Shown here: positions 1 to 64,000 of the stretch, in pieces
How the letters are laid out: the number at the start of each line of letters is the position of its first letter
How positions within the stretch are numbered: position 1 is the stretch's first letter
Assembly (NCBI GenBank): GCA_034190085.1
Contig: JAXHTS010000052.1
Coordinates: 1-64,000 of the forward strand
Source of the DNA: Spirochaetota bacterium
GTDB taxonomy: Bacteria; Spirochaetota; UBA4802; JAFGDQ01
Direction: 5' to 3'
Length of the DNA: 64,000 nt
Notes under the pieces: generated by a model
Database searches by the model: none
Seen by the model: the letters and a program-made list of their open reading frames with translations, nothing else
What the model was told of the DNA's origin: nothing
Made by a program: the position numbers and the translations under genes

Positions 1-125
1 CTGGTGATGAATCTTGAAAGGAAGCTAAGGCTTCTTTTTGCCCAAATTTTACTGCGTCACATGAGACGATGTGAATGTGGAGTGTTCCCTGTATAGTCTA
101 AATATCTACTTTTCCAGGAAGCCTT
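1..125 (+). mobile_element. Right end of an IS5-like insertion sequence (transposase C-terminus plus terminal repeat)
   Basis: The first 96 bases read, in frame 1, as the last 31 codons of a transposase (LVMNLERKLRLLFAQILL, then a stop at 94-96). The same text recurs at 24035-24090 inside the fuller IS5-like element at 23320-24157. The copy ends with the same terminal repeat, reading TTTTCCAGGAAGCCTT at 110-125, the complement of the left-end repeat at 23320. The rest of the element lies upstream of the window. The last residues differ from the 24 kb copy, so the two copies have diverged. Confidence 0.75.
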
Positions 126-460
126 ATTTAGAAAATGTAAGCATGCTTTTTTTAACTCAAGAAATGTTTCGTAATATTTGTTATAATGGATAATCTTATG
201 AAGAAATTTCCATAATCGTTCTATAAGATTTAGATTTGGCGAATATGGCGGTAAAAAAAAGTGTAGAAAACTGGATATTTAATTCTATGATTACTTGTTG
301 GAAAGATTATCTGGTTTCGATATAATACCTCAATTGTCAGAAATTATCCGTGAACAAATTCTTGGTAGTACATAATATCTATGCTTATAGTAGCACCATG
401 AAGGGCAAAAAGAGGAACGGTAATTAATTTTATTTTGCCTACTACTTCTTGATAAGTTAC
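126..460 (-). pseudogene. Decayed IS630-family transposase fragment, truncated by the IS5-like end
   Basis: Read on the minus strand, about 141-265 encode FLPPYSPNLNLIERLWKF followed by LHKIIHYNKYYETF. This is the typical IS630-family C-terminal block (PPYSPxLNPIExxW) around the last catalytic acidic residue. Further upstream on the same strand (about 345-460) come pieces such as PLFALHGATISIDIMYY, which fit the preceding part of the DDE core. Stops and frame changes separate the pieces. The reading frame is cut off exactly where the IS5-like terminal repeat begins at 125, so the IS5-like copy appears to have landed in or beside it. It is not functional. Confidence 0.65.
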
Positions 461-490
461 AAAATATTATGATGTTTTAATTAAAAAATA

Positions 491-518
491 TTGACAATTT
501 ACTAAAATTAAAATAGTG
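491..518 (+). promoter_or_regulatory. Probable sigma-70 type promoter of the polysaccharide-island regulator
   Basis: A perfect TTGACA -35 box at 491-496 is followed after 16 bases by AATAGT (513-518), which matches 4 of 6 positions of TATAAT. The next 15 bases are a perfect palindrome, and the MarR-type gene starts at 571. Transcription would begin at about 525, inside the palindrome. Confidence 0.45.
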
Positions 519-519
519 T

Positions 520-534
520 GTTCAATGATTGAAC
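520..534. promoter_or_regulatory. Palindromic operator candidate at the transcription start
   Basis: GTTCAATGATTGAAC is a perfect inverted repeat (7-base arms around one G). It sits directly after the -10 box and 36 bases before the start codon of a winged-helix regulator. The position suggests autoregulation by the downstream protein; that is inferred, not shown. Confidence 0.5.
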
Positions 535-570
535 GTTTCCATGAAAATTATCAATTCATATTCATAATTA

Positions 571-900
571 ATGAAAAATCATGAAAATATAGAGGACATC
601 TATAAGATAATAAAAGAGATTGAGAGTGATGACTTTACTACGCAGCGCTCTATTGCAGATAATCTTGGGTATAGTCTTGGCAAGGTGAATTATCTAATAA
701 AATCTCTTGTAGACAAGGGTGTTATTAAGCTTGAGAATTTTAAAAATAGCAATAATAAATTAGCTTACAGATATATATTAACACCTGTCGGCATTAAAGA
801 AAAGATGAAGATTACTCGTGAATATTTGCGCAGAAAGGAAGAGGAGTATGAGGTGATGAGAAGTGAGATTGAGGAACTGAGGAGAGAAGTGGAGATTTGA
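571..900 (+). CDS. MarR-family, EPS-associated winged-helix transcriptional regulator
   Basis: A 109-residue protein with a winged helix-turn-helix over about residues 20-80. Motifs are TTQRSIADNLGYSLGKVNY (recognition helix), DKGVIKLENFKNS and the wing LAYRYILTPVGI. A charged helix with coiled-coil character (EEEYEVMRSEIEELRREVE) closes the protein and probably dimerises it. The pattern SLGKVNY...NFKNSxNKLxYxYxLTPxGI is characteristic of the MarR-like proteins found at the head of exopolysaccharide loci. No good Shine-Dalgarno precedes the ATG. The upstream ATG at 541 opens only an 8-codon frame. The gene stands first in the island behind its own promoter and palindrome, so it probably controls this locus. 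Confidence 0.85.
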   Translation: MKNHENIEDIYKIIKEIESDDFTTQRSIADNLGYSLGKVNYLIKSLVDKGVIKLENFKNSNNKLAYRYILTPVGIKEKMKITREYLRRKEEEYEVMRSEIEELRREVEI

Positions 901-1108
901 TATTATATATTAGTATTTATAAAAGTGATAGCAAAAGTAATGTATAATCATTCATAAACTATAATTATCTTGTCTCATATCAATAAATATAGTCTAGGGA
1001 ATGGTATTATAGTATAAAATTTATATGATAAAAATAAAATCAAAATAAAGTATCTGTCTTTAATAAATAAATACAAAACATCTTAACTAATGATTTAAAG
1101 TTTCAAAA

Positions 1109-2587
1109 TTGGAGAAAATAATAAAATCATTCATAAATACGAAACTAAATATATCAATTCAGAAGTTCATAGGAGATGGAAATACTCTTAAAGTAAAAGT
1201 AACAAAAGGATTTTATTGGTTATTTCTACTGCAACTTTTAAACAAAGGTCTTGGATTTATTAAGACGATTATTTTAGCTCGACTTCTTGCTCCAGAACAC
1301 TTTGGTTTAATTGGAATAGCGTCAATAGTTATAAGCTTTCTTGAGTTGTTCTCCGAGACGGGCTTTAGAAGTGCTTTGATTCAGAATCAATCAATTGATG
1401 AGAATTATTTAAATACTGGTTGGACAGTATCAATTATCAGGGGTTTAATTTTATTTCTCATTTTATTTTTATCTGCCCCACTAGTTAGTGATTTTTTTGA
1501 AGTCGCTGAATCTAAGCTTATAATACAAGCAATGTCCTTTAATTTTATTATTAAAAGTTTTAGGAATATAGGAATAATATTATTTTCAAAAAACTTAAAT
1601 TTCAAAAAGAGTTTTATTTTTGAAATTATCAGCATTATACCGAATATCGGAATTACAATTTTATTAGCATTTATACTAAGAAATGAATGGGCTATTGTCT
1701 GGGGAACACTTATAACAACTATGATAACAACAACAGCATCTTTTATGATACATCCATACAAGCCAAAATTTAGGCTTGACCTTGAGAAAGCTAAACAATT
1801 ATTTCGCTATGGTAAGTGGATTTTATTAACTGGTATAGTAATATTTCTATCGAAAGAGGGTGATAAAATTGTAATAACTAAAATATTAGGAGTAACAAGC
1901 TTAGGAATATATATAATGGCTAACCGAATTGCTGAATATATTGCAACATTTAATAAAATTATTCAAAAGGTCATGTTCCCTGCCTATTCAACAATTCAGA
2001 TGGATGTATTACGACTAAAAAAAATATATTTACAAATTTTATCAATTATAGCTTTAATATGCATTCCCTTTGTTGGTGGGCTTATCATATTAGCTCCTTC
2101 GTTTGTAGAACTATTGTTGGGGAAAAAATGGATATTAGCTGTAACCCCAATACAGATTATCTCAATAGCAATTTTAATAAAAATCTTTACTGATTCCAGT
2201 GCTTCATTATTTAACGCATTTGGTAAACCAAAAATAACTTTTTTAATGGTAACATCGAGGGTAATTATATTATTTTTGGTAATAGTTCCACTTACAAATC
2301 AATATAATATAACTGGTACAGCTATTGGACTTCTGATATCTACAGCAAGTACAACTATAATCTGGTTTATTTATTTATATAAGATATTTACAGTCAAGAT
2401 TAATGAACTAAAATTTATTATATATCCATTATTCAATACATTGATTATGGTATTAGGAATATATTATTTAACATCGATTATCGCAATATCAAACTTATTT
2501 ATATTTTTCATATCTGTCTTAATCGGAGGATTCATATATGTGTTACTATCAATAATAATGTATAAATTACAGATTATAAAAATATAG
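1109..2587 (+). CDS. Wzx-like polysaccharide flippase (MOP superfamily)
   Basis: This 492-residue protein is hydrophobic throughout and probably has 12-14 membrane helices. The early motif ARLLAPEHFGLIGIA is typical of WzxC/RfbX-type exporters, as are SETGFRSALIQN and the later loops with TDSSASLFNAFGKP. Such proteins flip undecaprenyl-linked oligosaccharide repeat units across the inner membrane for Wzy-dependent assembly. The start is uncertain: the frame opens with TTG at 1109, there is no ATG until about residue 140, and the preceding stop is close. With the Wzy-like protein at 19990 it defines a Wzx/Wzy pathway. Confidence 0.85.
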   Translation: MEKIIKSFINTKLNISIQKFIGDGNTLKVKVTKGFYWLFLLQLLNKGLGFIKTIILARLLAPEHFGLIGIASIVISFLELFSETGFRSALIQNQSIDENYLNTGWTVSIIRGLILFLILFLSAPLVSDFFEVAESKLIIQAMSFNFIIKSFRNIGIILFSKNLNFKKSFIFEIISIIPNIGITILLAFILRNEWAIVWGTLITTMITTTASFMIHPYKPKFRLDLEKAKQLFRYGKWILLTGIVIFLSKEGDKIVITKILGVTSLGIYIMANRIAEYIATFNKIIQKVMFPAYSTIQMDVLRLKKIYLQILSIIALICIPFVGGLIILAPSFVELLLGKKWILAVTPIQIISIAILIKIFTDSSASLFNAFGKPKITFLMVTSRVIILFLVIVPLTNQYNITGTAIGLLISTASTTIIWFIYLYKIFTVKINELKFIIYPLFNTLIMVLGIYYLTSIIAISNLFIFFISVLIGGFIYVLLSIIMYKLQIIKI

Positions 2588-2757
2588 TAAAGCATTATAA
2601 AAGCAGTAACAAATTTGATGAATAAATAATATGAAATTGATGTATTGAGAATAAACAGTAACATACAATAAATAAAATTTTATACACAGAATTATTGAGT
2701 GCTGGCAATTTTAATTAAAATAGTTTTCAATAGTGAAATTGTAAAAAGTATAAAAAT

Positions 2758-3654
2758 ATGAATCCTAAAAAAGTAAGCAAACTATTCGATAATAAACCTT
2801 CACGAATATCAATTTTATCTCCATCTGATACAGATTCAAATCTATACCGACAAATGCAATGGGGTGACTACTGGGTAAAATATGAGCTTACTAAAGCTTT
2901 GGGGCAATTAGGATATCTTGTAACAAACGATAAACCAAATATTATTATTCATTTATTCGGATCTCATATGAAATTGCCCAAAAATGCGTTTAAAATTATC
3001 TGGATATATAGTCATCCTGAAAAAGTTGATGATAACCTATTAAAAAGATATGATAAAATATTTTGTTTATCTTCCTCATTTAACAAAAAAATTGAAGAAA
3101 TGGGATTTGAATCCAACATTTTATTTGGAGCTACTGCTAAAAAATGTTTTCATACTCCTGATAATAGTTTTGATTACGATATCTTTTTTGTAGGAAATAA
3201 TAGAATTGATGGGATAAGGCAAATTGTGCAGGATATAGGAAAGACTAAATATAACTTTAAAGTATGGGGAACAAGATGGGAAAATAGAATTAATAGTCAA
3301 TATATTGGTGGACAATATATTGACTATACAAATCTTAATGAGTATTATGCAAAGTCAAAAGTCAGCTTAAACGATCACAGCGATGAAATGAGAAAAGAGG
3401 GTTTTGTTGCTGTACGTATCTTTGATATTTTAGCTAGTGGAGGATTTTGTATTTCTGATCTTAATCATGGTATTGATGAATTATTTAGAGGAACAGTTCC
3501 GCAATATGAATCTCCTACTCATTTGAAAAATTTGATCAATTTCTATATTGAAAATGACAAGGAACGCCAAGAACTTATGCTCCAAGGAAGGGAAATAGCT
3601 TCCAATTACACATGGGATAAAGTTGCAAAATCTCTTATCTCTTCGTTTTTATAA
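2758..3654 (+). CDS. CgeB-like glycosyltransferase (GT-B fold, family 1 type)
   Basis: The 298-residue soluble protein has an N-terminal domain with IIIHLFGSHMKLP and IIWIYSHPEKVDD. Its C-terminal half has GFVAVRIFDILASGGFCISD and closes with NYTWDKVAKSLI. This layout (a GFxxxRxFDilAsGgf block, then an ASNxTW end) is typical of CgeB-like, spore-coat related glycosyltransferases. The gene at 5039 is a relative with the same terminal HTWDKRIEEMI pattern. The sugar donor and acceptor cannot be read from the sequence. Confidence 0.75.
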   Translation: MNPKKVSKLFDNKPSRISILSPSDTDSNLYRQMQWGDYWVKYELTKALGQLGYLVTNDKPNIIIHLFGSHMKLPKNAFKIIWIYSHPEKVDDNLLKRYDKIFCLSSSFNKKIEEMGFESNILFGATAKKCFHTPDNSFDYDIFFVGNNRIDGIRQIVQDIGKTKYNFKVWGTRWENRINSQYIGGQYIDYTNLNEYYAKSKVSLNDHSDEMRKEGFVAVRIFDILASGGFCISDLNHGIDELFRGTVPQYESPTHLKNLINFYIENDKERQELMLQGREIASNYTWDKVAKSLISSFL

Positions 3655-3695
3655 ATTTTTAAATTAATAGAATCATTAGTATAGGGAGTGAATAA

Positions 3696-4382
3696 ATGAA
3701 TATAGTATCATTAATTAATCGCATTATAGAAAAAAATAAGAATGGATCGGCTTGGGAGTTATGGCAAAATAAATGGGATGATAATAAAGTCGATAGAATT
3801 TGGGGTGAAAAATTAAGAAATGAAGATTGGGAAAAAGATCCAACCTATAAGCTAATAGCAGAGAAGTGTGTAAAAAACGGAACAAATATTCTTGATATCG
3901 GATCAGGGGGAGGAGTGCAATATAGAGCAATAAAAGAATATGCTGATAGGATATCTTATACTGGTTTAGATATAACTCCAAGGCATATTGAATTTTCACG
4001 AAAAATGTTCCCAGAAGCAAGGTTTGAATTAGGAGATGCTGCAAATTTACCTTTTAATGATAAAGAATTCGATGTATCTATTATTAGACATGTCATTGAA
4101 CATCATCCAAAAGATAAAGCAGAAAAGATTCTTGCCGAATCTTTAAGAGTCAGTAAAAATTGTGTGTTGATTCTATTTTTTATTCCCCCTATTGAAATGC
4201 AAGAGGATATAATTATAAAGAGAAAAAAATCTGGTTTTTTTCTCAATACTTACAACAGAGATTTTATTATTAACACAATAAAAATGAACGTAAAGAACCC
4301 AAAAATCAACCAAGAAATGATTTTTAAAACTGAATCATCACCTGCTCTTTCAGATCAAGAATTATATATTATTAAATTATGA
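3696..4382 (+). CDS. Class I SAM-dependent methyltransferase
   Basis: A 228-residue protein with the Rossmann methyltransferase motif I ILDIGSGGGVQY (about residues 65-76), TGLDITP at the acidic end of strand 2, and FELGDAANLPFNDKEFDVS followed by RHVIEHH. This is the methyltransferase 11 arrangement. AGGGAG lies a good distance before the ATG, one of the few clear ribosome sites in this part of the island. It probably methylates a sugar or a glycan terminus; the substrate is unknown. Confidence 0.8.
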   Translation: MNIVSLINRIIEKNKNGSAWELWQNKWDDNKVDRIWGEKLRNEDWEKDPTYKLIAEKCVKNGTNILDIGSGGGVQYRAIKEYADRISYTGLDITPRHIEFSRKMFPEARFELGDAANLPFNDKEFDVSIIRHVIEHHPKDKAEKILAESLRVSKNCVLILFFIPPIEMQEDIIIKRKKSGFFLNTYNRDFIINTIKMNVKNPKINQEMIFKTESSPALSDQELYIIKL

Positions 4383-4400
4383 ATATGTTAATTTTATTTC

Positions 4401-5039
4401 ATGATAAAATATTTAATGAAATTAATTAAAAAGGCTGCGAAAAGGTTATATCAAGTTCCAATTATTAAACATATTTATATAGCTCTCTTTAACGCTTTTT
4501 CAATAAAAAAAATAAAAAAAATCAATACTTTAAAGTTACACCTTGGTTGTGGATCAGTTAAATTAGATGGATTTATTAATATTGATATTGAAAATTGGGC
4601 TGGAAAATGTGATCTCATTATGGACTGTGTTAAATTAAAAAAGATTAAATCAAAATCTGTCGATTATATCTTTACTCATGCCTTATTGGAACATATACCA
4701 CCATACAAAACTTCTGATACGCTTATAGCATGGAATAGAGTGTTAAAAATAGGTGGAATAATTCTAATAGAAGTACCTGATCTTGAAAGAATATTTGAAG
4801 ATTGGTTAGTTAAAGGGATACTTTCTGAAAAAGAAGCAATAAATAATATTTTTGGAGGAAATAAAAAAGAAAAAGACAAATATTCAGCTCAAGATCATTT
4901 GACTGGATTTACATATACTCGACTGTGCAATTTCTTAAAGGAATGCGGTTTTAACAATTTCAAAAGGATTGAACATGATATATATCACCATATTTTGTGT
5001 ATCCAAGCAATGAAAGTAAAAGATGTAGGCAAGAATTGA
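4401..5039 (+). CDS. SAM-dependent methyltransferase (short COG4627-like type)
   Basis: The 212-residue protein has a basic N-terminal stretch and then LHLGCGSVKLDGFINIDI (about residues 46-63). This form of motif I is seen in the predicted methyltransferases that sit among glycosyltransferases. FTHALLEHIP and WNRVLKIGGIILIEVPD form the later motifs. No Shine-Dalgarno is visible. The stop codon shares its last base with the start of the next gene, so the two are translationally coupled. The substrate is unknown. Confidence 0.75.
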   Translation: MIKYLMKLIKKAAKRLYQVPIIKHIYIALFNAFSIKKIKKINTLKLHLGCGSVKLDGFINIDIENWAGKCDLIMDCVKLKKIKSKSVDYIFTHALLEHIPPYKTSDTLIAWNRVLKIGGIILIEVPDLERIFEDWLVKGILSEKEAINNIFGGNKKEKDKYSAQDHLTGFTYTRLCNFLKECGFNNFKRIEHDIYHHILCIQAMKVKDVGKN

Positions 5040-6034
5040 TGAATTTTAAAGTGTTGTACGTTGATACGATTTCAGAACCACAAGCGCAAATAAATGTTGA
5101 AGGTATTTCTTCAGCTTATAATAAAATAGTAAAGTTAATAAAATTCGATTATCGTAAGATAGCAAAGTATTTTGGAAAGCAGATAATGAATACATCCCTT
5201 TATATAGTTGCAAAAATAACAAGACCGAATTTAATACATATTGGGAAAGGTGAAACAATACAAGGGGATACTATAAAAATAATAAAAAAAAATTCTAAAT
5301 GCAAAGTAATACATTTTTATGGCGATTTCCGAAATACTCCTCAACCTTACGTTATTGATATTGGCAAATACGCTGATATAACATTATTGTATCATAAAGA
5401 TCAAAGAATAATTAAGCAGCACCACGATTTGGGAGTAAAAAATATCGGTTTCTGGTGGGTTGGATCAGATCCAGATATTTATAGACCGATTCAATTAGAA
5501 AAAAAATACGATGTTGTTTTTTTTGGAAACAATGCCGACTTTTTACCAGGACATGAAGAAAGAAGAAATTTAATTAAGGCAATTGCTGAAAGTGGAATTA
5601 CAATACATATTTTTGGAAACAACTGGGATTTATTTACAGATCACCAAAACATTGTATTGCATAATTTTGTTGTAAGTAAAGAATTTGTCGATACATGTTC
5701 AAAGGCAAAGATTACTTTAGGGTATAATGCAGTAAATGATGTTTATTATTATGCCTCTTGGCGCAGACCTTTTAACTGTATGGCATGTGGTGCGTTTCAT
5801 CTTACAAAATATTTCCCAGGTATAGAAGAGGTCTTTGAAACAAAAAAACATCTTGTTTGGTTTGATACAATCAATGAAGCTGTAGAGTTAATTCATTTTT
5901 ATCTTAATAATTCTGAAGAGAGAGAAAATATTGCACAAAATGGAAGAGAAGAAATAATCAACAATCATACTTGGGATAAACGGATTGAAGAAATGATTAA
6001 TATATATAAATCAATAGGTGGCGAAATAAAATGA
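5039..6034 (+). CDS. CgeB-like glycosyltransferase
   Basis: A protein of 331 residues from the ATG at 5039. The open frame extends 14 codons upstream, but this ATG overlaps the preceding stop by one base (TGATG), the usual coupled arrangement. Features include IHIGKGETIQGDT, FYGDFRNTPQPYV, WVGSDPDIYRPI, VVFFGNNADFLPG and a C-terminal AGC-containing block YASWRRPFNCMACGAFHL. It closes with NNHTWDKRIEEMI. The arrangement matches the gene at 2758, so the two are probably paralogous transferases adding successive residues. Confidence 0.75.
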   Translation: MNFKVLYVDTISEPQAQINVEGISSAYNKIVKLIKFDYRKIAKYFGKQIMNTSLYIVAKITRPNLIHIGKGETIQGDTIKIIKKNSKCKVIHFYGDFRNTPQPYVIDIGKYADITLLYHKDQRIIKQHHDLGVKNIGFWWVGSDPDIYRPIQLEKKYDVVFFGNNADFLPGHEERRNLIKAIAESGITIHIFGNNWDLFTDHQNIVLHNFVVSKEFVDTCSKAKITLGYNAVNDVYYYASWRRPFNCMACGAFHLTKYFPGIEEVFETKKHLVWFDTINEAVELIHFYLNNSEERENIAQNGREEIINNHTWDKRIEEMINIYKSIGGEIK

Positions 6035-7143
6035 TACAAGTATTTAAACCATATTATAATGAAGAAGAGATAAATGCTGTGAGTGAAGTAATACGATCAG
6101 GATGGGTCGGTCTTGGTCCGAAAACAGCAGAATTTGAAAGAGAATTTGCAAAATACTGTAATGTTAAATATTGTATAGGTCTAAATTCATGCACAGCGGC
6201 TCTTGATATGGCAATGAAGCTTCTTGGTGTTAATCATGGAGATGAAGTTATTGTACCAACAATGACTTTTGTTTCTTCAGCTCATTGTGTTGTTTATAAT
6301 CTTGCAACACCTATTTTTGTAGATATTGATGAAGATACATTAAATATCGATATAGAGGATGTTGCTCGTAAAATTTCACCAAGAACTAAAGCAATTATTC
6401 CTGTACATTATAGTGGTAGACCTGTTGATATTGATAAATTAAAGGAAATAGCAGGTAATATCCCCATAGTTGAGGATTGTGCGCATGCTTCTGGAGCAAA
6501 ATATAAAGGTAAACCAGTTGGAGGATTAGGTGACATCGGATGTTTTAGTTTTCATGCAGTTAAAAATCTGGCAATGGGAGAAGGTGGCGCAATTACCTTA
6601 AATGATGAAAATTTGGCTAATAGAGCCAAGAGAAATAGATGGTTAGGAATCGACAAAGGTACGTGGGATAGGACAAAATTAGATAGAAGTTATTGGTGGG
6701 AATATAGTGTAGATGAGATTGGTCTTAAATCCCATCTCAATGATATTTCTGCAGCAATTGGGTTAGTCCAATTAAAAAAATTAGAAAAAGGGAATAAAAG
6801 AAGAAAAGAAATTATTGATATGTATAGGGAAGGATTGAGGGATTTAGAAGAGATAAAGATGCCCCCAGAAGATAATGAAGTTTTTAATTCATCATGGCAT
6901 CTATGTGAAATTAAAGCTCAAAACCGTAATGAATTAAGTGTTTTCCTTCAAGAAAAAAAGATAAATACAGGTGTGCATTACAAGCCAATTCATTTGTATC
7001 GTTGTTATGGGAATCGAACAAGCTTGCCGAAAGCAGAAAAAATTTTTCAAATGATTATCACCCTACCTTTATATCCTGATTTAACAAATAATGAAGTACA
7101 ATACATTATTGATACAATTAAAAAATTTTATAACAATAAGTAA
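6031..7143 (+). CDS. DegT/DnrJ/EryC1/StrS family sugar aminotransferase
   Basis: The 370-residue PLP enzyme has family motifs GLNSCTAALDMAMKLLGV, DEVIVPTMTFVSSAHCV, PIVEDCAHASGA and FSFHAVKNLAMGEGG. Lys178 (in HAVKN) is the expected internal aldimine lysine, and EDCAH supplies the cofactor-binding Asp. These enzymes aminate keto-sugar nucleotides using glutamate. It overlaps the preceding gene by ATGA. With Gmd-like enzymes in the same island it could be a GDP-perosamine synthase, but substrate choice (GDP- or dTDP-sugar) cannot be decided from sequence alone. The next gene is an N-acetyltransferase. Confidence 0.88.
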   Translation: MIQVFKPYYNEEEINAVSEVIRSGWVGLGPKTAEFEREFAKYCNVKYCIGLNSCTAALDMAMKLLGVNHGDEVIVPTMTFVSSAHCVVYNLATPIFVDIDEDTLNIDIEDVARKISPRTKAIIPVHYSGRPVDIDKLKEIAGNIPIVEDCAHASGAKYKGKPVGGLGDIGCFSFHAVKNLAMGEGGAITLNDENLANRAKRNRWLGIDKGTWDRTKLDRSYWWEYSVDEIGLKSHLNDISAAIGLVQLKKLEKGNKRRKEIIDMYREGLRDLEEIKMPPEDNEVFNSSWHLCEIKAQNRNELSVFLQEKKINTGVHYKPIHLYRCYGNRTSLPKAEKIFQMIITLPLYPDLTNNEVQYIIDTIKKFYNNK

Positions 7144-7145
7144 GT

Positions 7146-7808
7146 ATGAATTCTTTAGAAATAATAAGTAATCTAAAAAATGGTAAGATATTAAATAATA
7201 ATTTTCTAAGAGCATACGACAATGAGAATAATCTTTATTATTTACGTCCTGTCAAGATTGGAATTGATGATGCGAGGAACATGTCGAGATGGCGAAGAGA
7301 TTTTTCTAAATCATTTTTATCATGGATAGAGCCTGACGAAAACGAGGTATTGAATTGGCTTCAATCTTATAAAGATAAGAATAATGATATAATTTTCATT
7401 ATTGAATCTGAACATAATATATCAATAGGACAAATATCAATTTACAATTTAAATCCACTTACAAAACAAGCAGAATTTGGGAGAATTATCCATGATAAAA
7501 ATTGCAAATCAAAAGGTATTATGACATCCGCTTCAAAAACTTTAATAAAATGGGCTTTTGAAAATTTATCCCTAGAAAAGCTATCGTTAGAAGTATTTGT
7601 AGATAATAAATCTGCAATATTGCTCTATAAAAGATTAGGATTTATTATTGATAGCATATCAGTTTATTATAAAACTATCACAATTGATGATGTAGTTACA
7701 TGGAGAAGATTTGATGAAATTACTAAATATCCAAAAAATTCCCAACAAGGTGAATTTCGAGAAGTATATGAGATGAGTATTAATAAACAAATATTTAAAC
7801 AGAATTAA
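7146..7808 (+). CDS. GNAT-family N-acetyltransferase, probably acting on an amino sugar
   Basis: The protein has 220 residues. It has YYLRPVKIGIDDARNMSRWR near the start, IGQISIYNLNP (beta 4 area), the acetyl-CoA region CKSKGIMTSASKTLIKWAF, and VFVDNKSAILLYKRLGF typical of RimJ/PseH-like GNAT proteins. It begins two bases after the DegT aminotransferase stop. Aminotransferase plus GNAT pairs commonly make N-acylated amino sugars. The donor might be acetyl-CoA or another acyl thioester. Confidence 0.75.
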   Translation: MNSLEIISNLKNGKILNNNFLRAYDNENNLYYLRPVKIGIDDARNMSRWRRDFSKSFLSWIEPDENEVLNWLQSYKDKNNDIIFIIESEHNISIGQISIYNLNPLTKQAEFGRIIHDKNCKSKGIMTSASKTLIKWAFENLSLEKLSLEVFVDNKSAILLYKRLGFIIDSISVYYKTITIDDVVTWRRFDEITKYPKNSQQGEFREVYEMSINKQIFKQN

Positions 7809-7819
7809 ATTTATCTTTT

Positions 7820-8986
7820 ATGGGTAGTAAGGCAATTGTACGAATAGCAAGAATCAAAGACAAAGAAGAAATATTTAATTTTATATCAAAAAACTGGAAG
7901 GAACGATCTCCATATCAGATACCTGAGAGATGGGAATGGTTATTTATAAAAAATCCTTTCATAATAAAGAACTATATTAAATTACCTCTTCCAATTTGGA
8001 TTGCAAAAAAGAATAATCAAATTGTTGGGCATACTGCTGCAATGATAGTTCCTTTGAAATTAGGGAAAAAAATTTACACAGCGTCATGGTCTATTAATAC
8101 GCTTGTTTTATCTGAATTTAGAGGTGAATCAATTGGATACAATTTGCAGAAAGCGAATCAGGAATCAGCGCAAATTTTTATGAGCCTTGGAATGAGTAAG
8201 GCAAATCGAAGCATTAAACATAAGCTTGGCGGAATTGATGGTCCACCAGTGTTTAATTATTTCTTGAGACAAAGATGGACAATTGAAAAAATATCTAATG
8301 CTTTATTAAAACGACTTAATATGTTTAACAAATTTGGGGATTTAATTTTTATATACATAAAAAAATTTAAGATTATAATATTATTACATTATATATTGAA
8401 TCTTCCTTTAAAAATTAGGTTGTTATATTATAAAATAAAAAATTATACAGTTTTGAATAAATCTGGAATAAGTATTAGTGAAATTGAGCGTTTTGCCGAT
8501 TTATTAGATAAAGATTTAATAGGATTAATGAAACCATACAAATTTGCTGTTAATAGAACAAGTGAATACTTAAACTGGAAATTCGTTGATCAACCTCATC
8601 TAGAATATCGTATTTTTTTAGCAACAAAAGGTGAAAATGTTTTAGGTTATACAATAATTAGAGTTGGACAAAAACCTCATGAAAATAATAACGGGATAAT
8701 ACTTGAACTAATGGCAGACCTAAAAGATAATAAGACAATGTATTATCTACTCAATCATGTATTGTCAATTTTTACAGATGCAAAAACAGAATCCTCAATC
8801 ATTTCAACCTCTATAAGTGAAATAGAGAAAGTGATTAAACGATTTGGGTATAAAAAAAGAAGTGAGACAATCCCTGTAATATATATATCAGACGATATTG
8901 AAGAAAAAAAATTATTCCAAGATAAAACATCTTGGCTTTTCAGCTATGGAGATCATGATCTAGACCAGTTCCCAAATATAATATAA
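7820..8986 (+). CDS. GNAT-superfamily acyltransferase, large form
   Basis: A 388-residue protein. The first half has a GNAT-like core: IVRIARIKDKEEIFNFI, IWIAKKNNQIVGHTAAMIVP, SWSINTLVLSEFRGESIGY. The second half has another strand-rich block with YLNWKFVDQPHLEYRIFLA and VLGYTIIRVG. This two-part form is seen in GNAT proteins of polysaccharide loci. There is no Shine-Dalgarno before the ATG. The position between a sugar N-acyltransferase and a deacetylase suggests a role in glycan decoration, but the acceptor is unknown. Confidence 0.6.
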   Translation: MGSKAIVRIARIKDKEEIFNFISKNWKERSPYQIPERWEWLFIKNPFIIKNYIKLPLPIWIAKKNNQIVGHTAAMIVPLKLGKKIYTASWSINTLVLSEFRGESIGYNLQKANQESAQIFMSLGMSKANRSIKHKLGGIDGPPVFNYFLRQRWTIEKISNALLKRLNMFNKFGDLIFIYIKKFKIIILLHYILNLPLKIRLLYYKIKNYTVLNKSGISISEIERFADLLDKDLIGLMKPYKFAVNRTSEYLNWKFVDQPHLEYRIFLATKGENVLGYTIIRVGQKPHENNNGIILELMADLKDNKTMYYLLNHVLSIFTDAKTESSIISTSISEIEKVIKRFGYKKRSETIPVIYISDDIEEKKLFQDKTSWLFSYGDHDLDQFPNII

Positions 8987-9000
8987 AAAAAATTTCAATA

Positions 9001-9753
9001 ATGACTTACCGATCAATTAAAAAAAAAATATTATATCTATGTACAATAATCGGCTTACCAAAACTTTTTTATATATTTCATCCAAGAGATGTTATACTTA
9101 TGTATCATTCTATAGAAAAAGAAAAATCCAATTATGAATATGCCATATCAGAACAAAAATTAATTAATCAAATTAAAATAATAAAAAAATTTTTTATTAT
9201 TGTACCTTTGCATGAGTTAATAAATAAGCAATCAATTAATTTCCCTCGAATAGCACTAACTTTTGATGATGCTTTTGATGATTTTTTCTATAATGCTTTT
9301 CCAATTCTTAAAAAAAATAATATTCCTGCTACAGTATTCGTTCCTACAGCATTTATTGAAACAGACAAATCAATGATAGAAGGTAAAAAACATTGTTCTT
9401 GGCAACAAATGAAAGAAATGATGGAAACTGGTCTTATAGATTTTCAATCACACGGGCATTGTCACAAACATTTTAAAAATATGGATATTATAACTTTGAA
9501 AAATGACATTATGCTATCAAAGAAAATCATTGAAGAAAATTTATCGAATAAAGTTGATATGTTTGCCTATCCTGGTGGTAAATTTCATGACTGGCAGAAC
9601 GATGTTATACTTAAAATGGGGTATAAAGCAGTCTTTACTTCAATATCAAAAACAATTCATAGAGAAAGAAAAGTGTTACCCAGACTTACAATAACTGATA
9701 AATGTGATAGTATTAATTTTAAGATGTTAATTAGTGGTATTAATGAGATTTAA
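9001..9753 (+). CDS. Polysaccharide deacetylase (NodB-like, carbohydrate esterase 4)
   Basis: The 250-residue protein contains the CE4 motifs in order: ALTFDDAFDDFFYNAF (catalytic base Asp and metal Asp), FQSHGHCHKHF (metal histidines) and MFAYPGGKFHDW. Before them comes DVILMYHSIEKEKSNYEY, a pattern frequent in NodB domains of polysaccharide loci. No clear signal peptide is present, only a short hydrophobic stretch near residues 10-22. It probably removes N-acetyl groups from the glycan or a lipid-linked precursor. Confidence 0.8.
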   Translation: MTYRSIKKKILYLCTIIGLPKLFYIFHPRDVILMYHSIEKEKSNYEYAISEQKLINQIKIIKKFFIIVPLHELINKQSINFPRIALTFDDAFDDFFYNAFPILKKNNIPATVFVPTAFIETDKSMIEGKKHCSWQQMKEMMETGLIDFQSHGHCHKHFKNMDIITLKNDIMLSKKIIEENLSNKVDMFAYPGGKFHDWQNDVILKMGYKAVFTSISKTIHRERKVLPRLTITDKCDSINFKMLISGINEI

Positions 9754-9778
9754 ATTATTATACTCAAATTAAACATTT

Positions 9779-10240
9779 ATGCTAACAGATAGATTTGATA
9801 TGTCATCAGATAAGTTGATATGGTATTCAATTGATGAATTATATGGAAAATCGATTGAACGAGAATTCATAATAACTGAAGAATTGATTGATCACTTTGC
9901 TCATATTTCTGGTGATTTTAGTAGTATACATATTTCAAATAAAGCAGCTAAAGCTAAAGGTTTTAAAGGACGAGTTGCGCATGGAATCTTATTAACGAGT
10001 TTTGTTTCAGCAATAATTGGGATGGACTTGCCTGGTGAAAAAAGTATTTTACAAAGTATTGAAATGAAATATCTCTATCCATGTTATCACAATGACAAGA
10101 TTACAATCAAGTTGGAAATAACCGAAATATTCAAATCTGTCAAAACTGTAATTGCAAAAGTAAACATCTTCAACCAAGAAGGAACTAAAGTTTCGAAGGC
10201 TAAAATTCAAATTGGATTAAAAGAAGATTATAATGGATGA
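9779..10240 (+). CDS. MaoC-like (R)-specific enoyl hydratase/dehydratase, hot-dog fold
   Basis: The 153-residue protein carries the hydratase-2 signature FAHISGDFSSIHISNKAA, in which Asp46 and His51 are the expected catalytic pair, followed by GFKGRVAHGILLTSF. Enzymes of this family add or remove water at the 2,3 position of acyl thioesters on CoA or ACP. The stop overlaps the start of the FkbH-like gene by 8 bases, which ties it to the acyl-carrier module downstream. I infer that it processes an ACP-bound acyl group. Confidence 0.85.
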   Translation: MLTDRFDMSSDKLIWYSIDELYGKSIEREFIITEELIDHFAHISGDFSSIHISNKAAKAKGFKGRVAHGILLTSFVSAIIGMDLPGEKSILQSIEMKYLYPCYHNDKITIKLEITEIFKSVKTVIAKVNIFNQEGTKVSKAKIQIGLKEDYNG

Positions 10241-12173
10241 AAAAATAACTAACGAATTGAAAGAATTTATTACATCTGAAGGGCAAAAAAGATTACTCCT
10301 TTTCCCAAAATTTAAAAAATCATTATCGAAAATGATTTCTTCAAATCAATCAGATGTTGCATTCAACGTTTTGAAATCAGCTTTATCTATAGATTATGAC
10401 TACTCTACTTTTAAATCCTATTATAATTTAGTAAATAAAGTACGAACATATAATCTGAATAAAAATATAAATAAGACAAAAATAGCAATATTAGGTAGTT
10501 ATACGACCAATCAGTTAACATGGTTTATTGATCTATTTTTATTCTGTTCAGACATTGATGTAGAAATTTATGAGTCAGAATATAGCGTAATAAATCAGGA
10601 AATTTATTCAAAAGATTCGAATTTATATCGCTTTAAACCTCAAATTGTCATTCTAATATGTGGACACAAGGATATCAAATTATTTCCAAAATTTGGACTA
10701 AGCGAAAATGATGTAAAAGAAATTGTTGATCAGGAAATCAATCGTTGGATGAATTTATGGAATACATTACACACGAATATTAACTGTCAAATAATACAAA
10801 ATAATTTTGATATTCCTCCATGGAATGTTATGGGCAACATTGAACACAGAGTTCCATATTCACAAGGAATGTATTTTACATATTTGAATCAATCTTTATC
10901 TAAAAAAGCTCCAGCTTATGTCAATATTCATGATATTGACATGCTCTCTTCAATGCATGGGAAATTAGAATGGTGTGATCAAAGATTTTATTACGATTCT
11001 AAACTCCCTTGCACACCAGAATTACTTCCATCATATGCCAACAGTATCGCATCGATAATAGTTGCATTACTTGGCAAAAGTAAAAAATGTTTGGTTTTAG
11101 ATTTAGACAATACTATATGGGGAGGTGTTATTGGTGACGATGGATTAGGTGGTATTTCTCTTGGTCAAGGAAATCCAACAGGTGAAGCATTTCTAAATTT
11201 TCAGCAATATATAAAAAATCTAAAGGATCGAGGTATTATTCTAGCAGTTTGTTCTAAGAATGATGAAAAAAATGCTAAAGAACCATTTTTAAGACATCCT
11301 GATATGATTTTAAAATTAGACGACATCACTTGTTTTTTAGCAAACTGGAATAATAAAGTAGCAAATATACAGAAAATAGCACAAGAGATTAATATTGGCA
11401 CTGACTCAATAGTATTTGTTGATGATAATCCACACGAGAGAGGAATTGTACGATATTATCTCCCTGAAGTTGCTGTGCCTGAAATGCCAGAGGACCCAGC
11501 ATTTTACATACAGAAAATTGACAGCTATCGTTATTTTGAGACAACTTCCTTCACTAATGAAGATCTAATACGAGCAGAGTTATACTCGTCAGATATTAAA
11601 AGAAAGAAATTGCAAAATAAGATAGTAAATATTGATGATTATCTTCAGTCACTGAATATGAAAGCAATAGTAGAACCAATTAATCCAGAAAACATCAACA
11701 GGTCTGTTCAACTAATTAATAAGACAAATCAATTCAACCTCACAACAAAACGTTATACAAAAATTAATATTGAAGAAATAATAAATAATTCTTCCTGGAA
11801 AACCTTTACAGTACGACTTATTGACAATTTCGGTGATAATGGCTTAATTTCAATTATACTATCTGAAATTAAAAATGAAACTTTGATAATTGATACTTGG
11901 CTTATGAGTTGTCGGGTTTTAAACCGTGGAGTTGAACAATTTCTTATGAATTATATCTGTAATTTATCACGAAATAATAATATTTCGATTATTGAAGGTA
12001 AGTATATACCGACTGCAAAGAATAAAATGGTTGAAAAATTATACTTCCATTTAGGATTTGAACAAATAAATGATTTAAATGACGGTACTACATACTGGTC
12101 ATTAAAAACAAATTCAATTAATATTAATAATTTAAAATATTTCATTATGGAGGGAAAAAAGAGAGATGTCTGA
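10233..12173 (+). CDS. FkbH-like HAD-IIIC protein (glyceryl- or acyl-ACP forming)
   Basis: A 646-residue protein. The N-terminal third resembles the SGNH-like part seen in long FkbH proteins (AILGSYTTNQLTWFIDLFLF). The HAD motif LVLDLDNTIWGGVIGDDG puts the two catalytic Asp at 290 and 292. AVCSKNDEKNAKEPF and IVFVDDNPHERGIVRYYLPE supply the later HAD motifs. The C-terminal part (about 480-640) is GNAT-like. Characterised FkbH-type enzymes take 1,3-bisphosphoglycerate and load a glyceryl group on an ACP. Here the ACP gene follows with an 8-base overlap, which strongly supports that role; the exact acyl group is inferred. Confidence 0.85.
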   Translation: MDEKITNELKEFITSEGQKRLLLFPKFKKSLSKMISSNQSDVAFNVLKSALSIDYDYSTFKSYYNLVNKVRTYNLNKNINKTKIAILGSYTTNQLTWFIDLFLFCSDIDVEIYESEYSVINQEIYSKDSNLYRFKPQIVILICGHKDIKLFPKFGLSENDVKEIVDQEINRWMNLWNTLHTNINCQIIQNNFDIPPWNVMGNIEHRVPYSQGMYFTYLNQSLSKKAPAYVNIHDIDMLSSMHGKLEWCDQRFYYDSKLPCTPELLPSYANSIASIIVALLGKSKKCLVLDLDNTIWGGVIGDDGLGGISLGQGNPTGEAFLNFQQYIKNLKDRGIILAVCSKNDEKNAKEPFLRHPDMILKLDDITCFLANWNNKVANIQKIAQEINIGTDSIVFVDDNPHERGIVRYYLPEVAVPEMPEDPAFYIQKIDSYRYFETTSFTNEDLIRAELYSSDIKRKKLQNKIVNIDDYLQSLNMKAIVEPINPENINRSVQLINKTNQFNLTTKRYTKINIEEIINNSSWKTFTVRLIDNFGDNGLISIILSEIKNETLIIDTWLMSCRVLNRGVEQFLMNYICNLSRNNNISIIEGKYIPTAKNKMVEKLYFHLGFEQINDLNDGTTYWSLKTNSININNLKYFIMEGKKRDV

Positions 12174-12414
12174 TGTTAAAAATCAATTACAACAAATATT
12201 CCGTGATATTTTTGAAGATGATAGTATAATAATTTTTGATGAGATGACAGGTGATGATATTGAAGAATGGGATTCCCTTGAACATATTAATCTTATTATT
12301 GCTGTTGAGAAAAACTTTAATATTCAATTTGCCACATCTGAAATTTCCAGATTAAAAGATGCAGACCAAAATGTTGGAAAATTTATTAAACTTATTGAAC
12401 AAAAAATTTGTTAA
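12166..12414 (+). CDS. Acyl carrier protein
   Basis: This is an 82-residue acidic protein. The phosphopantetheine attachment serine is Ser37 in EEWDSLEHINLI, followed by VEKNFNIQFATSEI, the usual helix II-III region. GGAGG about 10 bases before the ATG is a clear ribosome site inside the end of the FkbH-like gene. It is the likely carrier for the FkbH product and the donor to the MBOAT protein, the position DltC holds in dlt operons. Confidence 0.9.
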   Translation: MSDVKNQLQQIFRDIFEDDSIIIFDEMTGDDIEEWDSLEHINLIIAVEKNFNIQFATSEISRLKDADQNVGKFIKLIEQKIC

Positions 12415-12431
12415 TGGTTTAACTAAATCAA

Positions 12432-13664
12432 ATGAATATTGCTTCCATTCCCTTTCTGATTTTCATAAGTTTATCAGTTATCCTGTTTTTATTAGGAAAC
12501 AATCTTGTATATCGTCAATTACTTTTAAGTTTTATTAATTTAATTTTTCTTATTACTTATATACAAAATATTAATACTTGTATTGTTTTTTTTGTTTTTA
12601 TTTTATCAAGTTATTTAATCTTAAAACTTATTAAAAAATACTCATTACAAAATTATATATTCATTTTTGTATCCATTATCGTTGTATTTTTCCTCTTTAT
12701 AAAAAAATATGATTTTCTAAAACTGATCATCCCTACAAACTTACTAGATCATAAAATTGAGTTGATTGGCATATCCTATATGATGTTTAAATTAATACAT
12801 ATGATTATTGACTTATATCAAAATCAATTATCCAATATCAAATTACTTTACTATGCAAACTACCAGTTAGGTTTTTTTTCTTTGTTAGCAGGACCAATTC
12901 AACGTTATAATGATTTTTATAATTATTTTAATGAAATTGATAAAACCTCATTCACTAAAAATGAAATCTTATCTTCATGGAATAGGGTACTTACTGGAAT
13001 GTTTAAAATGGGATTATTATCAATTTTAGCACTCAAACTTTATCAAAGGGAAGCTATTGGAGTAATAAGTAATGTTTCAAGTATCAAAGTAATTGTACAC
13101 TTTATGATATATTTTTATAGTTATCCAATTTATGTTTATTTAAACTTTTCAGGTTATTGTGATATCGTTATTGGTTGCGCTCAACTTATTGGTCTTAAAT
13201 TACCAGAAAATTTTAATAGTCCTTTTATAGCTCGCAATATGGTTGAATTTTGGAACAGATGGCATATTACTCTTTCAATCTGGATTAGGGACTATATCTT
13301 TATGAATTCTTACAAATGGATCGCTCAAAAATGGAATAGACATGCGAAGAATGCTGGATATATACTTATATTTATAACATTTTTTATTGCTGGTGTTTGG
13401 CATGGTTCAACCTGGAATTTTATTATTTTTGGATTAATTCATGGTTTTGGTGTTGCAGTAACACGTATTTATGGGGATATTTTAAAATCATTGCTTGGTC
13501 GTTCAGGATTGAAGAATTACTATAAGAATTCTGCAATTAGGTTGATTGCTATATTTATCACTTTTAATTATGTTTGTTTTAGTTTTATTTTTTTTCATGT
13601 TGATTTAAATCGAACTTTAAAAATTGTTAATACTTTTTTTATATCCATAATTTCATTTATATAA
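12432..13664 (+). CDS. MBOAT-family membrane acyltransferase (DltB/AlgI-like)
   Basis: A 410-residue polytopic membrane protein. The MBOAT landmarks are YFSFLLAGP-type LGFFSLLAGPIQRYNDF, VYLNFSGYCDIVIG, FWNRWHITLSIWIRDYIF and AGVWHGSTWNFIIFG followed by LIHGFG. His324 (in WHG) and His337 (in LIHG) are the two conserved histidines, the second being the usual catalytic one. It is somewhat shorter than typical AlgI/DltB proteins because the C-terminal helices are fewer. MBOAT partners of this kind pass an acyl group from a cytoplasmic ACP to an extracytoplasmic acceptor. Confidence 0.88.
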   Translation: MNIASIPFLIFISLSVILFLLGNNLVYRQLLLSFINLIFLITYIQNINTCIVFFVFILSSYLILKLIKKYSLQNYIFIFVSIIVVFFLFIKKYDFLKLIIPTNLLDHKIELIGISYMMFKLIHMIIDLYQNQLSNIKLLYYANYQLGFFSLLAGPIQRYNDFYNYFNEIDKTSFTKNEILSSWNRVLTGMFKMGLLSILALKLYQREAIGVISNVSSIKVIVHFMIYFYSYPIYVYLNFSGYCDIVIGCAQLIGLKLPENFNSPFIARNMVEFWNRWHITLSIWIRDYIFMNSYKWIAQKWNRHAKNAGYILIFITFFIAGVWHGSTWNFIIFGLIHGFGVAVTRIYGDILKSLLGRSGLKNYYKNSAIRLIAIFITFNYVCFSFIFFHVDLNRTLKIVNTFFISIISFI

Positions 13665-13678
13665 TCAATTAATAATAA

Positions 13679-13837
13679 ATGATGAAACAATTTATAAAAT
13701 TTAACAACAGAATAAAACCAAATGATACATATTTTATGGTTTATATCATTTTTAAAGCTATCATTATTTTAATTATTCTTTCTGTATTGTGGGCATTGGA
13801 AAATAAAGATTCTGTTGTTCTATATATGGATTTCTAA
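13679..13837 (+). CDS. DltX-like 52-residue membrane microprotein, MBOAT partner
   Basis: This small gene reads ATGATGAAACAA through to TAA at 13835-13837, with the stop overlapping the next ATG by one base. The protein has a basic amphipathic N-terminus (residues 1-17), one membrane helix (about 20-40) and a short tail ending VVLYMDF, with Tyr49 four residues from the end. DltX of Gram-positive D-alanylation is the same size and lies next to the MBOAT protein. It ends in a similar aromatic tail whose Tyr accepts the acyl group. The position between MBOAT and DltD-like genes makes coding very likely. The acyl-acceptor role is inferred from the motif and context. Confidence 0.75.
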   Translation: MMKQFIKFNNRIKPNDTYFMVYIIFKAIIILIILSVLWALENKDSVVLYMDF

Positions 13838-14859
13838 TGAAGTCAAGTAATCAGAATAATGATAATAATGATAATAATAAATGGATAATAATATCTCCAT
13901 CAATGTATATTTTAATTATTTCATTGTTTATAATGATATTACTTTACTCAATATCAATATTTTTTTCAAAAGATATGAACCAATTTCTTAAGTTATACCG
14001 AGTTCCTACATTTGAGGAGTCACTAATCTATTATCAAATGAGTTATGTTCACAACTCAAATGAGTATAATGATGTGATTTTTCTAGGAGAAAGTGCATGT
14101 CTTTCTGGAATAATAACAAGACAATTTGAAAAAAAAACAAACTTAAAAGCCTACAACTTAGGTACATTAGGATGGCTCGGTCCTGATGGATATATTGATA
14201 TACTGAAATCTTACATTGAAAATCATCATGAACCAAAAATTATTGTATTTGCAGTTTTCCCACCTTTATTGGCAGATGAAAAGTCAAAAAATCCTGAAAT
14301 AAAAAAAAGATTTATAAGATCGTTTGGTGGTGATATTAAAACAAGTATGCTTAATTCTTCTATACCTCCTCAGTATTTGGTTCGCGAGGGTATAAGAACT
14401 ATTTTTGGTAAAATTCAAGGGGGAGCTGATTATTATTTCAATGTAAATCGATATCATAGACCTAGTCATTTTGATATGTCGAGATCTATTTTAGAGCAAA
14501 GGGGTTTTCAGGAAGATATTCGTCGAAAAACAATCAAACCAATTGAAAAAAAAGCATTTATAGTCTCAAAAAAATACAAAAAAAACATATTCGATATGGC
14601 TCTTTTAGCAAGAAAAAAAAATGTTATTCTAATGATTCGTCTAATGCCAATTCCCTTTCAGGAAAATTATATCGATGCAACGCCTTTAATTCAATACTTG
14701 AAAGTTATTGAAAAAGAATTTTCGAATGTTATTATTGATAAACCAATAATACTTCATTATAATACAAAACTCTACGCTAAAATCACACACCTCAATATAT
14801 ATGGTGCTAGAAAATTTACAAATTATTTATCAAAAAGGATATCAAAAATAATAAAATGA
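13837..14859 (+). CDS. DltD/AlgJ-like SGNH-type membrane-anchored protein
   Basis: This 340-residue protein has an Asn/Asp-rich N-terminus (NNDNNDNN), one membrane helix (about residues 25-45) and an extracytoplasmic domain. VIFLGESACLSGI supplies the SGNH nucleophile candidate Ser86. AYNLGTLGWLGPDGY resembles block II, and KITHLNIYGARKF supplies His318 as the block V candidate. The Asp three residues before that His in canonical SGNH enzymes is not visible here (it is Lys), so the catalytic triad is uncertain. In dlt operons DltD makes the final transfer to the polymer; the same order here suggests the same role. Confidence 0.7.
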   Translation: MKSSNQNNDNNDNNKWIIISPSMYILIISLFIMILLYSISIFFSKDMNQFLKLYRVPTFEESLIYYQMSYVHNSNEYNDVIFLGESACLSGIITRQFEKKTNLKAYNLGTLGWLGPDGYIDILKSYIENHHEPKIIVFAVFPPLLADEKSKNPEIKKRFIRSFGGDIKTSMLNSSIPPQYLVREGIRTIFGKIQGGADYYFNVNRYHRPSHFDMSRSILEQRGFQEDIRRKTIKPIEKKAFIVSKKYKKNIFDMALLARKKNVILMIRLMPIPFQENYIDATPLIQYLKVIEKEFSNVIIDKPIILHYNTKLYAKITHLNIYGARKFTNYLSKRISKIIK

Positions 14860-15608
14860 CAAAATCATACAATTTTGATACTTGTTTAATCACTGGAGGT
14901 TCACGAGGAATTGGTGCTGCAATAGCCTTAAAGTTATATAGTAAAGTTAAAACTATATATTTAAATTATCATAAAAACCGAAATCAAGCGAATCTAATCT
15001 GCAATCTTATTCATGAATCAGGGGGAAGAGCAATCCCCATCAAAGCAGATGTGTCAGATATTCTTGCTGTGAACAAAATAATAGAAAAAATACAAATAGA
15101 AAATAGTAAACTTGATATTTTGATTCATAATGCTTCACTTCCAATTATTCCACAAAAAACTTTGAAATTAGATTGGGAAGAAGACATTTTACCTCAAATA
15201 GAAGTTGCATGTTTAGGTTTTCTTAATTGTATAAAATCAGCAAATCATTTGTTTGTCGAAGGTAGTAAAATAATTGTTATTTTAACAGATGCTTTATTTC
15301 ATACACCACCTGTGCAAATGGGTGCATATTTAACAGCAAAAGGCGCATTATGGGGATTAGTCAGATCCGTTGCAAAAGAATTTCAAAGCAAAAAAATTTC
15401 AGTTAATGTAGTTTCACCAGGTATGACAAAAACTGAATTACTAACTAATTATAATGAGAGGTCATTGGAAATTATTGCTAATGATTTACCTTTAGGTAGA
15501 CTTGCAAAACCTGAAGAAATTGCATCTGCAATAGAAATAATAATTGGACAATCAGGAGATTATATGCATGGAGCTAATATTGTGTTAAATGGTGGTGTGT
15601 ATTTTTAG
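14856..15608 (+). CDS. Short-chain dehydrogenase/reductase, FabG-like
   Basis: The 250-residue protein has the nucleotide-binding TGGSRGIGAAIALKL, the HNAS motif and the catalytic YLTAK (Tyr158, Lys162). The serine normally 13 residues before the Tyr is Asp145, with Thr144 beside it (ILTDALFHTPP), so the standard Ser-Tyr-Lys triad is altered. C-terminal motifs VNVVSPGMTKTELL and GANIVLNGG are normal. It overlaps the DltD-like gene by 4 bases. It may act on an ACP-bound 3-oxo or 3-hydroxyacyl group, or on a sugar. Confidence 0.82.
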   Translation: MTKSYNFDTCLITGGSRGIGAAIALKLYSKVKTIYLNYHKNRNQANLICNLIHESGGRAIPIKADVSDILAVNKIIEKIQIENSKLDILIHNASLPIIPQKTLKLDWEEDILPQIEVACLGFLNCIKSANHLFVEGSKIIVILTDALFHTPPVQMGAYLTAKGALWGLVRSVAKEFQSKKISVNVVSPGMTKTELLTNYNERSLEIIANDLPLGRLAKPEEIASAIEIIIGQSGDYMHGANIVLNGGVYF

Positions 15609-15659
15609 AGTCAACAATAATACATTAGTTATTATTAATTTTGTAGTACAGTTTAAAAT

Positions 15660-16160
15660 ATGATTCTTTGTATTAAACAAATATTTTATCTTATCCAATA
15701 TTATTGGAGAGAGTTCAAACAAAAATGTATAAAACAATTATATTTTAATCAAATTGAAAAACGTGATGGATGCACCATTAGTTCTCTAGCCAATTTTACT
15801 GGGCCTATTGAAAACATTTCTATTGGGAAAGGTTCACGCATTAATGGATATGCAAATTTACGATTCAAGAAAGGACGAATTACAATTGGTAGCAATGTGC
15901 TTTTTGGCCAGTTCGTTACAATAATTGCACATTCTTATAATTACGAAAACAAAAATCAACTCATTAAAGATCAAGGTATGTATACGAAGGATGTAGTAAT
16001 TGGCAATGATGTTTGGATTGGAGCCTATACACTCATTATGCCTGGTGTTAAGATTGGAGATGGTGCCGTTATTGGAGCATCTTCAGTTGTTACAAAAAAT
16101 GTTCCTGAATATGAAGTTTAGGCTGGGATCCCTGCTAAAAAGATAAAAGAACGGATATAG
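15660..16160 (+). pseudogene. Hexapeptide-repeat O-acetyltransferase interrupted by an in-frame TAG
   Basis: The reading frame gives a left-handed beta-helix acetyltransferase ([57 protein letters not shown]), then TAG at 16119-16121. Without a frame change it continues with AGIPAKKIKERI and a true stop at 16158-16160. Relatives have one residue (often Trp, Tyr or Val) at the stop position in the tail xAGxPAK. A TGG to TAG change is the simplest explanation. The truncated 153-residue product lacks only the last 13 positions and might still fold, so loss of function is likely but not certain. Confidence 0.8.
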
Positions 16161-16252
16161 ATAAGTTTATTATTTTTATAAATTGTTCTTTCGCAAAAAA
16201 AATAATAATAAGTATAATTCTTTAAAAACAAATTATTTTTTCAAAATAAAAT

Positions 16253-17149
16253 ATGAATCCTATAGTATCAATCATTATACCTACTTATAATAGAGCAGAA
16301 ATGTTGAAAAGAGCAATTGATAGTGTTCTATTACAAACATTTCAAGATTTTGAATTAATTGTCATTTCTGATGGTTCCACCGACAATACAGACAAGATAA
16401 TATTACATTATAATGATGACCCTCGTATTGTTTATATTAAACGAGATATTTCAGGTGGTGCTTCAGCTGCTCGAAATGAAGGATTAAAAATTGCAAAAGG
16501 AAAATATATTGCTTTTTTAGATGATGATGATGAATGGGTTCCTGATAAACTTGAATTGCAATTACCTTTAATTGAGAATTCATCAAAAAAAGTTGGATTA
16601 GTATATGCATGGATGGAATATTTTGAAGACAAAAAACCTGTAGCTATAAATGCACCCCAATTAAAAGGTAATGTCTTCCCAGAAATGCTGGATAAACAAG
16701 CTATTGGTGGTTGTCCAACAATAATTATAAAAAAAGAAGTCGTTGATAAAGTAGGCTATTTTGATGAAGAATTACCACGAGGAAATGATGGTGATTACTG
16801 GCGAAGAATTACAAAACATTATCTGGTAGACTTTACACCAAAAGTTCTCGCAAAAGTATATATTGGACATGATAGGATAAGTGTGAATAATAAGAAAGGC
16901 TTAAAAAATCATATTAAATCAGCAGAAACAAGATTAGAAAAGTTTAGTGAAGATTTTAATAAGTTTCCAGAAGCAAAAGCAAAGCTATTGTTTGAAATAA
17001 TGAAAGCAAATTTTAAATTGAAACAATTTAAACATTTTTTCTATAGTCTATTTCGGATTTTACGTGTTTTGAATATAAATCCTATAAGATGGTTAAACTT
17101 CTTATCAAAATTTTTAAAGGTAAATAGGGATGGTAAAATTTTTTGGTAA
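16253..17149 (+). CDS. Glycosyltransferase family 2
   Basis: The 298-residue protein has the GT-A core VSIIIPTYNRAEMLKRAIDS, LIVISDGSTDNT, GASAARNEGLKIAKG and the metal-binding FLDDDDEWVPDKL. The second half has PRGNDGDYWRRI, the expected catalytic region with its acidic residues. A basic C-terminal tail (about 230-298) may contact the membrane. The start ATG lies after an A/T-rich leader without a Shine-Dalgarno. It probably adds a hexose to the lipid-linked repeat unit. Confidence 0.88.
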   Translation: MNPIVSIIIPTYNRAEMLKRAIDSVLLQTFQDFELIVISDGSTDNTDKIILHYNDDPRIVYIKRDISGGASAARNEGLKIAKGKYIAFLDDDDEWVPDKLELQLPLIENSSKKVGLVYAWMEYFEDKKPVAINAPQLKGNVFPEMLDKQAIGGCPTIIIKKEVVDKVGYFDEELPRGNDGDYWRRITKHYLVDFTPKVLAKVYIGHDRISVNNKKGLKNHIKSAETRLEKFSEDFNKFPEAKAKLLFEIMKANFKLKQFKHFFYSLFRILRVLNINPIRWLNFLSKFLKVNRDGKIFW

Positions 17150-17511
17150 TCCTGCTGTGTCACCATGGTTGTATTAAATCAGGAGTTGGTGATTTTATTT
17201 TTAACGGGGAAACAAAGTATAGTGCTTTTATTAAAAAATGTTAAATTAATAATTTAAAATATTTAGAAATTAAAAACTAACAAATGTAAAATTAAAAATT
17301 ATTAATTCAAGAAATACTCCAACAATCTCAAAAAGATATTGTTGCGCGCAAACTAATTTTTCGGGTATAAAGTCATAAAAATGCTATTAATTATTTAACA
17401 TTATATTATAATCTCCCTTAAATATTTTAAGGGAGATAGGGAAATATATCGAACAAAAAAATTAAAAATGGTTACCAGAAGCAATTAAGAATGAACTATT
17501 AGATTTAATGG
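17150..17511. other. AT-rich non-coding stretch with one strong inverted repeat
   Basis: I find no convincing gene here. The only clear structure is the 27-base inverted repeat at 17411-17437. The segment lies between a glycosyltransferase and the decayed ISKra4-like transposase, so some of it is probably the left flank of that element. Its exact terminus could not be identified. Confidence 0.4.
17411..17437. repeat. Perfect 12-bp inverted repeat (stem-loop)
   Basis: ATCTCCCTTAAA at 17411-17422 pairs with TTTAAGGGAGAT at 17426-17437 around the loop TAT. No T-run follows on either strand, so it is not a standard Rho-independent terminator. It lies just upstream of the ISKra4-like remnant. Confidence 0.6.
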
Positions 17512-18837
17512 AAAAATAAATTGAGTCAATCACAATAACAAATAATGTTAAGACATGCACATTGCATCATGTGTTTGAAGTTAAAGTACTCGATATCGGG
17601 AAACGATATAAACAAAAAATGTTAGAGAAGATTGCTGCACATGAAGCAGAAGAATATGGGAAAATACATATCCCCATTGTCATGGAAGACTAAAAAATAA
17701 AGGTAAAATCAAGTGGATAATTTCAACTACAACTGGAGAAGTAACTATTTATCGTCAGCATTATGTATGCGTTAAATGTATGAAACATGTTTATCCTGTG
17801 AATAGAGTTCTTGAGATATCCAGAAGTCTGCCAAGCAAACACTGTGCAAGCGATAAGTCTTGTAGCTTCATTTATACCATTTGAGCATACAAGATTCTTT
17901 ATCACAATTACTTATCTTAGATGTTAGTGAAACATGTATTGAATGAGTAACTCATCGAATAGGAACAAAACTATATCATGATTCATGGATAAAAGGTCGA
18001 TATCCTTATATTTTGTGTATAGAAGCAGTATCTCCAACACATATATATATCCAGATGGATGGTGGCATGGTGCCAATATGTGGTAATAAGAAAGTAGTTT
18101 ATAAGGAAAACAAACAGGGGATTGTGTATATGGATTCTGATATTGTGTATAAAAAGAGTAAAAATGGTAAAGAAAGGATAGAAATACATAATAAGCGCTT
18201 TGTAAGTAGTCTTGGAGAAGGAGTTGATACATTTAAAAAAGATGCTTTATGCATAAATCTGTGAGCAAGGCGTAAGAAAAGGCTAAGGTAGTAATAATTT
18301 TGGAATATGGCGCAATATGGACGAATAAATTCAAAGAGGATTATTTCCCCGATGCAGATCAAATATTAGATTGGTACCATGCAGTGGAACATTTATGGGA
18401 TACTGCGCGTGTTTTCTTTGGAGAAAATGATATGAAACGATGTGAAGAATGGGAAAGTCTATTAAAAGCATTCTTATGGGAAGGAAAGGTCGATGTTGCA
18501 ATTGCTAGGATATACCAGGAAGCAATGTTACTAAAGAGTAAACGAACAACGTTTTTAAATTACGAAGTTATTTTGTAAGTAATAAGGATTATATGAAATA
18601 TGATGTATACCGAGTAAAAGGATACAATATTAGAAGTGGTGCAATAGAGTGCTAACAAGTATATAGTCGGTCAACGTTTAGTTATCTGGTATGCAGTGGA
18701 CGATCTCACACGCTAATGCATAGATATGCATATTCGTTGCAAATACTTATGAAGGCTGCTGGGAGGAATTCTGGGATGATTTGAATTTAAAGGAATACCT
18801 TGACCATGGGCTTACCAAAAAGCATAAAGCTGCATGA
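17512..18837 (+). pseudogene. ISKra4-family transposase, decayed by several frameshifts and stops
   Basis: Pieces in successive frames assemble into one protein. The zinc-ribbon-like N-part (PHCHGRLKNKGKIKW, TTTGEVTIYRQHYVCVKC) lies at about 17670-17790. The first catalytic block is IQMDGGMVPICGNKKVVY (18050-18100). ILDWYHAVEHLWDTARVFF is at 18366-18420. MKYDVYRVKGYNIRSGAIEC is at about 18594-18650, NKYIVGQRL follows, and SGMQWTISHANA then EGCWEEFWDD lead to the final stop at 18835-18837. The order matches ISKra4-type transposases throughout. The first zinc-binding Cys is lost, and there are several frame changes and stops. It is not functional. Both flanks are non-coding and terminal repeats were not resolved. 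Confidence 0.75.
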
Positions 18838-19072
18838 ACTGCCCTAACCCTAATAATTAAAGTGCGCACGATATCAGTATCGTTTTGGAGTAATTGAACC
18901 AGTAAACAATTTTTTTATTAAGGGTAAAATGTGGGCATGATAATTGATTAATAAATTTACATTATCCCATTTTCATTGATGCGATACATAATTGGTTGTA
19001 AATTATTTATAATATTTTTCCTTAATCAACGATTTTGCATTTTAAACAAATCTATTTCTATTCAATAATACA

Positions 19073-19993
19073 ATGATAAATATCTCTGTAATAATTCCAG
19101 TATACAATAGAACAAAAGAATTATTAAGAGCATTGGACTCAGTCTATAATCAAACATCAATCCCTGAAGAAGTCATAATTGTAGATGATTGTTCTGATTA
19201 TGATTTGAGTTCCGATATAGATTTGAGTTTCTATACCGGTTTGAATTCTAATTTAATATTCATTAGAAATAAAAAAAGGCTAGGAGCTGCGGAGTCTAGA
19301 AATATTGGGGCAAGAATTGCTAAAGGTAAATATCTGGCCTTTTTAGACTCAGATGATTATTGGGACTCTCATAAACTCGAATTGCAATTAAAATTAGCAT
19401 TATTTAATGAAAATATAGGATTAATTTACTGCGATCAGTGGGTTATTGATAGTAATGGTTTAAATAGACCATCTGGGAAACAAATGATCAATGATAATAT
19501 CCTTGATCATTTGTTAAAGGGTTGGACAGCTCCTAATACATCAACATTGTTAATAAAAAAAAATATTTTTCAAGAAATTGGTGGTTTTGATAACACTTTA
19601 GCAAGCTGTCAAGACCATGATCTTTGGATGAAAATAGCAATAACAAATGTTATTGTCCAATATATCCCAGATAGATTATCATATTTTTCAACCAATTCAA
19701 CTAATAGAATTTCATTAAATTATGAAAACAGATTATCTGGTGCAAAATACTTTTTAGATAAGTGGGGAAATCTAATAACAGAATTGAAAGGAACAACTTA
19801 CTACAAAAAATTCAGGAAAAAATATATCAATATCGTTCTACTTCCAATTATTCTGGACTTATTTATTAAAGAAAAAAGAATATTAAAATCAATAAATATA
19901 TTTATAAAAAATTTGTTATTTATCAATGCAAATTTTTACATTTCACTATTTAATTCCATTATAAGTAAATGGACCTACAATAATAAAAAATGA
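19073..19993 (+). CDS. Glycosyltransferase family 2
   Basis: A 306-residue GT-A enzyme with ISVIIPVYNRTKELLRALDS, PEEVIIVDDCSDYD, LGAAESRNIGARIAKGKYL and the DXD-like FLDSDDYWDSHKL. The later block ASCQDHDLWMKIAI fits the acceptor and catalytic region. The C-terminal 60 residues are rich in Lys and hydrophobic residues, suggesting membrane association. It follows the ISKra4-like remnant and overlaps the Wzy-like gene by 4 bases, so the two are cotranscribed. Confidence 0.88.
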   Translation: MINISVIIPVYNRTKELLRALDSVYNQTSIPEEVIIVDDCSDYDLSSDIDLSFYTGLNSNLIFIRNKKRLGAAESRNIGARIAKGKYLAFLDSDDYWDSHKLELQLKLALFNENIGLIYCDQWVIDSNGLNRPSGKQMINDNILDHLLKGWTAPNTSTLLIKKNIFQEIGGFDNTLASCQDHDLWMKIAITNVIVQYIPDRLSYFSTNSTNRISLNYENRLSGAKYFLDKWGNLITELKGTTYYKKFRKKYINIVLLPIILDLFIKEKRILKSINIFIKNLLFINANFYISLFNSIISKWTYNNKK

Positions 19994-21216
19994 TTTTAAA
20001 AAATACTCTATCATTATTATCTATATTTATAATGTACACTTCTATGCCATATATTACTCATGCTTTATTCCCCGGATATCATTTTGTCGTATCAGGCGGT
20101 CTCACTGTAGCCCTTTTTATAATGCTTATACCATATTTTAATTTAGATAATAGAGATCTTACATGGATAATGTTATGGGTAATATATGTTATAGCCCTCT
20201 TTATATTAGCATTTATTCAAAGCCCTGTTGAGCTTGAAGAATTAAGAAGGCCATTTGGTGTCGTTTTTAAGTTCATATTTTTAATAAGCACATGTATAAT
20301 ATTAAAAAATGGTTACAATTTTTACATAAAGAGTATATATTTTATCAACTATATAATCATTGGTTTATCAGTAATTTTATTCACTATATTAGCAATTGGT
20401 GTAGATATTGAACCTATTCCTTTTATGGTGCGTACTCGCCCCTATCTTTTTTATTATATCGGATTGATATGTAAAAATGTACATTTCAGAATAGGAGACA
20501 TTTCAGTAATTAGAATATGCGGTCTTGCAAATGAACCTGGGGCGCTTGCTTTAATTATCACTTGGCTTTTAGTTTTAAATGAATTTACGTTTAAATCTAC
20601 AATTACCAGAGTTTTCCTGGTTATATCAGGATTTTTGACACTTTCAATGGCTTTTATAATATCTTTATTTTTTATGGTAATTTATTGGTTTGTTATAAGT
20701 AAAAACAAAGTTAAACAAATCTGTATTTTAGTTTTGACTTTTTTAATAGTTATTATTGCTTTTCAAAATTTTTCAAGCCCAGCTATTAAAAGTGTAATTA
20801 ATGATAGACTGCTTGCGCGCTTTCAATATAATCCAACAGCCAATTCTTTTAGCGGTGATAATAGAAATATGCTTCAAGATTTTAAAACAGATATAGTGAA
20901 TGAAAATGCATTATTTGGTTTATCAAAAAAAAAATTTGCAAATGATAACACTATTGTGAAGACCAGCGGAGTGGGCTTTTTATTAAGAAATGGTATATTC
21001 GGATATGTCTTTTTTTATCTGCCTTTCCTTTTTCTTTGTTATAAAAATATTGGAAGTAAAAAAATTATTTTATTGTTCATGTTAGGTTTAAATTTTCTTC
21101 AACGCCCACAAATTGAAAATATGAGCCCAATGGTTTTTTTGTCTCTTTTGTACTATTCACAGTACTATTTTATACAAATAACAAATAAACATAAATCTCT
21201 TGAAAATAAAATTTAA
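19990..21216 (+). CDS. Wzy-like polysaccharide polymerase (polytopic membrane protein)
   Basis: The 408-residue protein has about 10-12 hydrophobic helices with a longer soluble loop near residues 270-325 (NDRLLARFQYNPTANSFSGD). CGLANEPGALALIITWLL and FLLRNGIFGYVFFYLPF resemble the conserved helix-loop pieces of Wzy/O-antigen polymerase-like proteins. It lies between GT2 genes, the normal place for Wzy. No sequence motif proves polymerase activity. An alternative is an unrelated EpsG-like membrane protein. Confidence 0.65.
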   Translation: MILKNTLSLLSIFIMYTSMPYITHALFPGYHFVVSGGLTVALFIMLIPYFNLDNRDLTWIMLWVIYVIALFILAFIQSPVELEELRRPFGVVFKFIFLISTCIILKNGYNFYIKSIYFINYIIIGLSVILFTILAIGVDIEPIPFMVRTRPYLFYYIGLICKNVHFRIGDISVIRICGLANEPGALALIITWLLVLNEFTFKSTITRVFLVISGFLTLSMAFIISLFFMVIYWFVISKNKVKQICILVLTFLIVIIAFQNFSSPAIKSVINDRLLARFQYNPTANSFSGDNRNMLQDFKTDIVNENALFGLSKKKFANDNTIVKTSGVGFLLRNGIFGYVFFYLPFLFLCYKNIGSKKIILLFMLGLNFLQRPQIENMSPMVFLSLLYYSQYYFIQITNKHKSLENKI

Positions 21217-21321
21217 AAAAATATTTTCAATATTCAAATTTATACAACAAAATTATAATGTATTTATTGACTATATTGCCTTTAATTGACGAATAGTGAA
21301 TTTTTATACAAAGAGTAAAAA

Positions 21322-22143
21322 ATGCAGGGTGGATTAAAAGTTAAAAATTTAAAAAAATATAGAGATCAAAATAAACGACTCATTAGTATCATTACTGTTG
21401 TTTTAAATAGTGAACAATTTATAGAAGGTACAATTAGAAGTGTTTTAGATCAGTCGTATGATAATATTGAATTTATAATAATTGATGGCAACTCTACAGA
21501 TAATACTCAAAATATAATAAAAAAATACGAGAATCAAATTGATTACTGGATTAGCGAGCCTGACAATGGTATTTATGATGCTATGAATAAAGGACTTGAA
21601 TTAGCTACAGGAGATTATGTAAATTTTTTAAATGCAGGAGATAGATTTTATAACAATGATACATTGGCAATTCTTTTTCATGATGTAAATTCTGTTGATA
21701 TTGATTTGGTATATGGTGATACTATTGTACAAACTGAAAAAGGAAACAAATTGGGATATTTAAAAGCTTTTGATTATAATAAAAAAAATTTGATTCGAAT
21801 GGGAACAAGGACTGTTAGTCATCAGTCTTTGTTTATTAAAAAGAATAAAACCCCATTTTATGATTCAAAATATCAGCTTAAAGGTGAACTGGACTGGTAT
21901 TTTGAAATATTAGAATCAAATAAGGATTTAAAAATTTTCTATAAAAACATTCCAGTTGTATATTATTCATTAGGAGGTTTTGGGTATAATAATTTCTATA
22001 AGAATCTCTATGAAAGGATAGTATTGATCTATAACAGATTCGGTTTGATAAGAAGTATTTATAACATCCCTATTTATTTTATATCAATCATTTTTCATTA
22101 TGTGACAATTCTTAAAGAAAGATTAAGAGACAAAAAAAATTAA
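21322..22143 (+). CDS. Glycosyltransferase family 2 (WcaE-like)
   Basis: The 273-residue protein has [52 protein letters not shown] and FLNAGDRFYNND. The [13 protein letters not shown] block is typical of the WcaE-like subgroup. The usual acidic pair after FLN is NAGD, as in many members of that group. The first 20 residues before the core are basic and the start could be a little downstream. The protein at 36359 is a close relative within the island. Confidence 0.85.
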   Translation: MQGGLKVKNLKKYRDQNKRLISIITVVLNSEQFIEGTIRSVLDQSYDNIEFIIIDGNSTDNTQNIIKKYENQIDYWISEPDNGIYDAMNKGLELATGDYVNFLNAGDRFYNNDTLAILFHDVNSVDIDLVYGDTIVQTEKGNKLGYLKAFDYNKKNLIRMGTRTVSHQSLFIKKNKTPFYDSKYQLKGELDWYFEILESNKDLKIFYKNIPVVYYSLGGFGYNNFYKNLYERIVLIYNRFGLIRSIYNIPIYFISIIFHYVTILKERLRDKKN

Positions 22144-22161
22144 CATCATCTATGGATTTTA

Positions 22162-23304
22162 ATGAAGAAAAAAAAAGTAATACTACTAACAAATATAATA
22201 GCACCATACAGAGTTCCATTATACAATGTGATTAGCCAAGATAAAAATATTGATTTTCTTGTATATTTCTTTGCTGAAAGAGAGAAATTCAGATCTTGGG
22301 AAATTGATGATAAGGAGATTAAATTCAATTATGAAATACTAAAAGGATATCAATTATCGTTCTTTGGTAGTGATTTGTTTACCTATCATTTTAATCCTTC
22401 AATTATATACAAATTAATAAAACAGAAACCTGATATAATAATTGGTATGTATAGTTCATTTGCCGATCATATGGGATGGTTATATTCAAAATTTAGAAGA
22501 AAAACAAAAAATATTATCTGGTTGTCAAACACTGTGTTTGAAAGATCCTTAAAAAGAAAAATTTTCACATTTGTTAAAAAAATTATAATTAAAACTAGTG
22601 ATGCTTTTATTGCATATGGCACAAAAGCTAAAGAGTATGGAATAGAACTTGGAGCTCATGAGGAGAGTATCTTCTATGCTTTTAACAGTATTGATAATGA
22701 TAAATATTTTAAAATTAAACAAAATCTGAATAAAGAGGATATCAGAAAGAAGTATAAACTTACTAATAATATAATTATCTGTTTTTGCGGAAGATTAGTG
22801 CCACTTAAAGGAGTTGATTACCTAATAGAAGCTTATCAAATATTGCAAGAAAAGCATAGGGATATCAGTTTGGCTATTATTGGAGATGGTCCATTATTAA
22901 ACGAGCTAAAATCCAAATGTATTAATGAAAAAATTGAGGGTGTATTATTTTTTGGAAACAGGTCAACAGAAGAGATATGTGAAATATTATATGCTTCAAG
23001 TATTTTTGTTTTGCCGTCATGGAGGGAGGTTTGGGGACTTGTGTTAAACGAAGCAATGATATTTGAATTGCCTATTATATCTACAGACAAAGTCGGTGGA
23101 TCATATGACCTGATTAAAAATGGTTTAAATGGATTTATTGTTGAAAGCAAGTCGAGCGTTGCTATTGCAGAAAAAATTAACATAATTATTTCCAATAAAG
23201 GATTAATCACAAAGATGGGTAAAGAGTCACTAAAATTGATAAAACATATTAATATCGAGAATGAAGCTATGGGAATTATTAATTCAATAAACTACATCAA
23301 ATGA
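22162..23304 (+). CDS. Glycosyltransferase family 4 (GT-B)
   Basis: The 380-residue protein has an N-terminal acceptor domain (LLTNIIAPYRVPLYNVIS) typical of GT4 members. The donor domain carries CFCGRLVPLKGVDYLIEAY, LAIIGDGPLLNELK, PSWREVWGLVLNEAM and STDKVGGSYDLIKNGLNG. The motif with Glu in WREVWGLVLNEAM corresponds to the EX7E signature that binds the nucleotide sugar. It is followed 15 bases later by the IS5-like element, which may therefore cut the transcript toward 24 kb. Confidence 0.88.
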   Translation: MKKKKVILLTNIIAPYRVPLYNVISQDKNIDFLVYFFAEREKFRSWEIDDKEIKFNYEILKGYQLSFFGSDLFTYHFNPSIIYKLIKQKPDIIIGMYSSFADHMGWLYSKFRRKTKNIIWLSNTVFERSLKRKIFTFVKKIIIKTSDAFIAYGTKAKEYGIELGAHEESIFYAFNSIDNDKYFKIKQNLNKEDIRKKYKLTNNIIICFCGRLVPLKGVDYLIEAYQILQEKHRDISLAIIGDGPLLNELKSKCINEKIEGVLFFGNRSTEEICEILYASSIFVLPSWREVWGLVLNEAMIFELPIISTDKVGGSYDLIKNGLNGFIVESKSSVAIAEKINIIISNKGLITKMGKESLKLIKHINIENEAMGIINSINYIK

Positions 23305-23319
23305 ACATGTCCCATAATT

Positions 23320-24157
23320 AAGGCTTCCTGAAAAAGTCAAAAGTACTGAATATTTGAGAGTTTTCGTGGCATAATGCTTGCTTAATATGCAAGGAAAATG
23401 TAAGAATAAGCGTATAATCCTTGCACATGGAGTAAAAGTTGTACCGAAAGAAATCATTGGAACAACTCGAATTCGAAGACTTTTATCTTCCCTTTGGAGG
23501 TAAGCTCAGAAGTGACAAAAGGTGGGTAATGCTTACAAAGCTGATTCCATGAGAAGAGATAGAAAAGTTATATTCAGATAGATTTTCAAAACAGATGGGA
23601 GCGCCAGCCAAACCATTAAGGATGGCACTCGGATCATTGATAATAAAAGAGCGTTGTGGATTTACAGATGAGGAGATAGTAAATCAGATACAAGAGAATC
23701 CATATTTACAATATTTCATTGATATAGATCATATTGAACAATACAAAGAACGTTACGGTTGTTATCCTGAAGCAATACAGGTAGATAATATATATCGGAC
23801 GAGGCATAACATAGCATTTTGCAAAGAACATGGAATACGGATTTCAGGACCAACTCTTGGTCGTTCCCCCAAAACAGTTAAGCCGACTGAAGGTCTAAAA
23901 GAGGAAAAACAAGATTTAAGAGAACGAATAGCTATTGAAGGCAAAATTGAAGAAGGCAAGAGACATTATGGATTGTCCAGAAAAATGGCAAAGATTCCTA
24001 AAACAAATGAAGCAGTTATAGGAATTATCATCCTGATGATGAATCTTGAAAGGAAGCTAAGGCTTCTTTTTACTCAAATTCTATTGAGACAATTTAAACT
24101 TTATAAATGGTTAAGGTTAGCCGTATAAGTCAATTTTCGACTTTTCCAGGAAACCTT
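23320..24157 (+). mobile_element. IS5-like element with terminal inverted repeats and internally deleted transposase
   Basis: The left end AAGGCTTCCTGAAAAAGTC (from 23320) and the complement of the right end, AAGGTTTCCTGGAAAAGTC, are imperfect inverted repeats. ATT flanks both sides and may be a 3-base target duplication. Inside, the frame reads QLEFEDFYLPFGGKL, WVMLTKLIP then a TGA (at 23550) where relatives have Trp, then MGAPAKPLRMALGSLIIKER and NPYLQYFI. It then jumps directly to the C-terminal block YPEAIQVDNIYRTRH. The catalytic middle is missing, so the copy is non-autonomous. Another right end of this element is at 1-125. Confidence 0.8.
23595..24128 (+). pseudogene. Transposase remnant of the IS5-like element (N- and C-terminal parts only)
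   Basis: The open frame of 177 codons joins the DUF772-type N-terminal block (GAPAKPLRMALGSLIIKER, FTDEEIVNQIQENPYLQYF) to the C-terminal block (DNIYRTRHNIAFCKEHGIR, EGKIEEGKRHYGLSRKMAK, MMNLERKLRLLFTQILLRQ). In intact relatives some 150-250 residues with the first catalytic aspartates lie between them. The joint is at about residue 46, after NPYLQYFI. The real N-terminus lies before an upstream in-frame TGA. Not functional. Confidence 0.75.
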
Positions 24158-24192
24158 ATTTATCATTTAGATTAGATTATAAAAGAAATTAA

Positions 24193-24210
24193 TTCAACAT
24201 AAATGTTGAA
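24193..24210. repeat. Short perfect inverted repeat before the methyltransferase gene
   Basis: TTCAACATAAATGTTGAA has 7-base arms around a 4-base centre. It sits 21 bases before the ATG at 24232 and just after the IS5-like right end. Its TTCAA/TTGAA half-sites resemble those of the palindrome at 520-534, but the spacing differs. It may be a hairpin or operator; function is unknown. Confidence 0.4.
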
Positions 24211-24231
24211 TGTTTCATTAAGTGAGGTAAA

Positions 24232-25047
24232 ATGATGATTTATGATAATAATTATCATAAATATTTAGATGGCAAAAAATTATATGGAGATGACTTTGAT
24301 CTTGTAGATATTGAGAACTGGTTTAAAGATGAAGAGAAAGGTTATTTCAAACTAGTTTCAAAAGACGAAAAAAAATATCAATATTGTTATCATGCTTTAA
24401 ACTACAGAAAGGGATATCGATTTTTACCTAGAAGACATTTTTCTCATGTACTTGGAATTGGAAGTGCATATGGTGATGAATTTATTCAAATTTCTAAATT
24501 TGTTGATCAATTCACAATATTAGAACCATCCCAAGGATTTGTTACCAAAGATATTAATGATGTTAAGGTAGATTATGTTAAGCCAAGGATTGACGGTAAA
24601 TTCCCATTTCCTAATAATTCGTTTGATTTAATAACATGTTTTGGAACTTTACATCATATTCCTAATGTTAGTAAAATTGTTAATGAGATTCATAGATGCC
24701 TAAAGAAAGATGGTTATGCTCTTATCAGGGAACCAATTGTTTCAATGGGTGATTGGAACAAGCCTAGAAAAGGATTAACAAAGAGGGAAAGAGGTATACC
24801 TCTTTCCCTCTTTAGAAATATGATTATTTCAGTAGGTTTTGAAATTATTAAAGAGCAGATGTGTATGTTTTCACTTACTAATCGCTTAACATATATTACA
24901 AAAAGGCCTGTATATAACTCAACATTTGTAATTCTACTTGATAATGTGTTATGTTGGCTATTTACTTGGAATTATATCTATCATGCAAATAATAGTCTAA
25001 AAAAAATCAGACCAACTTCCGTATTTTATATATTACACAAAAAATAA
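24232..25047 (+). CDS. Class I SAM-dependent methyltransferase
   Basis: The protein has 271 residues from the first ATG. The second ATG at 24235 is better spaced from the AGTGAGG ribosome site. Core motifs are VLGIGSAYGDEFIQI (motif I with GIGSAYG), FTILEPSQGFV, FPNNSFDLITCFGTLHHIPN and EIHRCLKKDGYALIREP. This is the methyltransferase 11 type. It is the first gene after the IS5-like element and heads the remaining glycosyltransferase run. The substrate is unknown. Confidence 0.78.
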   Translation: MMIYDNNYHKYLDGKKLYGDDFDLVDIENWFKDEEKGYFKLVSKDEKKYQYCYHALNYRKGYRFLPRRHFSHVLGIGSAYGDEFIQISKFVDQFTILEPSQGFVTKDINDVKVDYVKPRIDGKFPFPNNSFDLITCFGTLHHIPNVSKIVNEIHRCLKKDGYALIREPIVSMGDWNKPRKGLTKRERGIPLSLFRNMIISVGFEIIKEQMCMFSLTNRLTYITKRPVYNSTFVILLDNVLCWLFTWNYIYHANNSLKKIRPTSVFYILHKK

Positions 25048-25075
25048 TAATCAATAACTAATAATCCAACTAATT

Positions 25076-26236
25076 TTGACATTAAAAGTTCTACAAATAA
25101 TTAATGCTTTTTATCCCTGCAGTTCATATGGTGGGCCAGTGCCAGTTGCTTATAATATTTCTAAACAGTTGGTTGATCATGGGCATGAGGTCACAATCTA
25201 TACTTCAAATCTTTTCGATGAAAAAAATGTAATTCGTGAAAAAGAGTCTGTTATAGATGGAATAAAAGTAAATTATTTCAATAATATTTCAAATAAACTT
25301 GCTTGGCGTAAACATTTATATATTTCAATTAAAGGTTGGTTATGGTTAATAAAAAATATAAATAAATTCGACATTCTACATCTTCATGAATATAGAACAT
25401 TGAATAATGTTATAGTACTGATTCTAACTCGAATATTTAAAAAACCTTACATCATCACAACTCATGGTTTCATTGTAATTGCAATGAAAAGTTTTAAAAA
25501 AAAGAAGATATATGACCTCCTTTTTGGAAATATATTGAAAAAATCAAATTTTGTACATGTTCTTACTGATGAAGAATATAAGGATGCTCTGGATTTTGGT
25601 ATAAACAAAACAAAAATAGTAAAAATTCCAAATGGTGTAACAATTCATAAAGATATTCAAAGAGTAAATTTTAAAGATAAATTTAATATAAAAAATGATT
25701 ATATCTTCTTTTTAGGGCGAATAAATAGAGTAAAAGGAATAGATCTCTTAATCCAAGGTTTTGCAAAGTCAGAAATAGGTAATACAGATTTAGTAATTGC
25801 TGGACCAGATGAAAATTATTTACATGAATTAAAAACTATTGTTAAAAGACAAAGAATTGAGCATAAAGTTCATTTTATAGGTTCTATCTATGGTGATGAA
25901 AAAATCGCAGCTTTCAATGAATGCAAAATCCTTGCATTAACATCTAGATTTGAAGGAATGCCAATTGTTGTATTAGAAGCATGCTCCTTTAAAAAGCCTG
26001 TAGTAATAACTGATAAATGTAATATAAATGATATTGAAAGGTATAACTGTGGTATTATTATTCAATTTGACGAAAAAGAATTAATTGAAGCATTAAACAA
26101 ACTAATAAATGACACAAATGATTATCTAATAAAGAGTGAAAATGCTTATAAATTAGTTAAAGAAAAATATACATGGGATTCAATTGTGCAACAAGTTGAA
26201 AAATTATACAAAAAATCATTAGGTAAAAAAGTTTAA
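25076..26236 (+). CDS. Glycosyltransferase family 4 (GT-B)
   Basis: A 386-residue enzyme. The N-terminal domain begins TLKVLQIINAFYPCSSYGGP and includes FDILHLHEYRTLNNVIV and KPYIITTHGFIV. The donor domain has FLGRINRVKGIDLLIQGFA, LVIAGPDENYLHEL, SRFEGMPIVVLEACSF and the TWDSIVQQVEKLY end. The EGMPIVVLEA segment is the EX7E nucleotide-sugar site. The frame opens with TTG at 25076; there is no Shine-Dalgarno and no nearby ATG, so the start is uncertain. Confidence 0.87.
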   Translation: MTLKVLQIINAFYPCSSYGGPVPVAYNISKQLVDHGHEVTIYTSNLFDEKNVIREKESVIDGIKVNYFNNISNKLAWRKHLYISIKGWLWLIKNINKFDILHLHEYRTLNNVIVLILTRIFKKPYIITTHGFIVIAMKSFKKKKIYDLLFGNILKKSNFVHVLTDEEYKDALDFGINKTKIVKIPNGVTIHKDIQRVNFKDKFNIKNDYIFFLGRINRVKGIDLLIQGFAKSEIGNTDLVIAGPDENYLHELKTIVKRQRIEHKVHFIGSIYGDEKIAAFNECKILALTSRFEGMPIVVLEACSFKKPVVITDKCNINDIERYNCGIIIQFDEKELIEALNKLINDTNDYLIKSENAYKLVKEKYTWDSIVQQVEKLYKKSLGKKV

Positions 26237-26278
26237 TAAGTCAATTTATAATCTTCAATATCAATAAAAGTAATAAAA

Positions 26279-26986
26279 ATGATAAATGAAAAAGAACTAT
26301 ATGAAATTCAGGAAGCAAAACTTAAGAATTATATATCATTCCCTATATTAAGAAAATTATTTAAGAAATATGATCTTCACCGTGAAGATTTAGCATTGAA
26401 CCTTCTAGAAAAAGGTGAAAATTTTCTTGATATTGGTTGTGGTACTGGATCGTTATTATTCAAAGCAAAATCAAAATATAATCATATTTATGGAATCGAT
26501 ATTGTAGACTCAAAAATAAATAAAGCAAAAAAAGAGGCAGAAGCTAGGAAAATAAATAACTCATATTTTTTTGTTTCAAACATTAATGAAAAAATTGATT
26601 TTCAAGATAATATGTTTGATGCAGTAACTTGTATTGCAGTAATTGAGCATATTTTTGATCCTTACTCAATAGTTAATGAAATTTACAGAATAATAAAAAA
26701 CGGTGGAATTTTTATTGCTGATGTGCCAAATATCGCATATATAAAACAAAGGTTTTGTCTACTTTTAGGGAGATTACCTGTTACTGGATCTCCATACAAT
26801 TGGAAAGAAACAGGATGGGACAGTGGTCATCTGCATTACTTTACAGAAAAGACATTTTGTAATTTGCTCGAAGATTGTGGATTTAAAATATTAGAGGTTA
26901 CAGGCTGTGGATTATTTGGAAAAATAAGGGGATTGTATCCTTCGCTTCTTACTGGAGATATTTGTGTTAAAGCAATGAAAAAATAA
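26279..26986 (+). CDS. SAM-dependent methyltransferase, UbiG-like
   Basis: The 235-residue protein has FLDIGCGTGSLLFKA (motif I, about residues 48-62), IYGIDIVDSKI, MFDAVTCIAVIEHIFDP and IIKNGGIFIADVPN. The later segment TGWDSGHLHYFTEKTFCNLL is common in methyltransferases of polysaccharide clusters that act on a lipid-linked or sugar intermediate. It follows the GT4 gene with a 42-base gap. The target is unknown. Confidence 0.8.
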   Translation: MINEKELYEIQEAKLKNYISFPILRKLFKKYDLHREDLALNLLEKGENFLDIGCGTGSLLFKAKSKYNHIYGIDIVDSKINKAKKEAEARKINNSYFFVSNINEKIDFQDNMFDAVTCIAVIEHIFDPYSIVNEIYRIIKNGGIFIADVPNIAYIKQRFCLLLGRLPVTGSPYNWKETGWDSGHLHYFTEKTFCNLLEDCGFKILEVTGCGLFGKIRGLYPSLLTGDICVKAMKK

Positions 26987-27157
26987 CTTCAATCGAAAAA
27001 TTTCATTTTATAAAATTTTCTAGTATAACATTTATTAAAATTAATGTGTTATTAAGTATTCAATTATTTATATTGTGTATTTTAATATTATTATTTCAAT
27101 TTATGATAAAAACAAATAGGGAAGTCAGCAAGATATGTGACAATTGAGGAAATTATT

Positions 27158-28027
27158 ATGAAGTATTCACTCATTATACCAGCGTACAATGAAGAAAAGA
27201 CATTACCTGAAATTATCAATAATTTTATAAAAGATTCTGACTTTAATAGTTTTGAATTAATTTTTATTAATGATGGCTCAACTGATAAAACCAGAGAGAT
27301 ATTGGAAGACTTTCAAAAAGAAAAAAATAATCTAAAAGTCAAGATTATTAATCATCCTTATAATAAGGGTTATGGAGCTGCAATAAAAACAGGTGTACGC
27401 TCAGCAAACACTGATATAATAGTATTGATGGATGCAGATGGACAGCATTCTGTTGATGATGTACTTACTATTGTTGAAAGAATGAATGAATTTGATATGG
27501 TTATTGGAGATCGAGGAGGTAAAGCAAGTCCCAAAAGACGAAATCTGGGCAAATGGGTTCTACAAAGGACAGCAGAATTTTTAGTCGAAAAAAAAATACC
27601 AGATTTGAATTCAGGATTTCGTGCATTTCGAAAGAGCAAATTTCTTGAATTTCTACACCTTTATCCAAACACTTTTTCAATTACATCCACAATGACTTTA
27701 GCATTCATAAAAGCTGCATATAACATAGATTTTATACCAATTGATATAAAAAAAAGATCAGAAGGAGAAAGTCAAGTTAAAATCAGGGATGGTGCTAAGA
27801 CAATGCTATTGCTTCTTAGAATTATTATGATGTTCAATCCTCTGAAAGTATTTGCTCCAGTTGGATTAGCATTATTATTGCTGGGCTTAATTTATTCAAT
27901 TGTTGGGATTGCTCTTTATATGTCATTTCCGAAAGCAGGTATATTTGTTTCCCTTTCTGGCTTAAACATTTTCTTTTTTGGTTTAATTGCAGATCAGCTT
28001 TCTCAAATAAGAAAACTATCCGATTAG
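27158..28027 (+). CDS. Dolichol-phosphate mannosyltransferase-like GT2 with C-terminal membrane helices
   Basis: The protein is 289 residues from the ATG at 27158, which has GAGGA seven bases upstream. The open frame also extends to a GTG at 27137. Motifs are SLIIPAYNEEKTLPEIINN, FIFINDGSTDKT-like LIFINDGSTDKTREI, NHPYNKGYGAAIKTGVRSA and VLMDADGQH. DLNSGFRAFRKSKFLEFL is the catalytic area. Two hydrophobic helices end the protein. Such enzymes load a sugar on undecaprenyl phosphate, or feed GT-C transferases such as the membrane proteins at 33192-35980. Confidence 0.85.
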   Translation: MKYSLIIPAYNEEKTLPEIINNFIKDSDFNSFELIFINDGSTDKTREILEDFQKEKNNLKVKIINHPYNKGYGAAIKTGVRSANTDIIVLMDADGQHSVDDVLTIVERMNEFDMVIGDRGGKASPKRRNLGKWVLQRTAEFLVEKKIPDLNSGFRAFRKSKFLEFLHLYPNTFSITSTMTLAFIKAAYNIDFIPIDIKKRSEGESQVKIRDGAKTMLLLLRIIMMFNPLKVFAPVGLALLLLGLIYSIVGIALYMSFPKAGIFVSLSGLNIFFFGLIADQLSQIRKLSD

Positions 28028-28058
28028 TATTATTAATACTCTTTCAAATACTTATAAA

Positions 28059-29042
28059 GTGAAAAACAATACTTTTCCCCACTCAAAAAGAAGATATCAC
28101 AAAAGCACATGGTTTCACCTAGTAGGAATAGTAATATTCATATTTATAGTTAATCAGATCGATTTTTCCAAATCAATAAATATTTTACAAAAAATATCAT
28201 TTAACTATCTTATTTTAGCAATTTTATTAAACATTCCAATGATACTAATTAAAGCTTATCGTTGGAAGATGATGCTTTCAAATCAAAATATATATTACTC
28301 TTCTTTTAGTTCAATTATCGTGTACGCGAGTAGTATTTTCATTGGTATTGTTACTCCTGGAAGAATTGGCGAATTTGTGAAAGCTTATTTTTTAAAAAAT
28401 GATCTGAATATTTCAATCAGTAAAGGGATGTCAAGCGTCATTGGCGATAGATTGTTTGATCTATATTTTCTTTTAATAATAGGTAATTTTGGATTTTGGT
28501 ACTTTAAACTATTAGGAAAAGTTTCATACATTTTTTTTATTTTAGATTGTACAATTATTGCATTACCCATTCTAATTTATAACAAACGATTCATGAAAAA
28601 AATTGTTAATTTTTTATACAGATCAATTTCAAATAAAGCTTATAAAGAGAAAATTGAAACCAGTTTTAATGAATTTTATCAAGGTGTAGATCAACTTATT
28701 GCACCTAACATAGTATTTCAACTGATCTTAACAGTTTTTGCATATTTATTCTTTTTTCTCCAATGTTATTTCTTAGTTATAAGCTTGCAACTAAATATCG
28801 ATTTTTTAACAATAACTCTTTTTATGAGTATTTCTAATCTTATTAGCTTAATACCTATTTCTATTGGTGGGATTGGTACACGTGATGCTGTATTGATCTA
28901 TCTATTCTCAATGTTAAGCATTAACTCAGAATATGCTGTCTCTTATTCCTTATTAATCCTTTTTACTTTTTTAATTGGAAATGGTTTTTTCGGAGGAATT
29001 GCTTGGTGGATAAAGTCTGTACAAATGACTGTTGAAAAATAG
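28059..29042 (+). CDS. Lysylphosphatidylglycerol synthase TM region/UPF0104 family membrane protein
   Basis: A 327-residue protein with about 7-8 membrane helices. KAYRWKMMLSNQ, GIVTPGRIGEFVKAYFLK, SVIGDRLFDLYFLL and ISIGGIGTRDAVLIYLF are the family landmarks (the GRxGE and GGxGxRD signatures). The function of the family (AglD/MprF transmembrane-like) is mostly transport or flipping of lipid-linked sugars, and it often follows a DPM1-like GT2, as here. It starts with GTG at 28059. Confidence 0.85.
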   Translation: MKNNTFPHSKRRYHKSTWFHLVGIVIFIFIVNQIDFSKSINILQKISFNYLILAILLNIPMILIKAYRWKMMLSNQNIYYSSFSSIIVYASSIFIGIVTPGRIGEFVKAYFLKNDLNISISKGMSSVIGDRLFDLYFLLIIGNFGFWYFKLLGKVSYIFFILDCTIIALPILIYNKRFMKKIVNFLYRSISNKAYKEKIETSFNEFYQGVDQLIAPNIVFQLILTVFAYLFFFLQCYFLVISLQLNIDFLTITLFMSISNLISLIPISIGGIGTRDAVLIYLFSMLSINSEYAVSYSLLILFTFLIGNGFFGGIAWWIKSVQMTVEK

Positions 29043-29073
29043 TAATAAATTGTTATTAAGATTGTTAAAATAT

Positions 29074-30489
29074 TTAGATTTTGAAAATATTTAATCCCAT
29101 ACTAGCTTTATTTACTAGCTCTTTAAATGATGATACCTCTTTCAAACGTTTGATTATATAAGTTGGTCGCAAATAAAATGACTGGTATGCTTTTTTTAGT
29201 AGTCCAATCAATTCTTCTCTACTTAAAATTTCATCCCAAATCTTTGGATTAAAATTTTTATTTGGATTTCTCGCAAAATCTCTCCAATAATCATTTGCAT
29301 AAATTCCATTTTCTAATCCAAGTTCATATAGAGCTGTACCTGGATATGGAGTAGTTATAGAAAAATGAGCATAATCTGGATTTAATTTTCTTGCTAATTT
29401 AATAGTAATTAATATATCTTTTTTAGTTTCTGTAGGAGAACCAATCATAAAATATCCTAAAGTTTGAATGCCATGCTTCCTTGTTAACCTAAATGCTTCG
29501 TTTGCCATTTCTACTGTAATACCCTTACGAAGAATATTTATAATATGTTGCGTTCCTGCCTCAACTCCATAATGAATTCTTTTACAGCCAGCATTTTTTA
29601 AATTCTTTAATATCTCAGCATCGACTGTGTTTACTCTCGTTCTAATATCCCATGAGATAAATAATTTTCTCTTTATTATTTCAGAACAGATATCCAAAAC
29701 ACGCTGACGATCCACACCAAAAGTGTCATCATAAATAAATATCTCCTGAATGCCCATATTTTGGCACTCTTCCATTTCATCTACTACATTTTGAGCTGAG
29801 CGAGGTCTGAAATATTTTCCCATGTGAGGACGATCACAAAACAGACATTTGTATGGACATCCACGACTTGTGAACATAGTTGTAACAGGAAATTTTTTTG
29901 CCATGCTTGATTTATACTGTTTGTATGGTGTCAAATGACGAGCTGGCATTGGAAGAGCATCAAGATTAACATTTAATTCTCTGTAACCTGTATTTATAAC
30001 ATTATTGTTGGTATCTTTAAAAACAATTCCTTTAATTTGAGACATTTTTTCTGAACTAGCAATATTATCTAATAATTCTCTCAATATTTCTTCACCCTCT
30101 CCTAAAACTAAATAATCAACACCCTTAAGATTGATAGTCTCCTCAGGATAAAGATGTACGTGTGGTCCGCCTAAAATGACTTTAATATTTTCATCAATTG
30201 ATTTTACTTGATGCACTACATCAAGCACATCAAGCAAAGTAAATGTCATTGTTGTAATGCCAACTGCATCAGGCTGTTCATGAATAAGTCTATCGCGAAG
30301 ATCAGTAAAATCTAATTTTTCAATTTGGCAATCTATGATTTTAACTTCATGCTCAGAGTTATTTTGCAAATATGCTGCAAGATACATAAGACCTAAAGGA
30401 GGCATTGGATCTTCTTCTTTTAATAGAATTTCAGGCAAGCTTGGGTCAATAACATTTGATATAGGTGGATTGATTAGTATAATTTTCAT
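29074..30489 (-). CDS. B12-binding radical SAM protein
   Basis: The 471-residue protein has an N-terminal cobalamin-binding fold (about residues 1-140: LMYLAAYLQNN, ADAVGITTMTFTLLDV-like segment, KVILGGPHVHLYPEE). The radical SAM cluster motif is TSRGCPYKCLFCDRPHMG (three Cys of CxxxCxxC), followed by EIFIYDDTFGVDRQRVLDIC and HYGVEAGTQHIINILRKG. These enzymes catalyse methylations or rearrangements at unactivated carbon. As last gene of the minus-strand operon after a sugar amidotransferase, it may modify a sugar or lipid carrier. The substrate is unknown. Confidence 0.88.
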   Translation of the reverse strand: MKIILINPPISNVIDPSLPEILLKEEDPMPPLGLMYLAAYLQNNSEHEVKIIDCQIEKLDFTDLRDRLIHEQPDAVGITTMTFTLLDVLDVVHQVKSIDENIKVILGGPHVHLYPEETINLKGVDYLVLGEGEEILRELLDNIASSEKMSQIKGIVFKDTNNNVINTGYRELNVNLDALPMPARHLTPYKQYKSSMAKKFPVTTMFTSRGCPYKCLFCDRPHMGKYFRPRSAQNVVDEMEECQNMGIQEIFIYDDTFGVDRQRVLDICSEIIKRKLFISWDIRTRVNTVDAEILKNLKNAGCKRIHYGVEAGTQHIINILRKGITVEMANEAFRLTRKHGIQTLGYFMIGSPTETKKDILITIKLARKLNPDYAHFSITTPYPGTALYELGLENGIYANDYWRDFARNPNKNFNPKIWDEILSREELIGLLKKAYQSFYLRPTYIIKRLKEVSSFKELVNKASMGLNIFKI

Positions 30490-30496
30490 TTTATAT

Positions 30497-32521
30497 TCAG
30501 TAGATAGATGGTATCGAATTTATTATTTTTATTGTTTCATCAAAATCAATGCCAATTGTATCACAATACCATTGAATTGAATCAAATCTAGGTCTATTAT
30601 CTAATCGAGTAAGGCTTAATGCTTCTTCTCTTGAAATAAGGTTTTCTCTTATTTGATTACTGCGAAAGGTGTCATTTTCAGAAAAACCTGCAATTGTATA
30701 ATATATATAATTGTAAAATGATGCTGTTCCATCTCCTATTCTCCAAGTACTTTTTGTGTCAGTTGCAATCTCCCAATCAAATTCACTGATCAATTTTGTA
30801 TTTATTTCAGTCTCATCCCATTTAACATATTGAAATAAATATAGATAATTATGAGGTATTACATAGTATGAAAAATAACCAGAGATAGTATCAAGAATTG
30901 AACTATTTATGTATGATTTATTTTTTAAGAATTGTTTTCCATAATAGGTGGCTAACTTAAACTTATCCCCTACTCCTAAAAAATATGGAGGTTTATCAGA
31001 ACGATTGTGTTTAACATTACAAAAACCATGTTTAAAATGGGTTCTTTCCAAGATATTTTCACACATTAATATCAGATTAACATCTATTTTTTTCATTAAC
31101 TGATTGGCATAATAAAAGTACTGCTTATCACCTGCCATAAACAATGGAACAGTACCTAAATCTGGCTTTTGTAACCATGCTAAAACATTTTTTCTAATAT
31201 TTTCTCTTTTTTTCTTTATATCTGCTGAAATTATTATATGTTCAACACCTAAATTTCCACACATTCTTGCCTGGTTTCTTCGTCCTAGATCAGTGATCAT
31301 ACCCCAATCATAGGAATAAGCAACTGGATTCATTCCTAGAATTTCTTTTATGTAATATAATCCATAACTGGAATCTCTCCCACCGCTTAGTGCAACTAGA
31401 CAATCAGGTTTCTCATTATTTTTTTTGTATTTTGAAACAAGTTCTTTCAGAGCATTCTCACCCTTAAGTTCAATCCTATTATAACTTGTGCAATAATTAC
31501 AAATGCCTTGGTCATTAAACTTTATCAATGGCATTGATTCAGGTAAAATGCATCTTGAGCAACGTTTTAATGAATCAATAACGGATTCTTTTTGATGGAA
31601 TTGGTCCAGATATGATGATATGAAGTTATTCCGTTTCGTTGTTTTCTTTTTTGTCTGCAAAGATTTAGTGTTATTAAAATGCGAAAGGTCAACAATTTTA
31701 GAAGTAGATTTATTAGAATAATTTCTATCTACAAGACATTTATTCTCATTAAATGAGAATGTATTAGTTACCAAACTGCTAATATTAATTATACATCCAT
31801 GATTCGGTTTAATTTGTGATATTTCATTAAAATGGAATATATTCTTTAAAAATTTTTTTATTATATTTTTTATTATAAATATTTCAGAAGCAAAAACACA
31901 AATACTTTTATTTTTACTAAAAGATATATATAAAGAACCAGTATTTGTAGCAAGTAACAAATTATTGGAATTGTTAAATAGAATAGAAATTGATGCTGAA
32001 CCATTAATTAAACTGAATGTTTTCTTTATTGATTCTTCTAATGATTTTGTTTCTTTTAAAAATTTACTTATTAAACTCACAATAACTTCTGTATCTATAT
32101 CGTAATGCTTTTCTATATTCGAATTATTTTCCCAGAGTTCATCATCGTTAACAATAATTCCATTATGTACACCTACCATTCCATCTTTAATAATTGGTTG
32201 ATTATTAATATTTAACTCCATAGAGCCATTAGTTACTAATCGAGTATGTCCAATTATTGCTATTGGATGGACATTATTCAATGACTCATTTTCTTTATTA
32301 ATATTATAAAATAACTCTTGATATTCCTTTTTTTTTATTAACTGTGAAGCAGGAATAGGTTGTTTAAAAACTTGTATCGAGTTATTAGAGGATATAGCAA
32401 TACCTGCTGCTTCTTTTCCACGTGATTCAGATAATCTAAATAAATTATTAACTATAGGTTGAATTTTCGATTGAGGAAATTCTGATTTTCCAGTTCTTAT
32501 TAATCCAAATATCCCACACAT
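30497..32521 (-). CDS. Glutamine amidotransferase (class II) fused to N-acetyl-sugar amidotransferase (WbpG/PseA-like)
   Basis: A 674-residue two-domain protein. The N-terminal MCGIFGLIRTGKSE (Cys2 nucleophile after Met removal), IGHTRLVTNG and GMVGVHNGIIVNDDEL form a GlmS/PurF-type glutaminase (about 1-270). After a linker come CSRCILPESMPLIKFNDQG and CNYC (zinc-like Cys pairs). The ATP PP-loop is LVALSGGRDSSYGLYYIKEI, followed by YDWGMITDLGRRNQARMCG, the WbpG/PseA family core. Classical WbpG works with separate WbpH/HisH-like glutaminases of another class. Fusion to a class II glutaminase is unusual. It probably makes acetamidino or amide sugars. Confidence 0.85.
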   Translation of the reverse strand: MCGIFGLIRTGKSEFPQSKIQPIVNNLFRLSESRGKEAAGIAISSNNSIQVFKQPIPASQLIKKKEYQELFYNINKENESLNNVHPIAIIGHTRLVTNGSMELNINNQPIIKDGMVGVHNGIIVNDDELWENNSNIEKHYDIDTEVIVSLISKFLKETKSLEESIKKTFSLINGSASISILFNNSNNLLLATNTGSLYISFSKNKSICVFASEIFIIKNIIKKFLKNIFHFNEISQIKPNHGCIINISSLVTNTFSFNENKCLVDRNYSNKSTSKIVDLSHFNNTKSLQTKKKTTKRNNFISSYLDQFHQKESVIDSLKRCSRCILPESMPLIKFNDQGICNYCTSYNRIELKGENALKELVSKYKKNNEKPDCLVALSGGRDSSYGLYYIKEILGMNPVAYSYDWGMITDLGRRNQARMCGNLGVEHIIISADIKKKRENIRKNVLAWLQKPDLGTVPLFMAGDKQYFYYANQLMKKIDVNLILMCENILERTHFKHGFCNVKHNRSDKPPYFLGVGDKFKLATYYGKQFLKNKSYINSSILDTISGYFSYYVIPHNYLYLFQYVKWDETEINTKLISEFDWEIATDTKSTWRIGDGTASFYNYIYYTIAGFSENDTFRSNQIRENLISREEALSLTRLDNRPRFDSIQWYCDTIGIDFDETIKIINSIPSIY

Positions 32522-33052
32522 TTATATCTTTCCTGCTAATGTTAATCGATTGATAAAAAGCATAAATCTTAATTCTTTTTTAATTATAAATCCGCACTGT
32601 TCAATTAAATTAATAATATTTTTTTTAGTCATCCCATATACTTCACCTTCATTCATACCCCTTTCTTTTTGGTCTTTGTCCCAGGGTGAACGGATTAAAT
32701 GCCAAAATTTTGAAATTCGAGGTGAAATCATAGTTATAATCAATCTTCCATCTCTTTTTAGAATGCGATGGATCTCTTTTAATACTTCTTCTCGATTGGG
32801 TATGTGATTTAATGAAGCTATAATGGTAATTGTGTCAAAGGATTCATTATCATATGGAATTTTACTTGTATCTTTTAATATTAGATCTGCACCTCCAAAT
32901 TGATAGACATCAACACCTATACCATTACCATATTGTTTGACAAGTTTGTTTGTTCCACAACCAATATCCATTAAGCGTCCGTGAATATATGGTAAAACAA
33001 CTTTAATTCTCCAATTTAATAAAAATTCACCTAATAAATCTAATTTCCCCAT
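32522..33052 (-). CDS. SAM-dependent methyltransferase
   Basis: The 176-residue protein has LMDIGCGTNKLVKQYGNGIG (motif I; about residues 27-46), VDVYQFGGADLILKDTSKIP, ESFDTITIIASLNHIPN and IHRILKRDGRLIITMISP. It is short for the family but has all SAM-binding motifs. The stop is directly adjacent to the start of the amidotransferase fusion, so they form one operon. The substrate is unknown. Confidence 0.78.
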   Translation of the reverse strand: MGKLDLLGEFLLNWRIKVVLPYIHGRLMDIGCGTNKLVKQYGNGIGVDVYQFGGADLILKDTSKIPYDNESFDTITIIASLNHIPNREEVLKEIHRILKRDGRLIITMISPRISKFWHLIRSPWDKDQKERGMNEGEVYGMTKKNIINLIEQCGFIIKKELRFMLFINRLTLAGKI

Positions 33053-33191
33053 AATGATTGATTTTTATATACAATAAATGTTACAATGTCAAGAATTATT
33101 ATTTCAAATTTGTTAAATAAGTCAATCCTCTACAATAGCATGTAACTATAAATTTTTTATTCAATTTATAACATTGAGTGGGACATTCTCC

Positions 33192-34706
33192 TCAATAAAT
33201 CAAATATTTATTTTTATAAAACTCTATGATCCTAGATAAAATGACAATAAAAAAGAATACTGAAACAGGAAAAATATGCAATAACATTCTATTGCCACTA
33301 CCCCAACAGTTATCATCAGCTATGGAAGGCGCGATTGTATATAATATTAGACGGAACCAAAAGAATATTAAAATACTATACAATAGAAATCTTACACTTT
33401 TATCGTTAAAAATGAAAATTAAGCTAATGGGAATTGCAATTAATATTAAATACCAGTGTATACCCCATCCACCGAAATCATTATAAAACATTAGTTTCAA
33501 TAAATTTTTAAGTGATTCTGTGAATTCCTTTGAAAAAAAGATTACTAATATTATAGAAACAATAATTACCAATGAAAAAAAAATTGAATTTTGATATTTT
33601 TTAATTATATTTTGCGTTATTTTCAAATTTATTAAGATATAACACAATATAGATAATACCAAACATTGAGTATACAGATAATAATTTCCTGCACTATTTA
33701 GTGAATTATTATAATTAAATAAATAACTTAATTTATATTCATTGAATAAAAACATAAATGTATACCATTGATAACCAATGATTAAAAACAAAATGAATAA
33801 TATCCATTTTCGCTCAATTGGTTCTTCAAAGAGAATTACAAATAAAAATATTGGAATTATACTAAAAAAAGCCATTTCGATTCTTAATAGAAACAATTGT
33901 GATGAAAAAATGAAACCTAATAATATAAAAATTTGGTTTTTATTTATAATTGCCAAATAAAACATGAAGGTTGATAATGAAAAAAATATACCTGTCAACA
34001 AATTGCCATTTAAATAAAATGAATGAATAACGTACATCCATGGTAAACATAAAAGTAATAATAAAAATGTATTAAAAAAAATTTTGGAGTAAGTATTTCT
34101 TGAAATAAAGTTAACTTCTTTGTTAATCAGAAAATAAAAAAGTAGAGTAAACATTATTGATGTTGTTGGAAAGATTGAATATAACATTTTAACATTAAAT
34201 AGATGACCAATTGCTAAAAGAGAGGATAAAAAAATAGAATAATATTGTGACAACCAGATTTCGAAACAAGTTCCCTTTTCAATAAATAGTCCTTCATGGA
34301 AAAGCAAACGTCCCAATCCATCATAATCTTGTGAATCAGGAGTAAAATATAAGTACTTTGATACATATGATGTAAAAATGAAGATCAAGAGTGCAAGACA
34401 CAACAGAGGAAACAGCTTTCTAATATCCTTTACGTCAAATTTCTTCAGGTTCTTAAATTGTGTTATGTATAAAGGAATTGATAATAATATGATAAAAATA
34501 GCTATTGTTGAAAGCTTTACAGAATTAAAACAATAAAGGCTGAGCAGTAAACCCTGTACCCAAATAACTAGACCAATAAAAAAACTTAAAAAACCTGATA
34601 ATGTGATTCCAATTCGATGAAAGAAGGGAATTAAAATAAATAAGCCAGTAAACCAAATTGTTGATAATAAGACTATCTGATTAAATTCATTCAATGTAAA
34701 TCTCAA
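33192..34706 (-). CDS. Polytopic membrane protein, GT-C-like, function unknown
   Basis: This is a 504-residue protein with about 11-13 hydrophobic helices. The first large loop has YLYFTPDSQDYDGLGRLLF and CFEIWLSQYYSIFLSSLLA. An acidic first loop between the first helices is typical of GT-C glycosyltransferases that use lipid-phosphate sugars, such as the product of the GT2 at 27158. I do not recognise a named family. It overlaps the gene at 34703 by 4 bases and is cotranscribed. Confidence 0.6.
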   Translation of the reverse strand: MRFTLNEFNQIVLLSTIWFTGLFILIPFFHRIGITLSGFLSFFIGLVIWVQGLLLSLYCFNSVKLSTIAIFIILLSIPLYITQFKNLKKFDVKDIRKLFPLLCLALLIFIFTSYVSKYLYFTPDSQDYDGLGRLLFHEGLFIEKGTCFEIWLSQYYSIFLSSLLAIGHLFNVKMLYSIFPTTSIMFTLLFYFLINKEVNFISRNTYSKIFFNTFLLLLLCLPWMYVIHSFYLNGNLLTGIFFSLSTFMFYLAIINKNQIFILLGFIFSSQLFLLRIEMAFFSIIPIFLFVILFEEPIERKWILFILFLIIGYQWYTFMFLFNEYKLSYLFNYNNSLNSAGNYYLYTQCLVLSILCYILINLKITQNIIKKYQNSIFFSLVIIVSIILVIFFSKEFTESLKNLLKLMFYNDFGGWGIHWYLILIAIPISLIFIFNDKSVRFLLYSILIFFWFRLILYTIAPSIADDNCWGSGNRMLLHIFPVSVFFFIVILSRIIEFYKNKYLIY

Positions 34707-35281
34707 TTAGTTAATTTTTTAAAAGGCATTATAAAAACATGATTCCATTTTGTCACATTATCGTAATAAGCAAATAAATAATAATCAATCGGTCGAATGT
34801 TATTTTTCTTATGAAGAAAATATAGAATAATCCTTCTGTTACTAAATTTTTTTTTTCTTAATCTTCTTTTCAAGAGTCTGTTAAATTCAGTGTATGTTAA
34901 ATTATATTTATATGAATCTTCAGTAAGATGCTTACCTGGGTAAATGTATAGATCAAGAAGACAAGTCTTAAAATGTCTAAAAAAATATGAATCAGATTTC
35001 CTTCTTTGATTGTCTGATGGTATTATTAAAGTAACACTAGACATCTTTTGGTCTAAATATTTTCTAAACTCTATGCCTAAAAAACCAATATGTCCGTTAC
35101 CACTTGTTGAAAAAGGTGAGTAATAATTATTAATTCGTAATCCAAACATTGAGGTTGTATATCTTTTACTTGGGAAGTTTAAAAAAATTGAAGAAAGATT
35201 CAATGAAATTGAAAGAATTGTTAATAATATCATTATTCTAATGACAGTATTTGTTATTTTTTTTTTCATCGGTTCTTTCAT
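34703..35281 (-). CDS. Hypothetical protein with one N-terminal membrane helix
   Basis: A 192-residue protein. It has a basic start and a hydrophobic helix (about residues 8-30, VIRIMILLTILSISLNLSSI), then a polar domain with FSTSGNGHIGFLGIEFRKY and VTLIIPSDNQRRKSDSYFF. A weak similarity of the SGNG segment to the neighbour at 35363 (NSSGNGYMLDLPG) suggests a shared domain. I do not recognise the family. It starts the overlap with the 504-residue membrane protein, so it may be its periplasmic partner. Confidence 0.55.
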   Translation of the reverse strand: MKEPMKKKITNTVIRIMILLTILSISLNLSSIFLNFPSKRYTTSMFGLRINNYYSPFSTSGNGHIGFLGIEFRKYLDQKMSSVTLIIPSDNQRRKSDSYFFRHFKTCLLDLYIYPGKHLTEDSYKYNLTYTEFNRLLKRRLRKKKFSNRRIILYFLHKKNNIRPIDYYLFAYYDNVTKWNHVFIMPFKKLTN

Positions 35282-35362
35282 AATTTTAACATGCTATCTT
35301 ATTTTACTGTCATACATAGTTTTAGCATAAAAGATATAAATTAGTTTATAAATTATCTAATA

Positions 35363-35980
35363 TTAATGTAATGATGTATCTCGTTTTTTTATGTGTAAAT
35401 CTATTACTAATTTCCCAAAATAGAAACCACTCAAGAGCCAGAATAACAATAAAATCGATGTTTGTATGAATAAGGCAATTGGCATATTGATAGTATGTTC
35501 TTTATCGATTTTCGATAAACCCTTTATAAAATATTTTTCAGTGTTTGTATGGACAACAATTTTTCTTATCATAAATCCTAAATACCTTTGAATAAGGATA
35601 TATTTCCATGCATTTGGATTGATCACTTCACCAGGTAGGTCTAACATATATCCATTGCCACTGGAATTTTCCAACTTACCAAACACATTGATCTGTGTCT
35701 TTGCACATAACTTTTCAGAACATAATGGAGCAGCCAATATTCCACTACCAATAGAACCTATGGCAATATTTTTGTTTCCAATCAATTTCTGCGCTATCTC
35801 ATTAGAATAATTCATGTCAAAGTCTAAACCGATTGTAAAAGCGTGAGATATATATGAGGCATCATCACCACTAAGTATCTTACGAGTCAACCAATGTGGG
35901 TGAAACATTAGTGCAAAAAATATTGCAAATAAAAGCGAATAAAGAGCTGGGATTTTAGTTTTTGATATTAATGAAAACAT
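35363..35980 (-). CDS. Hypothetical membrane protein, possibly a shortened GT-C-like protein
   Basis: This 205-residue protein has an N-terminal helix (about 10-30), then SGDDASYISHAFTIGLDF and GSIGSGILAAPLC, the type of first-loop motif seen in GT-C proteins. A SSGNGYMLDLPGEV segment follows, then one C-terminal helix (LFIQTSILLLFWLLSGFYFG). Normal GT-C proteins have ten or more helices, so this is either a different small family or the product of an internal deletion. It heads the minus-strand operon. Not recognised with confidence. Confidence 0.5.
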   Translation of the reverse strand: MFSLISKTKIPALYSLLFAIFFALMFHPHWLTRKILSGDDASYISHAFTIGLDFDMNYSNEIAQKLIGNKNIAIGSIGSGILAAPLCSEKLCAKTQINVFGKLENSSGNGYMLDLPGEVINPNAWKYILIQRYLGFMIRKIVVHTNTEKYFIKGLSKIDKEHTINMPIALFIQTSILLLFWLLSGFYFGKLVIDLHIKKRDTSLH

Positions 35981-36358
35981 TGTTATTGCTTTTGGAATTG
36001 TTTTTCTAAAAGAGAATTAGAGAAATAGAAATTTAAAAAATAATCCTGAAAAAAATAGTTCAAAACATCATTAAAAATAGTGTCGAATTATTCTTTGTTA
36101 GTTTCTAAAACACTAGTGGAAAAAAGCAATTAAAATATATATGAGCTTTTCAATATCTCCAAATAGCTAAATAATACAAAATAGCATTCCGGTATTAGAT
36201 ATATACTGATATTTATCATTAATCTGTGTTTATTACCACTTGCTATTAGAATTTAATTGAAAATAGATATGAAACAATTTTCATACCTGTAATTAGATTG
36301 ACAATATAGATTATCTATGGCAATTATTATTTTATATTAAATTCAAGTTAATCTACCC
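35981..36358. other. Divergent intergenic region between two polysaccharide operons
   Basis: No gene is supported here. The stretch separates the minus-strand operon (starting at 35980) from the plus-strand GT2/GDP-sugar operon (starting at 36359), so promoters for both must be in it or nearby. One plus-strand candidate is listed separately. No clear minus-strand promoter or operator could be picked out of the AT-rich sequence. Confidence 0.6.
36298..36327 (+). promoter_or_regulatory. Weak promoter candidate for the GDP-sugar operon
   Basis: TTGACA at 36298-36303 is a perfect -35 box. With an 18-base spacer the best -10 is AATTAT (36322-36327), matching TATAAT at 4 of 6. It lies about 30 bases before the first gene, so the leader would be very short. 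Confidence 0.35.
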
Positions 36359-37129
36359 ATGAAAGTTACAATAATCACAGTAGTATATAATGGTCAGGAT
36401 ACAATTCAAGATACTATAGAATCTGTTCTGACCCAAACTTATGAAAATATTGAATATATAATCATTGACGGCAATTCTAATGATGGAACGGTTGAAATTA
36501 TAAAATCATATGGCAAAAAGATTTCAAAGTTTATCAGCGAACCTGATAATGGAATTTATGATGCGATGAATAAGGGAATTGGGTTTGCTACGGGAGACTT
36601 GATTGGATTTCTAAATTCAGATGATTTATACTTAGATGCTTCTGTTATTGAAAAAGTTGTCAATACAATTGAATCCAATAAATCAAATAGCTGTTATGGT
36701 GATCTAATATATTTTGATAAAAATGATAATGACAAAATTATCAGAAACTGGCATTCTGACAATTATTACAATGGTATTTTTAAGAGAGGGTGGCATCCTC
36801 CTCATCCTACATTTTTTGTAAGAAAAAATATATATGAAAAATTTGGTAATTTCAATCTTGAATTTAAGATTGCTGCAGATTATGAATTAATGCTCAGGTT
36901 TTTAGAAAAATGTAACGTATCAACCTGTTATATACCAGAGACTCTTGTAAAGATGCGAATTGGTGGAACAAGCAATAGAAATATTAAGAATATTATTATT
37001 GCTAATATAGAATGTTATAAAGCTTGGAAAGTTAACAATTTACAATATAATCCGTTAATGTTTATTAGTAAACCATTATCAAAAATTCAACAATTTAATT
37101 ATAAAAAGAAATCGATTTGGAGCGCTTGA
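36359..37129 (+). CDS. Glycosyltransferase family 2 (WcaE-like)
   Basis: A 256-residue enzyme with [54 protein letters not shown] and [14 protein letters not shown] (the metal-binding SDD). [17 protein letters not shown] is the conserved segment following the core in this subgroup, and [13 protein letters not shown] is the catalytic region. It shares the [13 protein letters not shown] block with the protein at 21322. Its stop overlaps the start of the Gmd gene by one base. Confidence 0.88.
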
Positions 37130-38292
37130 TGGATAAAAAAGCACTGATTACTGGTGTCACAGGACAGGATGGAGCTTATCTTTTAGAACTATTATTATCC
37201 AAGGGCTATGAGGTTCATGGTATAAAGAGAAGGAGTTCGCTTTTTAATACACATAGAATCGATCATATGTACAAAGATCCACATGAAGAGGATGTAAAAT
37301 TTTTCCTGCATTATGGCGATATGACAGATTCAACAAATCTGATAAGAATCATTCAGGAGGTTCAGCCTGATGAGATTTACAATCTTGCAGCTCAGTCTCA
37401 TGTGCAGGTATCCTTTGAAACCCCAGAATATACAGCAAATGCTGATGGCATAGGAACTCTCCGCTTATTGGAGGCAATACGCCTATTAGAACTTCAGGAC
37501 AAAACAAGATTCTATCAGGCTTCAACCTCTGAGCTTTATGGCAAGGTTCAGGAGACACCCCAGAAGGAGACAACACCATTCTATCCGCGCAGCCCATATG
37601 CGGCAGCTAAGCTTTATGCCTATTGGATCACAGTCAATTATCGTGAGGCATACAACATTTTTGCATGCAATGGAATACTTTTTAATCATGAAAGTCCTAT
37701 CCGCGGGGAAACATTTGTTACCAGAAAGATCACAAGAGCAGTTGCAAGGATTATTCTAGGCTTGCAAAAAAAATTATATTTAGGGAATCTAAATACTAAA
37801 AGGGATTGGGGACATGCAAGAGATTATGTTGAAGGAATGTGGCTGATTTTGCAGCAGGATAAACCTGATGATTATGTATTAGCATCAGGGGAAACACATT
37901 CGGTTCGCGAATTCGTTACAAAAACGTTTAATGAAGTAGGCATAGCAATAGAATGGCAGGGAAATGAAGAAGATGAAAAAGGGATTATATCTAACATTGA
38001 TTCGGATGTTCTAAAAAATTCTTTGAATAATTCGGATGATAATACTGAAATATTTACTTCTTATATTAAATCTGGGGACACAGTTGTTGAAGTAGATAAA
38101 CGATATTTTCGTCCCACAGAAGTTGACCTGCTTCATGGAGATGCAACAAAGGCCAGAAAGGAGCTTGGTTGGATACCCAAAACTTCGTTTGATGAATTGA
38201 TACAGGATATGATCAATGCAGATATTAAAGAGGCCAAAAAGGACATTCACCTTCTAAATGGTGGCTTCAGTGTTTTACAGAAAAAGGAATAG
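37129..38292 (+). CDS. gmd: GDP-mannose 4,6-dehydratase
   Basis: The protein has 387 residues from ATG 37129, which overlaps the previous stop by one base; the open frame extends 4 codons upstream. Motifs are [71 protein letters not shown], and [19 protein letters not shown] with the catalytic Tyr/Lys. [14 protein letters not shown] and [18 protein letters not shown] close it. It makes GDP-4-keto-6-deoxy-D-mannose. An acidic insert of about 25 residues precedes [12 protein letters not shown]. The central part is visibly less AT-rich than the neighbouring genes. Confidence 0.95.
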
Positions 38293-38358
38293 AACAATTC
38301 TCGATTCTTATTAATTAAAATGACCATCACCAAGAAATAAAAATAAAATATTAAGATA

Positions 38359-39519
38359 ATGAATAAAAATTCCAAAATATTTATTGCAGGTGGAACTGGA
38401 TTAGTAGGATCAGCAATTATCAGAAATCTATTATCAAAAGGATACAATAATTTAATATCGAGCTTTAATAGAAAAAAACCTCAAGAATATGAGAACTCCT
38501 TAATAAAATTTTATCCCATCAATATGATCTCTCAATTGGACGTGAATTCTTTTTTTGAGAAGGAAAGGCCTGAATATGTCTTTTTATCAGCTGCAAAAGT
38601 TGGAGGGATTGTTGCAAATAATACATACAAGGCTGACTTTATCTATGATAACATAATGATATCAAGCAATGTAATCCATGCATCATATAAATACGGAATC
38701 AAAAAATTACTCAATCTGGGATCCTCGTGTATCTATCCAAAATTATCACCTCAACCAATGAAAGAAGAGTATCTGTTAAGCGGAGCATTGGAACCTACAA
38801 ATGAACCCTATGCAATTGCAAAGATAGCAGCAATCAAAATGTGCAGATATTTTAATGAACAGTATGGAACGAATTTTATTTCAGTGATGCCTAGTAATCT
38901 TTATGGAACGAATGATAATTTTAATCTTGTTGATTCTCATGTGCTTCCAGCATTGATACGCAAATTCTACCTAGCAAAGCTCCTATCCCAAGAAGATTAT
39001 AAGAACATCAAAAATGATTTTCGCATTGCTGGCAATAGCAAACTTCACATAGACAACAAAACAGTTGTTATTGCTAATGACACATCTAAGGAAGATATGC
39101 TTCTTGCATTAAATTATTTTGGAATCAAAACTGATTCATTAAATGCTAATAATAATCAATATATTACAAATCAAATAAATGTCTCACTATGGGGTACAGG
39201 CACTCCATTCCGTGAATTCTTGTACGTTGATGATCTGGCAGATGCAGTTGTTTATCTAATGGAAAATTATGATTACAAGGATATAGGTGAGTTTATAAAT
39301 ATAGGATCAGGAATCGATCTTACAATCAAGGAACTTGCATCAATTGTGAAAAGAATTGTTGGTTTTACAGGAACTATCTCTTTTGATGTAAGCAAACCTG
39401 ATGGTACACCCAAAAAATTGCTGGATATATCGCATCTGAAATCATTAGGTTGGAGTCCATCTGTATCACTGGAGGATGGTATAACCAAAGTATATGATTG
39501 GTATAAAAATAGATCATGA
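38359..39519 (+). CDS. fcl: GDP-L-fucose synthase-like epimerase/reductase
   Basis: The 386-residue protein has IFIAGGTGLVGSAIIRNLL, LSAAKVGGIVANNTYKADF, NLGSSCIYPKLSPQPMKEEY, EPTNEPYAIAKIAAIKMC (Tyr/Lys pair) and PSNLYGTNDNFNLVDSHVL. It is about 60-70 residues longer than E. coli WcaG because of an insert between the HVLPALIRKF segment and SLWGTGTPFREFLYVDDLA. A similar insert is seen in some epsilonproteobacterial relatives. It converts the Gmd product to GDP-L-fucose (or a related sugar). It overlaps the next gene by 4 bases. Confidence 0.9.
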   Translation: MNKNSKIFIAGGTGLVGSAIIRNLLSKGYNNLISSFNRKKPQEYENSLIKFYPINMISQLDVNSFFEKERPEYVFLSAAKVGGIVANNTYKADFIYDNIMISSNVIHASYKYGIKKLLNLGSSCIYPKLSPQPMKEEYLLSGALEPTNEPYAIAKIAAIKMCRYFNEQYGTNFISVMPSNLYGTNDNFNLVDSHVLPALIRKFYLAKLLSQEDYKNIKNDFRIAGNSKLHIDNKTVVIANDTSKEDMLLALNYFGIKTDSLNANNNQYITNQINVSLWGTGTPFREFLYVDDLADAVVYLMENYDYKDIGEFINIGSGIDLTIKELASIVKRIVGFTGTISFDVSKPDGTPKKLLDISHLKSLGWSPSVSLEDGITKVYDWYKNRS

Positions 39520-40484
39520 AAAGAGCGCTTATTACAGGAATAACTGGTCAGGATGGATCTTATCTTGCAGATTTTCTACTGGATAAAGGCTATGAAGTGC
39601 ATGGCATAGTGAGGAGAGCGACAATTGAGGATGAGAGGAAACTTGCAAATATCAAACACATTCGTAAGGATATCAATCTGCACATATGTTCTCTTGAAAA
39701 CAGCCTTAATCTGATAAAAGTTATAACCGATGTAAAACCTGATGAACTCTACCATCTTGCAGCATCTAGCTTTGTGAGTTATTCATTTGAAGAAGAATTT
39801 TCAATTATAAACTTTAATTTTACTTCCACTCATTACATCCTAGCCACTCTTAAGGAGTTTGCACCTAACTGCCGAATCTATTATGCAGGTTCAAGTGAAA
39901 TGTTTGGCAATGTCGAAATCTCGCCTCAGAAAGAAGACACTCCCTTTAATCCTCGATCAGTGTATGGCATTTCAAAACTCTCGAGTTATCATCTAATGAA
40001 GAATTATCGCGAACAATATGGTCTATTTGCTTGTAATGGAATAATGTATAATCATGAATCGCCTCGCCGGGGATTTCAGTATGTTACGCGAAAGATAACA
40101 TCATCTGCTGCAAGAATAAAACGCAATCTACAGGACAGCTTATATCTAGGTAATATTGATGCAGTCCGAGATTGGGGATATGCACCTGATTATGTTGAAG
40201 CAATGTGGCTGATGCTGCAGCAAGAACAGGCAGATGATTATATAATTTCAACAGGCAGACTGCATTCTGTAAAAGAATTTCTTGAAATTGCCTTCAATTA
40301 TCTTGACCTCAATTACGAGGATTACGTAAAGATCGACAAAAAATTTTACCGCAGTTCAGAAAAAATTCCTCTTTGCGGTGACTACTCAAAGGCATTCAAT
40401 CTTTTAGAATGGAAACCACAAAAAAATTTCAAGAATATGATCATTGAAATGATTGAGCATGATATAAAAATCATTAATTATTGA
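39516..40484 (+). CDS. Second GDP-mannose 4,6-dehydratase-like enzyme
   Basis: A 322-residue SDR with ALITGITGQDGSYLADFLL, GIVRRATIEDERKLANI, HLAASSFVSYSFEEEF, AGSSEMFGNVEISPQKED, and SVYGISKLSSYHLMKNYRE with Tyr/Lys. It continues with RDWGYAPDYVEAMWLML and ends KNFKNMIIEMIEHDI. It is shorter than the gmd product at 37129 and lacks the acidic insert, so it belongs to a different Gmd subgroup, possibly with a different oxidation product or reductase partner. Two enzymes of one step in one operon suggest two distinct deoxyhexoses. Confidence 0.88.
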   Translation: MKRALITGITGQDGSYLADFLLDKGYEVHGIVRRATIEDERKLANIKHIRKDINLHICSLENSLNLIKVITDVKPDELYHLAASSFVSYSFEEEFSIINFNFTSTHYILATLKEFAPNCRIYYAGSSEMFGNVEISPQKEDTPFNPRSVYGISKLSSYHLMKNYREQYGLFACNGIMYNHESPRRGFQYVTRKITSSAARIKRNLQDSLYLGNIDAVRDWGYAPDYVEAMWLMLQQEQADDYIISTGRLHSVKEFLEIAFNYLDLNYEDYVKIDKKFYRSSEKIPLCGDYSKAFNLLEWKPQKNFKNMIIEMIEHDIKIINY

Positions 40485-40506
40485 ATTGACATTCAATGAT
40501 TTTTTG
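40480..40506 (+). terminator. Weak Rho-independent terminator after the GDP-sugar genes
   Basis: ATTGAAT (40480-40486) pairs with ATTCAAT (40491-40497) around a 4-base loop, followed by a run of T at 40500-40505. The stem is A/T only, so it is weak. It overlaps the stop codon of the second Gmd-like gene. Confidence 0.45.
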
Positions 40507-40563
40507 TTCAATACCGATTATTAAAACAGAGCAGCTGTCAATCAAAAACAAACCATAGAAATT

Positions 40564-41616
40564 ATGAAAAGTAGTTATATAATTCAAATTTTATTTTCTT
40601 TTCTTATATCTGTATCTTTAATACCAGTAATTATATATCTATCAAAAAAATTCAATTTCTATGATCAAGTTAATGAAAGAAAAATACACAATGGCAATAT
40701 AAGCAGATTGGGAGGTTTAGGGATATTCATAGGTTTTATTATTCCTTTTATAATTATTGCTCTAAATAATGCCCCTTTTCAATTCAATATTATTATATAT
40801 CTTATTGCAATTTTTATAGCCTTTTTAACAGGATTTGTAGATGATCTATGGAACATAAGAGCCAGATATAAATTGATCCTTCAAATTATTTCAGGGTTAT
40901 TAGTAACTCAATCTGGATTACTTTTTGATCGGTTAATATTTTATAACATCATATCAATAGAATTTGGCATCTTTTCGAATATTATTACAGTATTATGGAT
41001 AGTGATGTTTATGAATGCAATAAATCTTATTGATGGTATGGATGGTCTTGCATCTGGGATAGTATTCATTGCAAATATCTTTATTCTTTTAATTGCTATT
41101 TTCTATAATAATCACTTAATTATTCAAATTTCGATTATTCTTGGTGGAGCAATCCTTGGATTTTATATTTTCAATTTTCCTCCTGCAAAAATATTCATGG
41201 GTGATGGTGGGGCATATTTTCTTGGTTTTTTATATGCAACATTGCCTCTAATGGGTATTAAAAAAAGTTCTGTTGCAACTCTATTTTTAATTCCATTTAT
41301 CCTGCTTCTTATCCCAATAGGAGATATTGCGCGTGTAATTTTTATAAGATGGAGAGACGGAAATAATATATTTCTTGCAGATAAGAATCATCTTCATCAT
41401 AGACTACAGAATTTAGGTTTTACAAACAGGGGCATACTGTTTGTTATATATGGTTACACTATTATACTTGGATTGACATCAATTCTTCTGCTTTATATTG
41501 AACCAAAATATTCTCTAATCCTTTTTTTAATTATCTCCCTTCTGGTACTACTCACTTTTTATATTTTCCATCATGTTGAAAATCTAATCGAAAAAAAAGA
41601 TCATAATAAAGAATGA
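40564..41616 (+). CDS. WecA/MraY-family undecaprenyl-phosphate sugar-1-phosphate transferase
   Basis: A 350-residue membrane enzyme with about 10-11 helices. RKIHNGNISRLGGLGIFIGF, FVDDLWNIRARYKLILQI (the DDxxD-like site), NAINLIDGMDGLASG and KIFMGDGGAYFLGFLYATLP are the polyprenyl-phosphate transferase landmarks. HLHHRLQNLGFTNRG is the HxHH-like loop that separates WecA from MraY, placing it in the WecA/TagO/WbpL group. It starts repeat-unit synthesis by linking a sugar phosphate to undecaprenyl phosphate. It overlaps the ligase gene by 4 bases. Confidence 0.9.
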   Translation: MKSSYIIQILFSFLISVSLIPVIIYLSKKFNFYDQVNERKIHNGNISRLGGLGIFIGFIIPFIIIALNNAPFQFNIIIYLIAIFIAFLTGFVDDLWNIRARYKLILQIISGLLVTQSGLLFDRLIFYNIISIEFGIFSNIITVLWIVMFMNAINLIDGMDGLASGIVFIANIFILLIAIFYNNHLIIQISIILGGAILGFYIFNFPPAKIFMGDGGAYFLGFLYATLPLMGIKKSSVATLFLIPFILLLIPIGDIARVIFIRWRDGNNIFLADKNHLHHRLQNLGFTNRGILFVIYGYTIILGLTSILLLYIEPKYSLILFLIISLLVLLTFYIFHHVENLIEKKDHNKE

Positions 41617-42878
41617 AATTGGATGTTTTAAAAGATAGAAGCAATCTGTTTTTGTTTGTACTGGGAGTTATATCAAGCACTGCTCTTCTTCCTGAATTAG
41701 ATATCCCATACCTGAAGGTTGACCTGTTTAATCTCACAGCACCTATGGCTGGCCTTTTCTTGATAGCATATAACTATAAAACAATAAAAAATTCTGTCTC
41801 TATATATAAAAAAGAATTTGTCCTTATTTTCCTCTTTTTGTTAGTACTTTTTCTTTCATCAATATCAAGTTATGATAGTAGAATAGCTATTAAGCATTAT
41901 GTGAAATATTTTGAGGTAATTATTGTTTTTTTTGGAATCGTTTTCTACATTGAATCTGATGAAGATGTAAAAGCAATTTTCAGATTTTATCTATCATCTG
42001 TTATCTTTCTTGCGTTGGTTGCAATTTTAATCTATATTTTCCCAAATTTCTTTAAGAACATTCTCTTTGTACATAAAATCGGTCTTCAATTTCTTCCTAG
42101 AAATGAATCACTAATGTCAAATCCCAATGTATACGGCGTATTTTCTGCAGTTATTTGTATTACTTCATTGACTTTATTAAAAGAAAAGTTTATATCAAAG
42201 AACTTTGCAATTTTATCCCTGATAGCTTCTGTATTTGGAATATTAGCTGCAGGCAGTTTAAATGGATTTTTCACAATTATGGTCTGTTTATGCTTATTCT
42301 TATACATTTCACAGTTATCAATTATAAACAAAATTATACTCATTACAGGAAGTTGTGCAGCAGTTATACTCCTACTCCTTACTATTCTTTTTTTCATAAG
42401 AGGACAATTAGATAATAGAATAAATATTCAGGGAGCTTACAATAGCATATTTCATGGCTCATTAACACCCAGATTAGAGCTATGGAAAGGGGTGATAAAG
42501 TCTCTTAATGATACTCCATTTTTAGGTACTGGTCCATCAGTATATAATCACTATTTTAATAAATATACAAAATTAACTGGACAGGATGAAAAAAATATTA
42601 TTGGAGCATACAACTCTCATAATTTATTTCTACAAATATTAGCTGAATCTGGAATTATTGGCTTTGCGATTTTTTTATCTATTTTTATTTTAATTTTTAG
42701 ACTATTTAAAAAAAGAAAATATTATATAGCCATTCCATTTTTAGCACTTCTTTTTGGTCAGTTATTCGATTGTATAGTGTATGACTATTTTTTCCTTGTT
42801 TTCTTCATCTCTTTGCTTGCCATTGCTATATACGAAAACAGAAAATGCGATGAGAACGCGCAAATAAAATCTACATAA
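41613..42878 (+). CDS. O-antigen ligase/polymerase family membrane protein (WaaL-like)
   Basis: This 421-residue protein has about 11-12 membrane helices and a large loop at about residues 270-335. The Wzy_C signature is present: TPRLELWKGVIKSLNDTPFL, GTGPSVYNHYFNKY and the conserved SHNLFLQILAESGIIG (His in SHN). The SHNxxLxxxxExGxxG pattern marks O-antigen ligases and related polymerases. The island has another polymerase-like protein at 19990, so this one may be the ligase. It is the last gene of the island. Confidence 0.85.
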   Translation: MKLDVLKDRSNLFLFVLGVISSTALLPELDIPYLKVDLFNLTAPMAGLFLIAYNYKTIKNSVSIYKKEFVLIFLFLLVLFLSSISSYDSRIAIKHYVKYFEVIIVFFGIVFYIESDEDVKAIFRFYLSSVIFLALVAILIYIFPNFFKNILFVHKIGLQFLPRNESLMSNPNVYGVFSAVICITSLTLLKEKFISKNFAILSLIASVFGILAAGSLNGFFTIMVCLCLFLYISQLSIINKIILITGSCAAVILLLLTILFFIRGQLDNRINIQGAYNSIFHGSLTPRLELWKGVIKSLNDTPFLGTGPSVYNHYFNKYTKLTGQDEKNIIGAYNSHNLFLQILAESGIIGFAIFLSIFILIFRLFKKRKYYIAIPFLALLFGQLFDCIVYDYFFLVFFISLLAIAIYENRKCDENAQIKST

Positions 42879-43220
42879 TTTTTGAGTTTGTGTCATTAGA
42901 TTTTATATGCACAAGACCGCTTTTAGTGCTTTGAGAGCCTCTGGAAAAATTGAGTATTTATTGTTTTGTTATCACATCATTGGTCGCCAATATAATGACC
43001 TCCTTTATATTTATTTTTATAAATTTATGGACAATGATCATGGTAGTGTTTTTGAATAATAGTCGAGAAGATTGTTGTTATAATAATTACAGTTGGTGGT
43101 ATCATTCGTGAGAAATAATTGTCGCTTGACAAGTTGAATATAATGAATGAGATGATGCCGAATGGATAAGTGAGTATACTGAAAGTGTTAATTCAAAATT
43201 AAATTTTTCTGAACTGAAAA
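42879..43220. other. Non-coding boundary at the right end of the polysaccharide island
   Basis: No gene, RNA or insertion-sequence end is recognisable in these 342 bases. They separate the last polysaccharide gene from a run of lipoprotein and housekeeping genes whose codon use looks less AT-rich. Scattered -10 like hexamers are present but none has a convincing -35 partner. Confidence 0.5.
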
Positions 43221-44174
43221 ATGCAAAAATCTATTAACAAATCGTTTCACCTTATCTTAATCATTATATTTTCAGTTATTTTAATTAGCTGTTCTTCACA
43301 GAAGAGAGACACAAGAATCATTGAACCATTCTTTGGTGATGATAAATATGTTATTTGGGTTCATTCTGATATCCAACCACGGGACAAAAAGGAGTGGTAT
43401 CATTATGAGTTGGCTGTAAAGGATATAAGAGATAATTTCAGGGATGTTGATATGGCAATTATTGCGGGTGATATTATTCATTATTCAAGAACACCTCATG
43501 TATATGAATGGTTTTTAAGAACAAGAAATGAATTATCGATAAAATACTGGTATGAGATAGCAGGTAATCATGAGGCAAAGGATTATGCTAATTATGATAG
43601 ATATATAAATAAACCGTTATGTTACTCTGTGCGAGTTGGAAATATCCTCATTTTATTGATGTCGGATGAAAAGAATAGCCCTCCGCAAGATATATCAGAT
43701 GATACTTATGTATGGTGGAAGAATTATGTAATAAACAATCAAAATTGTATAATCATTACAGTGACTCATGCCTATCTTGAGCAGAGCAATCTTTTTGGAA
43801 GCTGGATCTCCAGTAGAAATATAATTGGTTCAGGGAGATTTGCCGATGTATTAAAGCAATATAAAGTAGATGTTTGGATTGCAGGTCACACACATTGGCC
43901 AAATTATCTACCTGGAAACGCAAAGGTATCAGAAGAGTTGAATAACACTCTTTTTGTCAATGTTGCGGCAATAAGAAAGGATATTATAAACTATGTGGCA
44001 TCTAGGATTTTTATCTTTACAAAAGGTTCGGGTAATTTATTAATAAGGAATAGGAATCACGAAAAGAATAGCTATGATGAATGGCTTGATATAAATCATC
44101 CCCTGAGTCATAAATTTATTTGGGATGGATCGCCTCCTTCTCAAATAGAGGGGAGGAATACAGTTTTGAATTAA
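43221..44174 (+). CDS. Calcineurin-like metallophosphoesterase, lipoprotein
   Basis: A 317-residue protein. The N-terminus has a hydrophobic signal with lipobox LISC at Cys24, so it is probably a lipid-anchored envelope protein. The metallophosphatase motifs follow in order: VHSDIQPRDKKEW, AIIAGDIIHYSRT, YEIAGNHEAKDYA, ITVTHAYLEQ and VWIAGHTHWPNY (final GHTH). All metal ligands appear to be present. The substrate is unknown. It is followed by another predicted lipoprotein, and the two may be one transcript. Confidence 0.85.
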   Translation: MQKSINKSFHLILIIIFSVILISCSSQKRDTRIIEPFFGDDKYVIWVHSDIQPRDKKEWYHYELAVKDIRDNFRDVDMAIIAGDIIHYSRTPHVYEWFLRTRNELSIKYWYEIAGNHEAKDYANYDRYINKPLCYSVRVGNILILLMSDEKNSPPQDISDDTYVWWKNYVINNQNCIIITVTHAYLEQSNLFGSWISSRNIIGSGRFADVLKQYKVDVWIAGHTHWPNYLPGNAKVSEELNNTLFVNVAAIRKDIINYVASRIFIFTKGSGNLLIRNRNHEKNSYDEWLDINHPLSHKFIWDGSPPSQIEGRNTVLN

Positions 44175-44226
44175 GCATTTATTTATAGATTCAAATCACT
44201 AAGATCCAATAGATATAGTTTAAACC

Positions 44227-45289
44227 ATGATTAATATATTATTCGATATTATAGTTAAACTACTTATTATTCTTTTTTTATTTAGTTCGTGTTCAGATGA
44301 TGATTCAGATGATACTGTTTTCTCATATTTTGAGCAGTTTAGAATAAAATCACTGTCATCCACAGCTGAATTCCTTTTTGTTTTTAATAGAGATACTAAT
44401 ACTAGTCGAACTGAGATTTACTCAATGGATCGCAATGGAGAGGGTGTAACCCGTATTGCCTACACTGAAGAACACCATTTTATTATGGGAGTTGATCCGG
44501 TGCGACGATACCTTGTCTGCTCACGCTCTGAGGAGGATACGAATGATAATGGCGAATTGGATGATTGGGATAGAAGATCCCTTTGGATAATTGATTTAAT
44601 TACAAAGAATGAAGTCCGTCTTACTGATTTAGAAAATCATTGCTGAGGGAGATAGTTTCTCCCCTGACAGCGAATGGATTGTGTTTCTTATGAAGTTTCC
44701 AGATGAAGAGAGTGATATATACAAAATAAGGGTCAATGGATCGAGTTTAACCAATCTCACAAAAACATCTTATGTGATTGAGGGTGATCCTAGCTGGTCA
44801 TCCGATGGGGAATCCATTGTATATAGCTCTTTTGATGCAATAACGCCAAGATTCGTGATTAAAAAGATGGATGTTCTGGGTGGCAAAATAGAGACTATTT
44901 ATGATGGTGGGGAGGGTGTCTCTACTCCTGCCTTCCCGCCTGGCAATTATGATCCATGCTATAGCCCTGATGGTCAATGGATAGTATTTGAGCGGCCAGT
45001 AGAGTATAATGGAGAGAATTGGGGAAGTGGTATCTGGCATATATTTAAAATAAACATAGATGGGCGTGGACTAATAGATTTAATTCTGATTGGAGATCAT
45101 AGCGATCGTGCAGAATATCTTCCATCCTTTTCGCCTGATGGAGATTTTATTGTCTTCGGTTCATTCTATGAGGCAGATCCTCTTCCTCAAAGTCATGATG
45201 ATATATTTAGAATAGATGCCAATGGAGATGCATTGACTAGATTAACTGATAACCCAGCTAGTGATAAATATCCGGTATGGATCCCTTAA
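44227..45289 (+). pseudogene. TolB-like beta-propeller lipoprotein, frameshifted
   Basis: The first part (44227-44646) has a signal with lipobox FLFSSC at Cys22, then TEIYSMDRNGEGVTRIAY and LWIIDLITKNEVRLTDL. It stops just after LENH. In the next frame the text continues without a gap from about 44640: AEGDSFSPDSEWIVFLMKF, IYKIRVNGSSLTNLTKTSY, PSWSSDGESIVYSSFDA and later repeats SPDGQWIVFERPV and SPDGDFIVFGSFYE. These are WD40/TolB-type PD40 repeats. One inserted base near 44640 explains the break. Together the parts make about 354 residues. It may be a real pseudogene or a sequencing error. Confidence 0.8.
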
Positions 45290-45467
45290 TAGTCTTTACT
45301 TCTTGACTTTTTGACTTTTTTATAAAAATTAAAGGAATGGCTGGCAATCAAGGGATAGGTTCATACTAACTGTTTTTCTATATACTACTTCTGCTGATTT
45401 AATGGGAGACTTCGCCTCTTCTATGTGTTAAGAGTATTAATTAAATATAAGCATAAGGTTTAAGTGA

Positions 45468-45992
45468 ATGTACATACCTGAAGAGAATAGAGGATCAGTC
45501 TTTATTCGGTTAACAAAGGTAATTATGCTTGTTACGGGCCTAGTCTTGGGTCTTTTCATTGCGAGGATATTCATTATCCCTTTTACTGTTCTCAACGAAT
45601 CGATGTCTCCAAATCTGAAAAGGGGGGATATCGTTTATGTGCTAAGGCACATAACGCCTGCTGTGGGGGATATTATTTTATTCAATAGCCCTGTGGAGCC
45701 AGATAGGGTATTATTAAAAAGAGTAATTGCCAAGGAGGGGGATACAATTGAGATTAGTAGGAAAAAAATATATAAAAACAGTCAGGAATTTAAATCTGAT
45801 TGGGAGGTCCTTTCTAATGATGATAGGATATTTCCTATGAATTTTTCATATAGGGATAACATGCAAGCGATGAGGTTGAAGAGGAATGAATTCTTCGTGT
45901 TAGGGGATAACATTGATTATAGCTTTGACAGCAGAACCTTCGGAGCGATCAACAAGGACGCGGTGATTGGTAAGGTTATTTTTAAGAAATAG
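45468..45992 (+). CDS. lepB: Signal peptidase I
   Basis: The 174-residue protein has a single N-terminal membrane helix (about residues 15-37). Ser45 in LNESMSPNLKRGDIVY is the catalytic serine and Lys84 in RVLLKRVIAKEGDTIEI is the general base. The C-terminal box FFVLGDNIDYSFDSRTFGAI is the conserved GDNxxxSxDSR region. It cleaves signal peptides of exported proteins on the outer face of the inner membrane. It is short, close to the size of Gram-positive and spirochaetal forms. It ends 18 bases before the next gene. Confidence 0.93.
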   Translation: MYIPEENRGSVFIRLTKVIMLVTGLVLGLFIARIFIIPFTVLNESMSPNLKRGDIVYVLRHITPAVGDIILFNSPVEPDRVLLKRVIAKEGDTIEISRKKIYKNSQEFKSDWEVLSNDDRIFPMNFSYRDNMQAMRLKRNEFFVLGDNIDYSFDSRTFGAINKDAVIGKVIFKK

Positions 45993-46010
45993 GATGTTCT
46001 GGATTATTAG

Positions 46011-46736
46011 GTGAGATCAAGATTTCATGATAGACAATTCGCTTGTGCCTATGAGAAAAGATTGTCCGCTGAGGGGTATCCTGGAGTTCTATTAGATATA
46101 GTCCTGGAAGAGATAGATGAAGGGAGGACAATAATAGATGTTGGGGCGGGAACTGGTTTCTTCTCTATCCCCTTAGCAAGAATGGGCTATAGAGTAATAG
46201 CCATAGAACCATCTCCTGAGATGGTCAAACTCTTCATGGAAAAGATAAACGAACAATTTTCTCAATTAGTTAGTTTGAATTGTATTGATTGGGAATCATG
46301 GCATAAAGATAGAGGGGACAATCTCATTTGTATACATTCTATATATGGGATGCAGAATATTGATGCTGCAATAAAAAAGATGAGTTGTTTTTCAAATAAG
46401 TCTATTCTTATTATCAAGGCTGGTTCAGGAACCAAATCATTATCAGAGATTATATGCAAGAGTCTGAATATTAAGAGAGGTTATTCTGATTTTTTTTACA
46501 AAATTGAGATGATCCTGCAGAAAAATGGATTAAAGTACAGGCATAGAAGAATTGAACAGAGAAGAAATTACATATTTATAGATTTGAACAAAGAAGCAGA
46601 GTATTATTGCAAGCGTCTTGACATTGATAAGGGTAAACTGGATGTGGTAAAGAAGATAATAGAGAGCAGTTGTCAGAGGGATGGGGATAGGTATGTTTTT
46701 CAGGGTGTATATAAAGACATCCTATTTGTTTTTTAA
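46011..46736 (+). CDS. SAM-dependent methyltransferase
   Basis: A 241-residue protein with TIIDVGAGTGFFSIPLARMG (motif I, about residues 38-57) and VIAIEPSPEMVKLFMEK (motif II). The later part has ICIHSIYGMQNIDAAIKKM where the family has its motif III, followed by a basic C-terminal half. It starts with GTG at 46011. It follows signal peptidase I in the same direction and faces the lipoprotein gene at 46744. Substrate unknown; small-molecule or cofactor methylation is possible. Confidence 0.75.
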   Translation: MRSRFHDRQFACAYEKRLSAEGYPGVLLDIVLEEIDEGRTIIDVGAGTGFFSIPLARMGYRVIAIEPSPEMVKLFMEKINEQFSQLVSLNCIDWESWHKDRGDNLICIHSIYGMQNIDAAIKKMSCFSNKSILIIKAGSGTKSLSEIICKSLNIKRGYSDFFYKIEMILQKNGLKYRHRRIEQRRNYIFIDLNKEAEYYCKRLDIDKGKLDVVKKIIESSCQRDGDRYVFQGVYKDILFVF

Positions 46737-46743
46737 GAACACT

Positions 46744-47793
46744 TTATTTTTTTTCAAATAGTGAAGGAATCTTGCTATTAAGATATGTTATTATATCCAA
46801 AAATTTATTCATGTCTATTAAGTAGAATCCATTGTCATTTCTTATGAGGAGATGCTCAAGATATCTCCCAGCCAATTTAAAACGAAAAGGCAATCTCACT
46901 GGTCTCTTATTAGAATAATTCATAATCCATAATCCATCATTATTCTCATAAATTATACCAGAAGGTGTGAGTTCTAAATCAATTAAATTATTAAAAGCGA
47001 GTAGTATATTCCTCTTTTTAGTATAGATAGATATCCTTCTCAAAGTCCAATTCCCAGTGGAGCCTGTAATACAATACAGGTATCCTTCTTGGAAAGATAT
47101 CTTTGATGATGAAATCTTCCAATTTTGGAGCATGATTGAGCTATTACTGAGGTCAATTACACTCATATTGTAGGAACCACCAATACCGACAATTATTGCT
47201 AATTTATTATTATTTGTTTGTAGTTGAACAAGATAAAACAAACTCGGTGAAAATGGGGGTGAGAATCTATCCTTTACCAGACGTCCTGCATTATTTGAAT
47301 GTAGACCAGTGAAATAAATCCTTCTATTACAATAATAATAGAGTTTATCATTCAGTAAAGCTATTGCTTTTACTTCCTTCCCATTTGCTTGATTGAGCGG
47401 CACGTCCTTTACGAGAGCGCCTTTCATATTGAAGATATCTGCATTCATGCCATTCAGCAACCCAACTCTTTGTAATACTGGATCATAGCATAGATTGATG
47501 CTATTGTTATTAATCATGATATCCATCTCATGGGGATAAGCTATTTTAAGGTAATCATTATTCCTATAATAGATTAAATTATTTGAGCAGGATAAATTTG
47601 TTGTGCTAAAATGCTTAATTGTTACAGAATCTATGATCCCCTTTTCAATCATTGTAATGGCTTTGGCCGTTTCCCCTTGTTCAAATCGTTTAATTCCAGT
47701 ATTCAATATCCGTTCTGAGTTGGGTGTACATCTGGACATCACTAGGGGTAGTAAACAAACATAGAGTAAATATCCGATTAGTCTTGTATTCAT
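46744..47793 (-). CDS. Predicted lipoprotein with TPR-like start and beta-propeller-like body
   Basis: The 349-residue protein has a signal sequence with LVMSRC (Cys22). The Arg before the Cys is unusual for proteobacteria but tolerated in spirochaetes. Residues 30-50 (NTGIKRFEQGETAKAITMIEKG) look like one TPR unit. The rest has repeated strand-turn segments such as RVGLLNGMNADIFNMKGA, KLYYYCNRRIYFTG and GYLYCITGSTGNWTLRRI, in the manner of a propeller. I do not recognise a named family. It faces the methyltransferase gene and lies downstream of rlmB on the same strand. Confidence 0.6.
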   Translation of the reverse strand: MNTRLIGYLLYVCLLPLVMSRCTPNSERILNTGIKRFEQGETAKAITMIEKGIIDSVTIKHFSTTNLSCSNNLIYYRNNDYLKIAYPHEMDIMINNNSINLCYDPVLQRVGLLNGMNADIFNMKGALVKDVPLNQANGKEVKAIALLNDKLYYYCNRRIYFTGLHSNNAGRLVKDRFSPPFSPSLFYLVQLQTNNNKLAIIVGIGGSYNMSVIDLSNSSIMLQNWKISSSKISFQEGYLYCITGSTGNWTLRRISIYTKKRNILLAFNNLIDLELTPSGIIYENNDGLWIMNYSNKRPVRLPFRFKLAGRYLEHLLIRNDNGFYLIDMNKFLDIITYLNSKIPSLFEKK

Positions 47794-47877
47794 AATAATT
47801 TCCCGGTAGGTTCTTTAGTTTAACCCTTATGCTTTAATAAATACTATGCACAGAAGCAATAGAGGTTGATATTATCC

Positions 47878-48612
47878 TCATTCAATCAGCGCCTCATATA
47901 AGACAATCCCAGCGGCAACCGAGGCGTTTAATGATGTCATGTTACCCTTTAGTGGGATCTGCACAATGAGGTCGCATTTTTCTTTTGTTAATCTCCTCAT
48001 TCCGCTTCCTTCATTTCCTATTATAATGATAGATGGCCTAAGCCCTCTTAATCTGGTTAAGTCAGAATCCCCTTTATCAGAAGTTCCTATAATCCAGAAT
48101 CCCATCTTTTTAGCATTTTCGAGGAAGTTTGCGATATTTGAGACAGTGAGAATTCTTAAGTATACAGTCGCACCGGCAGATGCTTTCACTACAACACTGG
48201 TTATATTTGAGGAATGGGATTTCGATATTACCACGCCATCTCCACCAAGAGCCTCAGTTGTCCTTATGATGGATCCGACATTCTGAGGATCTGTCAATTG
48301 ATCCAGCAAAACGAGCACTCCCTTATTGTGAAGAATATTCTCTATAAATTCCTGATCGTTAGTTGCCTTCTTTTTACGTGGAAGAACTAAAACCACTCCC
48401 TGATGGTTTGATGATGAATTAAATCTTGTTAGATAGGATTTCTCGCAATATTCAATTGGGATTTCTTTTCTTTGTGATTCCTTTATGATAAAATCGATGA
48501 TCTTGCCATGTGCGGTTTTTGAGATGAATAACTCTGCGCCGGATGGATTGTCGAGTTGTTTGATATATTCCAATGTTGTGTTTCGTCCGTAGACTATTTT
48601 TTTATTTTCCAC
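47878..48612 (-). CDS. rlmB: 23S rRNA (guanosine 2'-O) methyltransferase, TrmH/SpoU family
   Basis: A 244-residue protein. The N-terminal part (1-75; IVYGRNTTLEYIKQLDNP) is the L30e-like RNA-binding domain. The SPOUT domain carries all three motifs: QNVGSIIRTTEALGGDGVV, IIIGNEGSGMRRLTKEKC and IPLKGNMTSLNASVAAGIV. These make the trefoil knot that binds SAM. In E. coli RlmB methylates G2251 of 23S rRNA. Its start overlaps the end of cysS by 19 bases, a common linkage (cysS-rlmB) in bacteria. Confidence 0.92.
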   Translation of the reverse strand: MENKKIVYGRNTTLEYIKQLDNPSGAELFISKTAHGKIIDFIIKESQRKEIPIEYCEKSYLTRFNSSSNHQGVVLVLPRKKKATNDQEFIENILHNKGVLVLLDQLTDPQNVGSIIRTTEALGGDGVVISKSHSSNITSVVVKASAGATVYLRILTVSNIANFLENAKKMGFWIIGTSDKGDSDLTRLRGLRPSIIIIGNEGSGMRRLTKEKCDLIVQIPLKGNMTSLNASVAAGIVLYEALIE

Positions 48613-50036
48613 CTTGTACCATCTTTCTTGTCTTCTAAAATAATATTCTCCTTCAAGAGCATTTCCCTGATCTCATCAGCCTTTTTGAAGTCTTTCTCAA
48701 TTCTTGCATCGGCCCTTTCCTGTATAAGTTTTTCAATTCTATTGATATCAATGGCTTTATCCTTTTTTTCTTTAAAGAAGATAAATCCGAATACAGAGTC
48801 TATTCTCTCTAAAGCGTCATTTATATCTTGGATGTCGATTTTGGAAATTCTGTTTATGTCAATTAGTGAATTTATTTCATGCAAAAACTTGAAGAATCTG
48901 CCTATTCCGCCTGATATATTTATATCATCATCCATAATATCGATAAACTCTGAAAAAAAGTTGTCAATAATGGATTTGACCTCTGGATTTTTTTCGTTAT
49001 CAATACTAATCTCTTCTAATCTGGATAGCAGATTATCAATTCGATTAAGCGCATTATCTGCTTGCTTTATGCCTTGAAAGGTAAAGTTCAATTGCTTTTT
49101 GTAATGAGCTGACATAAGGAGGTACCGGATGGATCTGGGGGAATAACCCATATTCAGAATATCTCTAAGTGTATAGAAATTTTCCAGAGATTTGGACATC
49201 TTCGCCCCATCCACCAAGAGATGTTCTGCATGTATCCAATACCTGACAAAGGGCTCATCATAGGCAGCCTCGCTCTGAGCTATCTCATTCTCGTGATGAG
49301 GGAAGATGAGATCCACGCCGCCGGTATGGATGTCTATGGTTTTGTTAAAAACCTTTCTTACCATAGCTGAGCATTCTATATGCCATCCAGGTCTGCCATT
49401 GCCATATGGTGTTTCCCAGTATGGCTCATTCTCCTTTGGCGCTTTCCATAGAGCAAAGTCTCTTACATCATCCTTGTCATATTCGTCACTATCGAATCTT
49501 AACCCGCTTGTAATTTCTCGTTTGTCGAGCCTGCTGAGCTTGCCATAGTCAGAAAAATTCGCTATGCTATAGTATATAGATCCGTCTTTTTCATAAGCAA
49601 TACCCTTCTTAAATAATCTTTCAATGATATCGATCATAGAATCAATGGATTCTGTAGCCCTTGGTGTATGTTCTACAGGCTCAATATTAAGGGTTTTCAA
49701 ATCTTCAAAGAATATCCTTATGTATTTCTCTGTAAATTCCCCTAAACTTACGCCTTCCTCATTTGAGCCTGCAATGGTTTTATCATCTACGTCCGTTATG
49801 TTCATTGTGTGATTAATCTTGAATCCTCTGAATTTGAGGTATCTTCTCAACAGGTCATTAAATAGAAAGGTTCGGAAATTGCCAATATGCGCATAGCTGT
49901 ATACTGTGGGTCCACAGGAGTATATGGTAATGGGGGGATAATCTTCAATATTATCCTTCCTAACTCCACCTGGGATTAGCTCTTCAGTTAGTCTGGAGAG
50001 TGTGTTATGTATTCGTAAAGTCAATTTATCCTCCAT
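48594..50036 (-). CDS. cysS: Cysteinyl-tRNA synthetase
   Basis: The 480-residue class I synthetase has the HIGH motif in CGPTVYSYAHIGNFRTFLF and zinc ligands in PGWHIECSAMVRKVF. GVDLIFPHHENEIAQSEAAY follows, then the KMSKS motif in VDGAKMSKSLENFYTL. The C-terminal helical domain ends with ADARIEKDFKKADEIREMLL and DTKDGTRW-like KKDGTRWKI. Length is normal for the family. It is essential. Its 3' end overlaps rlmB, and upstream is the peptide-binding lipoprotein. Confidence 0.96.
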   Translation of the reverse strand: MEDKLTLRIHNTLSRLTEELIPGGVRKDNIEDYPPITIYSCGPTVYSYAHIGNFRTFLFNDLLRRYLKFRGFKINHTMNITDVDDKTIAGSNEEGVSLGEFTEKYIRIFFEDLKTLNIEPVEHTPRATESIDSMIDIIERLFKKGIAYEKDGSIYYSIANFSDYGKLSRLDKREITSGLRFDSDEYDKDDVRDFALWKAPKENEPYWETPYGNGRPGWHIECSAMVRKVFNKTIDIHTGGVDLIFPHHENEIAQSEAAYDEPFVRYWIHAEHLLVDGAKMSKSLENFYTLRDILNMGYSPRSIRYLLMSAHYKKQLNFTFQGIKQADNALNRIDNLLSRLEEISIDNEKNPEVKSIIDNFFSEFIDIMDDDINISGGIGRFFKFLHEINSLIDINRISKIDIQDINDALERIDSVFGFIFFKEKKDKAIDINRIEKLIQERADARIEKDFKKADEIREMLLKENIILEDKKDGTRWKIKK

Positions 50037-50039
50037 TAT

Positions 50040-51572
50040 CTATTCAGTTTTGCTGGCTATGGATATCTCGTTTCCCTTAAAACCACAGTATATAGGATAG
50101 GGAACGAATTGTGTTATCCTTTTTGTAATAGCAATTCTCTTGTCACCATACCATAAGAAAATCCACGGGGCATCGTCAATTATTATTCTTTCGATTTTGT
50201 TGTAGATTTTAAATCTTTTACTATTATCAATGGTTCTTTGAGCCATTATGAGAAGGCGGTCAACTTCTTCATTAAAGTAAAAGGATCTGTTCCCTCCGGT
50301 TCCGCTGTTTTTTGAGAAGAATAATGGGTATAAAAAATTTTCCGGTTCAGGATAGTCGGCATGCCATGTAAAGTAGGCTAAATCATAGGATCCCTTTATG
50401 GTTGCTGCCTTTAGGGCTGACCAGTCCATCTCCTGTATTCCAATATTTAGATCCATTTTTTTCAAGTAGTATTGTACCATCTGAGAGATCAGTGATACCT
50501 GATGATCAGATTTTGTGAAGAGCGTGAACCGCTTATTGTTTAGGGTGAATTGCTTGATTATCTTTCTTGCCTTTGAAGGATTATAGGGTATGGAATCGGT
50601 TGTTGTCACATAATCGCCTATTCTCGGCGGTATCGGACCAGAGGCCCTTTGGAATCTATTCTTTAAAAGGCTTTTCATGATCATATCCCTATCAATTGCC
50701 ATGTTTAGCGCCTTTCTGAATACCTTCTTATTGAAGGGATATCTTGAGGTATTAAGCGCTATGTAATGAACACTGAGTTCAGGTATTTCTATTATTCTTG
50801 CATTTTTATTGAAATGGGCGTTTTTTACATAATCGATGTTTGCTAAATAGGGGAGTTCAAAATAATCCAATGCTCCATTAAGGAACTCAAACCTTGCGGT
50901 GAGGTCCTCAGGTATAATCTTGAACACTATTCCTTTGATCTTCGATCTTCTGCCAAAATAATTTTGATTAGCTTCAAGTACTATTTTTTCATCCTGTCCC
51001 CAAGTCTTTAGGATAAAGGGGCCGCTTCCGATGATGTTTCTGTGTTTCAAAAATTCATTCTTTGAGATTATATAACAGTTCGGCATAGTTAAAAGAGATA
51101 GGAAGGTTGATGAGGGTCTTTTAAGCTTGATGCTGAACTCGTGTTCACCTCGCTTTGCTATTGTTTTAATATTATTGAATATCCATCTCCTCGGGGATGT
51201 CGGATTTTTGGAGTTTTTTATTCTTTCGTAGGAGAAAATAACATCATCAGAATTAAGAGCTAGTCCATTATGAAAATGTACATTTCTCTTAAGCTTGGCT
51301 TTCAGGATTTTGCCATTAAATGTAAAGCTATCAATCAGATCTCTTTTAATTATTCCATTATTGTCGATTTTAAAGAGACCATTGCATATCTTAGTCAGTA
51401 TTCTTCCTGAAACCACATCAGTGCTATAAAAAGGGTCCAGCTTTCCGGGATCTGATTGAATGTAGGTATAGAAATAATTTTTATCTTGTTCTTTTTGGCA
51501 GGATATGGCGGAAAGCACACATATGAGTAATGCTGACACCCTAAAAGTTAGCCGGTTCTCCTTCCTCTCCAT
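50040..51572 (-). CDS. Extracellular solute-binding protein family 5 (peptide ABC transporter), lipoprotein
   Basis: A protein of 510 residues from the ATG at 51572. The open frame runs on 40 codons upstream, but that part is low in hydrophobicity and overlaps the neighbour. From this ATG a good signal with lipobox LSAISC (Cys25) follows. Family landmarks are SDPGKLDPFYSTDVVSGRIL, NVHFHNGLALNSDDVIFSYE, IIGSGPFILKTWGQDEKI and PFNKKVFRKALNMAIDRDMI. No permease genes are next to it, so it may serve a transporter elsewhere. It overlaps the coiled-coil protein gene by about 30 bases. Confidence 0.88.
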   Translation of the reverse strand: MERKENRLTFRVSALLICVLSAISCQKEQDKNYFYTYIQSDPGKLDPFYSTDVVSGRILTKICNGLFKIDNNGIIKRDLIDSFTFNGKILKAKLKRNVHFHNGLALNSDDVIFSYERIKNSKNPTSPRRWIFNNIKTIAKRGEHEFSIKLKRPSSTFLSLLTMPNCYIISKNEFLKHRNIIGSGPFILKTWGQDEKIVLEANQNYFGRRSKIKGIVFKIIPEDLTARFEFLNGALDYFELPYLANIDYVKNAHFNKNARIIEIPELSVHYIALNTSRYPFNKKVFRKALNMAIDRDMIMKSLLKNRFQRASGPIPPRIGDYVTTTDSIPYNPSKARKIIKQFTLNNKRFTLFTKSDHQVSLISQMVQYYLKKMDLNIGIQEMDWSALKAATIKGSYDLAYFTWHADYPEPENFLYPLFFSKNSGTGGNRSFYFNEEVDRLLIMAQRTIDNSKRFKIYNKIERIIIDDAPWIFLWYGDKRIAITKRITQFVPYPIYCGFKGNEISIASKTE

Positions 51573-52068
51573 TATCATTAAGCACAAACTCTTCAATCTG
51601 CACATAGTCAATCTTTTTCTCTTCAACCTCTTCCATAATCTTTTGGGATTCTGACAAGATTTCAGAGATTGATTCGATTTTATTAAAATCATCAGGTTTT
51701 AATTTATAGTATGCCAATAGCATGTGTAATTTCTTAATATAATCAATGAGTTCTTTCAGCTTTATGTTTTTCCGATCAATCGTTTCTTTTGAGTTTAATA
51801 ATAATTTTTTTAGCAATTCGTTTTGTTTTTTGAGTTTTGTCTGTAATTCAACCGCTTTATCATGATATTCCTTGTTAACCCTTTGAAAGTCGATCCTGGC
51901 AAGAATAATATCCCCTGTCTCCTTTTCTTTATCAATGGATTCTATTATGTCAACAAACTCATCATTGGAGAATAGATCTTCAGGGGAGGTTTGAATCCAC
52001 TTTCTTCCTTCCTCATCAGTAAACTCTGTTAAATCTGGCAACTCTCTATTTTTTATTTTTTTCATCAT
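51541..52068 (-). CDS. Hypothetical acidic coiled-coil protein
   Basis: A 175-residue protein rich in Glu, Lys and Asp. The start (MMKKIKNRELPDLTEFTDEE) is followed by a long predicted coiled coil at about residues 60-115 (YHDKAVELQTKLKKQNELLK, DRKNIKLKELIDYIKKLH) and an acidic tail. There is no signal peptide and no membrane helix. I do not recognise a family. Its 3' end overlaps the start of the solute-binding lipoprotein, so the two are cotranscribed. It is upstream of cysS and rlmB in the same run. Confidence 0.65.
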   Translation of the reverse strand: MMKKIKNRELPDLTEFTDEEGRKWIQTSPEDLFSNDEFVDIIESIDKEKETGDIILARIDFQRVNKEYHDKAVELQTKLKKQNELLKKLLLNSKETIDRKNIKLKELIDYIKKLHMLLAYYKLKPDDFNKIESISEILSESQKIMEEVEEKKIDYVQIEEFVLNDNGEEGEPANF

Positions 52069-52409
52069 TTTATCACATACTCACTTTTTTACTTTTTGCA
52101 AGCTATTAATAAATAAAAGAGAAAATAATCATCTAAAGAAATGTCATTAATTTAGTCAAATGAATAATTGATGAGGTATTTGCTCGTTCATTCATCCCTA
52201 ATATTGTAGTTGTATTCTCGATTGTCGATTAAGATAAAATGTTATTATTACGTACTGTATTCTCTTTCTTCTTGACATTGTGTTTATTTTAGCTGAATGT
52301 AAATGATTCAAATATTATTACAGAAGATGGATTATTGTAACAATATTTTTAAGAAGCTATAGGGAAGTATATTCCAGTTAAGGTAACAGATTATAATGAT
52401 GAACTAATT
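52069..52409. other. Divergent intergenic region between the cysS operon and murB
   Basis: No gene is seen in these 341 bases. They separate the minus-strand coiled-coil gene from murB on the plus strand. A TTGACA occurs at about 52274 on the plus strand, but no -10 with good spacing follows, so I do not call a promoter. Confidence 0.5.
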
Positions 52410-53348
52410 ATGAATAATAATCAGCGGTTTAGGAATAAGGAAAAATTAATAGAAAGATTGAGTAAACTTGGGATTATGAGGTTGGATGAATCCATGAGGA
52501 ATCATACTAGCTTTATGACCGGTGGGCCTGCGGATATTCTCATATATCCCTTAAGTCATGATTATCTAAGGGAAATAGTACTAATTGCTAGAGATGGATT
52601 GATTCCCCTTACAATTATTGGAGGAGGCTCAAACCTGCTTGTGGGGGATAAGGGTATTCGGGGTATTGTAATCAAGTTATGTGAAAATGGTGTTTTAGAT
52701 GGTAGGATGGAGATTCGACCCGATGGGCTGGTATATGCTGACTCAATTATGAAGAAGGAAACCTTTGTCCAATTTTGCCTTGATCAGGGATTTAAGGGAA
52801 TGGAGTTTATTGCTGGAATCCCTGGTTGTCTGGGTGGCGGGATTATGATGAATGCAGGCACTGATATGGGAAATTTTATTGATATCCTCCATTCCGTTAT
52901 ATCTCTTAACTGGAGTGGAACAATTGAGACCAAAGAGTTGACAAAAGAGATGGCGGAGTATAGAAGGCTTAACATTGAAGAGGATACTATTATTTTAGGA
53001 TCATTATTCAAACTCCCAAGGGGTGAAAACATAGAGGACATAAGGCATAGGATTGAAGAGAATATTAATCAGAGGCGATTAAAACATCCTTTAGATTATC
53101 CTTCAGCTGGATCTGTTTTTAAAAATCCGCCACAGCGTTCCTCATGGGAATTGATTGACGAAGCTGGACTTAAAGGGCAGAGGGTTGGTGGCGCAGTAGT
53201 CTCAACCCTACATACAAATTTTATTGTAAATGCCAATAATGCATCTTCATCAGATATATTGAGTTTGATGGATCACATAAAGGAGAGGGTTTATTCAAAG
53301 TTCAATATCTTACTTGAGAGTGAGATAAGAGTATTAGGCGAAATATAG
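52410..53348 (+). CDS. murB: UDP-N-acetylenolpyruvoylglucosamine reductase
   Basis: The 312-residue protein has the FAD-binding segments NHTSFMTGGPADILIYPLS, LTIIGGGSNLLVGDKGIRG and GMEFIAGIPGCLGGGIMMNA (usually IPGTVGG). The C-terminal segment HPLDYPSAGSVFKNPPQ carries the catalytic Ser (SAGSxFKNP), followed by LIDEAGLKGQRVGGAVVS and HTNFIVN. It reduces the enolpyruvyl intermediate of peptidoglycan synthesis. It stands alone, with a strong terminator directly after the stop. Confidence 0.93.
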   Translation: MNNNQRFRNKEKLIERLSKLGIMRLDESMRNHTSFMTGGPADILIYPLSHDYLREIVLIARDGLIPLTIIGGGSNLLVGDKGIRGIVIKLCENGVLDGRMEIRPDGLVYADSIMKKETFVQFCLDQGFKGMEFIAGIPGCLGGGIMMNAGTDMGNFIDILHSVISLNWSGTIETKELTKEMAEYRRLNIEEDTIILGSLFKLPRGENIEDIRHRIEENINQRRLKHPLDYPSAGSVFKNPPQRSSWELIDEAGLKGQRVGGAVVSTLHTNFIVNANNASSSDILSLMDHIKERVYSKFNILLESEIRVLGEI

Positions 53349-53406
53349 TTATTATTCTGCCTGTGAATTGTATGGATGTAGTCATTAGGATTGTTATAAT
53401 TTTTAC

Positions 53407-53432
53407 AATAATCCCTAAAAGGGATTATTTTT
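53407..53432 (+). terminator. Strong Rho-independent terminator between murB and the outer membrane protein gene
   Basis: AATAATCCCT pairs perfectly with AGGGATTATT around the loop AAA, followed by a T-run. It lies 58 bases after the murB stop and just before the 3' end of the convergent gene. The stem could also act for the minus strand, though its T-run is poorer there. Confidence 0.85.
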
Positions 53433-53434
53433 AT

Positions 53435-55093
53435 CTACCACTTCTTTTTATGTAGTTTTATATAAATATTATTACCACTCTTCCTTTCCGATAAAAGATA
53501 ATCCCTTCCGTAATAAATATTGAATTCGAATTGATCCAAAAAAATAAAATGTCCTGATACACCTGAGACAACCCCAAACTGATTTCCGGAGAGATCATAG
53601 GATGATCCCTGAAACCACGCCAAGTCAATAAAAATGCCGGCATATATGAAATCTCTATAAGCTGATATTCGATAATTGTTGGCAGATCTAACCATTTTCC
53701 TGGTGTGATATGAACTCCCCATGAATCCCTTAAATGTTGAACCTGGAATAGATTCCTCATGATAGAATGGGGGATTTTTCCAAATTCTATAAAATTCAAT
53801 TGCGGGTATATATATTCCATATTTAGTTAACTCAAACACTATCTCGCTTTCAAAGATAATCTTGTGAAATCCATCCCTATTAAAATAATAATCATATACC
53901 AACTCAACCCTTTTCCTAAGCGTTCTTTTGGGTTTCCAGGGTATCATATCGACTACTCTGATCTCAAAGAAACCCCAATTATCCACATGCCTTTCAATCT
54001 TTGGATGATATTCGGAATCATCATCAACAACATCTGGATCCAGTACATATACCCTCTCTCCCCCAACACCAGCATATATCTTCAATCGATGCAATAATGT
54101 GATTCCAGGAGCCAGTGTTCCTCTCATCTGCAAGAATTTGTATTTGGTTAAACCAAGATCAATGCGGGATGCTCTTGAATTATGAATTAGTCCAGTGAAA
54201 AGAGGTGTGAAGTATCCTTTTAATGTCGGCACAAAATGATAGTTTGAATATAGCTTCATAAAGGTCCAGTTGGGTATTTCAGAGAATCCAGACAGGTTGG
54301 GTTTGGAGAATTTCGTTAAATCTATTAAGATTGAATCAATGCTGTGTAAACCCTCATATCTGATTCCAATAGATGAGCCTATCTCAAGAAAATCCTTCTT
54401 TACTGCAAAAGATGGATGATAGTACCTAACATATGGGATCAGACCTTTTCTATAACTGGTTTTAAGTCCATAATCAAATTTATTGACTGGAGATGACGGA
54501 TGTGGTTCAAACACTACTATTAAACTATTAGCATATCCGAATTTATCGAGAAAGGGTAGACTAGTCTTCCCTAAACCAGGTAGTTCAAACTCCTTGTAGA
54601 GTTGAAAGGAGGCTTTATCAAATTCTTTAGCCGGTTGTATGATAATATGTATATCTTTATATCCATATTTTTTTTTAAGTCGGTTAGTCTCTCTTTCTAC
54701 TGCATATTTATTATAGATTTTATGCTTTAGATTAAACTCTTGACGCATTATTATAGTCTTAATTGAGCTGAGCCTATGGAATACTATTTTCCCCAGACGA
54801 CCTTCATCTATAATGATCTTCAAGGAATGCTTGGTCTCTTCTATCAAATGGGTCTTAACCAATGTATAACCCCTTTTTTTATAGAATTCTAAAATAGATT
54901 TAGAAACGGATTTATAGCGTTCCCTATCAACAGAAATTTTTTTTAGATTTAGATATTCTAATATATATTCTTGTGAATATATTTTCATTCCGAAAAGCTG
55001 AACTTCTTTATATTTCGTGAGTGAAAAGAGATTAGAGGTCCCCTGATTATAAAAAGTGAGGATTACTATTATCGAGTATAATCGCATTTTCAT
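53435..55093 (-). CDS. POTRA plus beta-barrel outer membrane protein (BamA/TpsB-like)
   Basis: A 552-residue protein with a signal peptide (about residues 1-24). It then has POTRA-like text: VQLFGMKIYSQEYILEYLNL, SKSILEFYKKRGYTLVKTHL and IIDEGRLGKIVF, then NRLKKKYGYKDIHIII. From about residue 200 the sequence alternates short strands with aromatic ends and loops, ending in a Trp (KLHKKKW). I read this as one or two POTRA domains and a C-terminal barrel, as in surface-antigen (Omp85) proteins. It could insert or secrete one substrate. Assignment rests on pattern, not on a conserved barrel motif. Confidence 0.6.
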   Translation of the reverse strand: MKMRLYSIIVILTFYNQGTSNLFSLTKYKEVQLFGMKIYSQEYILEYLNLKKISVDRERYKSVSKSILEFYKKRGYTLVKTHLIEETKHSLKIIIDEGRLGKIVFHRLSSIKTIIMRQEFNLKHKIYNKYAVERETNRLKKKYGYKDIHIIIQPAKEFDKASFQLYKEFELPGLGKTSLPFLDKFGYANSLIVVFEPHPSSPVNKFDYGLKTSYRKGLIPYVRYYHPSFAVKKDFLEIGSSIGIRYEGLHSIDSILIDLTKFSKPNLSGFSEIPNWTFMKLYSNYHFVPTLKGYFTPLFTGLIHNSRASRIDLGLTKYKFLQMRGTLAPGITLLHRLKIYAGVGGERVYVLDPDVVDDDSEYHPKIERHVDNWGFFEIRVVDMIPWKPKRTLRKRVELVYDYYFNRDGFHKIIFESEIVFELTKYGIYIPAIEFYRIWKNPPFYHEESIPGSTFKGFMGSSYHTRKMVRSANNYRISAYRDFIYAGIFIDLAWFQGSSYDLSGNQFGVVSGVSGHFIFLDQFEFNIYYGRDYLLSERKSGNNIYIKLHKKKW

Positions 55094-55338
55094 TTCAAGA
55101 TGATGTCCAACCGTTTTTTATCTTGTAGGGATGATTGAATATTAGGAGTGTTTCTTCCTTCTTCCGTTTACGTTTAATATATCATTTTCGTGAACTTGAA
55201 GGAGGTTTGTTTTATAGTATAGGTTATGTGAATTTAAGTCAAGAGAGATAAATATCAGAAACATTAGACATTATAAAAAGTATATGTCAAAGTTCACATA
55301 CTTCGATTCTGATGTGCAACTTATGGGCAAGTGTATTA

Positions 55339-55692
55339 TTAGTGAGATATTATAGGTTGTTTATTTGATTTTTGTAATTTTGGCGAATATAATGGATTAT
55401 CAACCTCATCCATTTCCTGATTAGTAAAGTTTAGGTAGGTCGAAACATTGAGCATGTTTAAAATTTTATCAAATGATGGGGAAGTTTTAAGAATTAGAAT
55501 ACCGCCCTCCTTATCAATCTTTTGCTTAGCGTGTATTAAAAAACCAATAAAGGATGAATGCGTGGTTTTCGTTTGCCGGAGATCGAATATAATAGTTTTA
55601 TCATGAGGTATAACAGAAAATTTTTTGGAATACTCCGGTATTGTTTCAAATTCTATGTTGTTAGGAAATATCCATGTATTATTGTCTTCCAT
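55339..55692 (-). CDS. STAS-domain protein (anti-sigma factor antagonist-like)
   Basis: The 117-residue protein has one STAS fold. KTIIFDLRQTKTTHSSFIGF covers the strand and the loop with the usual phosphorylatable serine (Ser-Ser in THSSFIGF, the DSSG position). GGILILKTSPSFDKILNMLN completes the sheet and helices, and NVSTYLNF ends the domain. The usual Asp before the SS is a His, so phosphorylation control may differ. No partner kinase or sigma factor is adjacent. Confidence 0.78.
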   Translation of the reverse strand: MEDNNTWIFPNNIEFETIPEYSKKFSVIPHDKTIIFDLRQTKTTHSSFIGFLIHAKQKIDKEGGILILKTSPSFDKILNMLNVSTYLNFTNQEMDEVDNPLYSPKLQKSNKQPIISH

Positions 55693-56154
55693 AGTACTGT
55701 TTCATCCTTAAATAAGCAAATTCCATACAATATCATTTATCGTCATTTCTTTAATTAGAATAAAGTAGAAAATATTTAAAAATGTATAGCTTCAATGAAA
55801 TGGGACAAAAACAATAATCACCTGAACATTTATATCTATCTTAAATAAAGATGGATAATCTGAAATTAGATTTTGGATCAAAAATCACATTTTCAATAAT
55901 GTTAGTGGCTCATATATATTTCATAGGGAATTTGTCAAAAAAATTCGTAACAGAAATACTATCCTAAGTAATAGGAATGATTAATTGATATTGGAAAATA
56001 TAAATTGAGATGATCTTATAATAAGAACACTATCCATACTTGTGAAGGTAAATCTTATTTAGAATCTGTGATAAGCCATATATCGATTATTATTATTATT
56101 ATTGTCCAGATTGAGTTAGCGATTACTTTATACTAATGATGATAGTATTCATAT

Positions 56155-56184
56155 CCCGAATTCAAATTCGGGCCTAGTTTTTTT
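56155..56184 (+). terminator. Rho-independent terminator without an identified upstream gene
   Basis: CCCGAATT (56155-56162) pairs with AATTCGGG (56165-56172) around CA, followed by a run of seven T at 56178-56184. The nearest plus-strand gene upstream is murB at 53348, which has its own terminator, so this one must end some other transcript. Confidence 0.7.
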
Positions 56185-56205
56185 AATCATACTAACTTTT
56201 TTAAG

Positions 56206-56235
56206 TTGACTCCCTCGCTCTAAAATATATATATA
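56206..56235 (+). promoter_or_regulatory. Promoter candidate for the CaiB/BaiF genes
   Basis: TTGACT (56206-56211) as -35 with TATATA (56230-56235) as -10 at an 18-base spacing. It lies directly after the terminator and gives a leader of about 220 bases before the ATG at 56461. Confidence 0.4.
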
Positions 56236-56460
56236 ATATTGAATTAATATAATCAAATATGGTATATGATTGTAAGTAACCGATTAGTTTCTTACTATAT
56301 TTTACTACTAAGATAGACTCTTAAGAGAGATTGTTTAACATGTTATTATGGTTCAGTGAATTTGATTCCGAATCGAATGATCCTTGCAATATAATATGCA
56401 TATTTCATGTAATATCAATCCATACTGTTAGCGTAATTATAATAAATGAGGAGCAGATAA

Positions 56461-57741
56461 ATGGCGATAACAAAGGGTCCACTAAATGGCATTAGAATTC
56501 TTGATATGACTCATATGCATGCCGGTCCATATGGAACTATGCTTTTAGGGGATCTGGGAGCGGAGGTTATCAAATTAGAATCACCTACTGGCGATATGAT
56601 GAGAATGGGGAATAAGGAAGTAACCATTGAAAATTTGTATATTATTGGTATCAATAGAAATAAGAAGAGTCTGGTCTTAAACTTGAAAGGAGAATATGGC
56701 AAAAAGGCTTTTTATGATCTCGTTAGAAAATCGGATGTTGTTTATTCCAACACACGGGCGGAAGTTCCCCAAAGGCAGGGTACTGATTTTAATACACTTA
56801 AGAAAATTAATCCAGGAATAATACGCTGTAACATCTCTGGTTATGGCGAGACTGGACCAGCTATTGGTTATCCCTCTTTTGATATTATAGCCTGTGGGCA
56901 TAGCGGTATATTGAGTATCTCCGGTGAACCTGGCAAGGCTCCAATAATACCTGGGGGTATTGCTTTGGCTGATATGATGGGCGGCATTGTCGGCTCAATG
57001 TCAGTATTAGCTGCTTTGGTAAGGAGGAAGATGGATGGTAAAGGAGTGCAAATAGAAACAAATCTTCTCGATGGACTCTTGTTGCTTCAACAGGTCATGT
57101 TTCAATACTATTTTTTATCAGGAGAAGAGCCTGGTCTTCAGGGAAAGCGGCATCTCTTTGGCCCTGGATATGGAATATATGATACAAAGGATAGTCATAT
57201 AACGATGTGCCCAGATGATCATGATAAAGCTCTCAAACTCATAGGGCTTGAATGGACTTTGAGTGATCCTCGTTTCGCAAAACCTGATAATAGGGTAAAG
57301 AATCGGGAAGAGCTTGATAAATATATTGAGGATGCTTTATTAGAGAAAACAACCGAGGAGTGGATTAAACTTCTCCGTGATCAAAATGATCTTGCCTGTG
57401 GACCTGTTTTGAATTATGAGCAAATATTTAATGATCCACAGGTATTGCATAATAAAATGATCATTGAGATGGAGCTAAAGGGGGAAAAATACAACACGCT
57501 TGGATCTTTATTTAAATTATCAAAGGGAAATAATCAAGACCTAATTGAGGGGACATTCGAATCAGCCCCTGATTTGGGTGCAAATACTGATGAGATACTA
57601 AAGGATATTCTATGCTATTCGGATGATATGATTGAAAAGATTAAGGCAGAAAATGTCGCGTATCTACAGACACGTAGTGAAGGTGCTCAGATCATCAGGA
57701 TGCCTAGCGAGGAAGAAATATCTGAGCAATCGAAAGAGTAA
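56461..57741 (+). CDS. CaiB/BaiF family CoA-transferase (class III)
   Basis: The 426-residue protein begins MAITKGPLNGIRILDMTH and then AGPYGTMLLGDLGAEVIKLE, the classical family start. YSNTRAEVPQRQGTDFNTL and NISGYGETGPAIGYPSFD follow, and GGIALADMMGGIVGSMSVLA carries Asp171, the expected CoA-thioester nucleophile. GAGGAG nine bases before the ATG is a strong ribosome site. The gene is followed 20 bases later by a paralogue, so they may form a heteromer or a two-substrate pair. Substrate acids cannot be read from sequence. Confidence 0.92.
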   Translation: MAITKGPLNGIRILDMTHMHAGPYGTMLLGDLGAEVIKLESPTGDMMRMGNKEVTIENLYIIGINRNKKSLVLNLKGEYGKKAFYDLVRKSDVVYSNTRAEVPQRQGTDFNTLKKINPGIIRCNISGYGETGPAIGYPSFDIIACGHSGILSISGEPGKAPIIPGGIALADMMGGIVGSMSVLAALVRRKMDGKGVQIETNLLDGLLLLQQVMFQYYFLSGEEPGLQGKRHLFGPGYGIYDTKDSHITMCPDDHDKALKLIGLEWTLSDPRFAKPDNRVKNREELDKYIEDALLEKTTEEWIKLLRDQNDLACGPVLNYEQIFNDPQVLHNKMIIEMELKGEKYNTLGSLFKLSKGNNQDLIEGTFESAPDLGANTDEILKDILCYSDDMIEKIKAENVAYLQTRSEGAQIIRMPSEEEISEQSKE

Positions 57742-57761
57742 TAAGTTTAGGAGGATAATGA

Positions 57762-58985
57762 ATGGCAATTACTAAAGGACCATTGAGTGGAATTCGGGTC
57801 CTCGATTTGAGTCAGGCGGATGCCGGTCCTGTTACGACAATGCTTTTGGGAGATTTGGGGGCAGAAGTTATTAAGTTGGAGTCTCCATTGGGGGATTTGA
57901 TGAGATTTGGTGATTCAGAAATAAAAGTAGATGTCAAGAATTATTATATGTTAACCCTTAATCGAAATAAAAAGAGTGTGGTATTGGATTTGAAGGGGAA
58001 GCTTGGGAAAGAGGCCTTTAATGAATTGGTTAAGGTCTCAGATATAGTCTTTTCTAATTTTCGAGCGGATGTTCCCCAGAGACTTGGTATTGACTTTGAT
58101 GCTTTGAAGAAAATTAATCCCAATATTATTCAGTGTAATCTTACTGGCTTTGGGGCCACAGGTCCATATACTGAATATCCCTGCTTTGATATAGTTGCCT
58201 GCGGTCATAGCGGTATATTGAGCGTCTGTGGCGAGCCTGGTGGTTCACCCGTGGTGCCAGGGGGAATTGCGTTGGCAGATTTGATGAGTGGAATATATGC
58301 GGTTCTATCTATCTTGGCTGCCCTAATTAATAAAAATCAGGATGGGGAGGGTATAAAGGTAGATGCTAATATGCTAGATTCCCTTTTATTTATGCAGAAG
58401 GTGCTTTTTCAAAGCTACTTTTCTAGCGGTAAGGTTGTCAGTTTCCAGGGAAGAAGGCATCATATGCTTCCAACGTATGGTATTTTTAAGACTAAAGATG
58501 GATCAATGACATTAGGCCCAACCAATGAAGATAAATTAATAGAGCTTGTAGGTCTTGGATGGATGTTGGAAGATCCAAAGTATAACAATATAGTGAGCAG
58601 AGTTGTAAACAAGGAAGAGTTTACGAAATATTTTGAGGAGGCATTGCTGCAGAAGACCACAGAGGAGTGGGTTAGGCTCTTTCGCGATGAGAATGACTGG
58701 GCTTCAGGTCCTGTTTATAATTATGATCAGGTTACTAAGGATCCGCAGGTTTCGCATAATAATATGATTAAAGAAATGGAACTTAAGGGGAAAAAATATA
58801 AGACTATTGGTTCAGTATTCAAGATGCATGGAATGATAGAGGGGGAGCCCGATCCACCTCCTGATCTTGGTGAGCAAACAGAGGAAATATTGAGGGATGT
58901 ATTGGGTTATTCTGGTAAACTGATCAATGATATTAAATCAGAAAATGAGATTGGCGCCTGGAGAATGAGAGGATGTAAGAAATAA
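57762..58985 (+). CDS. CaiB/BaiF family CoA-transferase (class III), paralogue
   Basis: A 407-residue protein with MAITKGPLSGIRVLDLSQ and GPVTTMLLGDLGAEVIKLES at the start. FSNFRADVPQRLGIDFDAL, NLTGFGATGPYTEYPCFD and GGIALADLMSGIYAVLS with Asp173 follow. It is closely related along its whole length to the product of 56461, which shows a tandem duplication. GGAGG lies seven bases before the ATG. Codon use is less AT-rich than in the polysaccharide island. The two differ mostly in the central substrate region and at the C-terminus. Confidence 0.92.
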   Translation: MAITKGPLSGIRVLDLSQADAGPVTTMLLGDLGAEVIKLESPLGDLMRFGDSEIKVDVKNYYMLTLNRNKKSVVLDLKGKLGKEAFNELVKVSDIVFSNFRADVPQRLGIDFDALKKINPNIIQCNLTGFGATGPYTEYPCFDIVACGHSGILSVCGEPGGSPVVPGGIALADLMSGIYAVLSILAALINKNQDGEGIKVDANMLDSLLFMQKVLFQSYFSSGKVVSFQGRRHHMLPTYGIFKTKDGSMTLGPTNEDKLIELVGLGWMLEDPKYNNIVSRVVNKEEFTKYFEEALLQKTTEEWVRLFRDENDWASGPVYNYDQVTKDPQVSHNNMIKEMELKGKKYKTIGSVFKMHGMIEGEPDPPPDLGEQTEEILRDVLGYSGKLINDIKSENEIGAWRMRGCKK

Positions 58986-59253
58986 TATGATCACCCATCA
59001 TTTGAAATCATTGAGATATCCACGCAAGAAATGTCTTATAGTACTATCATAAATAAAATTTAGCGATATTTATTTTATGGATTAAATATATCATCACAAT
59101 AATAAAACATGCCACTGACATAATATAAATAGAATGTCATAGAACAGATACCTACCTATAGAAATCAAGAATTACCCATAGACATTATTAAATGCATGTT
59201 TTCTAATATAGTGTTTATTCAATTTGATGGATTTATACAAATGGTCGAAGAGA

Positions 59254-62200
59254 ATGAAGATGATTGAATTATCTGGGTATTTGATCAAGGAAAAGCTCTT
59301 TCATGGGTATCATTCTGCCCTTTTCCGTGGAATCAGGAAGAGCGATGACTTGCCTGTAATGATTAAGACTTTTGACAAAGTCGCAGTTTCTGAGGCGCGT
59401 TTTGCACATTTTAAACAAGAATTTTCTGTGATACAGAATCTGGAATCTGATTTTATTGTAAAAACCTACAGTTTGGAAAGATATAGCCATGGCCTTGCCC
59501 TTGTATCAGAGGATTTCACCGGAATACCACTTAGAGAGTATTATCATAATAGCTATCAAAATATTTCAGTTTTTATAGAGATTGCCATTCAACTTTCAAA
59601 AGCGTTGATAGATGTTCATCATTCGGGTCTAATCCATAAAGATATTAAACCTATAAATATTTTAATCAATAAAAATACAAGAAGGATTAAGTTAATAGAT
59701 TGGGGGATTTCGTCCATCCTGATCAATGAGATTGAGGACATCTATAATTCAGAAGTGTTAAGAGACACGCTGCCCTACATATCACCTGAGCAGACTGGTC
59801 GCATGAATCGTTTCATGGATTATCGCACTGACTTCTATTCCCTTGGTGTTGTGTTATACGAAATGTTGATTAAAAGGCTTCCCTTCTTTTCATTTAATCC
59901 AATTGAGCTTTTTCACAGTCATATTGCAAAAAATCCGCAACCCCCAGTGGAATATAATCCAGAGGTTCCTGAGGCTATTTCTCAGATCATAATGAAAATG
60001 CTCTCTAAGAATGCTGAGGATAGGTATCAGTATGCTGGTGGAATTGTAGAGGATCTGGAAAGATGTATAAATCAAATAAAAAGGGAAGGTAAGATTGAGC
60101 CCTTTGTCATTGGTGGCGATGACCTATTACATGTAGATAGAATATTGATCCCTCAGAAAATCTATGGCCGGGAGGAAGAGATCGGCATATTGATGAGAGC
60201 CTTTGACCGCATCAGCAATGGAGCATCAGGTCTGATGCTGGTAGCCGGTTATGCAGGTGTAGGGAAAAGTGTACTCATAAATGAAGTGCATAAGCCCATT
60301 GTGGAGCATAGAGGTTATTTTTTATGGGGGAAGTTTGATCAATTGAGAATGAATGTGCCATACAGTGCCATTATTCAGGCTTTCCAGGGTTTTATAAGGC
60401 AGTTGCTTACAGAAAGCGAGGAGCGAATTAATTTATGGAAAGAACTTTTAAAAGAAGCCCTTGGAAACAATGGCAGGATAATTGCTGAAATTATTCCAGA
60501 GGTAGAACTGTTAACTGGGAAACAACCTGAGATTCCTGAACTCAGGGCTGATGAATCTCAAAGGAGATTTCATCTTGTTTTTCAGGATTTTATTAGGGTA
60601 TTATCTAAAGCAGATCATCCTATTGTTGTATTTTTTGATGATCTCCAGTGGGCGGATTCTGCAAGTTTGGATCTTATTAGGATATTGATTGATGATTCGT
60701 CTATACAATATATATTGTTTATTGGCGCTTTCCGAGACAATGAGATTACGCCTTCTCATCGCTTAACGCTGTGGCTAAATGATATTGAAAATTTAGGGAT
60801 TAAGTTTGATCAAATAATATTACAACCTCTCAGTATAGATAGTATCAATCTGTTGATTGCTGACACTTTAAAGCGTAGTCCCGATGTTATCAATTCTCTG
60901 TCTGAGCTTATATATAAAAAAACTGGAGGCAATCCCTTTTTTATTAAACAATTTTTAGAAAAACTTAGTGATGAAAAGTTGCTGGTCTTTTCAACGCAGA
61001 CTGGATGGCAATGGGATGTTGAAAGCATTGAGGAGATGGATGTAACAGATAATGTAGTTGATCTTATGACTGAGAAGATACTCAGACTGCCGGATGGCCC
61101 CCTGGATATTATAAAGACAGCTTCATGCTTTGGAAGCAAGTTTAGTATTGAAGTGCTGGCAGAATCTTACAATAAAACTGTTTACGAAATATATGAAAAT
61201 ATTGTTGTGTTACTTGAGAGTGGTTTTGTGCTTTTAATGCATGATGCATTTAGATTTTCTCATGATCGAATACAAGAGGCTGTTTACTCCATTACCTTGG
61301 ATGAGGAAAGGAAAAGGAAGCATTATAGAATTGGAAAGCTTCTGCTTCAAAAGGCAGGGATTGAGGAGATATCAGAGAATGTGTTTAATATAGTAGATCA
61401 GTTAAACCTTGGAATGGAGCTTATTACTGACCAGGGGGAGCTGAGAGAGCTTGCCAGATTGAACCTTTTAGCCGGGCAGAAAGCCAAGGCCTCGACAGCA
61501 TATGAAACAGCAGATCTATATCTTGAATTTGGGATAAATCTTTTGCATTGCGATGCATGGGAAAAGGAATATGATTTAGCCCTTTCATTATATACAGAGA
61601 TTGGCGAAGTAAAATATCTAATTGGAGAAAATGAGCAGGCTGAAATCTTTTTAGATACTGTTTTAAAGAATGCAAAGAGATTATTGGATAAAGTACGAGT
61701 ATATGAGACAAAGATTACAAGCTTTACCATTCTTAATAGGAGGCTTGAGGCTATAAGTTTGGGGAGAGAGGCTCTTACCATGCTGGGTGTTGACATGCCA
61801 GGAGAGGCAAGCCCTGAATTAATAAATGAAGAGATGAATCTTGTGAAACAGAATATAGGGGGTAGAGAAATAGAGGAACTTGCCTACCTCCCTGATCTAA
61901 ATGACGTTAATAAAATAGCAATTGCCCGTATTCTAATATCCTGCTCAGTCGCTGCATATACGACAACTCCGGAATATATGTCATTGATAATATTGAAGCT
62001 GGTAAATATATCATTAACCAGCGGTAACACAAAAAATACCTCCTTTGCGTATGTTGTCTATGGTTTAATATTATGCGGTAGATTGGGGGAAATTGAACTT
62101 GGGTATAGATTTGGTAGGCTCGCGTTGGAGCTTGTTTATAGATTTAATGCAGTAGAATTTAAAGCAAAGGTATTTTATGTTTATGGAGATATGATAAATC

Positions 62201-64000
62201 ACTGGAATAATCATTACAGGGAAGATCTTCCCTATCTCCTTGAATCATACAGAAGCGGCTCAGAAACAGGGGACCTGTCATATGCGTCATATGCTGTGAA
62301 CCATCTTATTATTACTTCATTCCTTATGGGTGAGCCCTTAGGTGAATTACGGGAAATGATAGATAAATACTATGAAGTTATACTGAAGTACAAGCAGTTA
62401 AGCGTTATTCAGGAGTATAAACTTTGGTACCAGATGGTGATCAATCTCTTGGAGATGAGTGAGGATAAGCTGTTTATTAAGGGTGAGATATGCGATGAAA
62501 AGGAGATAGTTCAGGAATGGGAAAGAACAAATATGCTTACTGGTATTGGATATTATACTGTAGCAAAACAAATAATTTTATATTTATATGGCGATTATAG
62601 AAATTCCATAACTATATCCGAAAAAGGTGAAAAATCCATAAATACTATGATAGGCATGAATCTTGTAGCTGAATATTATTATTATTATTCATTATCATTG
62701 CTTGCTTATTATCCTAGCGCAAGCGATGATAAACAAGCGGATTATCTGGAAAAGGTAGAGTCTAATCAGGAGAAAATGAAGAAGTGGGCTGCACACGCGC
62801 CGGAAAATTTTGAGCATAAATATTTGTTTGTTGAGGCGGAAATATCCAGATTATGGGGAGAAATAAAGTCAACTATCAACCTTTATGACGGAGCGGTTGA
62901 ATTGGCCAATCAGAATGGATTTATTCAGGATGAGGCCATGGCTAACGAACGCGCTGCTCATTTTTATCTTTCTGAAGGAATGGAGAAGATAGCTCGGGTA
63001 TATATGCAGGAAGCTTATAGAGGATACAGACGCTGGGGAGCTGTTATTAAGGCAACTGATCTGAAGAATGAATATCCTTATCTTTCAGAATTGCATAATC
63101 ATTTACAATCTGATGCAACAATAATGCTTGATTACTTAAGCATTGTAAACTCACTTCAAGCGATCTCCAGCGAGATTGTTTTAGAGGAATTGCTTGATAA
63201 ATTGATGAAGATCGTTCTTGAGGGTTCAAGCGCAAACAGGGGGGTTATAATTCTAATTAAAGACGATAAACCTTTTGTAGAGGCTGAAAGGATAGTGTTG
63301 GATAAAGAGTTATCTATTATTAAAGCTGTACCTCTTGGGGAGAGGGATGACCTGTTAAAGCCTGTTATAAATTATGTAAAAAGATCATTGGATTTTATCG
63401 TTTTAGACGATGCCCCCAACAAAGGAGATTATAGATTCGATGCTTATGTGGTTAAGAGCAAACCGAGGTCTATATTCTGTCTGCCTGTAATAAAACAGGC
63501 AGAATTGATTGGTATTCTTTATCTGGAAAATAATATAACTGCAGGCGCCTTTACCCCTGATCGGGTGGAGCTTCTTCAGTTATTAGCTTCTCAGGCAGCC
63601 ATTTCCCTTCAGAATGCAATGTTGATAGACGATATGAGAAAAGCAGATGAAGCGCTGAGGGAATCAGAGTTTCGTTATCGCACACTTTTCGAGAGAGCCC
63701 CCATTATCATTGGCATTACTGATCATAATGGCAAGATCCTTACATGGAGTGAATATACTCAAAAGTTGTTGGGATACTCCAAGTCCGAGATGGCGAGAGT
63801 TAATGTAAAGGAAATGTATGTGAATATATTAGATCGCGATCATTTAATACAACAATTACAGACCGATAGCATGCTCCCCGGTAGAGAAGTTCAATTTAAA
63901 AAAAAGGATGGATCGTATTTTTATGCAAACCTTTCTTTACTTCCATTTAAATGGGAAGGCAAGGGTGCGATCTTGTTAATGGCACAGGATATTACCGAAC
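59254..64000 (+). CDS. Serine/threonine kinase-like AAA-ATPase GAF-PAS multi-sensor protein (runs off the window)
   Basis: At least 1582 residues, with no stop before the window end. Domains in order are as follows. A protein-kinase fold covers about 1-275, with VMIKTFDKVAV, GLIHKDIKPINILIN (HKD in place of HRD), LIDWGISSIL and YISPEQTGRMNR. An AAA/AAA16-type ATPase covers about 300-600, with P-loop AGYAGVGKSVLINEV at about 331 and Walker B VVFFDDLQWADS at about 460. A long helical/TPR region covers about 620-1280. A GAF domain lies at about 1290-1450 (LDYLSIVNSLQAISSEIVLE). A PAS domain starts at about 1470 (LRESEFRYRTLFERAPIIIG). Such proteins usually end in a histidine kinase. Start is ATG 59254 or 59260. 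Confidence 0.85.
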   Translation, partial: MKMIELSGYLIKEKLFHGYHSALFRGIRKSDDLPVMIKTFDKVAVSEARFAHFKQEFSVIQNLESDFIVKTYSLERYSHGLALVSEDFTGIPLREYYHNSYQNISVFIEIAIQLSKALIDVHHSGLIHKDIKPINILINKNTRRIKLIDWGISSILINEIEDIYNSEVLRDTLPYISPEQTGRMNRFMDYRTDFYSLGVVLYEMLIKRLPFFSFNPIELFHSHIAKNPQPPVEYNPEVPEAISQIIMKMLSKNAEDRYQYAGGIVEDLERCINQIKREGKIEPFVIGGDDLLHVDRILIPQKIYGREEEIGILMRAFDRISNGASGLMLVAGYAGVGKSVLINEVHKPIVEHRGYFLWGKFDQLRMNVPYSAIIQAFQGFIRQLLTESEERINLWKELLKEALGNNGRIIAEIIPEVELLTGKQPEIPELRADESQRRFHLVFQDFIRVLSKADHPIVVFFDDLQWADSASLDLIRILIDDSSIQYILFIGAFRDNEITPSHRLTLWLNDIENLGIKFDQIILQPLSIDSINLLIADTLKRSPDVINSLSELIYKKTGGNPFFIKQFLEKLSDEKLLVFSTQTGWQWDVESIEEMDVTDNVVDLMTEKILRLPDGPLDIIKTASCFGSKFSIEVLAESYNKTVYEIYENIVVLLESGFVLLMHDAFRFSHDRIQEAVYSITLDEERKRKHYRIGKLLLQKAGIEEISENVFNIVDQLNLGMELITDQGELRELARLNLLAGQKAKASTAYETADLYLEFGINLLHCDAWEKEYDLALSLYTEIGEVKYLIGENEQAEIFLDTVLKNAKRLLDKVRVYETKITSFTILNRRLEAISLGREALTMLGVDMPGEASPELINEEMNLVKQNIGGREIEELAYLPDLNDVNKIAIARILISCSVAAYTTTPEYMSLIILKLVNISLTSGNTKNTSFAYVVYGLILCGRLGEIELGYRFGRLALELVYRFNAVEFKAKVFYVYGDMINHWNNHYREDLPYLLESYRSGSETGDLSYASYAVNHLIITSFLMGEPLGELREMIDKYYEVILKYKQLSVIQEYKLWYQMVINLLEMSEDKLFIKGEICDEKEIVQEWERTNMLTGIGYYTVAKQIILYLYGDYRNSITISEKGEKSINTMIGMNLVAEYYYYYSLSLLAYYPSASDDKQADYLEKVESNQEKMKKWAAHAPENFEHKYLFVEAEISRLWGEIKSTINLYDGAVELANQNGFIQDEAMANERAAHFYLSEGMEKIARVYMQEAYRGYRRWGAVIKATDLKNEYPYLSELHNHLQSDATIMLDYLSIVNSLQAISSEIVLEELLDKLMKIVLEGSSANRGVIILIKDDKPFVEAERIVLDKELSIIKAVPLGERDDLLKPVINYVKRSLDFIVLDDAPNKGDYRFDAYVVKSKPRSIFCLPVIKQAELIGILYLENNITAGAFTPDRVELLQLLASQAAISLQNAMLIDDMRKADEALRESEFRYRTLFERAPIIIGITDHNGKILTWSEYTQKLLGYSKSEMARVNVKEMYVNILDRDHLIQQLQTDSMLPGREVQFKKKDGSYFYANLSLLPFKWEGKGAILLMAQDITE

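Follow-up and report, generated by a model that had tools for sequence, protein, structure and literature searches.

Gram-positive bacteria attach D-alanine by means of the Dlt relay, and DltB-type MBOAT acyltransferases take the acyl group from a carrier-protein donor. The FkbH family is known from polyketides and peptides, and gellan patents reportedly name a glyceryl transferase gene fkbH. FkbH proteins load acyl carrier proteins (ACPs) with a glyceryl group from 1,3-bisphosphoglycerate (PMC7489565; PMC8949500). Carriage of the acyl group on the tyrosine of the shuttle motif has been demonstrated for both DltX and PatA, and the same 2025 mechanism paper describes the MBOAT/SGNH pathways besides Dlt as having neither a carrier protein nor a DltX-like microprotein (PMC12148441).

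The operon described here lies in a window of 64,000 nucleotides, which is the whole stretch of DNA that was analysed, and consists of seven intact reading frames on the + strand running from a MaoC gene to an SDR gene (Table 1). The spacings between successive genes are -8, -8, +17, +14, -1 and -4 bases, the second being the 8-base overlap of the FkbH and ACP genes. The seven frames, and their arrangement as one tight unit whose members overlap or lie within 20 bases of each other, thus stand as given in a preliminary description of this DNA.

Table 1. Features of the operon, their positions in the window and the basis of each assignment
Feature	Position	Strand	Basis
MaoC-type (R)-3-hydroxyacyl thioester dehydratase/hydratase	9779..10240	+	PF01575 4.2e-16
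FkbH-type HAD/GNAT-like glyceryl-ACP synthase	10233..12173	+	TIGR01686 2.4e-88, PF21211, PDB 3slr
Dedicated acyl carrier protein (ACP)	12166..12414	+	NCBIfam DltC/ACP matches, alignment
DltB-type MBOAT acyltransferase without C-terminal shuttle motif	12432..13664	+	TIGR04091, PDB 6bug, alignment with DltBs, tree
DltX-like single-helix microprotein, 52 aa	13679..13837	+	Translation, comparison with DltX
C-terminal acyl-shuttle motif VLYMDF of the microprotein	13817..13834	+	Consensus FxYxxF
DltD/PatB-like SGNH acyltransferase	13837..14859	+	Alignment, homologues beside MBOATs, AlphaFold and Foldseek
SDR oxidoreductase, FabG-like	14856..15608	+	PF13561 3.9e-37, alignment with FkbH-linked SDRs

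Protein families and conserved residues

In a profile search, the FkbH protein scores 296 bits against the TIGR01686 cut-off of 147. It also contains the FkbH_N domain (1.2e-18 in the Pfam search), matches the solved structure 3slr at 1.3e-78 and carries at residues 290-294 the DLDNT motif that is kept across its FkbH kin. The adjacent ACP has its phosphopantetheine serine, Ser37, in the sequence WDSL (codon 12274-12276), and its best NCBIfam match is DltC (1.4e-4). When the ACP was compared with 72,556 plasmids, the only matches were three ACPs, each of them beside an FkbH gene. Across the whole genome of the window organism, which is 96% complete, none of 29 A-domain-like matches passes the TIGR01734 cut-off for DltA. 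The TIGR01686 match, the adjoining ACP and the lack of a DltA above cut-off uphold the earlier proposal that FkbH stands where the D-alanine ligase would.

The MBOAT matches the DltB model TIGR04091 over nearly its full length (1.2e-62, 212 bits, below the equivalog cut-off of 375 bits) and the solved DltB structure at 1.7e-36, and its conserved histidines are His278 (in FWNRWH) and His324 (in WHG). Its chain stops where DltB stops. All 27 of the AlgI/PatA-type MBOATs compared carry a fused terminal F/Y-x-Y-x-x-F motif, and no C-terminal FxYxxF motif was found in the window MBOAT. In a phylogenetic tree it falls outside the 27 AlgI-type proteins and on the DltB side; its branch is long and joins the likewise long branch of DltB, which makes this placement unsure. 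Scans with the MBOAT returned one distant AlgI-type locus and nothing else from genome contigs, and no match from viral contigs. The operon would resemble Dlt in its working, with a different acyl donor, and is itself no member of the Dlt system, because no DltA passes its cut-off and the score of the MBOAT fails the DltB equivalog cut-off.

The microprotein has a basic N-terminus and one hydrophobic helix, and its motif stands at the exact C-terminus with Val as the first residue, where the consensus has Phe; for comparison, the DltX proteins of Latilactobacillus and Niallia end in FIYNEF and YIYNDF. The predicted acceptor residue is Tyr49 (codon 13823-13825). Among 2980 open reading frames of 40-70 aa from the window and the other loci, seven end in a shuttle-type motif: four copies of the window microprotein, one DltX, one MBOAT end and one unrelated frame, which corresponds to a background of about one per 3000 unrelated frames of this size. 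The microprotein matches no Pfam or NCBIfam family. Its motif, topology and position together suggest a DltX-type shuttle, and the case is drawn from these three features because no second genome with a split MBOAT and a microprotein was found. A frameshift that split an AlgI-type MBOAT was considered as the origin of the two genes and rejected, as the microprotein frame has many stops upstream and a start of its own. The DltX-type ending was absent from the preliminary description and strengthens its reading of a Dlt-like relay from carrier to MBOAT, shuttle and SGNH protein, which the family assignments and the motifs of the other members also back.

The SGNH protein has an N-terminal transmembrane helix, and both Ser86 of the GxS motif (14092-14094) and His318 (14788-14790) are invariant across the SGNH alignment. 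At position -3 from the histidine, where most homologues have Asp or Glu, it has Lys; the acid is likewise missing in the SGNH proteins of two other FkbH loci (L123 and L098). Searches of Pfam and NCBIfam gave no family match. The AlphaFold model reaches a moderate pLDDT of 63.5, and Foldseek relates it to SGNH folds including TesA, DltD (6pfx) and PatB with probabilities of up to 1.0 and no E-value below 0.001, the match to DltD having an E-value of 4e-3. Homologues in spirochaete genomes mostly adjoin MBOAT genes directly; a search of plasmids with the SGNH protein returned no match.

The catalytic pair of the MaoC protein, Asp46 and His51, is invariant in eight FkbH-linked MaoC domains. The SDR falls in the FabG-like class according to both Pfam and NCBIfam and keeps Tyr158 and Lys162; in the alignment, it has Asp at the position of the catalytic Ser in FkbH-linked relatives.

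Recurrence of the gene set and its genomic setting

Besides the window, 11 loci in Alphaproteobacteria, Verrucomicrobiota and other spirochaetes have FkbH-ACP-MBOAT neighbourhoods, usually with an SGNH gene, some of these SGNH-like genes being recognised by motif only. An SGNH-like gene follows the MBOAT in Rhodobacteraceae SC52 (L049), on pSymB of S. meliloti 1021 (L050), on Tistrella pTM1 (L136) and in three Verrucomicrobiota loci (L098, L100 and L102), lies one gene away in a fourth (L103) and was not recognised in a fifth (L095). Within the window's phylum, one locus holds FkbH, ACP, MaoC, SDR, MBOAT and SGNH in one run (L123), another has the core with MaoC and SDR on a contig that ends inside the MBOAT (L122), and in a third FkbH adjoins the MBOAT with no ACP seen between them and an SGNH-like gene following (L125). 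Clustering of FkbH with MBOAT genes is far above chance (five of ten adjacent loci; rough P of 8e-9 to 3e-6, assuming 3 to 10 MBOATs in each genome of 3 Mb). This recurrence rules out that the window system is a chance orphan.

The FkbH-linked MBOATs are scattered over several places of the AlgI tree, so FkbH and MBOATs probably came together on more than one occasion. Every one of them with a readable end has the shuttle motif fused to it (the MBOAT end in genome G193 is unread). A split-type MBOAT was found in the window only among 393 spirochaete genomes, and in none of 289 Verrucomicrobiota genomes, for which the search ran without a positive control. The statement that no system with this exact set was known therefore holds for the split MBOAT with its microprotein and gives way for the FkbH-ACP-MBOAT-SGNH core, which recurs in three phyla. 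Similarly, the expectation that both the microprotein and the SGNH protein would accompany FkbH and MBOAT elsewhere is borne out for the SGNH protein; the microprotein is missing at the other loci because the motif is there fused to the MBOAT.

Of the 393 genomes searched in the phylum, 11 have FkbH, whereas it was not found in the nearer relatives of the window organism that were searched; this pattern suggests horizontal gain. A search of viral contigs gave eight FkbH loci, none with a recognised MBOAT. Within the open-licence literature, the only papers on FkbH with MBOAT concern cyanobacterial peptides, and no paper treats FkbH, ACP and O-antigen together.

The operon is surrounded by a cluster that encodes a flippase, glycosyltransferases, an aminotransferase, GNATs, a WecA-like initiator, GDP-fucose genes and an O-antigen-ligase-like protein. 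The aminotransferase (6031-7143) and the two GNATs (7146-7808 and 7820-8986) lie 2-3 kb upstream of the operon. LptD was not found in the genome with PF04453, and LPS O-antigen is therefore not established as the acceptor. The genome of the window organism has FlaA, which is absent from all 14 control genomes and points to a spirochaete. A transposase gene lies near the operon at 23595-24128.

Proposed pathway and alternative readings

Judged by its gene content, protein families, motifs and recurrence, the operon is probably an MBOAT/SGNH system that is fed by a carrier protein and acylates an extracytoplasmic glycan. Every catalytic step of the pathway below, like its acyl group and its acceptor, is one that we infer. 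First, FkbH would take a glyceryl group from 1,3-bisphosphoglycerate, remove the phosphate and load the dedicated ACP. Next, the MaoC protein would strip the 3-hydroxyl from glyceryl-ACP to give the enol of pyruvyl-ACP, which the SDR would reduce to lactyl-ACP. The DltB-type MBOAT would then shift the acyl group from the ACP to Tyr49 of the microprotein, from which it would pass to Ser86 of the SGNH protein. Finally, the SGNH protein would esterify a hydroxyl on a sugar of the glycan, lipid-linked or at the surface, that the glycosyltransferase cluster around the operon makes. Loading by FkbH and the transfers from MBOAT to glycan are, taken jointly, quite likely. The complete reading is that of a lactyl-transfer envelope system, in which FkbH, MaoC and SDR convert 1,3-bisphosphoglycerate to lactyl-ACP and the MBOAT and a free DltX-like microprotein pass the lactyl group on to a spirochaete surface glycan; it is given a probability of roughly 0.35.

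The middle steps of this pathway are favoured by the company that MaoC and SDR keep. Both accompany FkbH and ACP in four loci (L122, L123, L124 and L048), MaoC occurs without SDR in L098, and the two are fused as one protein in L047 and L106. Genome G293 has FkbH, ACP, MaoC, SDR, MBOAT and SGNH together, and G193 likewise has MaoC and SDR. Fusion of the two enzymes to each other in two loci suggests that they act in sequence, and their recurrence with FkbH and these fusions back the earlier view that they alter the acyl group. They would not be needed for transfer as such, since many FkbH-MBOAT loci are without both. Lactyl is argued to be a likelier acyl group than glyceryl; as the final transferred group it is put forward tentatively, on chemical grounds and at somewhat short of even odds.

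If MaoC and SDR are inactive in the pathway, glyceryl itself would be the group moved. A possible though doubtful alternative is accordingly that glyceryl is transferred unchanged and that the two enzymes serve another step of the glycan cluster. This would fit the loci that have FkbH, ACP, MBOAT and SGNH without MaoC and SDR (L049, L050, L100, L102, L103 and L125), the lack of the usual catalytic Ser in the window SDR and the glycerate esters carried by the polysaccharide gellan (PMC9104527). It sits less well with the intact catalytic residues of MaoC and with the recurrence of MaoC and SDR beside FkbH and ACP in several lineages, fused in two loci.

It is unlikely that the FkbH-ACP product N-acylates an amino sugar in the cytoplasm, one of the two upstream GNATs acting after the aminotransferase, and that MBOAT and SGNH form an independent O-acetylation system. 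The proximity of these genes agrees with such a scheme, and for a Flavobacterium O-antigen an acyltransferase in the cytoplasm that is supplied by a dedicated ACP has been predicted (PMC6519341). FkbH modules without an MBOAT do exist, in L047 and L124. However, FkbH, ACP, MBOAT, microprotein and SGNH are contiguous in the window, such adjacency is seen again in three phyla, and the MBOAT belongs to the DltB type, which has a carrier protein as its donor.

Decay of the operon to a partly inactive state, of which the substitutions at the SDR Ser and the SGNH acidic position would be marks and to which the nearby transposase gene might point, is improbable. All seven overlapping frames are intact, the catalytic residues of MaoC, FkbH, ACP, MBOAT and shuttle are kept, and further FkbH-linked SGNH proteins also have no acid at -3. 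Least probable is a divergent D-alanylation system with its ligase elsewhere in the genome, for although MBOAT, carrier, microprotein and SGNH protein each have Dlt counterparts, no A-domain-like match reaches the DltA cut-off, FkbH is in the ligase's place and the MBOAT falls well below the DltB equivalog score.

Comparison with known systems

The operon shares with DltABCDX a carrier protein, a DltB-type MBOAT, a single-helix microprotein with a C-terminal Tyr motif and an SGNH protein. It differs in having FkbH for DltA, added MaoC and SDR genes and a predicted hydroxy-acid acyl group, and in belonging to a diderm spirochaete without a teichoic acid context. With PatA/PatB and AlgI-type systems it has in common an MBOAT, an SGNH protein and FxYxxF shuttle chemistry, and it shows the features of an MBOAT-SGNH pair in the wide sense (catalytic His, SGNH partner and Tyr shuttle motif). 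PatA, in contrast, uses acetyl-CoA as donor and has a fused shuttle, whereas the operon has a predicted ACP donor and its shuttle as a separate protein. The FkbH units of tetronate and methoxymalonyl biosynthesis (e.g. Mad7/Mad8 and Mad14/Mad12) likewise consist of FkbH and a standalone ACP, but feed polyketide assembly, whereas the window FkbH adjoins MBOAT, microprotein and SGNH within a glycan cluster. The operon is regarded as a variant with a split shuttle within a family of FkbH-fed MBOAT/SGNH systems, a family of which no description was found in the searchable papers.

By their gene content, the locus and its relatives contradict the absence of a carrier protein outside Dlt, and the operon would also contradict the absence of a DltX-like microprotein there (PMC12148441). 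If true, the lactyl-transfer reading would make this the first split shuttle of the DltX type outside D-alanylation, and the operon a branch of the wider FkbH-fed MBOAT family. Together with its relatives, the locus predicts that glycan acylation draws, via FkbH, on an intermediate of glycolysis, an idea that the relative on S. meliloti 1021 pSymB makes directly testable. The other FkbH-ACP-MBOAT-SGNH loci have core genes like those of the window, but their shuttle is fused to the MBOAT C-terminus and no microprotein is seen, so that the family is a natural setting in which to compare fused with split shuttles.

Genes of the window and its genome

Two proteins of the seven-gene operon carry substitutions at or near catalytic positions: the SDR has an aspartate at the position of the catalytic serine in FkbH-linked SDRs, and the SGNH protein has a lysine at -3 from the catalytic histidine, where most of its kin have aspartate or glutamate. 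The surrounding glycan cluster contains a transposase gene, which is in line with a mosaic origin. The window also has a GDP-fucose synthase gene flanked by two GDP-mannose dehydratase-like genes, and a B12-binding radical SAM protein and its glutamine-amidotransferase-domain neighbour are encoded on the strand opposite to the glycan genes. An NRPS-like open frame of very great length, 7163 aa, lies in the same spirochaete genome.

Coordinates of features in the window and in comparison loci
Sequence	Feature	Positions	Strand
Window	SGNH protein	13837-14859	+
Window	SDR	14856-15608	+
Window	Transposase gene	23595-24128	
Window	B12-binding radical SAM protein adjoining glutamine-amidotransferase-domain protein	29074-32521	-
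Window	GDP-fucose synthase and flanking genes	37117-40484	
G000 (window genome), contig C63	NRPS-like open frame	30613-53623	
L095 (Verrucomicrobiota)	First MBOAT	3592-5037	
L095	Second MBOAT	10184-11644	
L133 (Metabacillus plasmid pB218)	ACP, AMP-binding ligase, MBOAT, SGNH-like protein	1760-6088	

FkbH clusters in other bacteria

On S. meliloti pSymB (L112 and L050; position ~631 kb of the strain 1021 plasmid), a single run, read in L050, comprises the genes for MBOAT, SGNH-like protein, ACP and FkbH, and a VOC protein is encoded close by. About 40 Sinorhizobium plasmids bear FkbH, and an IMG/VR contig (L057) encodes an FkbH closely similar to the pSymB copy. Among Verrucomicrobiota, L095 has one FkbH-ACP-MaoC-SDR module between two near-alike MBOATs. 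Four other loci (L096, L097, L099 and L101) represent a second type of FkbH cluster, which lacks an MBOAT. Their FkbH is long (733-748 aa) and is accompanied by a hexapeptide acyltransferase and either one ACP or two; VOC and SDR are additionally present in two of these loci.

A carrier-fed MBOAT set on a Metabacillus plasmid

The MBOAT of the pB218 set ends in FIYGGF at its C-terminus. This set is a further carrier-fed MBOAT system, distinct from Dlt.

Follow-up and report, generated by a model that had tools for sequence, protein, structure and literature searches.

A DltX-like microprotein beside an FkbH-linked MBOAT acyltransferase: a likely acyl-tyrosine shuttle that is not a DltX

Can a one-helix microprotein with a C-terminal tyrosine act as the acyl shuttle of an MBOAT acyltransferase that is fed by an FkbH enzyme and not by DltA? 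The question is raised by a 64,000-nucleotide stretch of DNA from a Spirochaetota bacterium (the whole of which we call the window), where a small open reading frame lies within a tight operon of MaoC-like, FkbH, ACP, MBOAT, microprotein, SGNH-like and SDR genes whose ends overlap at four joints. No DltA-type AMP-binding gene was found at the locus, and FkbH stands in its place. The operon comprises the following features.

9779-10240, plus strand: MaoC-like hot-dog dehydratase, probably tailoring the carrier-bound acyl group (Pfam MaoC_dehydratas, 4.2e-16)
10233-12173, plus strand: FkbH-type HAD-IIIC acyl loader, counterpart of DltA (TIGR01686, 296 bits against a curated cut-off of 147; Pfam FkbH_N, 1.2e-18)
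12166-12414, plus strand: acyl carrier protein with a DSL motif, counterpart of DltC (NCBIfam DltC model, 1.4e-4, the closest of the ACP models that match)
12432-13664, plus strand: short, DltB-like MBOAT acyltransferase of 410 aa without a C-terminal FxYxxF of its own (Pfam MBOAT, 2.4e-19)
13679-13837, plus strand: DltX-like microprotein of 52 aa with one TM helix and the C-terminus VVLYMDF, including Tyr49 (from the ORF, tail alignment, shuffles and relatives)
13835-13839, plus strand: overlap TAATG of the microprotein stop and the SGNH start (translational coupling; from the sequence)
13837-14859, plus strand: membrane-anchored protein of probable SGNH fold, counterpart of DltD/PatB, with Ser86 and His318 (from a predicted model and residue columns)
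14856-15608, plus strand: FabG-like SDR reductase, probably tailoring the acyl group (Pfam adh_short_C2, 3.9e-37)

Downstream, at 15660-16121 of the window, we also observe a hexapeptide acetyltransferase with an in-frame TAG within its conserved tail (VPEYEV*AGIPAKKIKERI), which is either a truncated gene or a sequence error.

The microprotein frame begins with ATG-ATG, ends with TAA and encodes MMKQFIKFNNRIKPNDTYFMVYIIFKAIIILIILSVLWALENKDSVVLYMDF. The first-pass annotation had described a basic N-terminus, one membrane helix and a tail VVLYMDF with Tyr49 fourth from the end, and the ORF confirms this together with its charge and hydrophobicity: the best hydrophobic 19-mer spans residues 19-37, the net charge is +3 on the N-terminal and −2 on the C-terminal side, and Tyr49 is at position −4 from the C-terminus. 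The protein thus has the DltX-type form (40-60 aa, a single TM helix, N-terminus inside by charge). It also lies where that annotation had placed it, between the MBOAT gene and the next gene, filling the 172-nt gap from a start 14 nt past the MBOAT stop to the TAATG overlap at the other end. The remark that it is too short for usual gene calling was overstated, since ORFs of 159 nt are long enough for common gene callers; on a Leptolinea plasmid, a counterpart of 47 aa is already annotated (as hypothetical).

A random ORF, or a small membrane protein of another kind (a type I toxin or a leader peptide, for instance), would fit the AT-richness of the gap, the commonness of small hydrophobic ORFs and the lack of any match to the microprotein in Pfam (E ≤ 1) or NCBIfam; among PDB sequences it has no match either. 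Against this, when the 172-nt gap was shuffled 20,000 times with its dinucleotides preserved, an ATG ORF of at least 40 aa arose in 2.1% of cases, one with a TM segment in 0.36% and one ending in Y..F in 0.01%. Such an ending is found in 3 of the 229 window ORFs of 35-80 aa, the other two of which (at 12910, within the MBOAT gene, and at 34217 on the minus strand) have a context unlike that of the microprotein. Between the microproteins of closely related pairs among the relatives described below, dN/dS is about 0.1-0.4, indicating purifying selection, and the motif-blind co-occurrence and the retention of Tyr and Phe across phyla argue in the same direction. Because the gene layout recurs in other phyla, we conclude that the microprotein is not a chance product, and we regard an origin by chance, or as a toxin or leader peptide, as extremely improbable.

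Relatives were found by scanning 84,980 species genomes with short MBOATs, with FkbH loci ranking above all DltBs. Nitrospirota and Omnitrophota have the layout FkbH-ACP-short MBOAT-microprotein-SGNH as well; it is reordered in Verrucomicrobiota and Acidobacteriota, and is found in Bacillota without a visible SGNH gene. The Nitrospirota locus (L099, Magnetobacteriaceae) encodes SDR, MaoC, FkbH, ACP, MBOAT, a 45-aa microprotein ending MIVYQNF and SGNH, with the same gene order from MaoC to SGNH as the window; the Omnitrophota locus (L100) has FkbH, ACP, MBOAT, a 44-aa microprotein ending FIAYQQF and SGNH; and the Bacillota locus (L101, Oscillospiraceae) has FkbH, ACP, MBOAT and a microprotein ending GVLYQGF, with no SGNH gene seen on its short contig. 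Three Verrucomicrobiota loci (L104, L124, L125) share the order FkbH, ACP, SGNH, microprotein (ending VYQGF), MBOAT, and two further reordered relatives from this phylum (L105, L115) have the same microprotein ending, with no FkbH seen in the locus sequence examined. The Acidobacteriota loci (L106, L219-L221), with reordered genes and tails VYQ[G/A]F, place the microprotein between ACP and SGNH in Silvibacterium (L106) and follow the order FkbH, ACP, SGNH, microprotein (ending LVYQAF), MBOAT in the three other genomes.

Across these relatives, identity to the window proteins is 35-46% for FkbH (42-44% in L099-L103), 34-56% for the ACP (50-56% in L099, L100 and L101) and 28-37% for the MBOAT. 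MaoC homologues are present at L099, L100, L125, L045 and L046, and SDR homologues at all of these but L100. The short FkbH-linked type is rare and scattered: at the thresholds used, it was found only in the query genome among 193 Omnitrophota, 240 Verrucomicrobiota, 291 Clostridia and 198 Nitrospirota genomes, and in 4 of 199 Acidobacteriota genomes. No second copy of the arrangement was found in the whole source genome, in 59 relatives (MBOAT search) or in 296 genomes of the phylum (SGNH and FkbH searches). Two FkbH loci from the same phylum (G193, G293) hold MaoC, SDR, FkbH and ACP genes; the MBOAT of G293 has a fused tail and that of G193 runs off the contig. In viral contigs, a single-protein MBOAT scan returned nothing, an alignment-based scan only fused MBOATs, and an FkbH scan seven loci, none of the seven with a short MBOAT.

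Conservation of the C-terminal motif had been set beforehand as a test of the reading, and the FkbH-linked relatives in five other phyla indeed keep Tyr(−4) and Phe(−1), outside which these microproteins can hardly be aligned. Both residues are invariant in 16/16 non-Dlt microproteins, which are 9-24% identical to the window protein. The first survey had looked for Y..F ORFs and was repeated motif-blind to test for a selection effect, admitting every ORF of 28-80 aa that contains a TM segment, lies outside large ORFs and is at most 3 kb from an MBOAT; this count is the fairer test, because the set of 16 was partly found via the motif. A small TM ORF ending in Y..F lies near 7/7 FkbH-linked short MBOATs and near 39/43 of those that have an AMP-binding gene, the latter being for the most part Dlt loci. 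Near fused-tail MBOATs the count is 1/95, and this one ORF adjoins another MBOAT of L110 that has no motif of its own. The rows are not independent, so that a Fisher value calculated from these counts is not to be taken as a probability. The acidic residue of the tail, which had been proposed as part of the motif (Tyr-x-acidic-Phe), is not conserved: the FkbH-linked relatives end in Y-Q-[G/A/N/Q]-F, and only Tyr and Phe are invariant. Gln(−3) is found in 14 of the 16, the window having Met at that place (Y-M-D-F). Compared with FXYXXF, the window tail retains Tyr(−4) and Phe(−1), and the first Phe is replaced by Val; position −6 is V/L/I/W in the relatives (mostly aliphatic) and Phe in DltX and fused tails.

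The window MBOAT belongs to its family by both score (PF03062, 70 bits against a cut-off of 27) and the presence of both invariant histidines. Its best NCBIfam match is DltB (TIGR04091) at 212 bits, under the equivalog cut-off of 375; the FkbH-linked relatives score 178-210 bits and Listeria DltB 530. The catalytic histidine had been given as His337 and is instead H324: several FkbH relatives have Gln at position 337, and the residues invariant in 25/25 aligned MBOATs are H278 and H324, with the same spacing as His289 and His336 of DltB (residues from PMC11035591). The predicted model (pLDDT 88.6) has its best solved matches in DltB (8jem and 6bug, E about 1e-13), other MBOATs matching at E of 1e-6 and worse. 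Its C-terminal end coincides with that of DltB, and the extra helices of fused MBOATs are absent. Canonical MBOATs of related genomes end in FxYxxF (for example FIYFRF and FIYFQF).

In a 51-row tree, the FkbH-linked MBOATs cluster together (91/90) next to the DltB clade (100/100) and not within it. The MBOATs of the window, L099, L100 and L101, which have a separate tail, group at 100/98 support with five proteins from Omnitrophota and Acidobacteriota whose tail is fused. Omnitrophota L102 and L103 are FkbH-linked with the tail fused to the MBOAT, and the fused tail of L102 (KPQFVYQMF) resembles the separate tail of L099 (KPMIVYQNF). Since the group mixes both states and these tails are alike, an identical kind of tail is joined or separate among near relatives. 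These fused relatives within the same clade, and the fact that the microprotein frame differs from the MBOAT frame, could suggest that the ORF is the tail of an ordinary MBOAT gene severed by a frameshift. The microprotein, however, begins at an ATG of its own, and its stop codon shares bases with the start codon of the SGNH gene; the split state is common to several phyla, in which the microprotein also occurs ahead of the MBOAT or between the ACP and SGNH genes; and the MBOAT ends where DltB ends, without the extra helices. A severed tail is therefore highly improbable, and we rejected it together with the chance ORF and the toxin or leader peptide, all of which are already contradicted by counter-evidence.

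Separate microproteins also adjoin MBOATs outside the FkbH and DltB groups (Chloroflexota L050 and L110, Bacillota L140 and L150, Acidobacteriota L223). In Chloroflexota, they end in WIYQGF and lie immediately before the MBOAT (L050 4280-4423, annotated only as hypothetical; L110 5382-5495, followed by an ACP and an AMP-binding enzyme). In Neobacillus/Paenibacillus, a short MBOAT and SGNH are accompanied by a 60-aa microprotein ending FIYMNF (L140 8040-8219, L150 8012-8194, L173 8013-8195), with no carrier protein or loader gene recognised within about 6 kb in L140 and L150. In Bacteriovorax (L123 7180-7281), a 34-aa TM microprotein ending FGFQYEF, with Tyr at −3 and not −4, lies between a short MBOAT and an ACP that is followed by a class II aminoacyl-synthetase-like ligase; this may be a variant of the system for aminoacyl groups, with its motif shifted.

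The gene downstream of the microprotein had been called DltD-like, which is valid for place and probably for fold, and not for sequence, because the protein has no Pfam match and its model matches SGNH esterases; DltD cannot be aligned to it by BLAST. The model is of middling confidence (pLDDT 68.5), with an N-terminal helix at 21-53 and best PDB matches, all SGNH esterases, at 3.6e-4. Ser86 and His318 are present, and Lys occupies the expected position of the triad Asp. Among the relatives, the SGNH partner in L099 (7338-8273) has Cys-Ser (GDCS) at the expected nucleophile Ser block, and in L104 (1939-5528) the FkbH/ACP genes are separated from the microprotein by three SGNH genes in tandem.

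Taken together, we consider it very likely that the microprotein is an acyl-Tyr shuttle that works like DltX, which handles D-alanine for Gram-positive cell walls, but that it serves a pathway for another acyl group and is fed by an FkbH-loaded carrier protein. This reading, which the first-pass annotation had proposed from size, place and the C-terminal Tyr, is supported by motif conservation, by a topology that matches as well, and by a partner MBOAT without a fused motif. Its grounds are gene order, Tyr/Phe conservation, fold and family assignments, the motif-less MBOAT and the fusion in relatives. The acyl-Tyr chemistry of the tail motif is established for DltX and PatA; the Tyr of FxYxxF is auto-acetylated in PatA, and the motif is also carried on the separate protein DltX (PMC12148441, 2025). 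Glyceryl is the group that FkbH enzymes load, with 1,3-bisphosphoglycerate as its probable source (PMC13122637).

For the chemistry on Tyr49, the acyl group and the glycan target, we infer the following course. FkbH would load the carrier protein with a small hydroxyacyl group, which is most likely glyceryl drawn from 1,3-bisphosphoglycerate (a product assumed from polyketide/peptide systems, not glycan loci), and MaoC and SDR, which travel with FkbH, would perhaps reshape it. On the cytoplasmic side, the short MBOAT would then take the acyl group over from the carrier and, via His324, transfer it to the Tyr49 hydroxyl, predicted to lie in the exported C-terminal tail. The acyl-Tyr tail may swing to Ser86 of the membrane-anchored SGNH protein, which would put the acyl group on a surface glycan, probably made by the surrounding glycosyltransferase genes of the cluster. 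Counting against such a shuttle are the Val, not aromatic, at −6, the missing Gln at −3, the Lys in place of the triad Asp and the lack of a visible SGNH gene in L101.

Alternatively, the microprotein could be a scaffold that holds MBOAT and SGNH together while the MBOAT channel hands the acyl group straight to the SGNH Ser or the glycan, with Tyr49 unacylated. One-helix subunits often act as scaffolds, and a 2024 DltB structure paper still weighed a regulatory role for the helices of DltX and DltD (PMC11035591). However, the conserved part is the C-terminal Tyr and Phe alone and not the helix, and the same hexapeptide, when fused on MBOATs, is acylated there (PMC12148441), so that we consider a pure scaffold unlikely.

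The 2025 paper describes MBOAT/SGNH pathways outside Dlt as having neither a carrier protein nor a DltX-like microprotein (PMC12148441). This generalisation does not hold for the loci described here, which come from the group of the window and from at least five further phyla. Full-text literature searches, outside whose scope the founding Dlt mechanism paper (Nat Microbiol 2023) lies, returned no report of a DltX-like microprotein with FkbH. If the shuttle reading is right, these loci imply that groups derived from FkbH, probably glyceryl, are carried across the membrane and onto surface glycans. Moreover, one clade supplies a naturally split and a naturally fused shuttle, so that the model is directly testable by tail swapping. 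We lean towards a broader joint reading, in which the stand-alone acyl-Tyr shuttle is a general, exchangeable part of bacterial MBOAT-SGNH machines that was split or fused more than once, is not specific to D-alanine, and serves donors loaded by DltA, FkbH, other AMP-binding enzymes and the L123 ligase, and even carrier-free systems (L140, L150, L173).

With respect to known systems, the window resembles Dlt in the size, single TM helix, basic N-terminus and C-terminal Tyr(−4)/Phe(−1) of the microprotein, as well as in a DltB-length MBOAT without its own motif, a dedicated carrier protein and a membrane-anchored partner of probable SGNH fold. It differs in that its loader is FkbH and not DltA, with no linkage to dltA; the microprotein and its relatives have no PF12459 match (threshold 25 bits; Listeria DltX control 57 bits) and position −6 in the window is aliphatic, not aromatic; the MBOAT falls in a separate clade, below the DltB cut-off; the SGNH protein does not align with DltD; and loci of this type occur in other phyla. 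By Pfam, MBOAT clade and loader, the microprotein is not a DltX. PatA/AlgI-type MBOAT and SGNH systems (PatAB and kin) share the C-terminal Tyr shuttle motif, the MBOAT-SGNH pair and surface polymer acylation (predicted here); these systems, however, use acyl-CoA as donor, with no carrier protein, and have the tail joined to the MBOAT on two additional helices (PMC12148441), whereas the window encodes its tail as a gene of its own and would draw on a carrier-bound donor. FkbH loading systems for polyketide/peptide glyceryl groups (e.g., suomilide; PMC13122637) likewise combine an FkbH HAD-type enzyme with a carrier, but in the window the next enzyme is a transmembrane MBOAT with a shuttle microprotein and an SGNH protein, in a glycan cluster.
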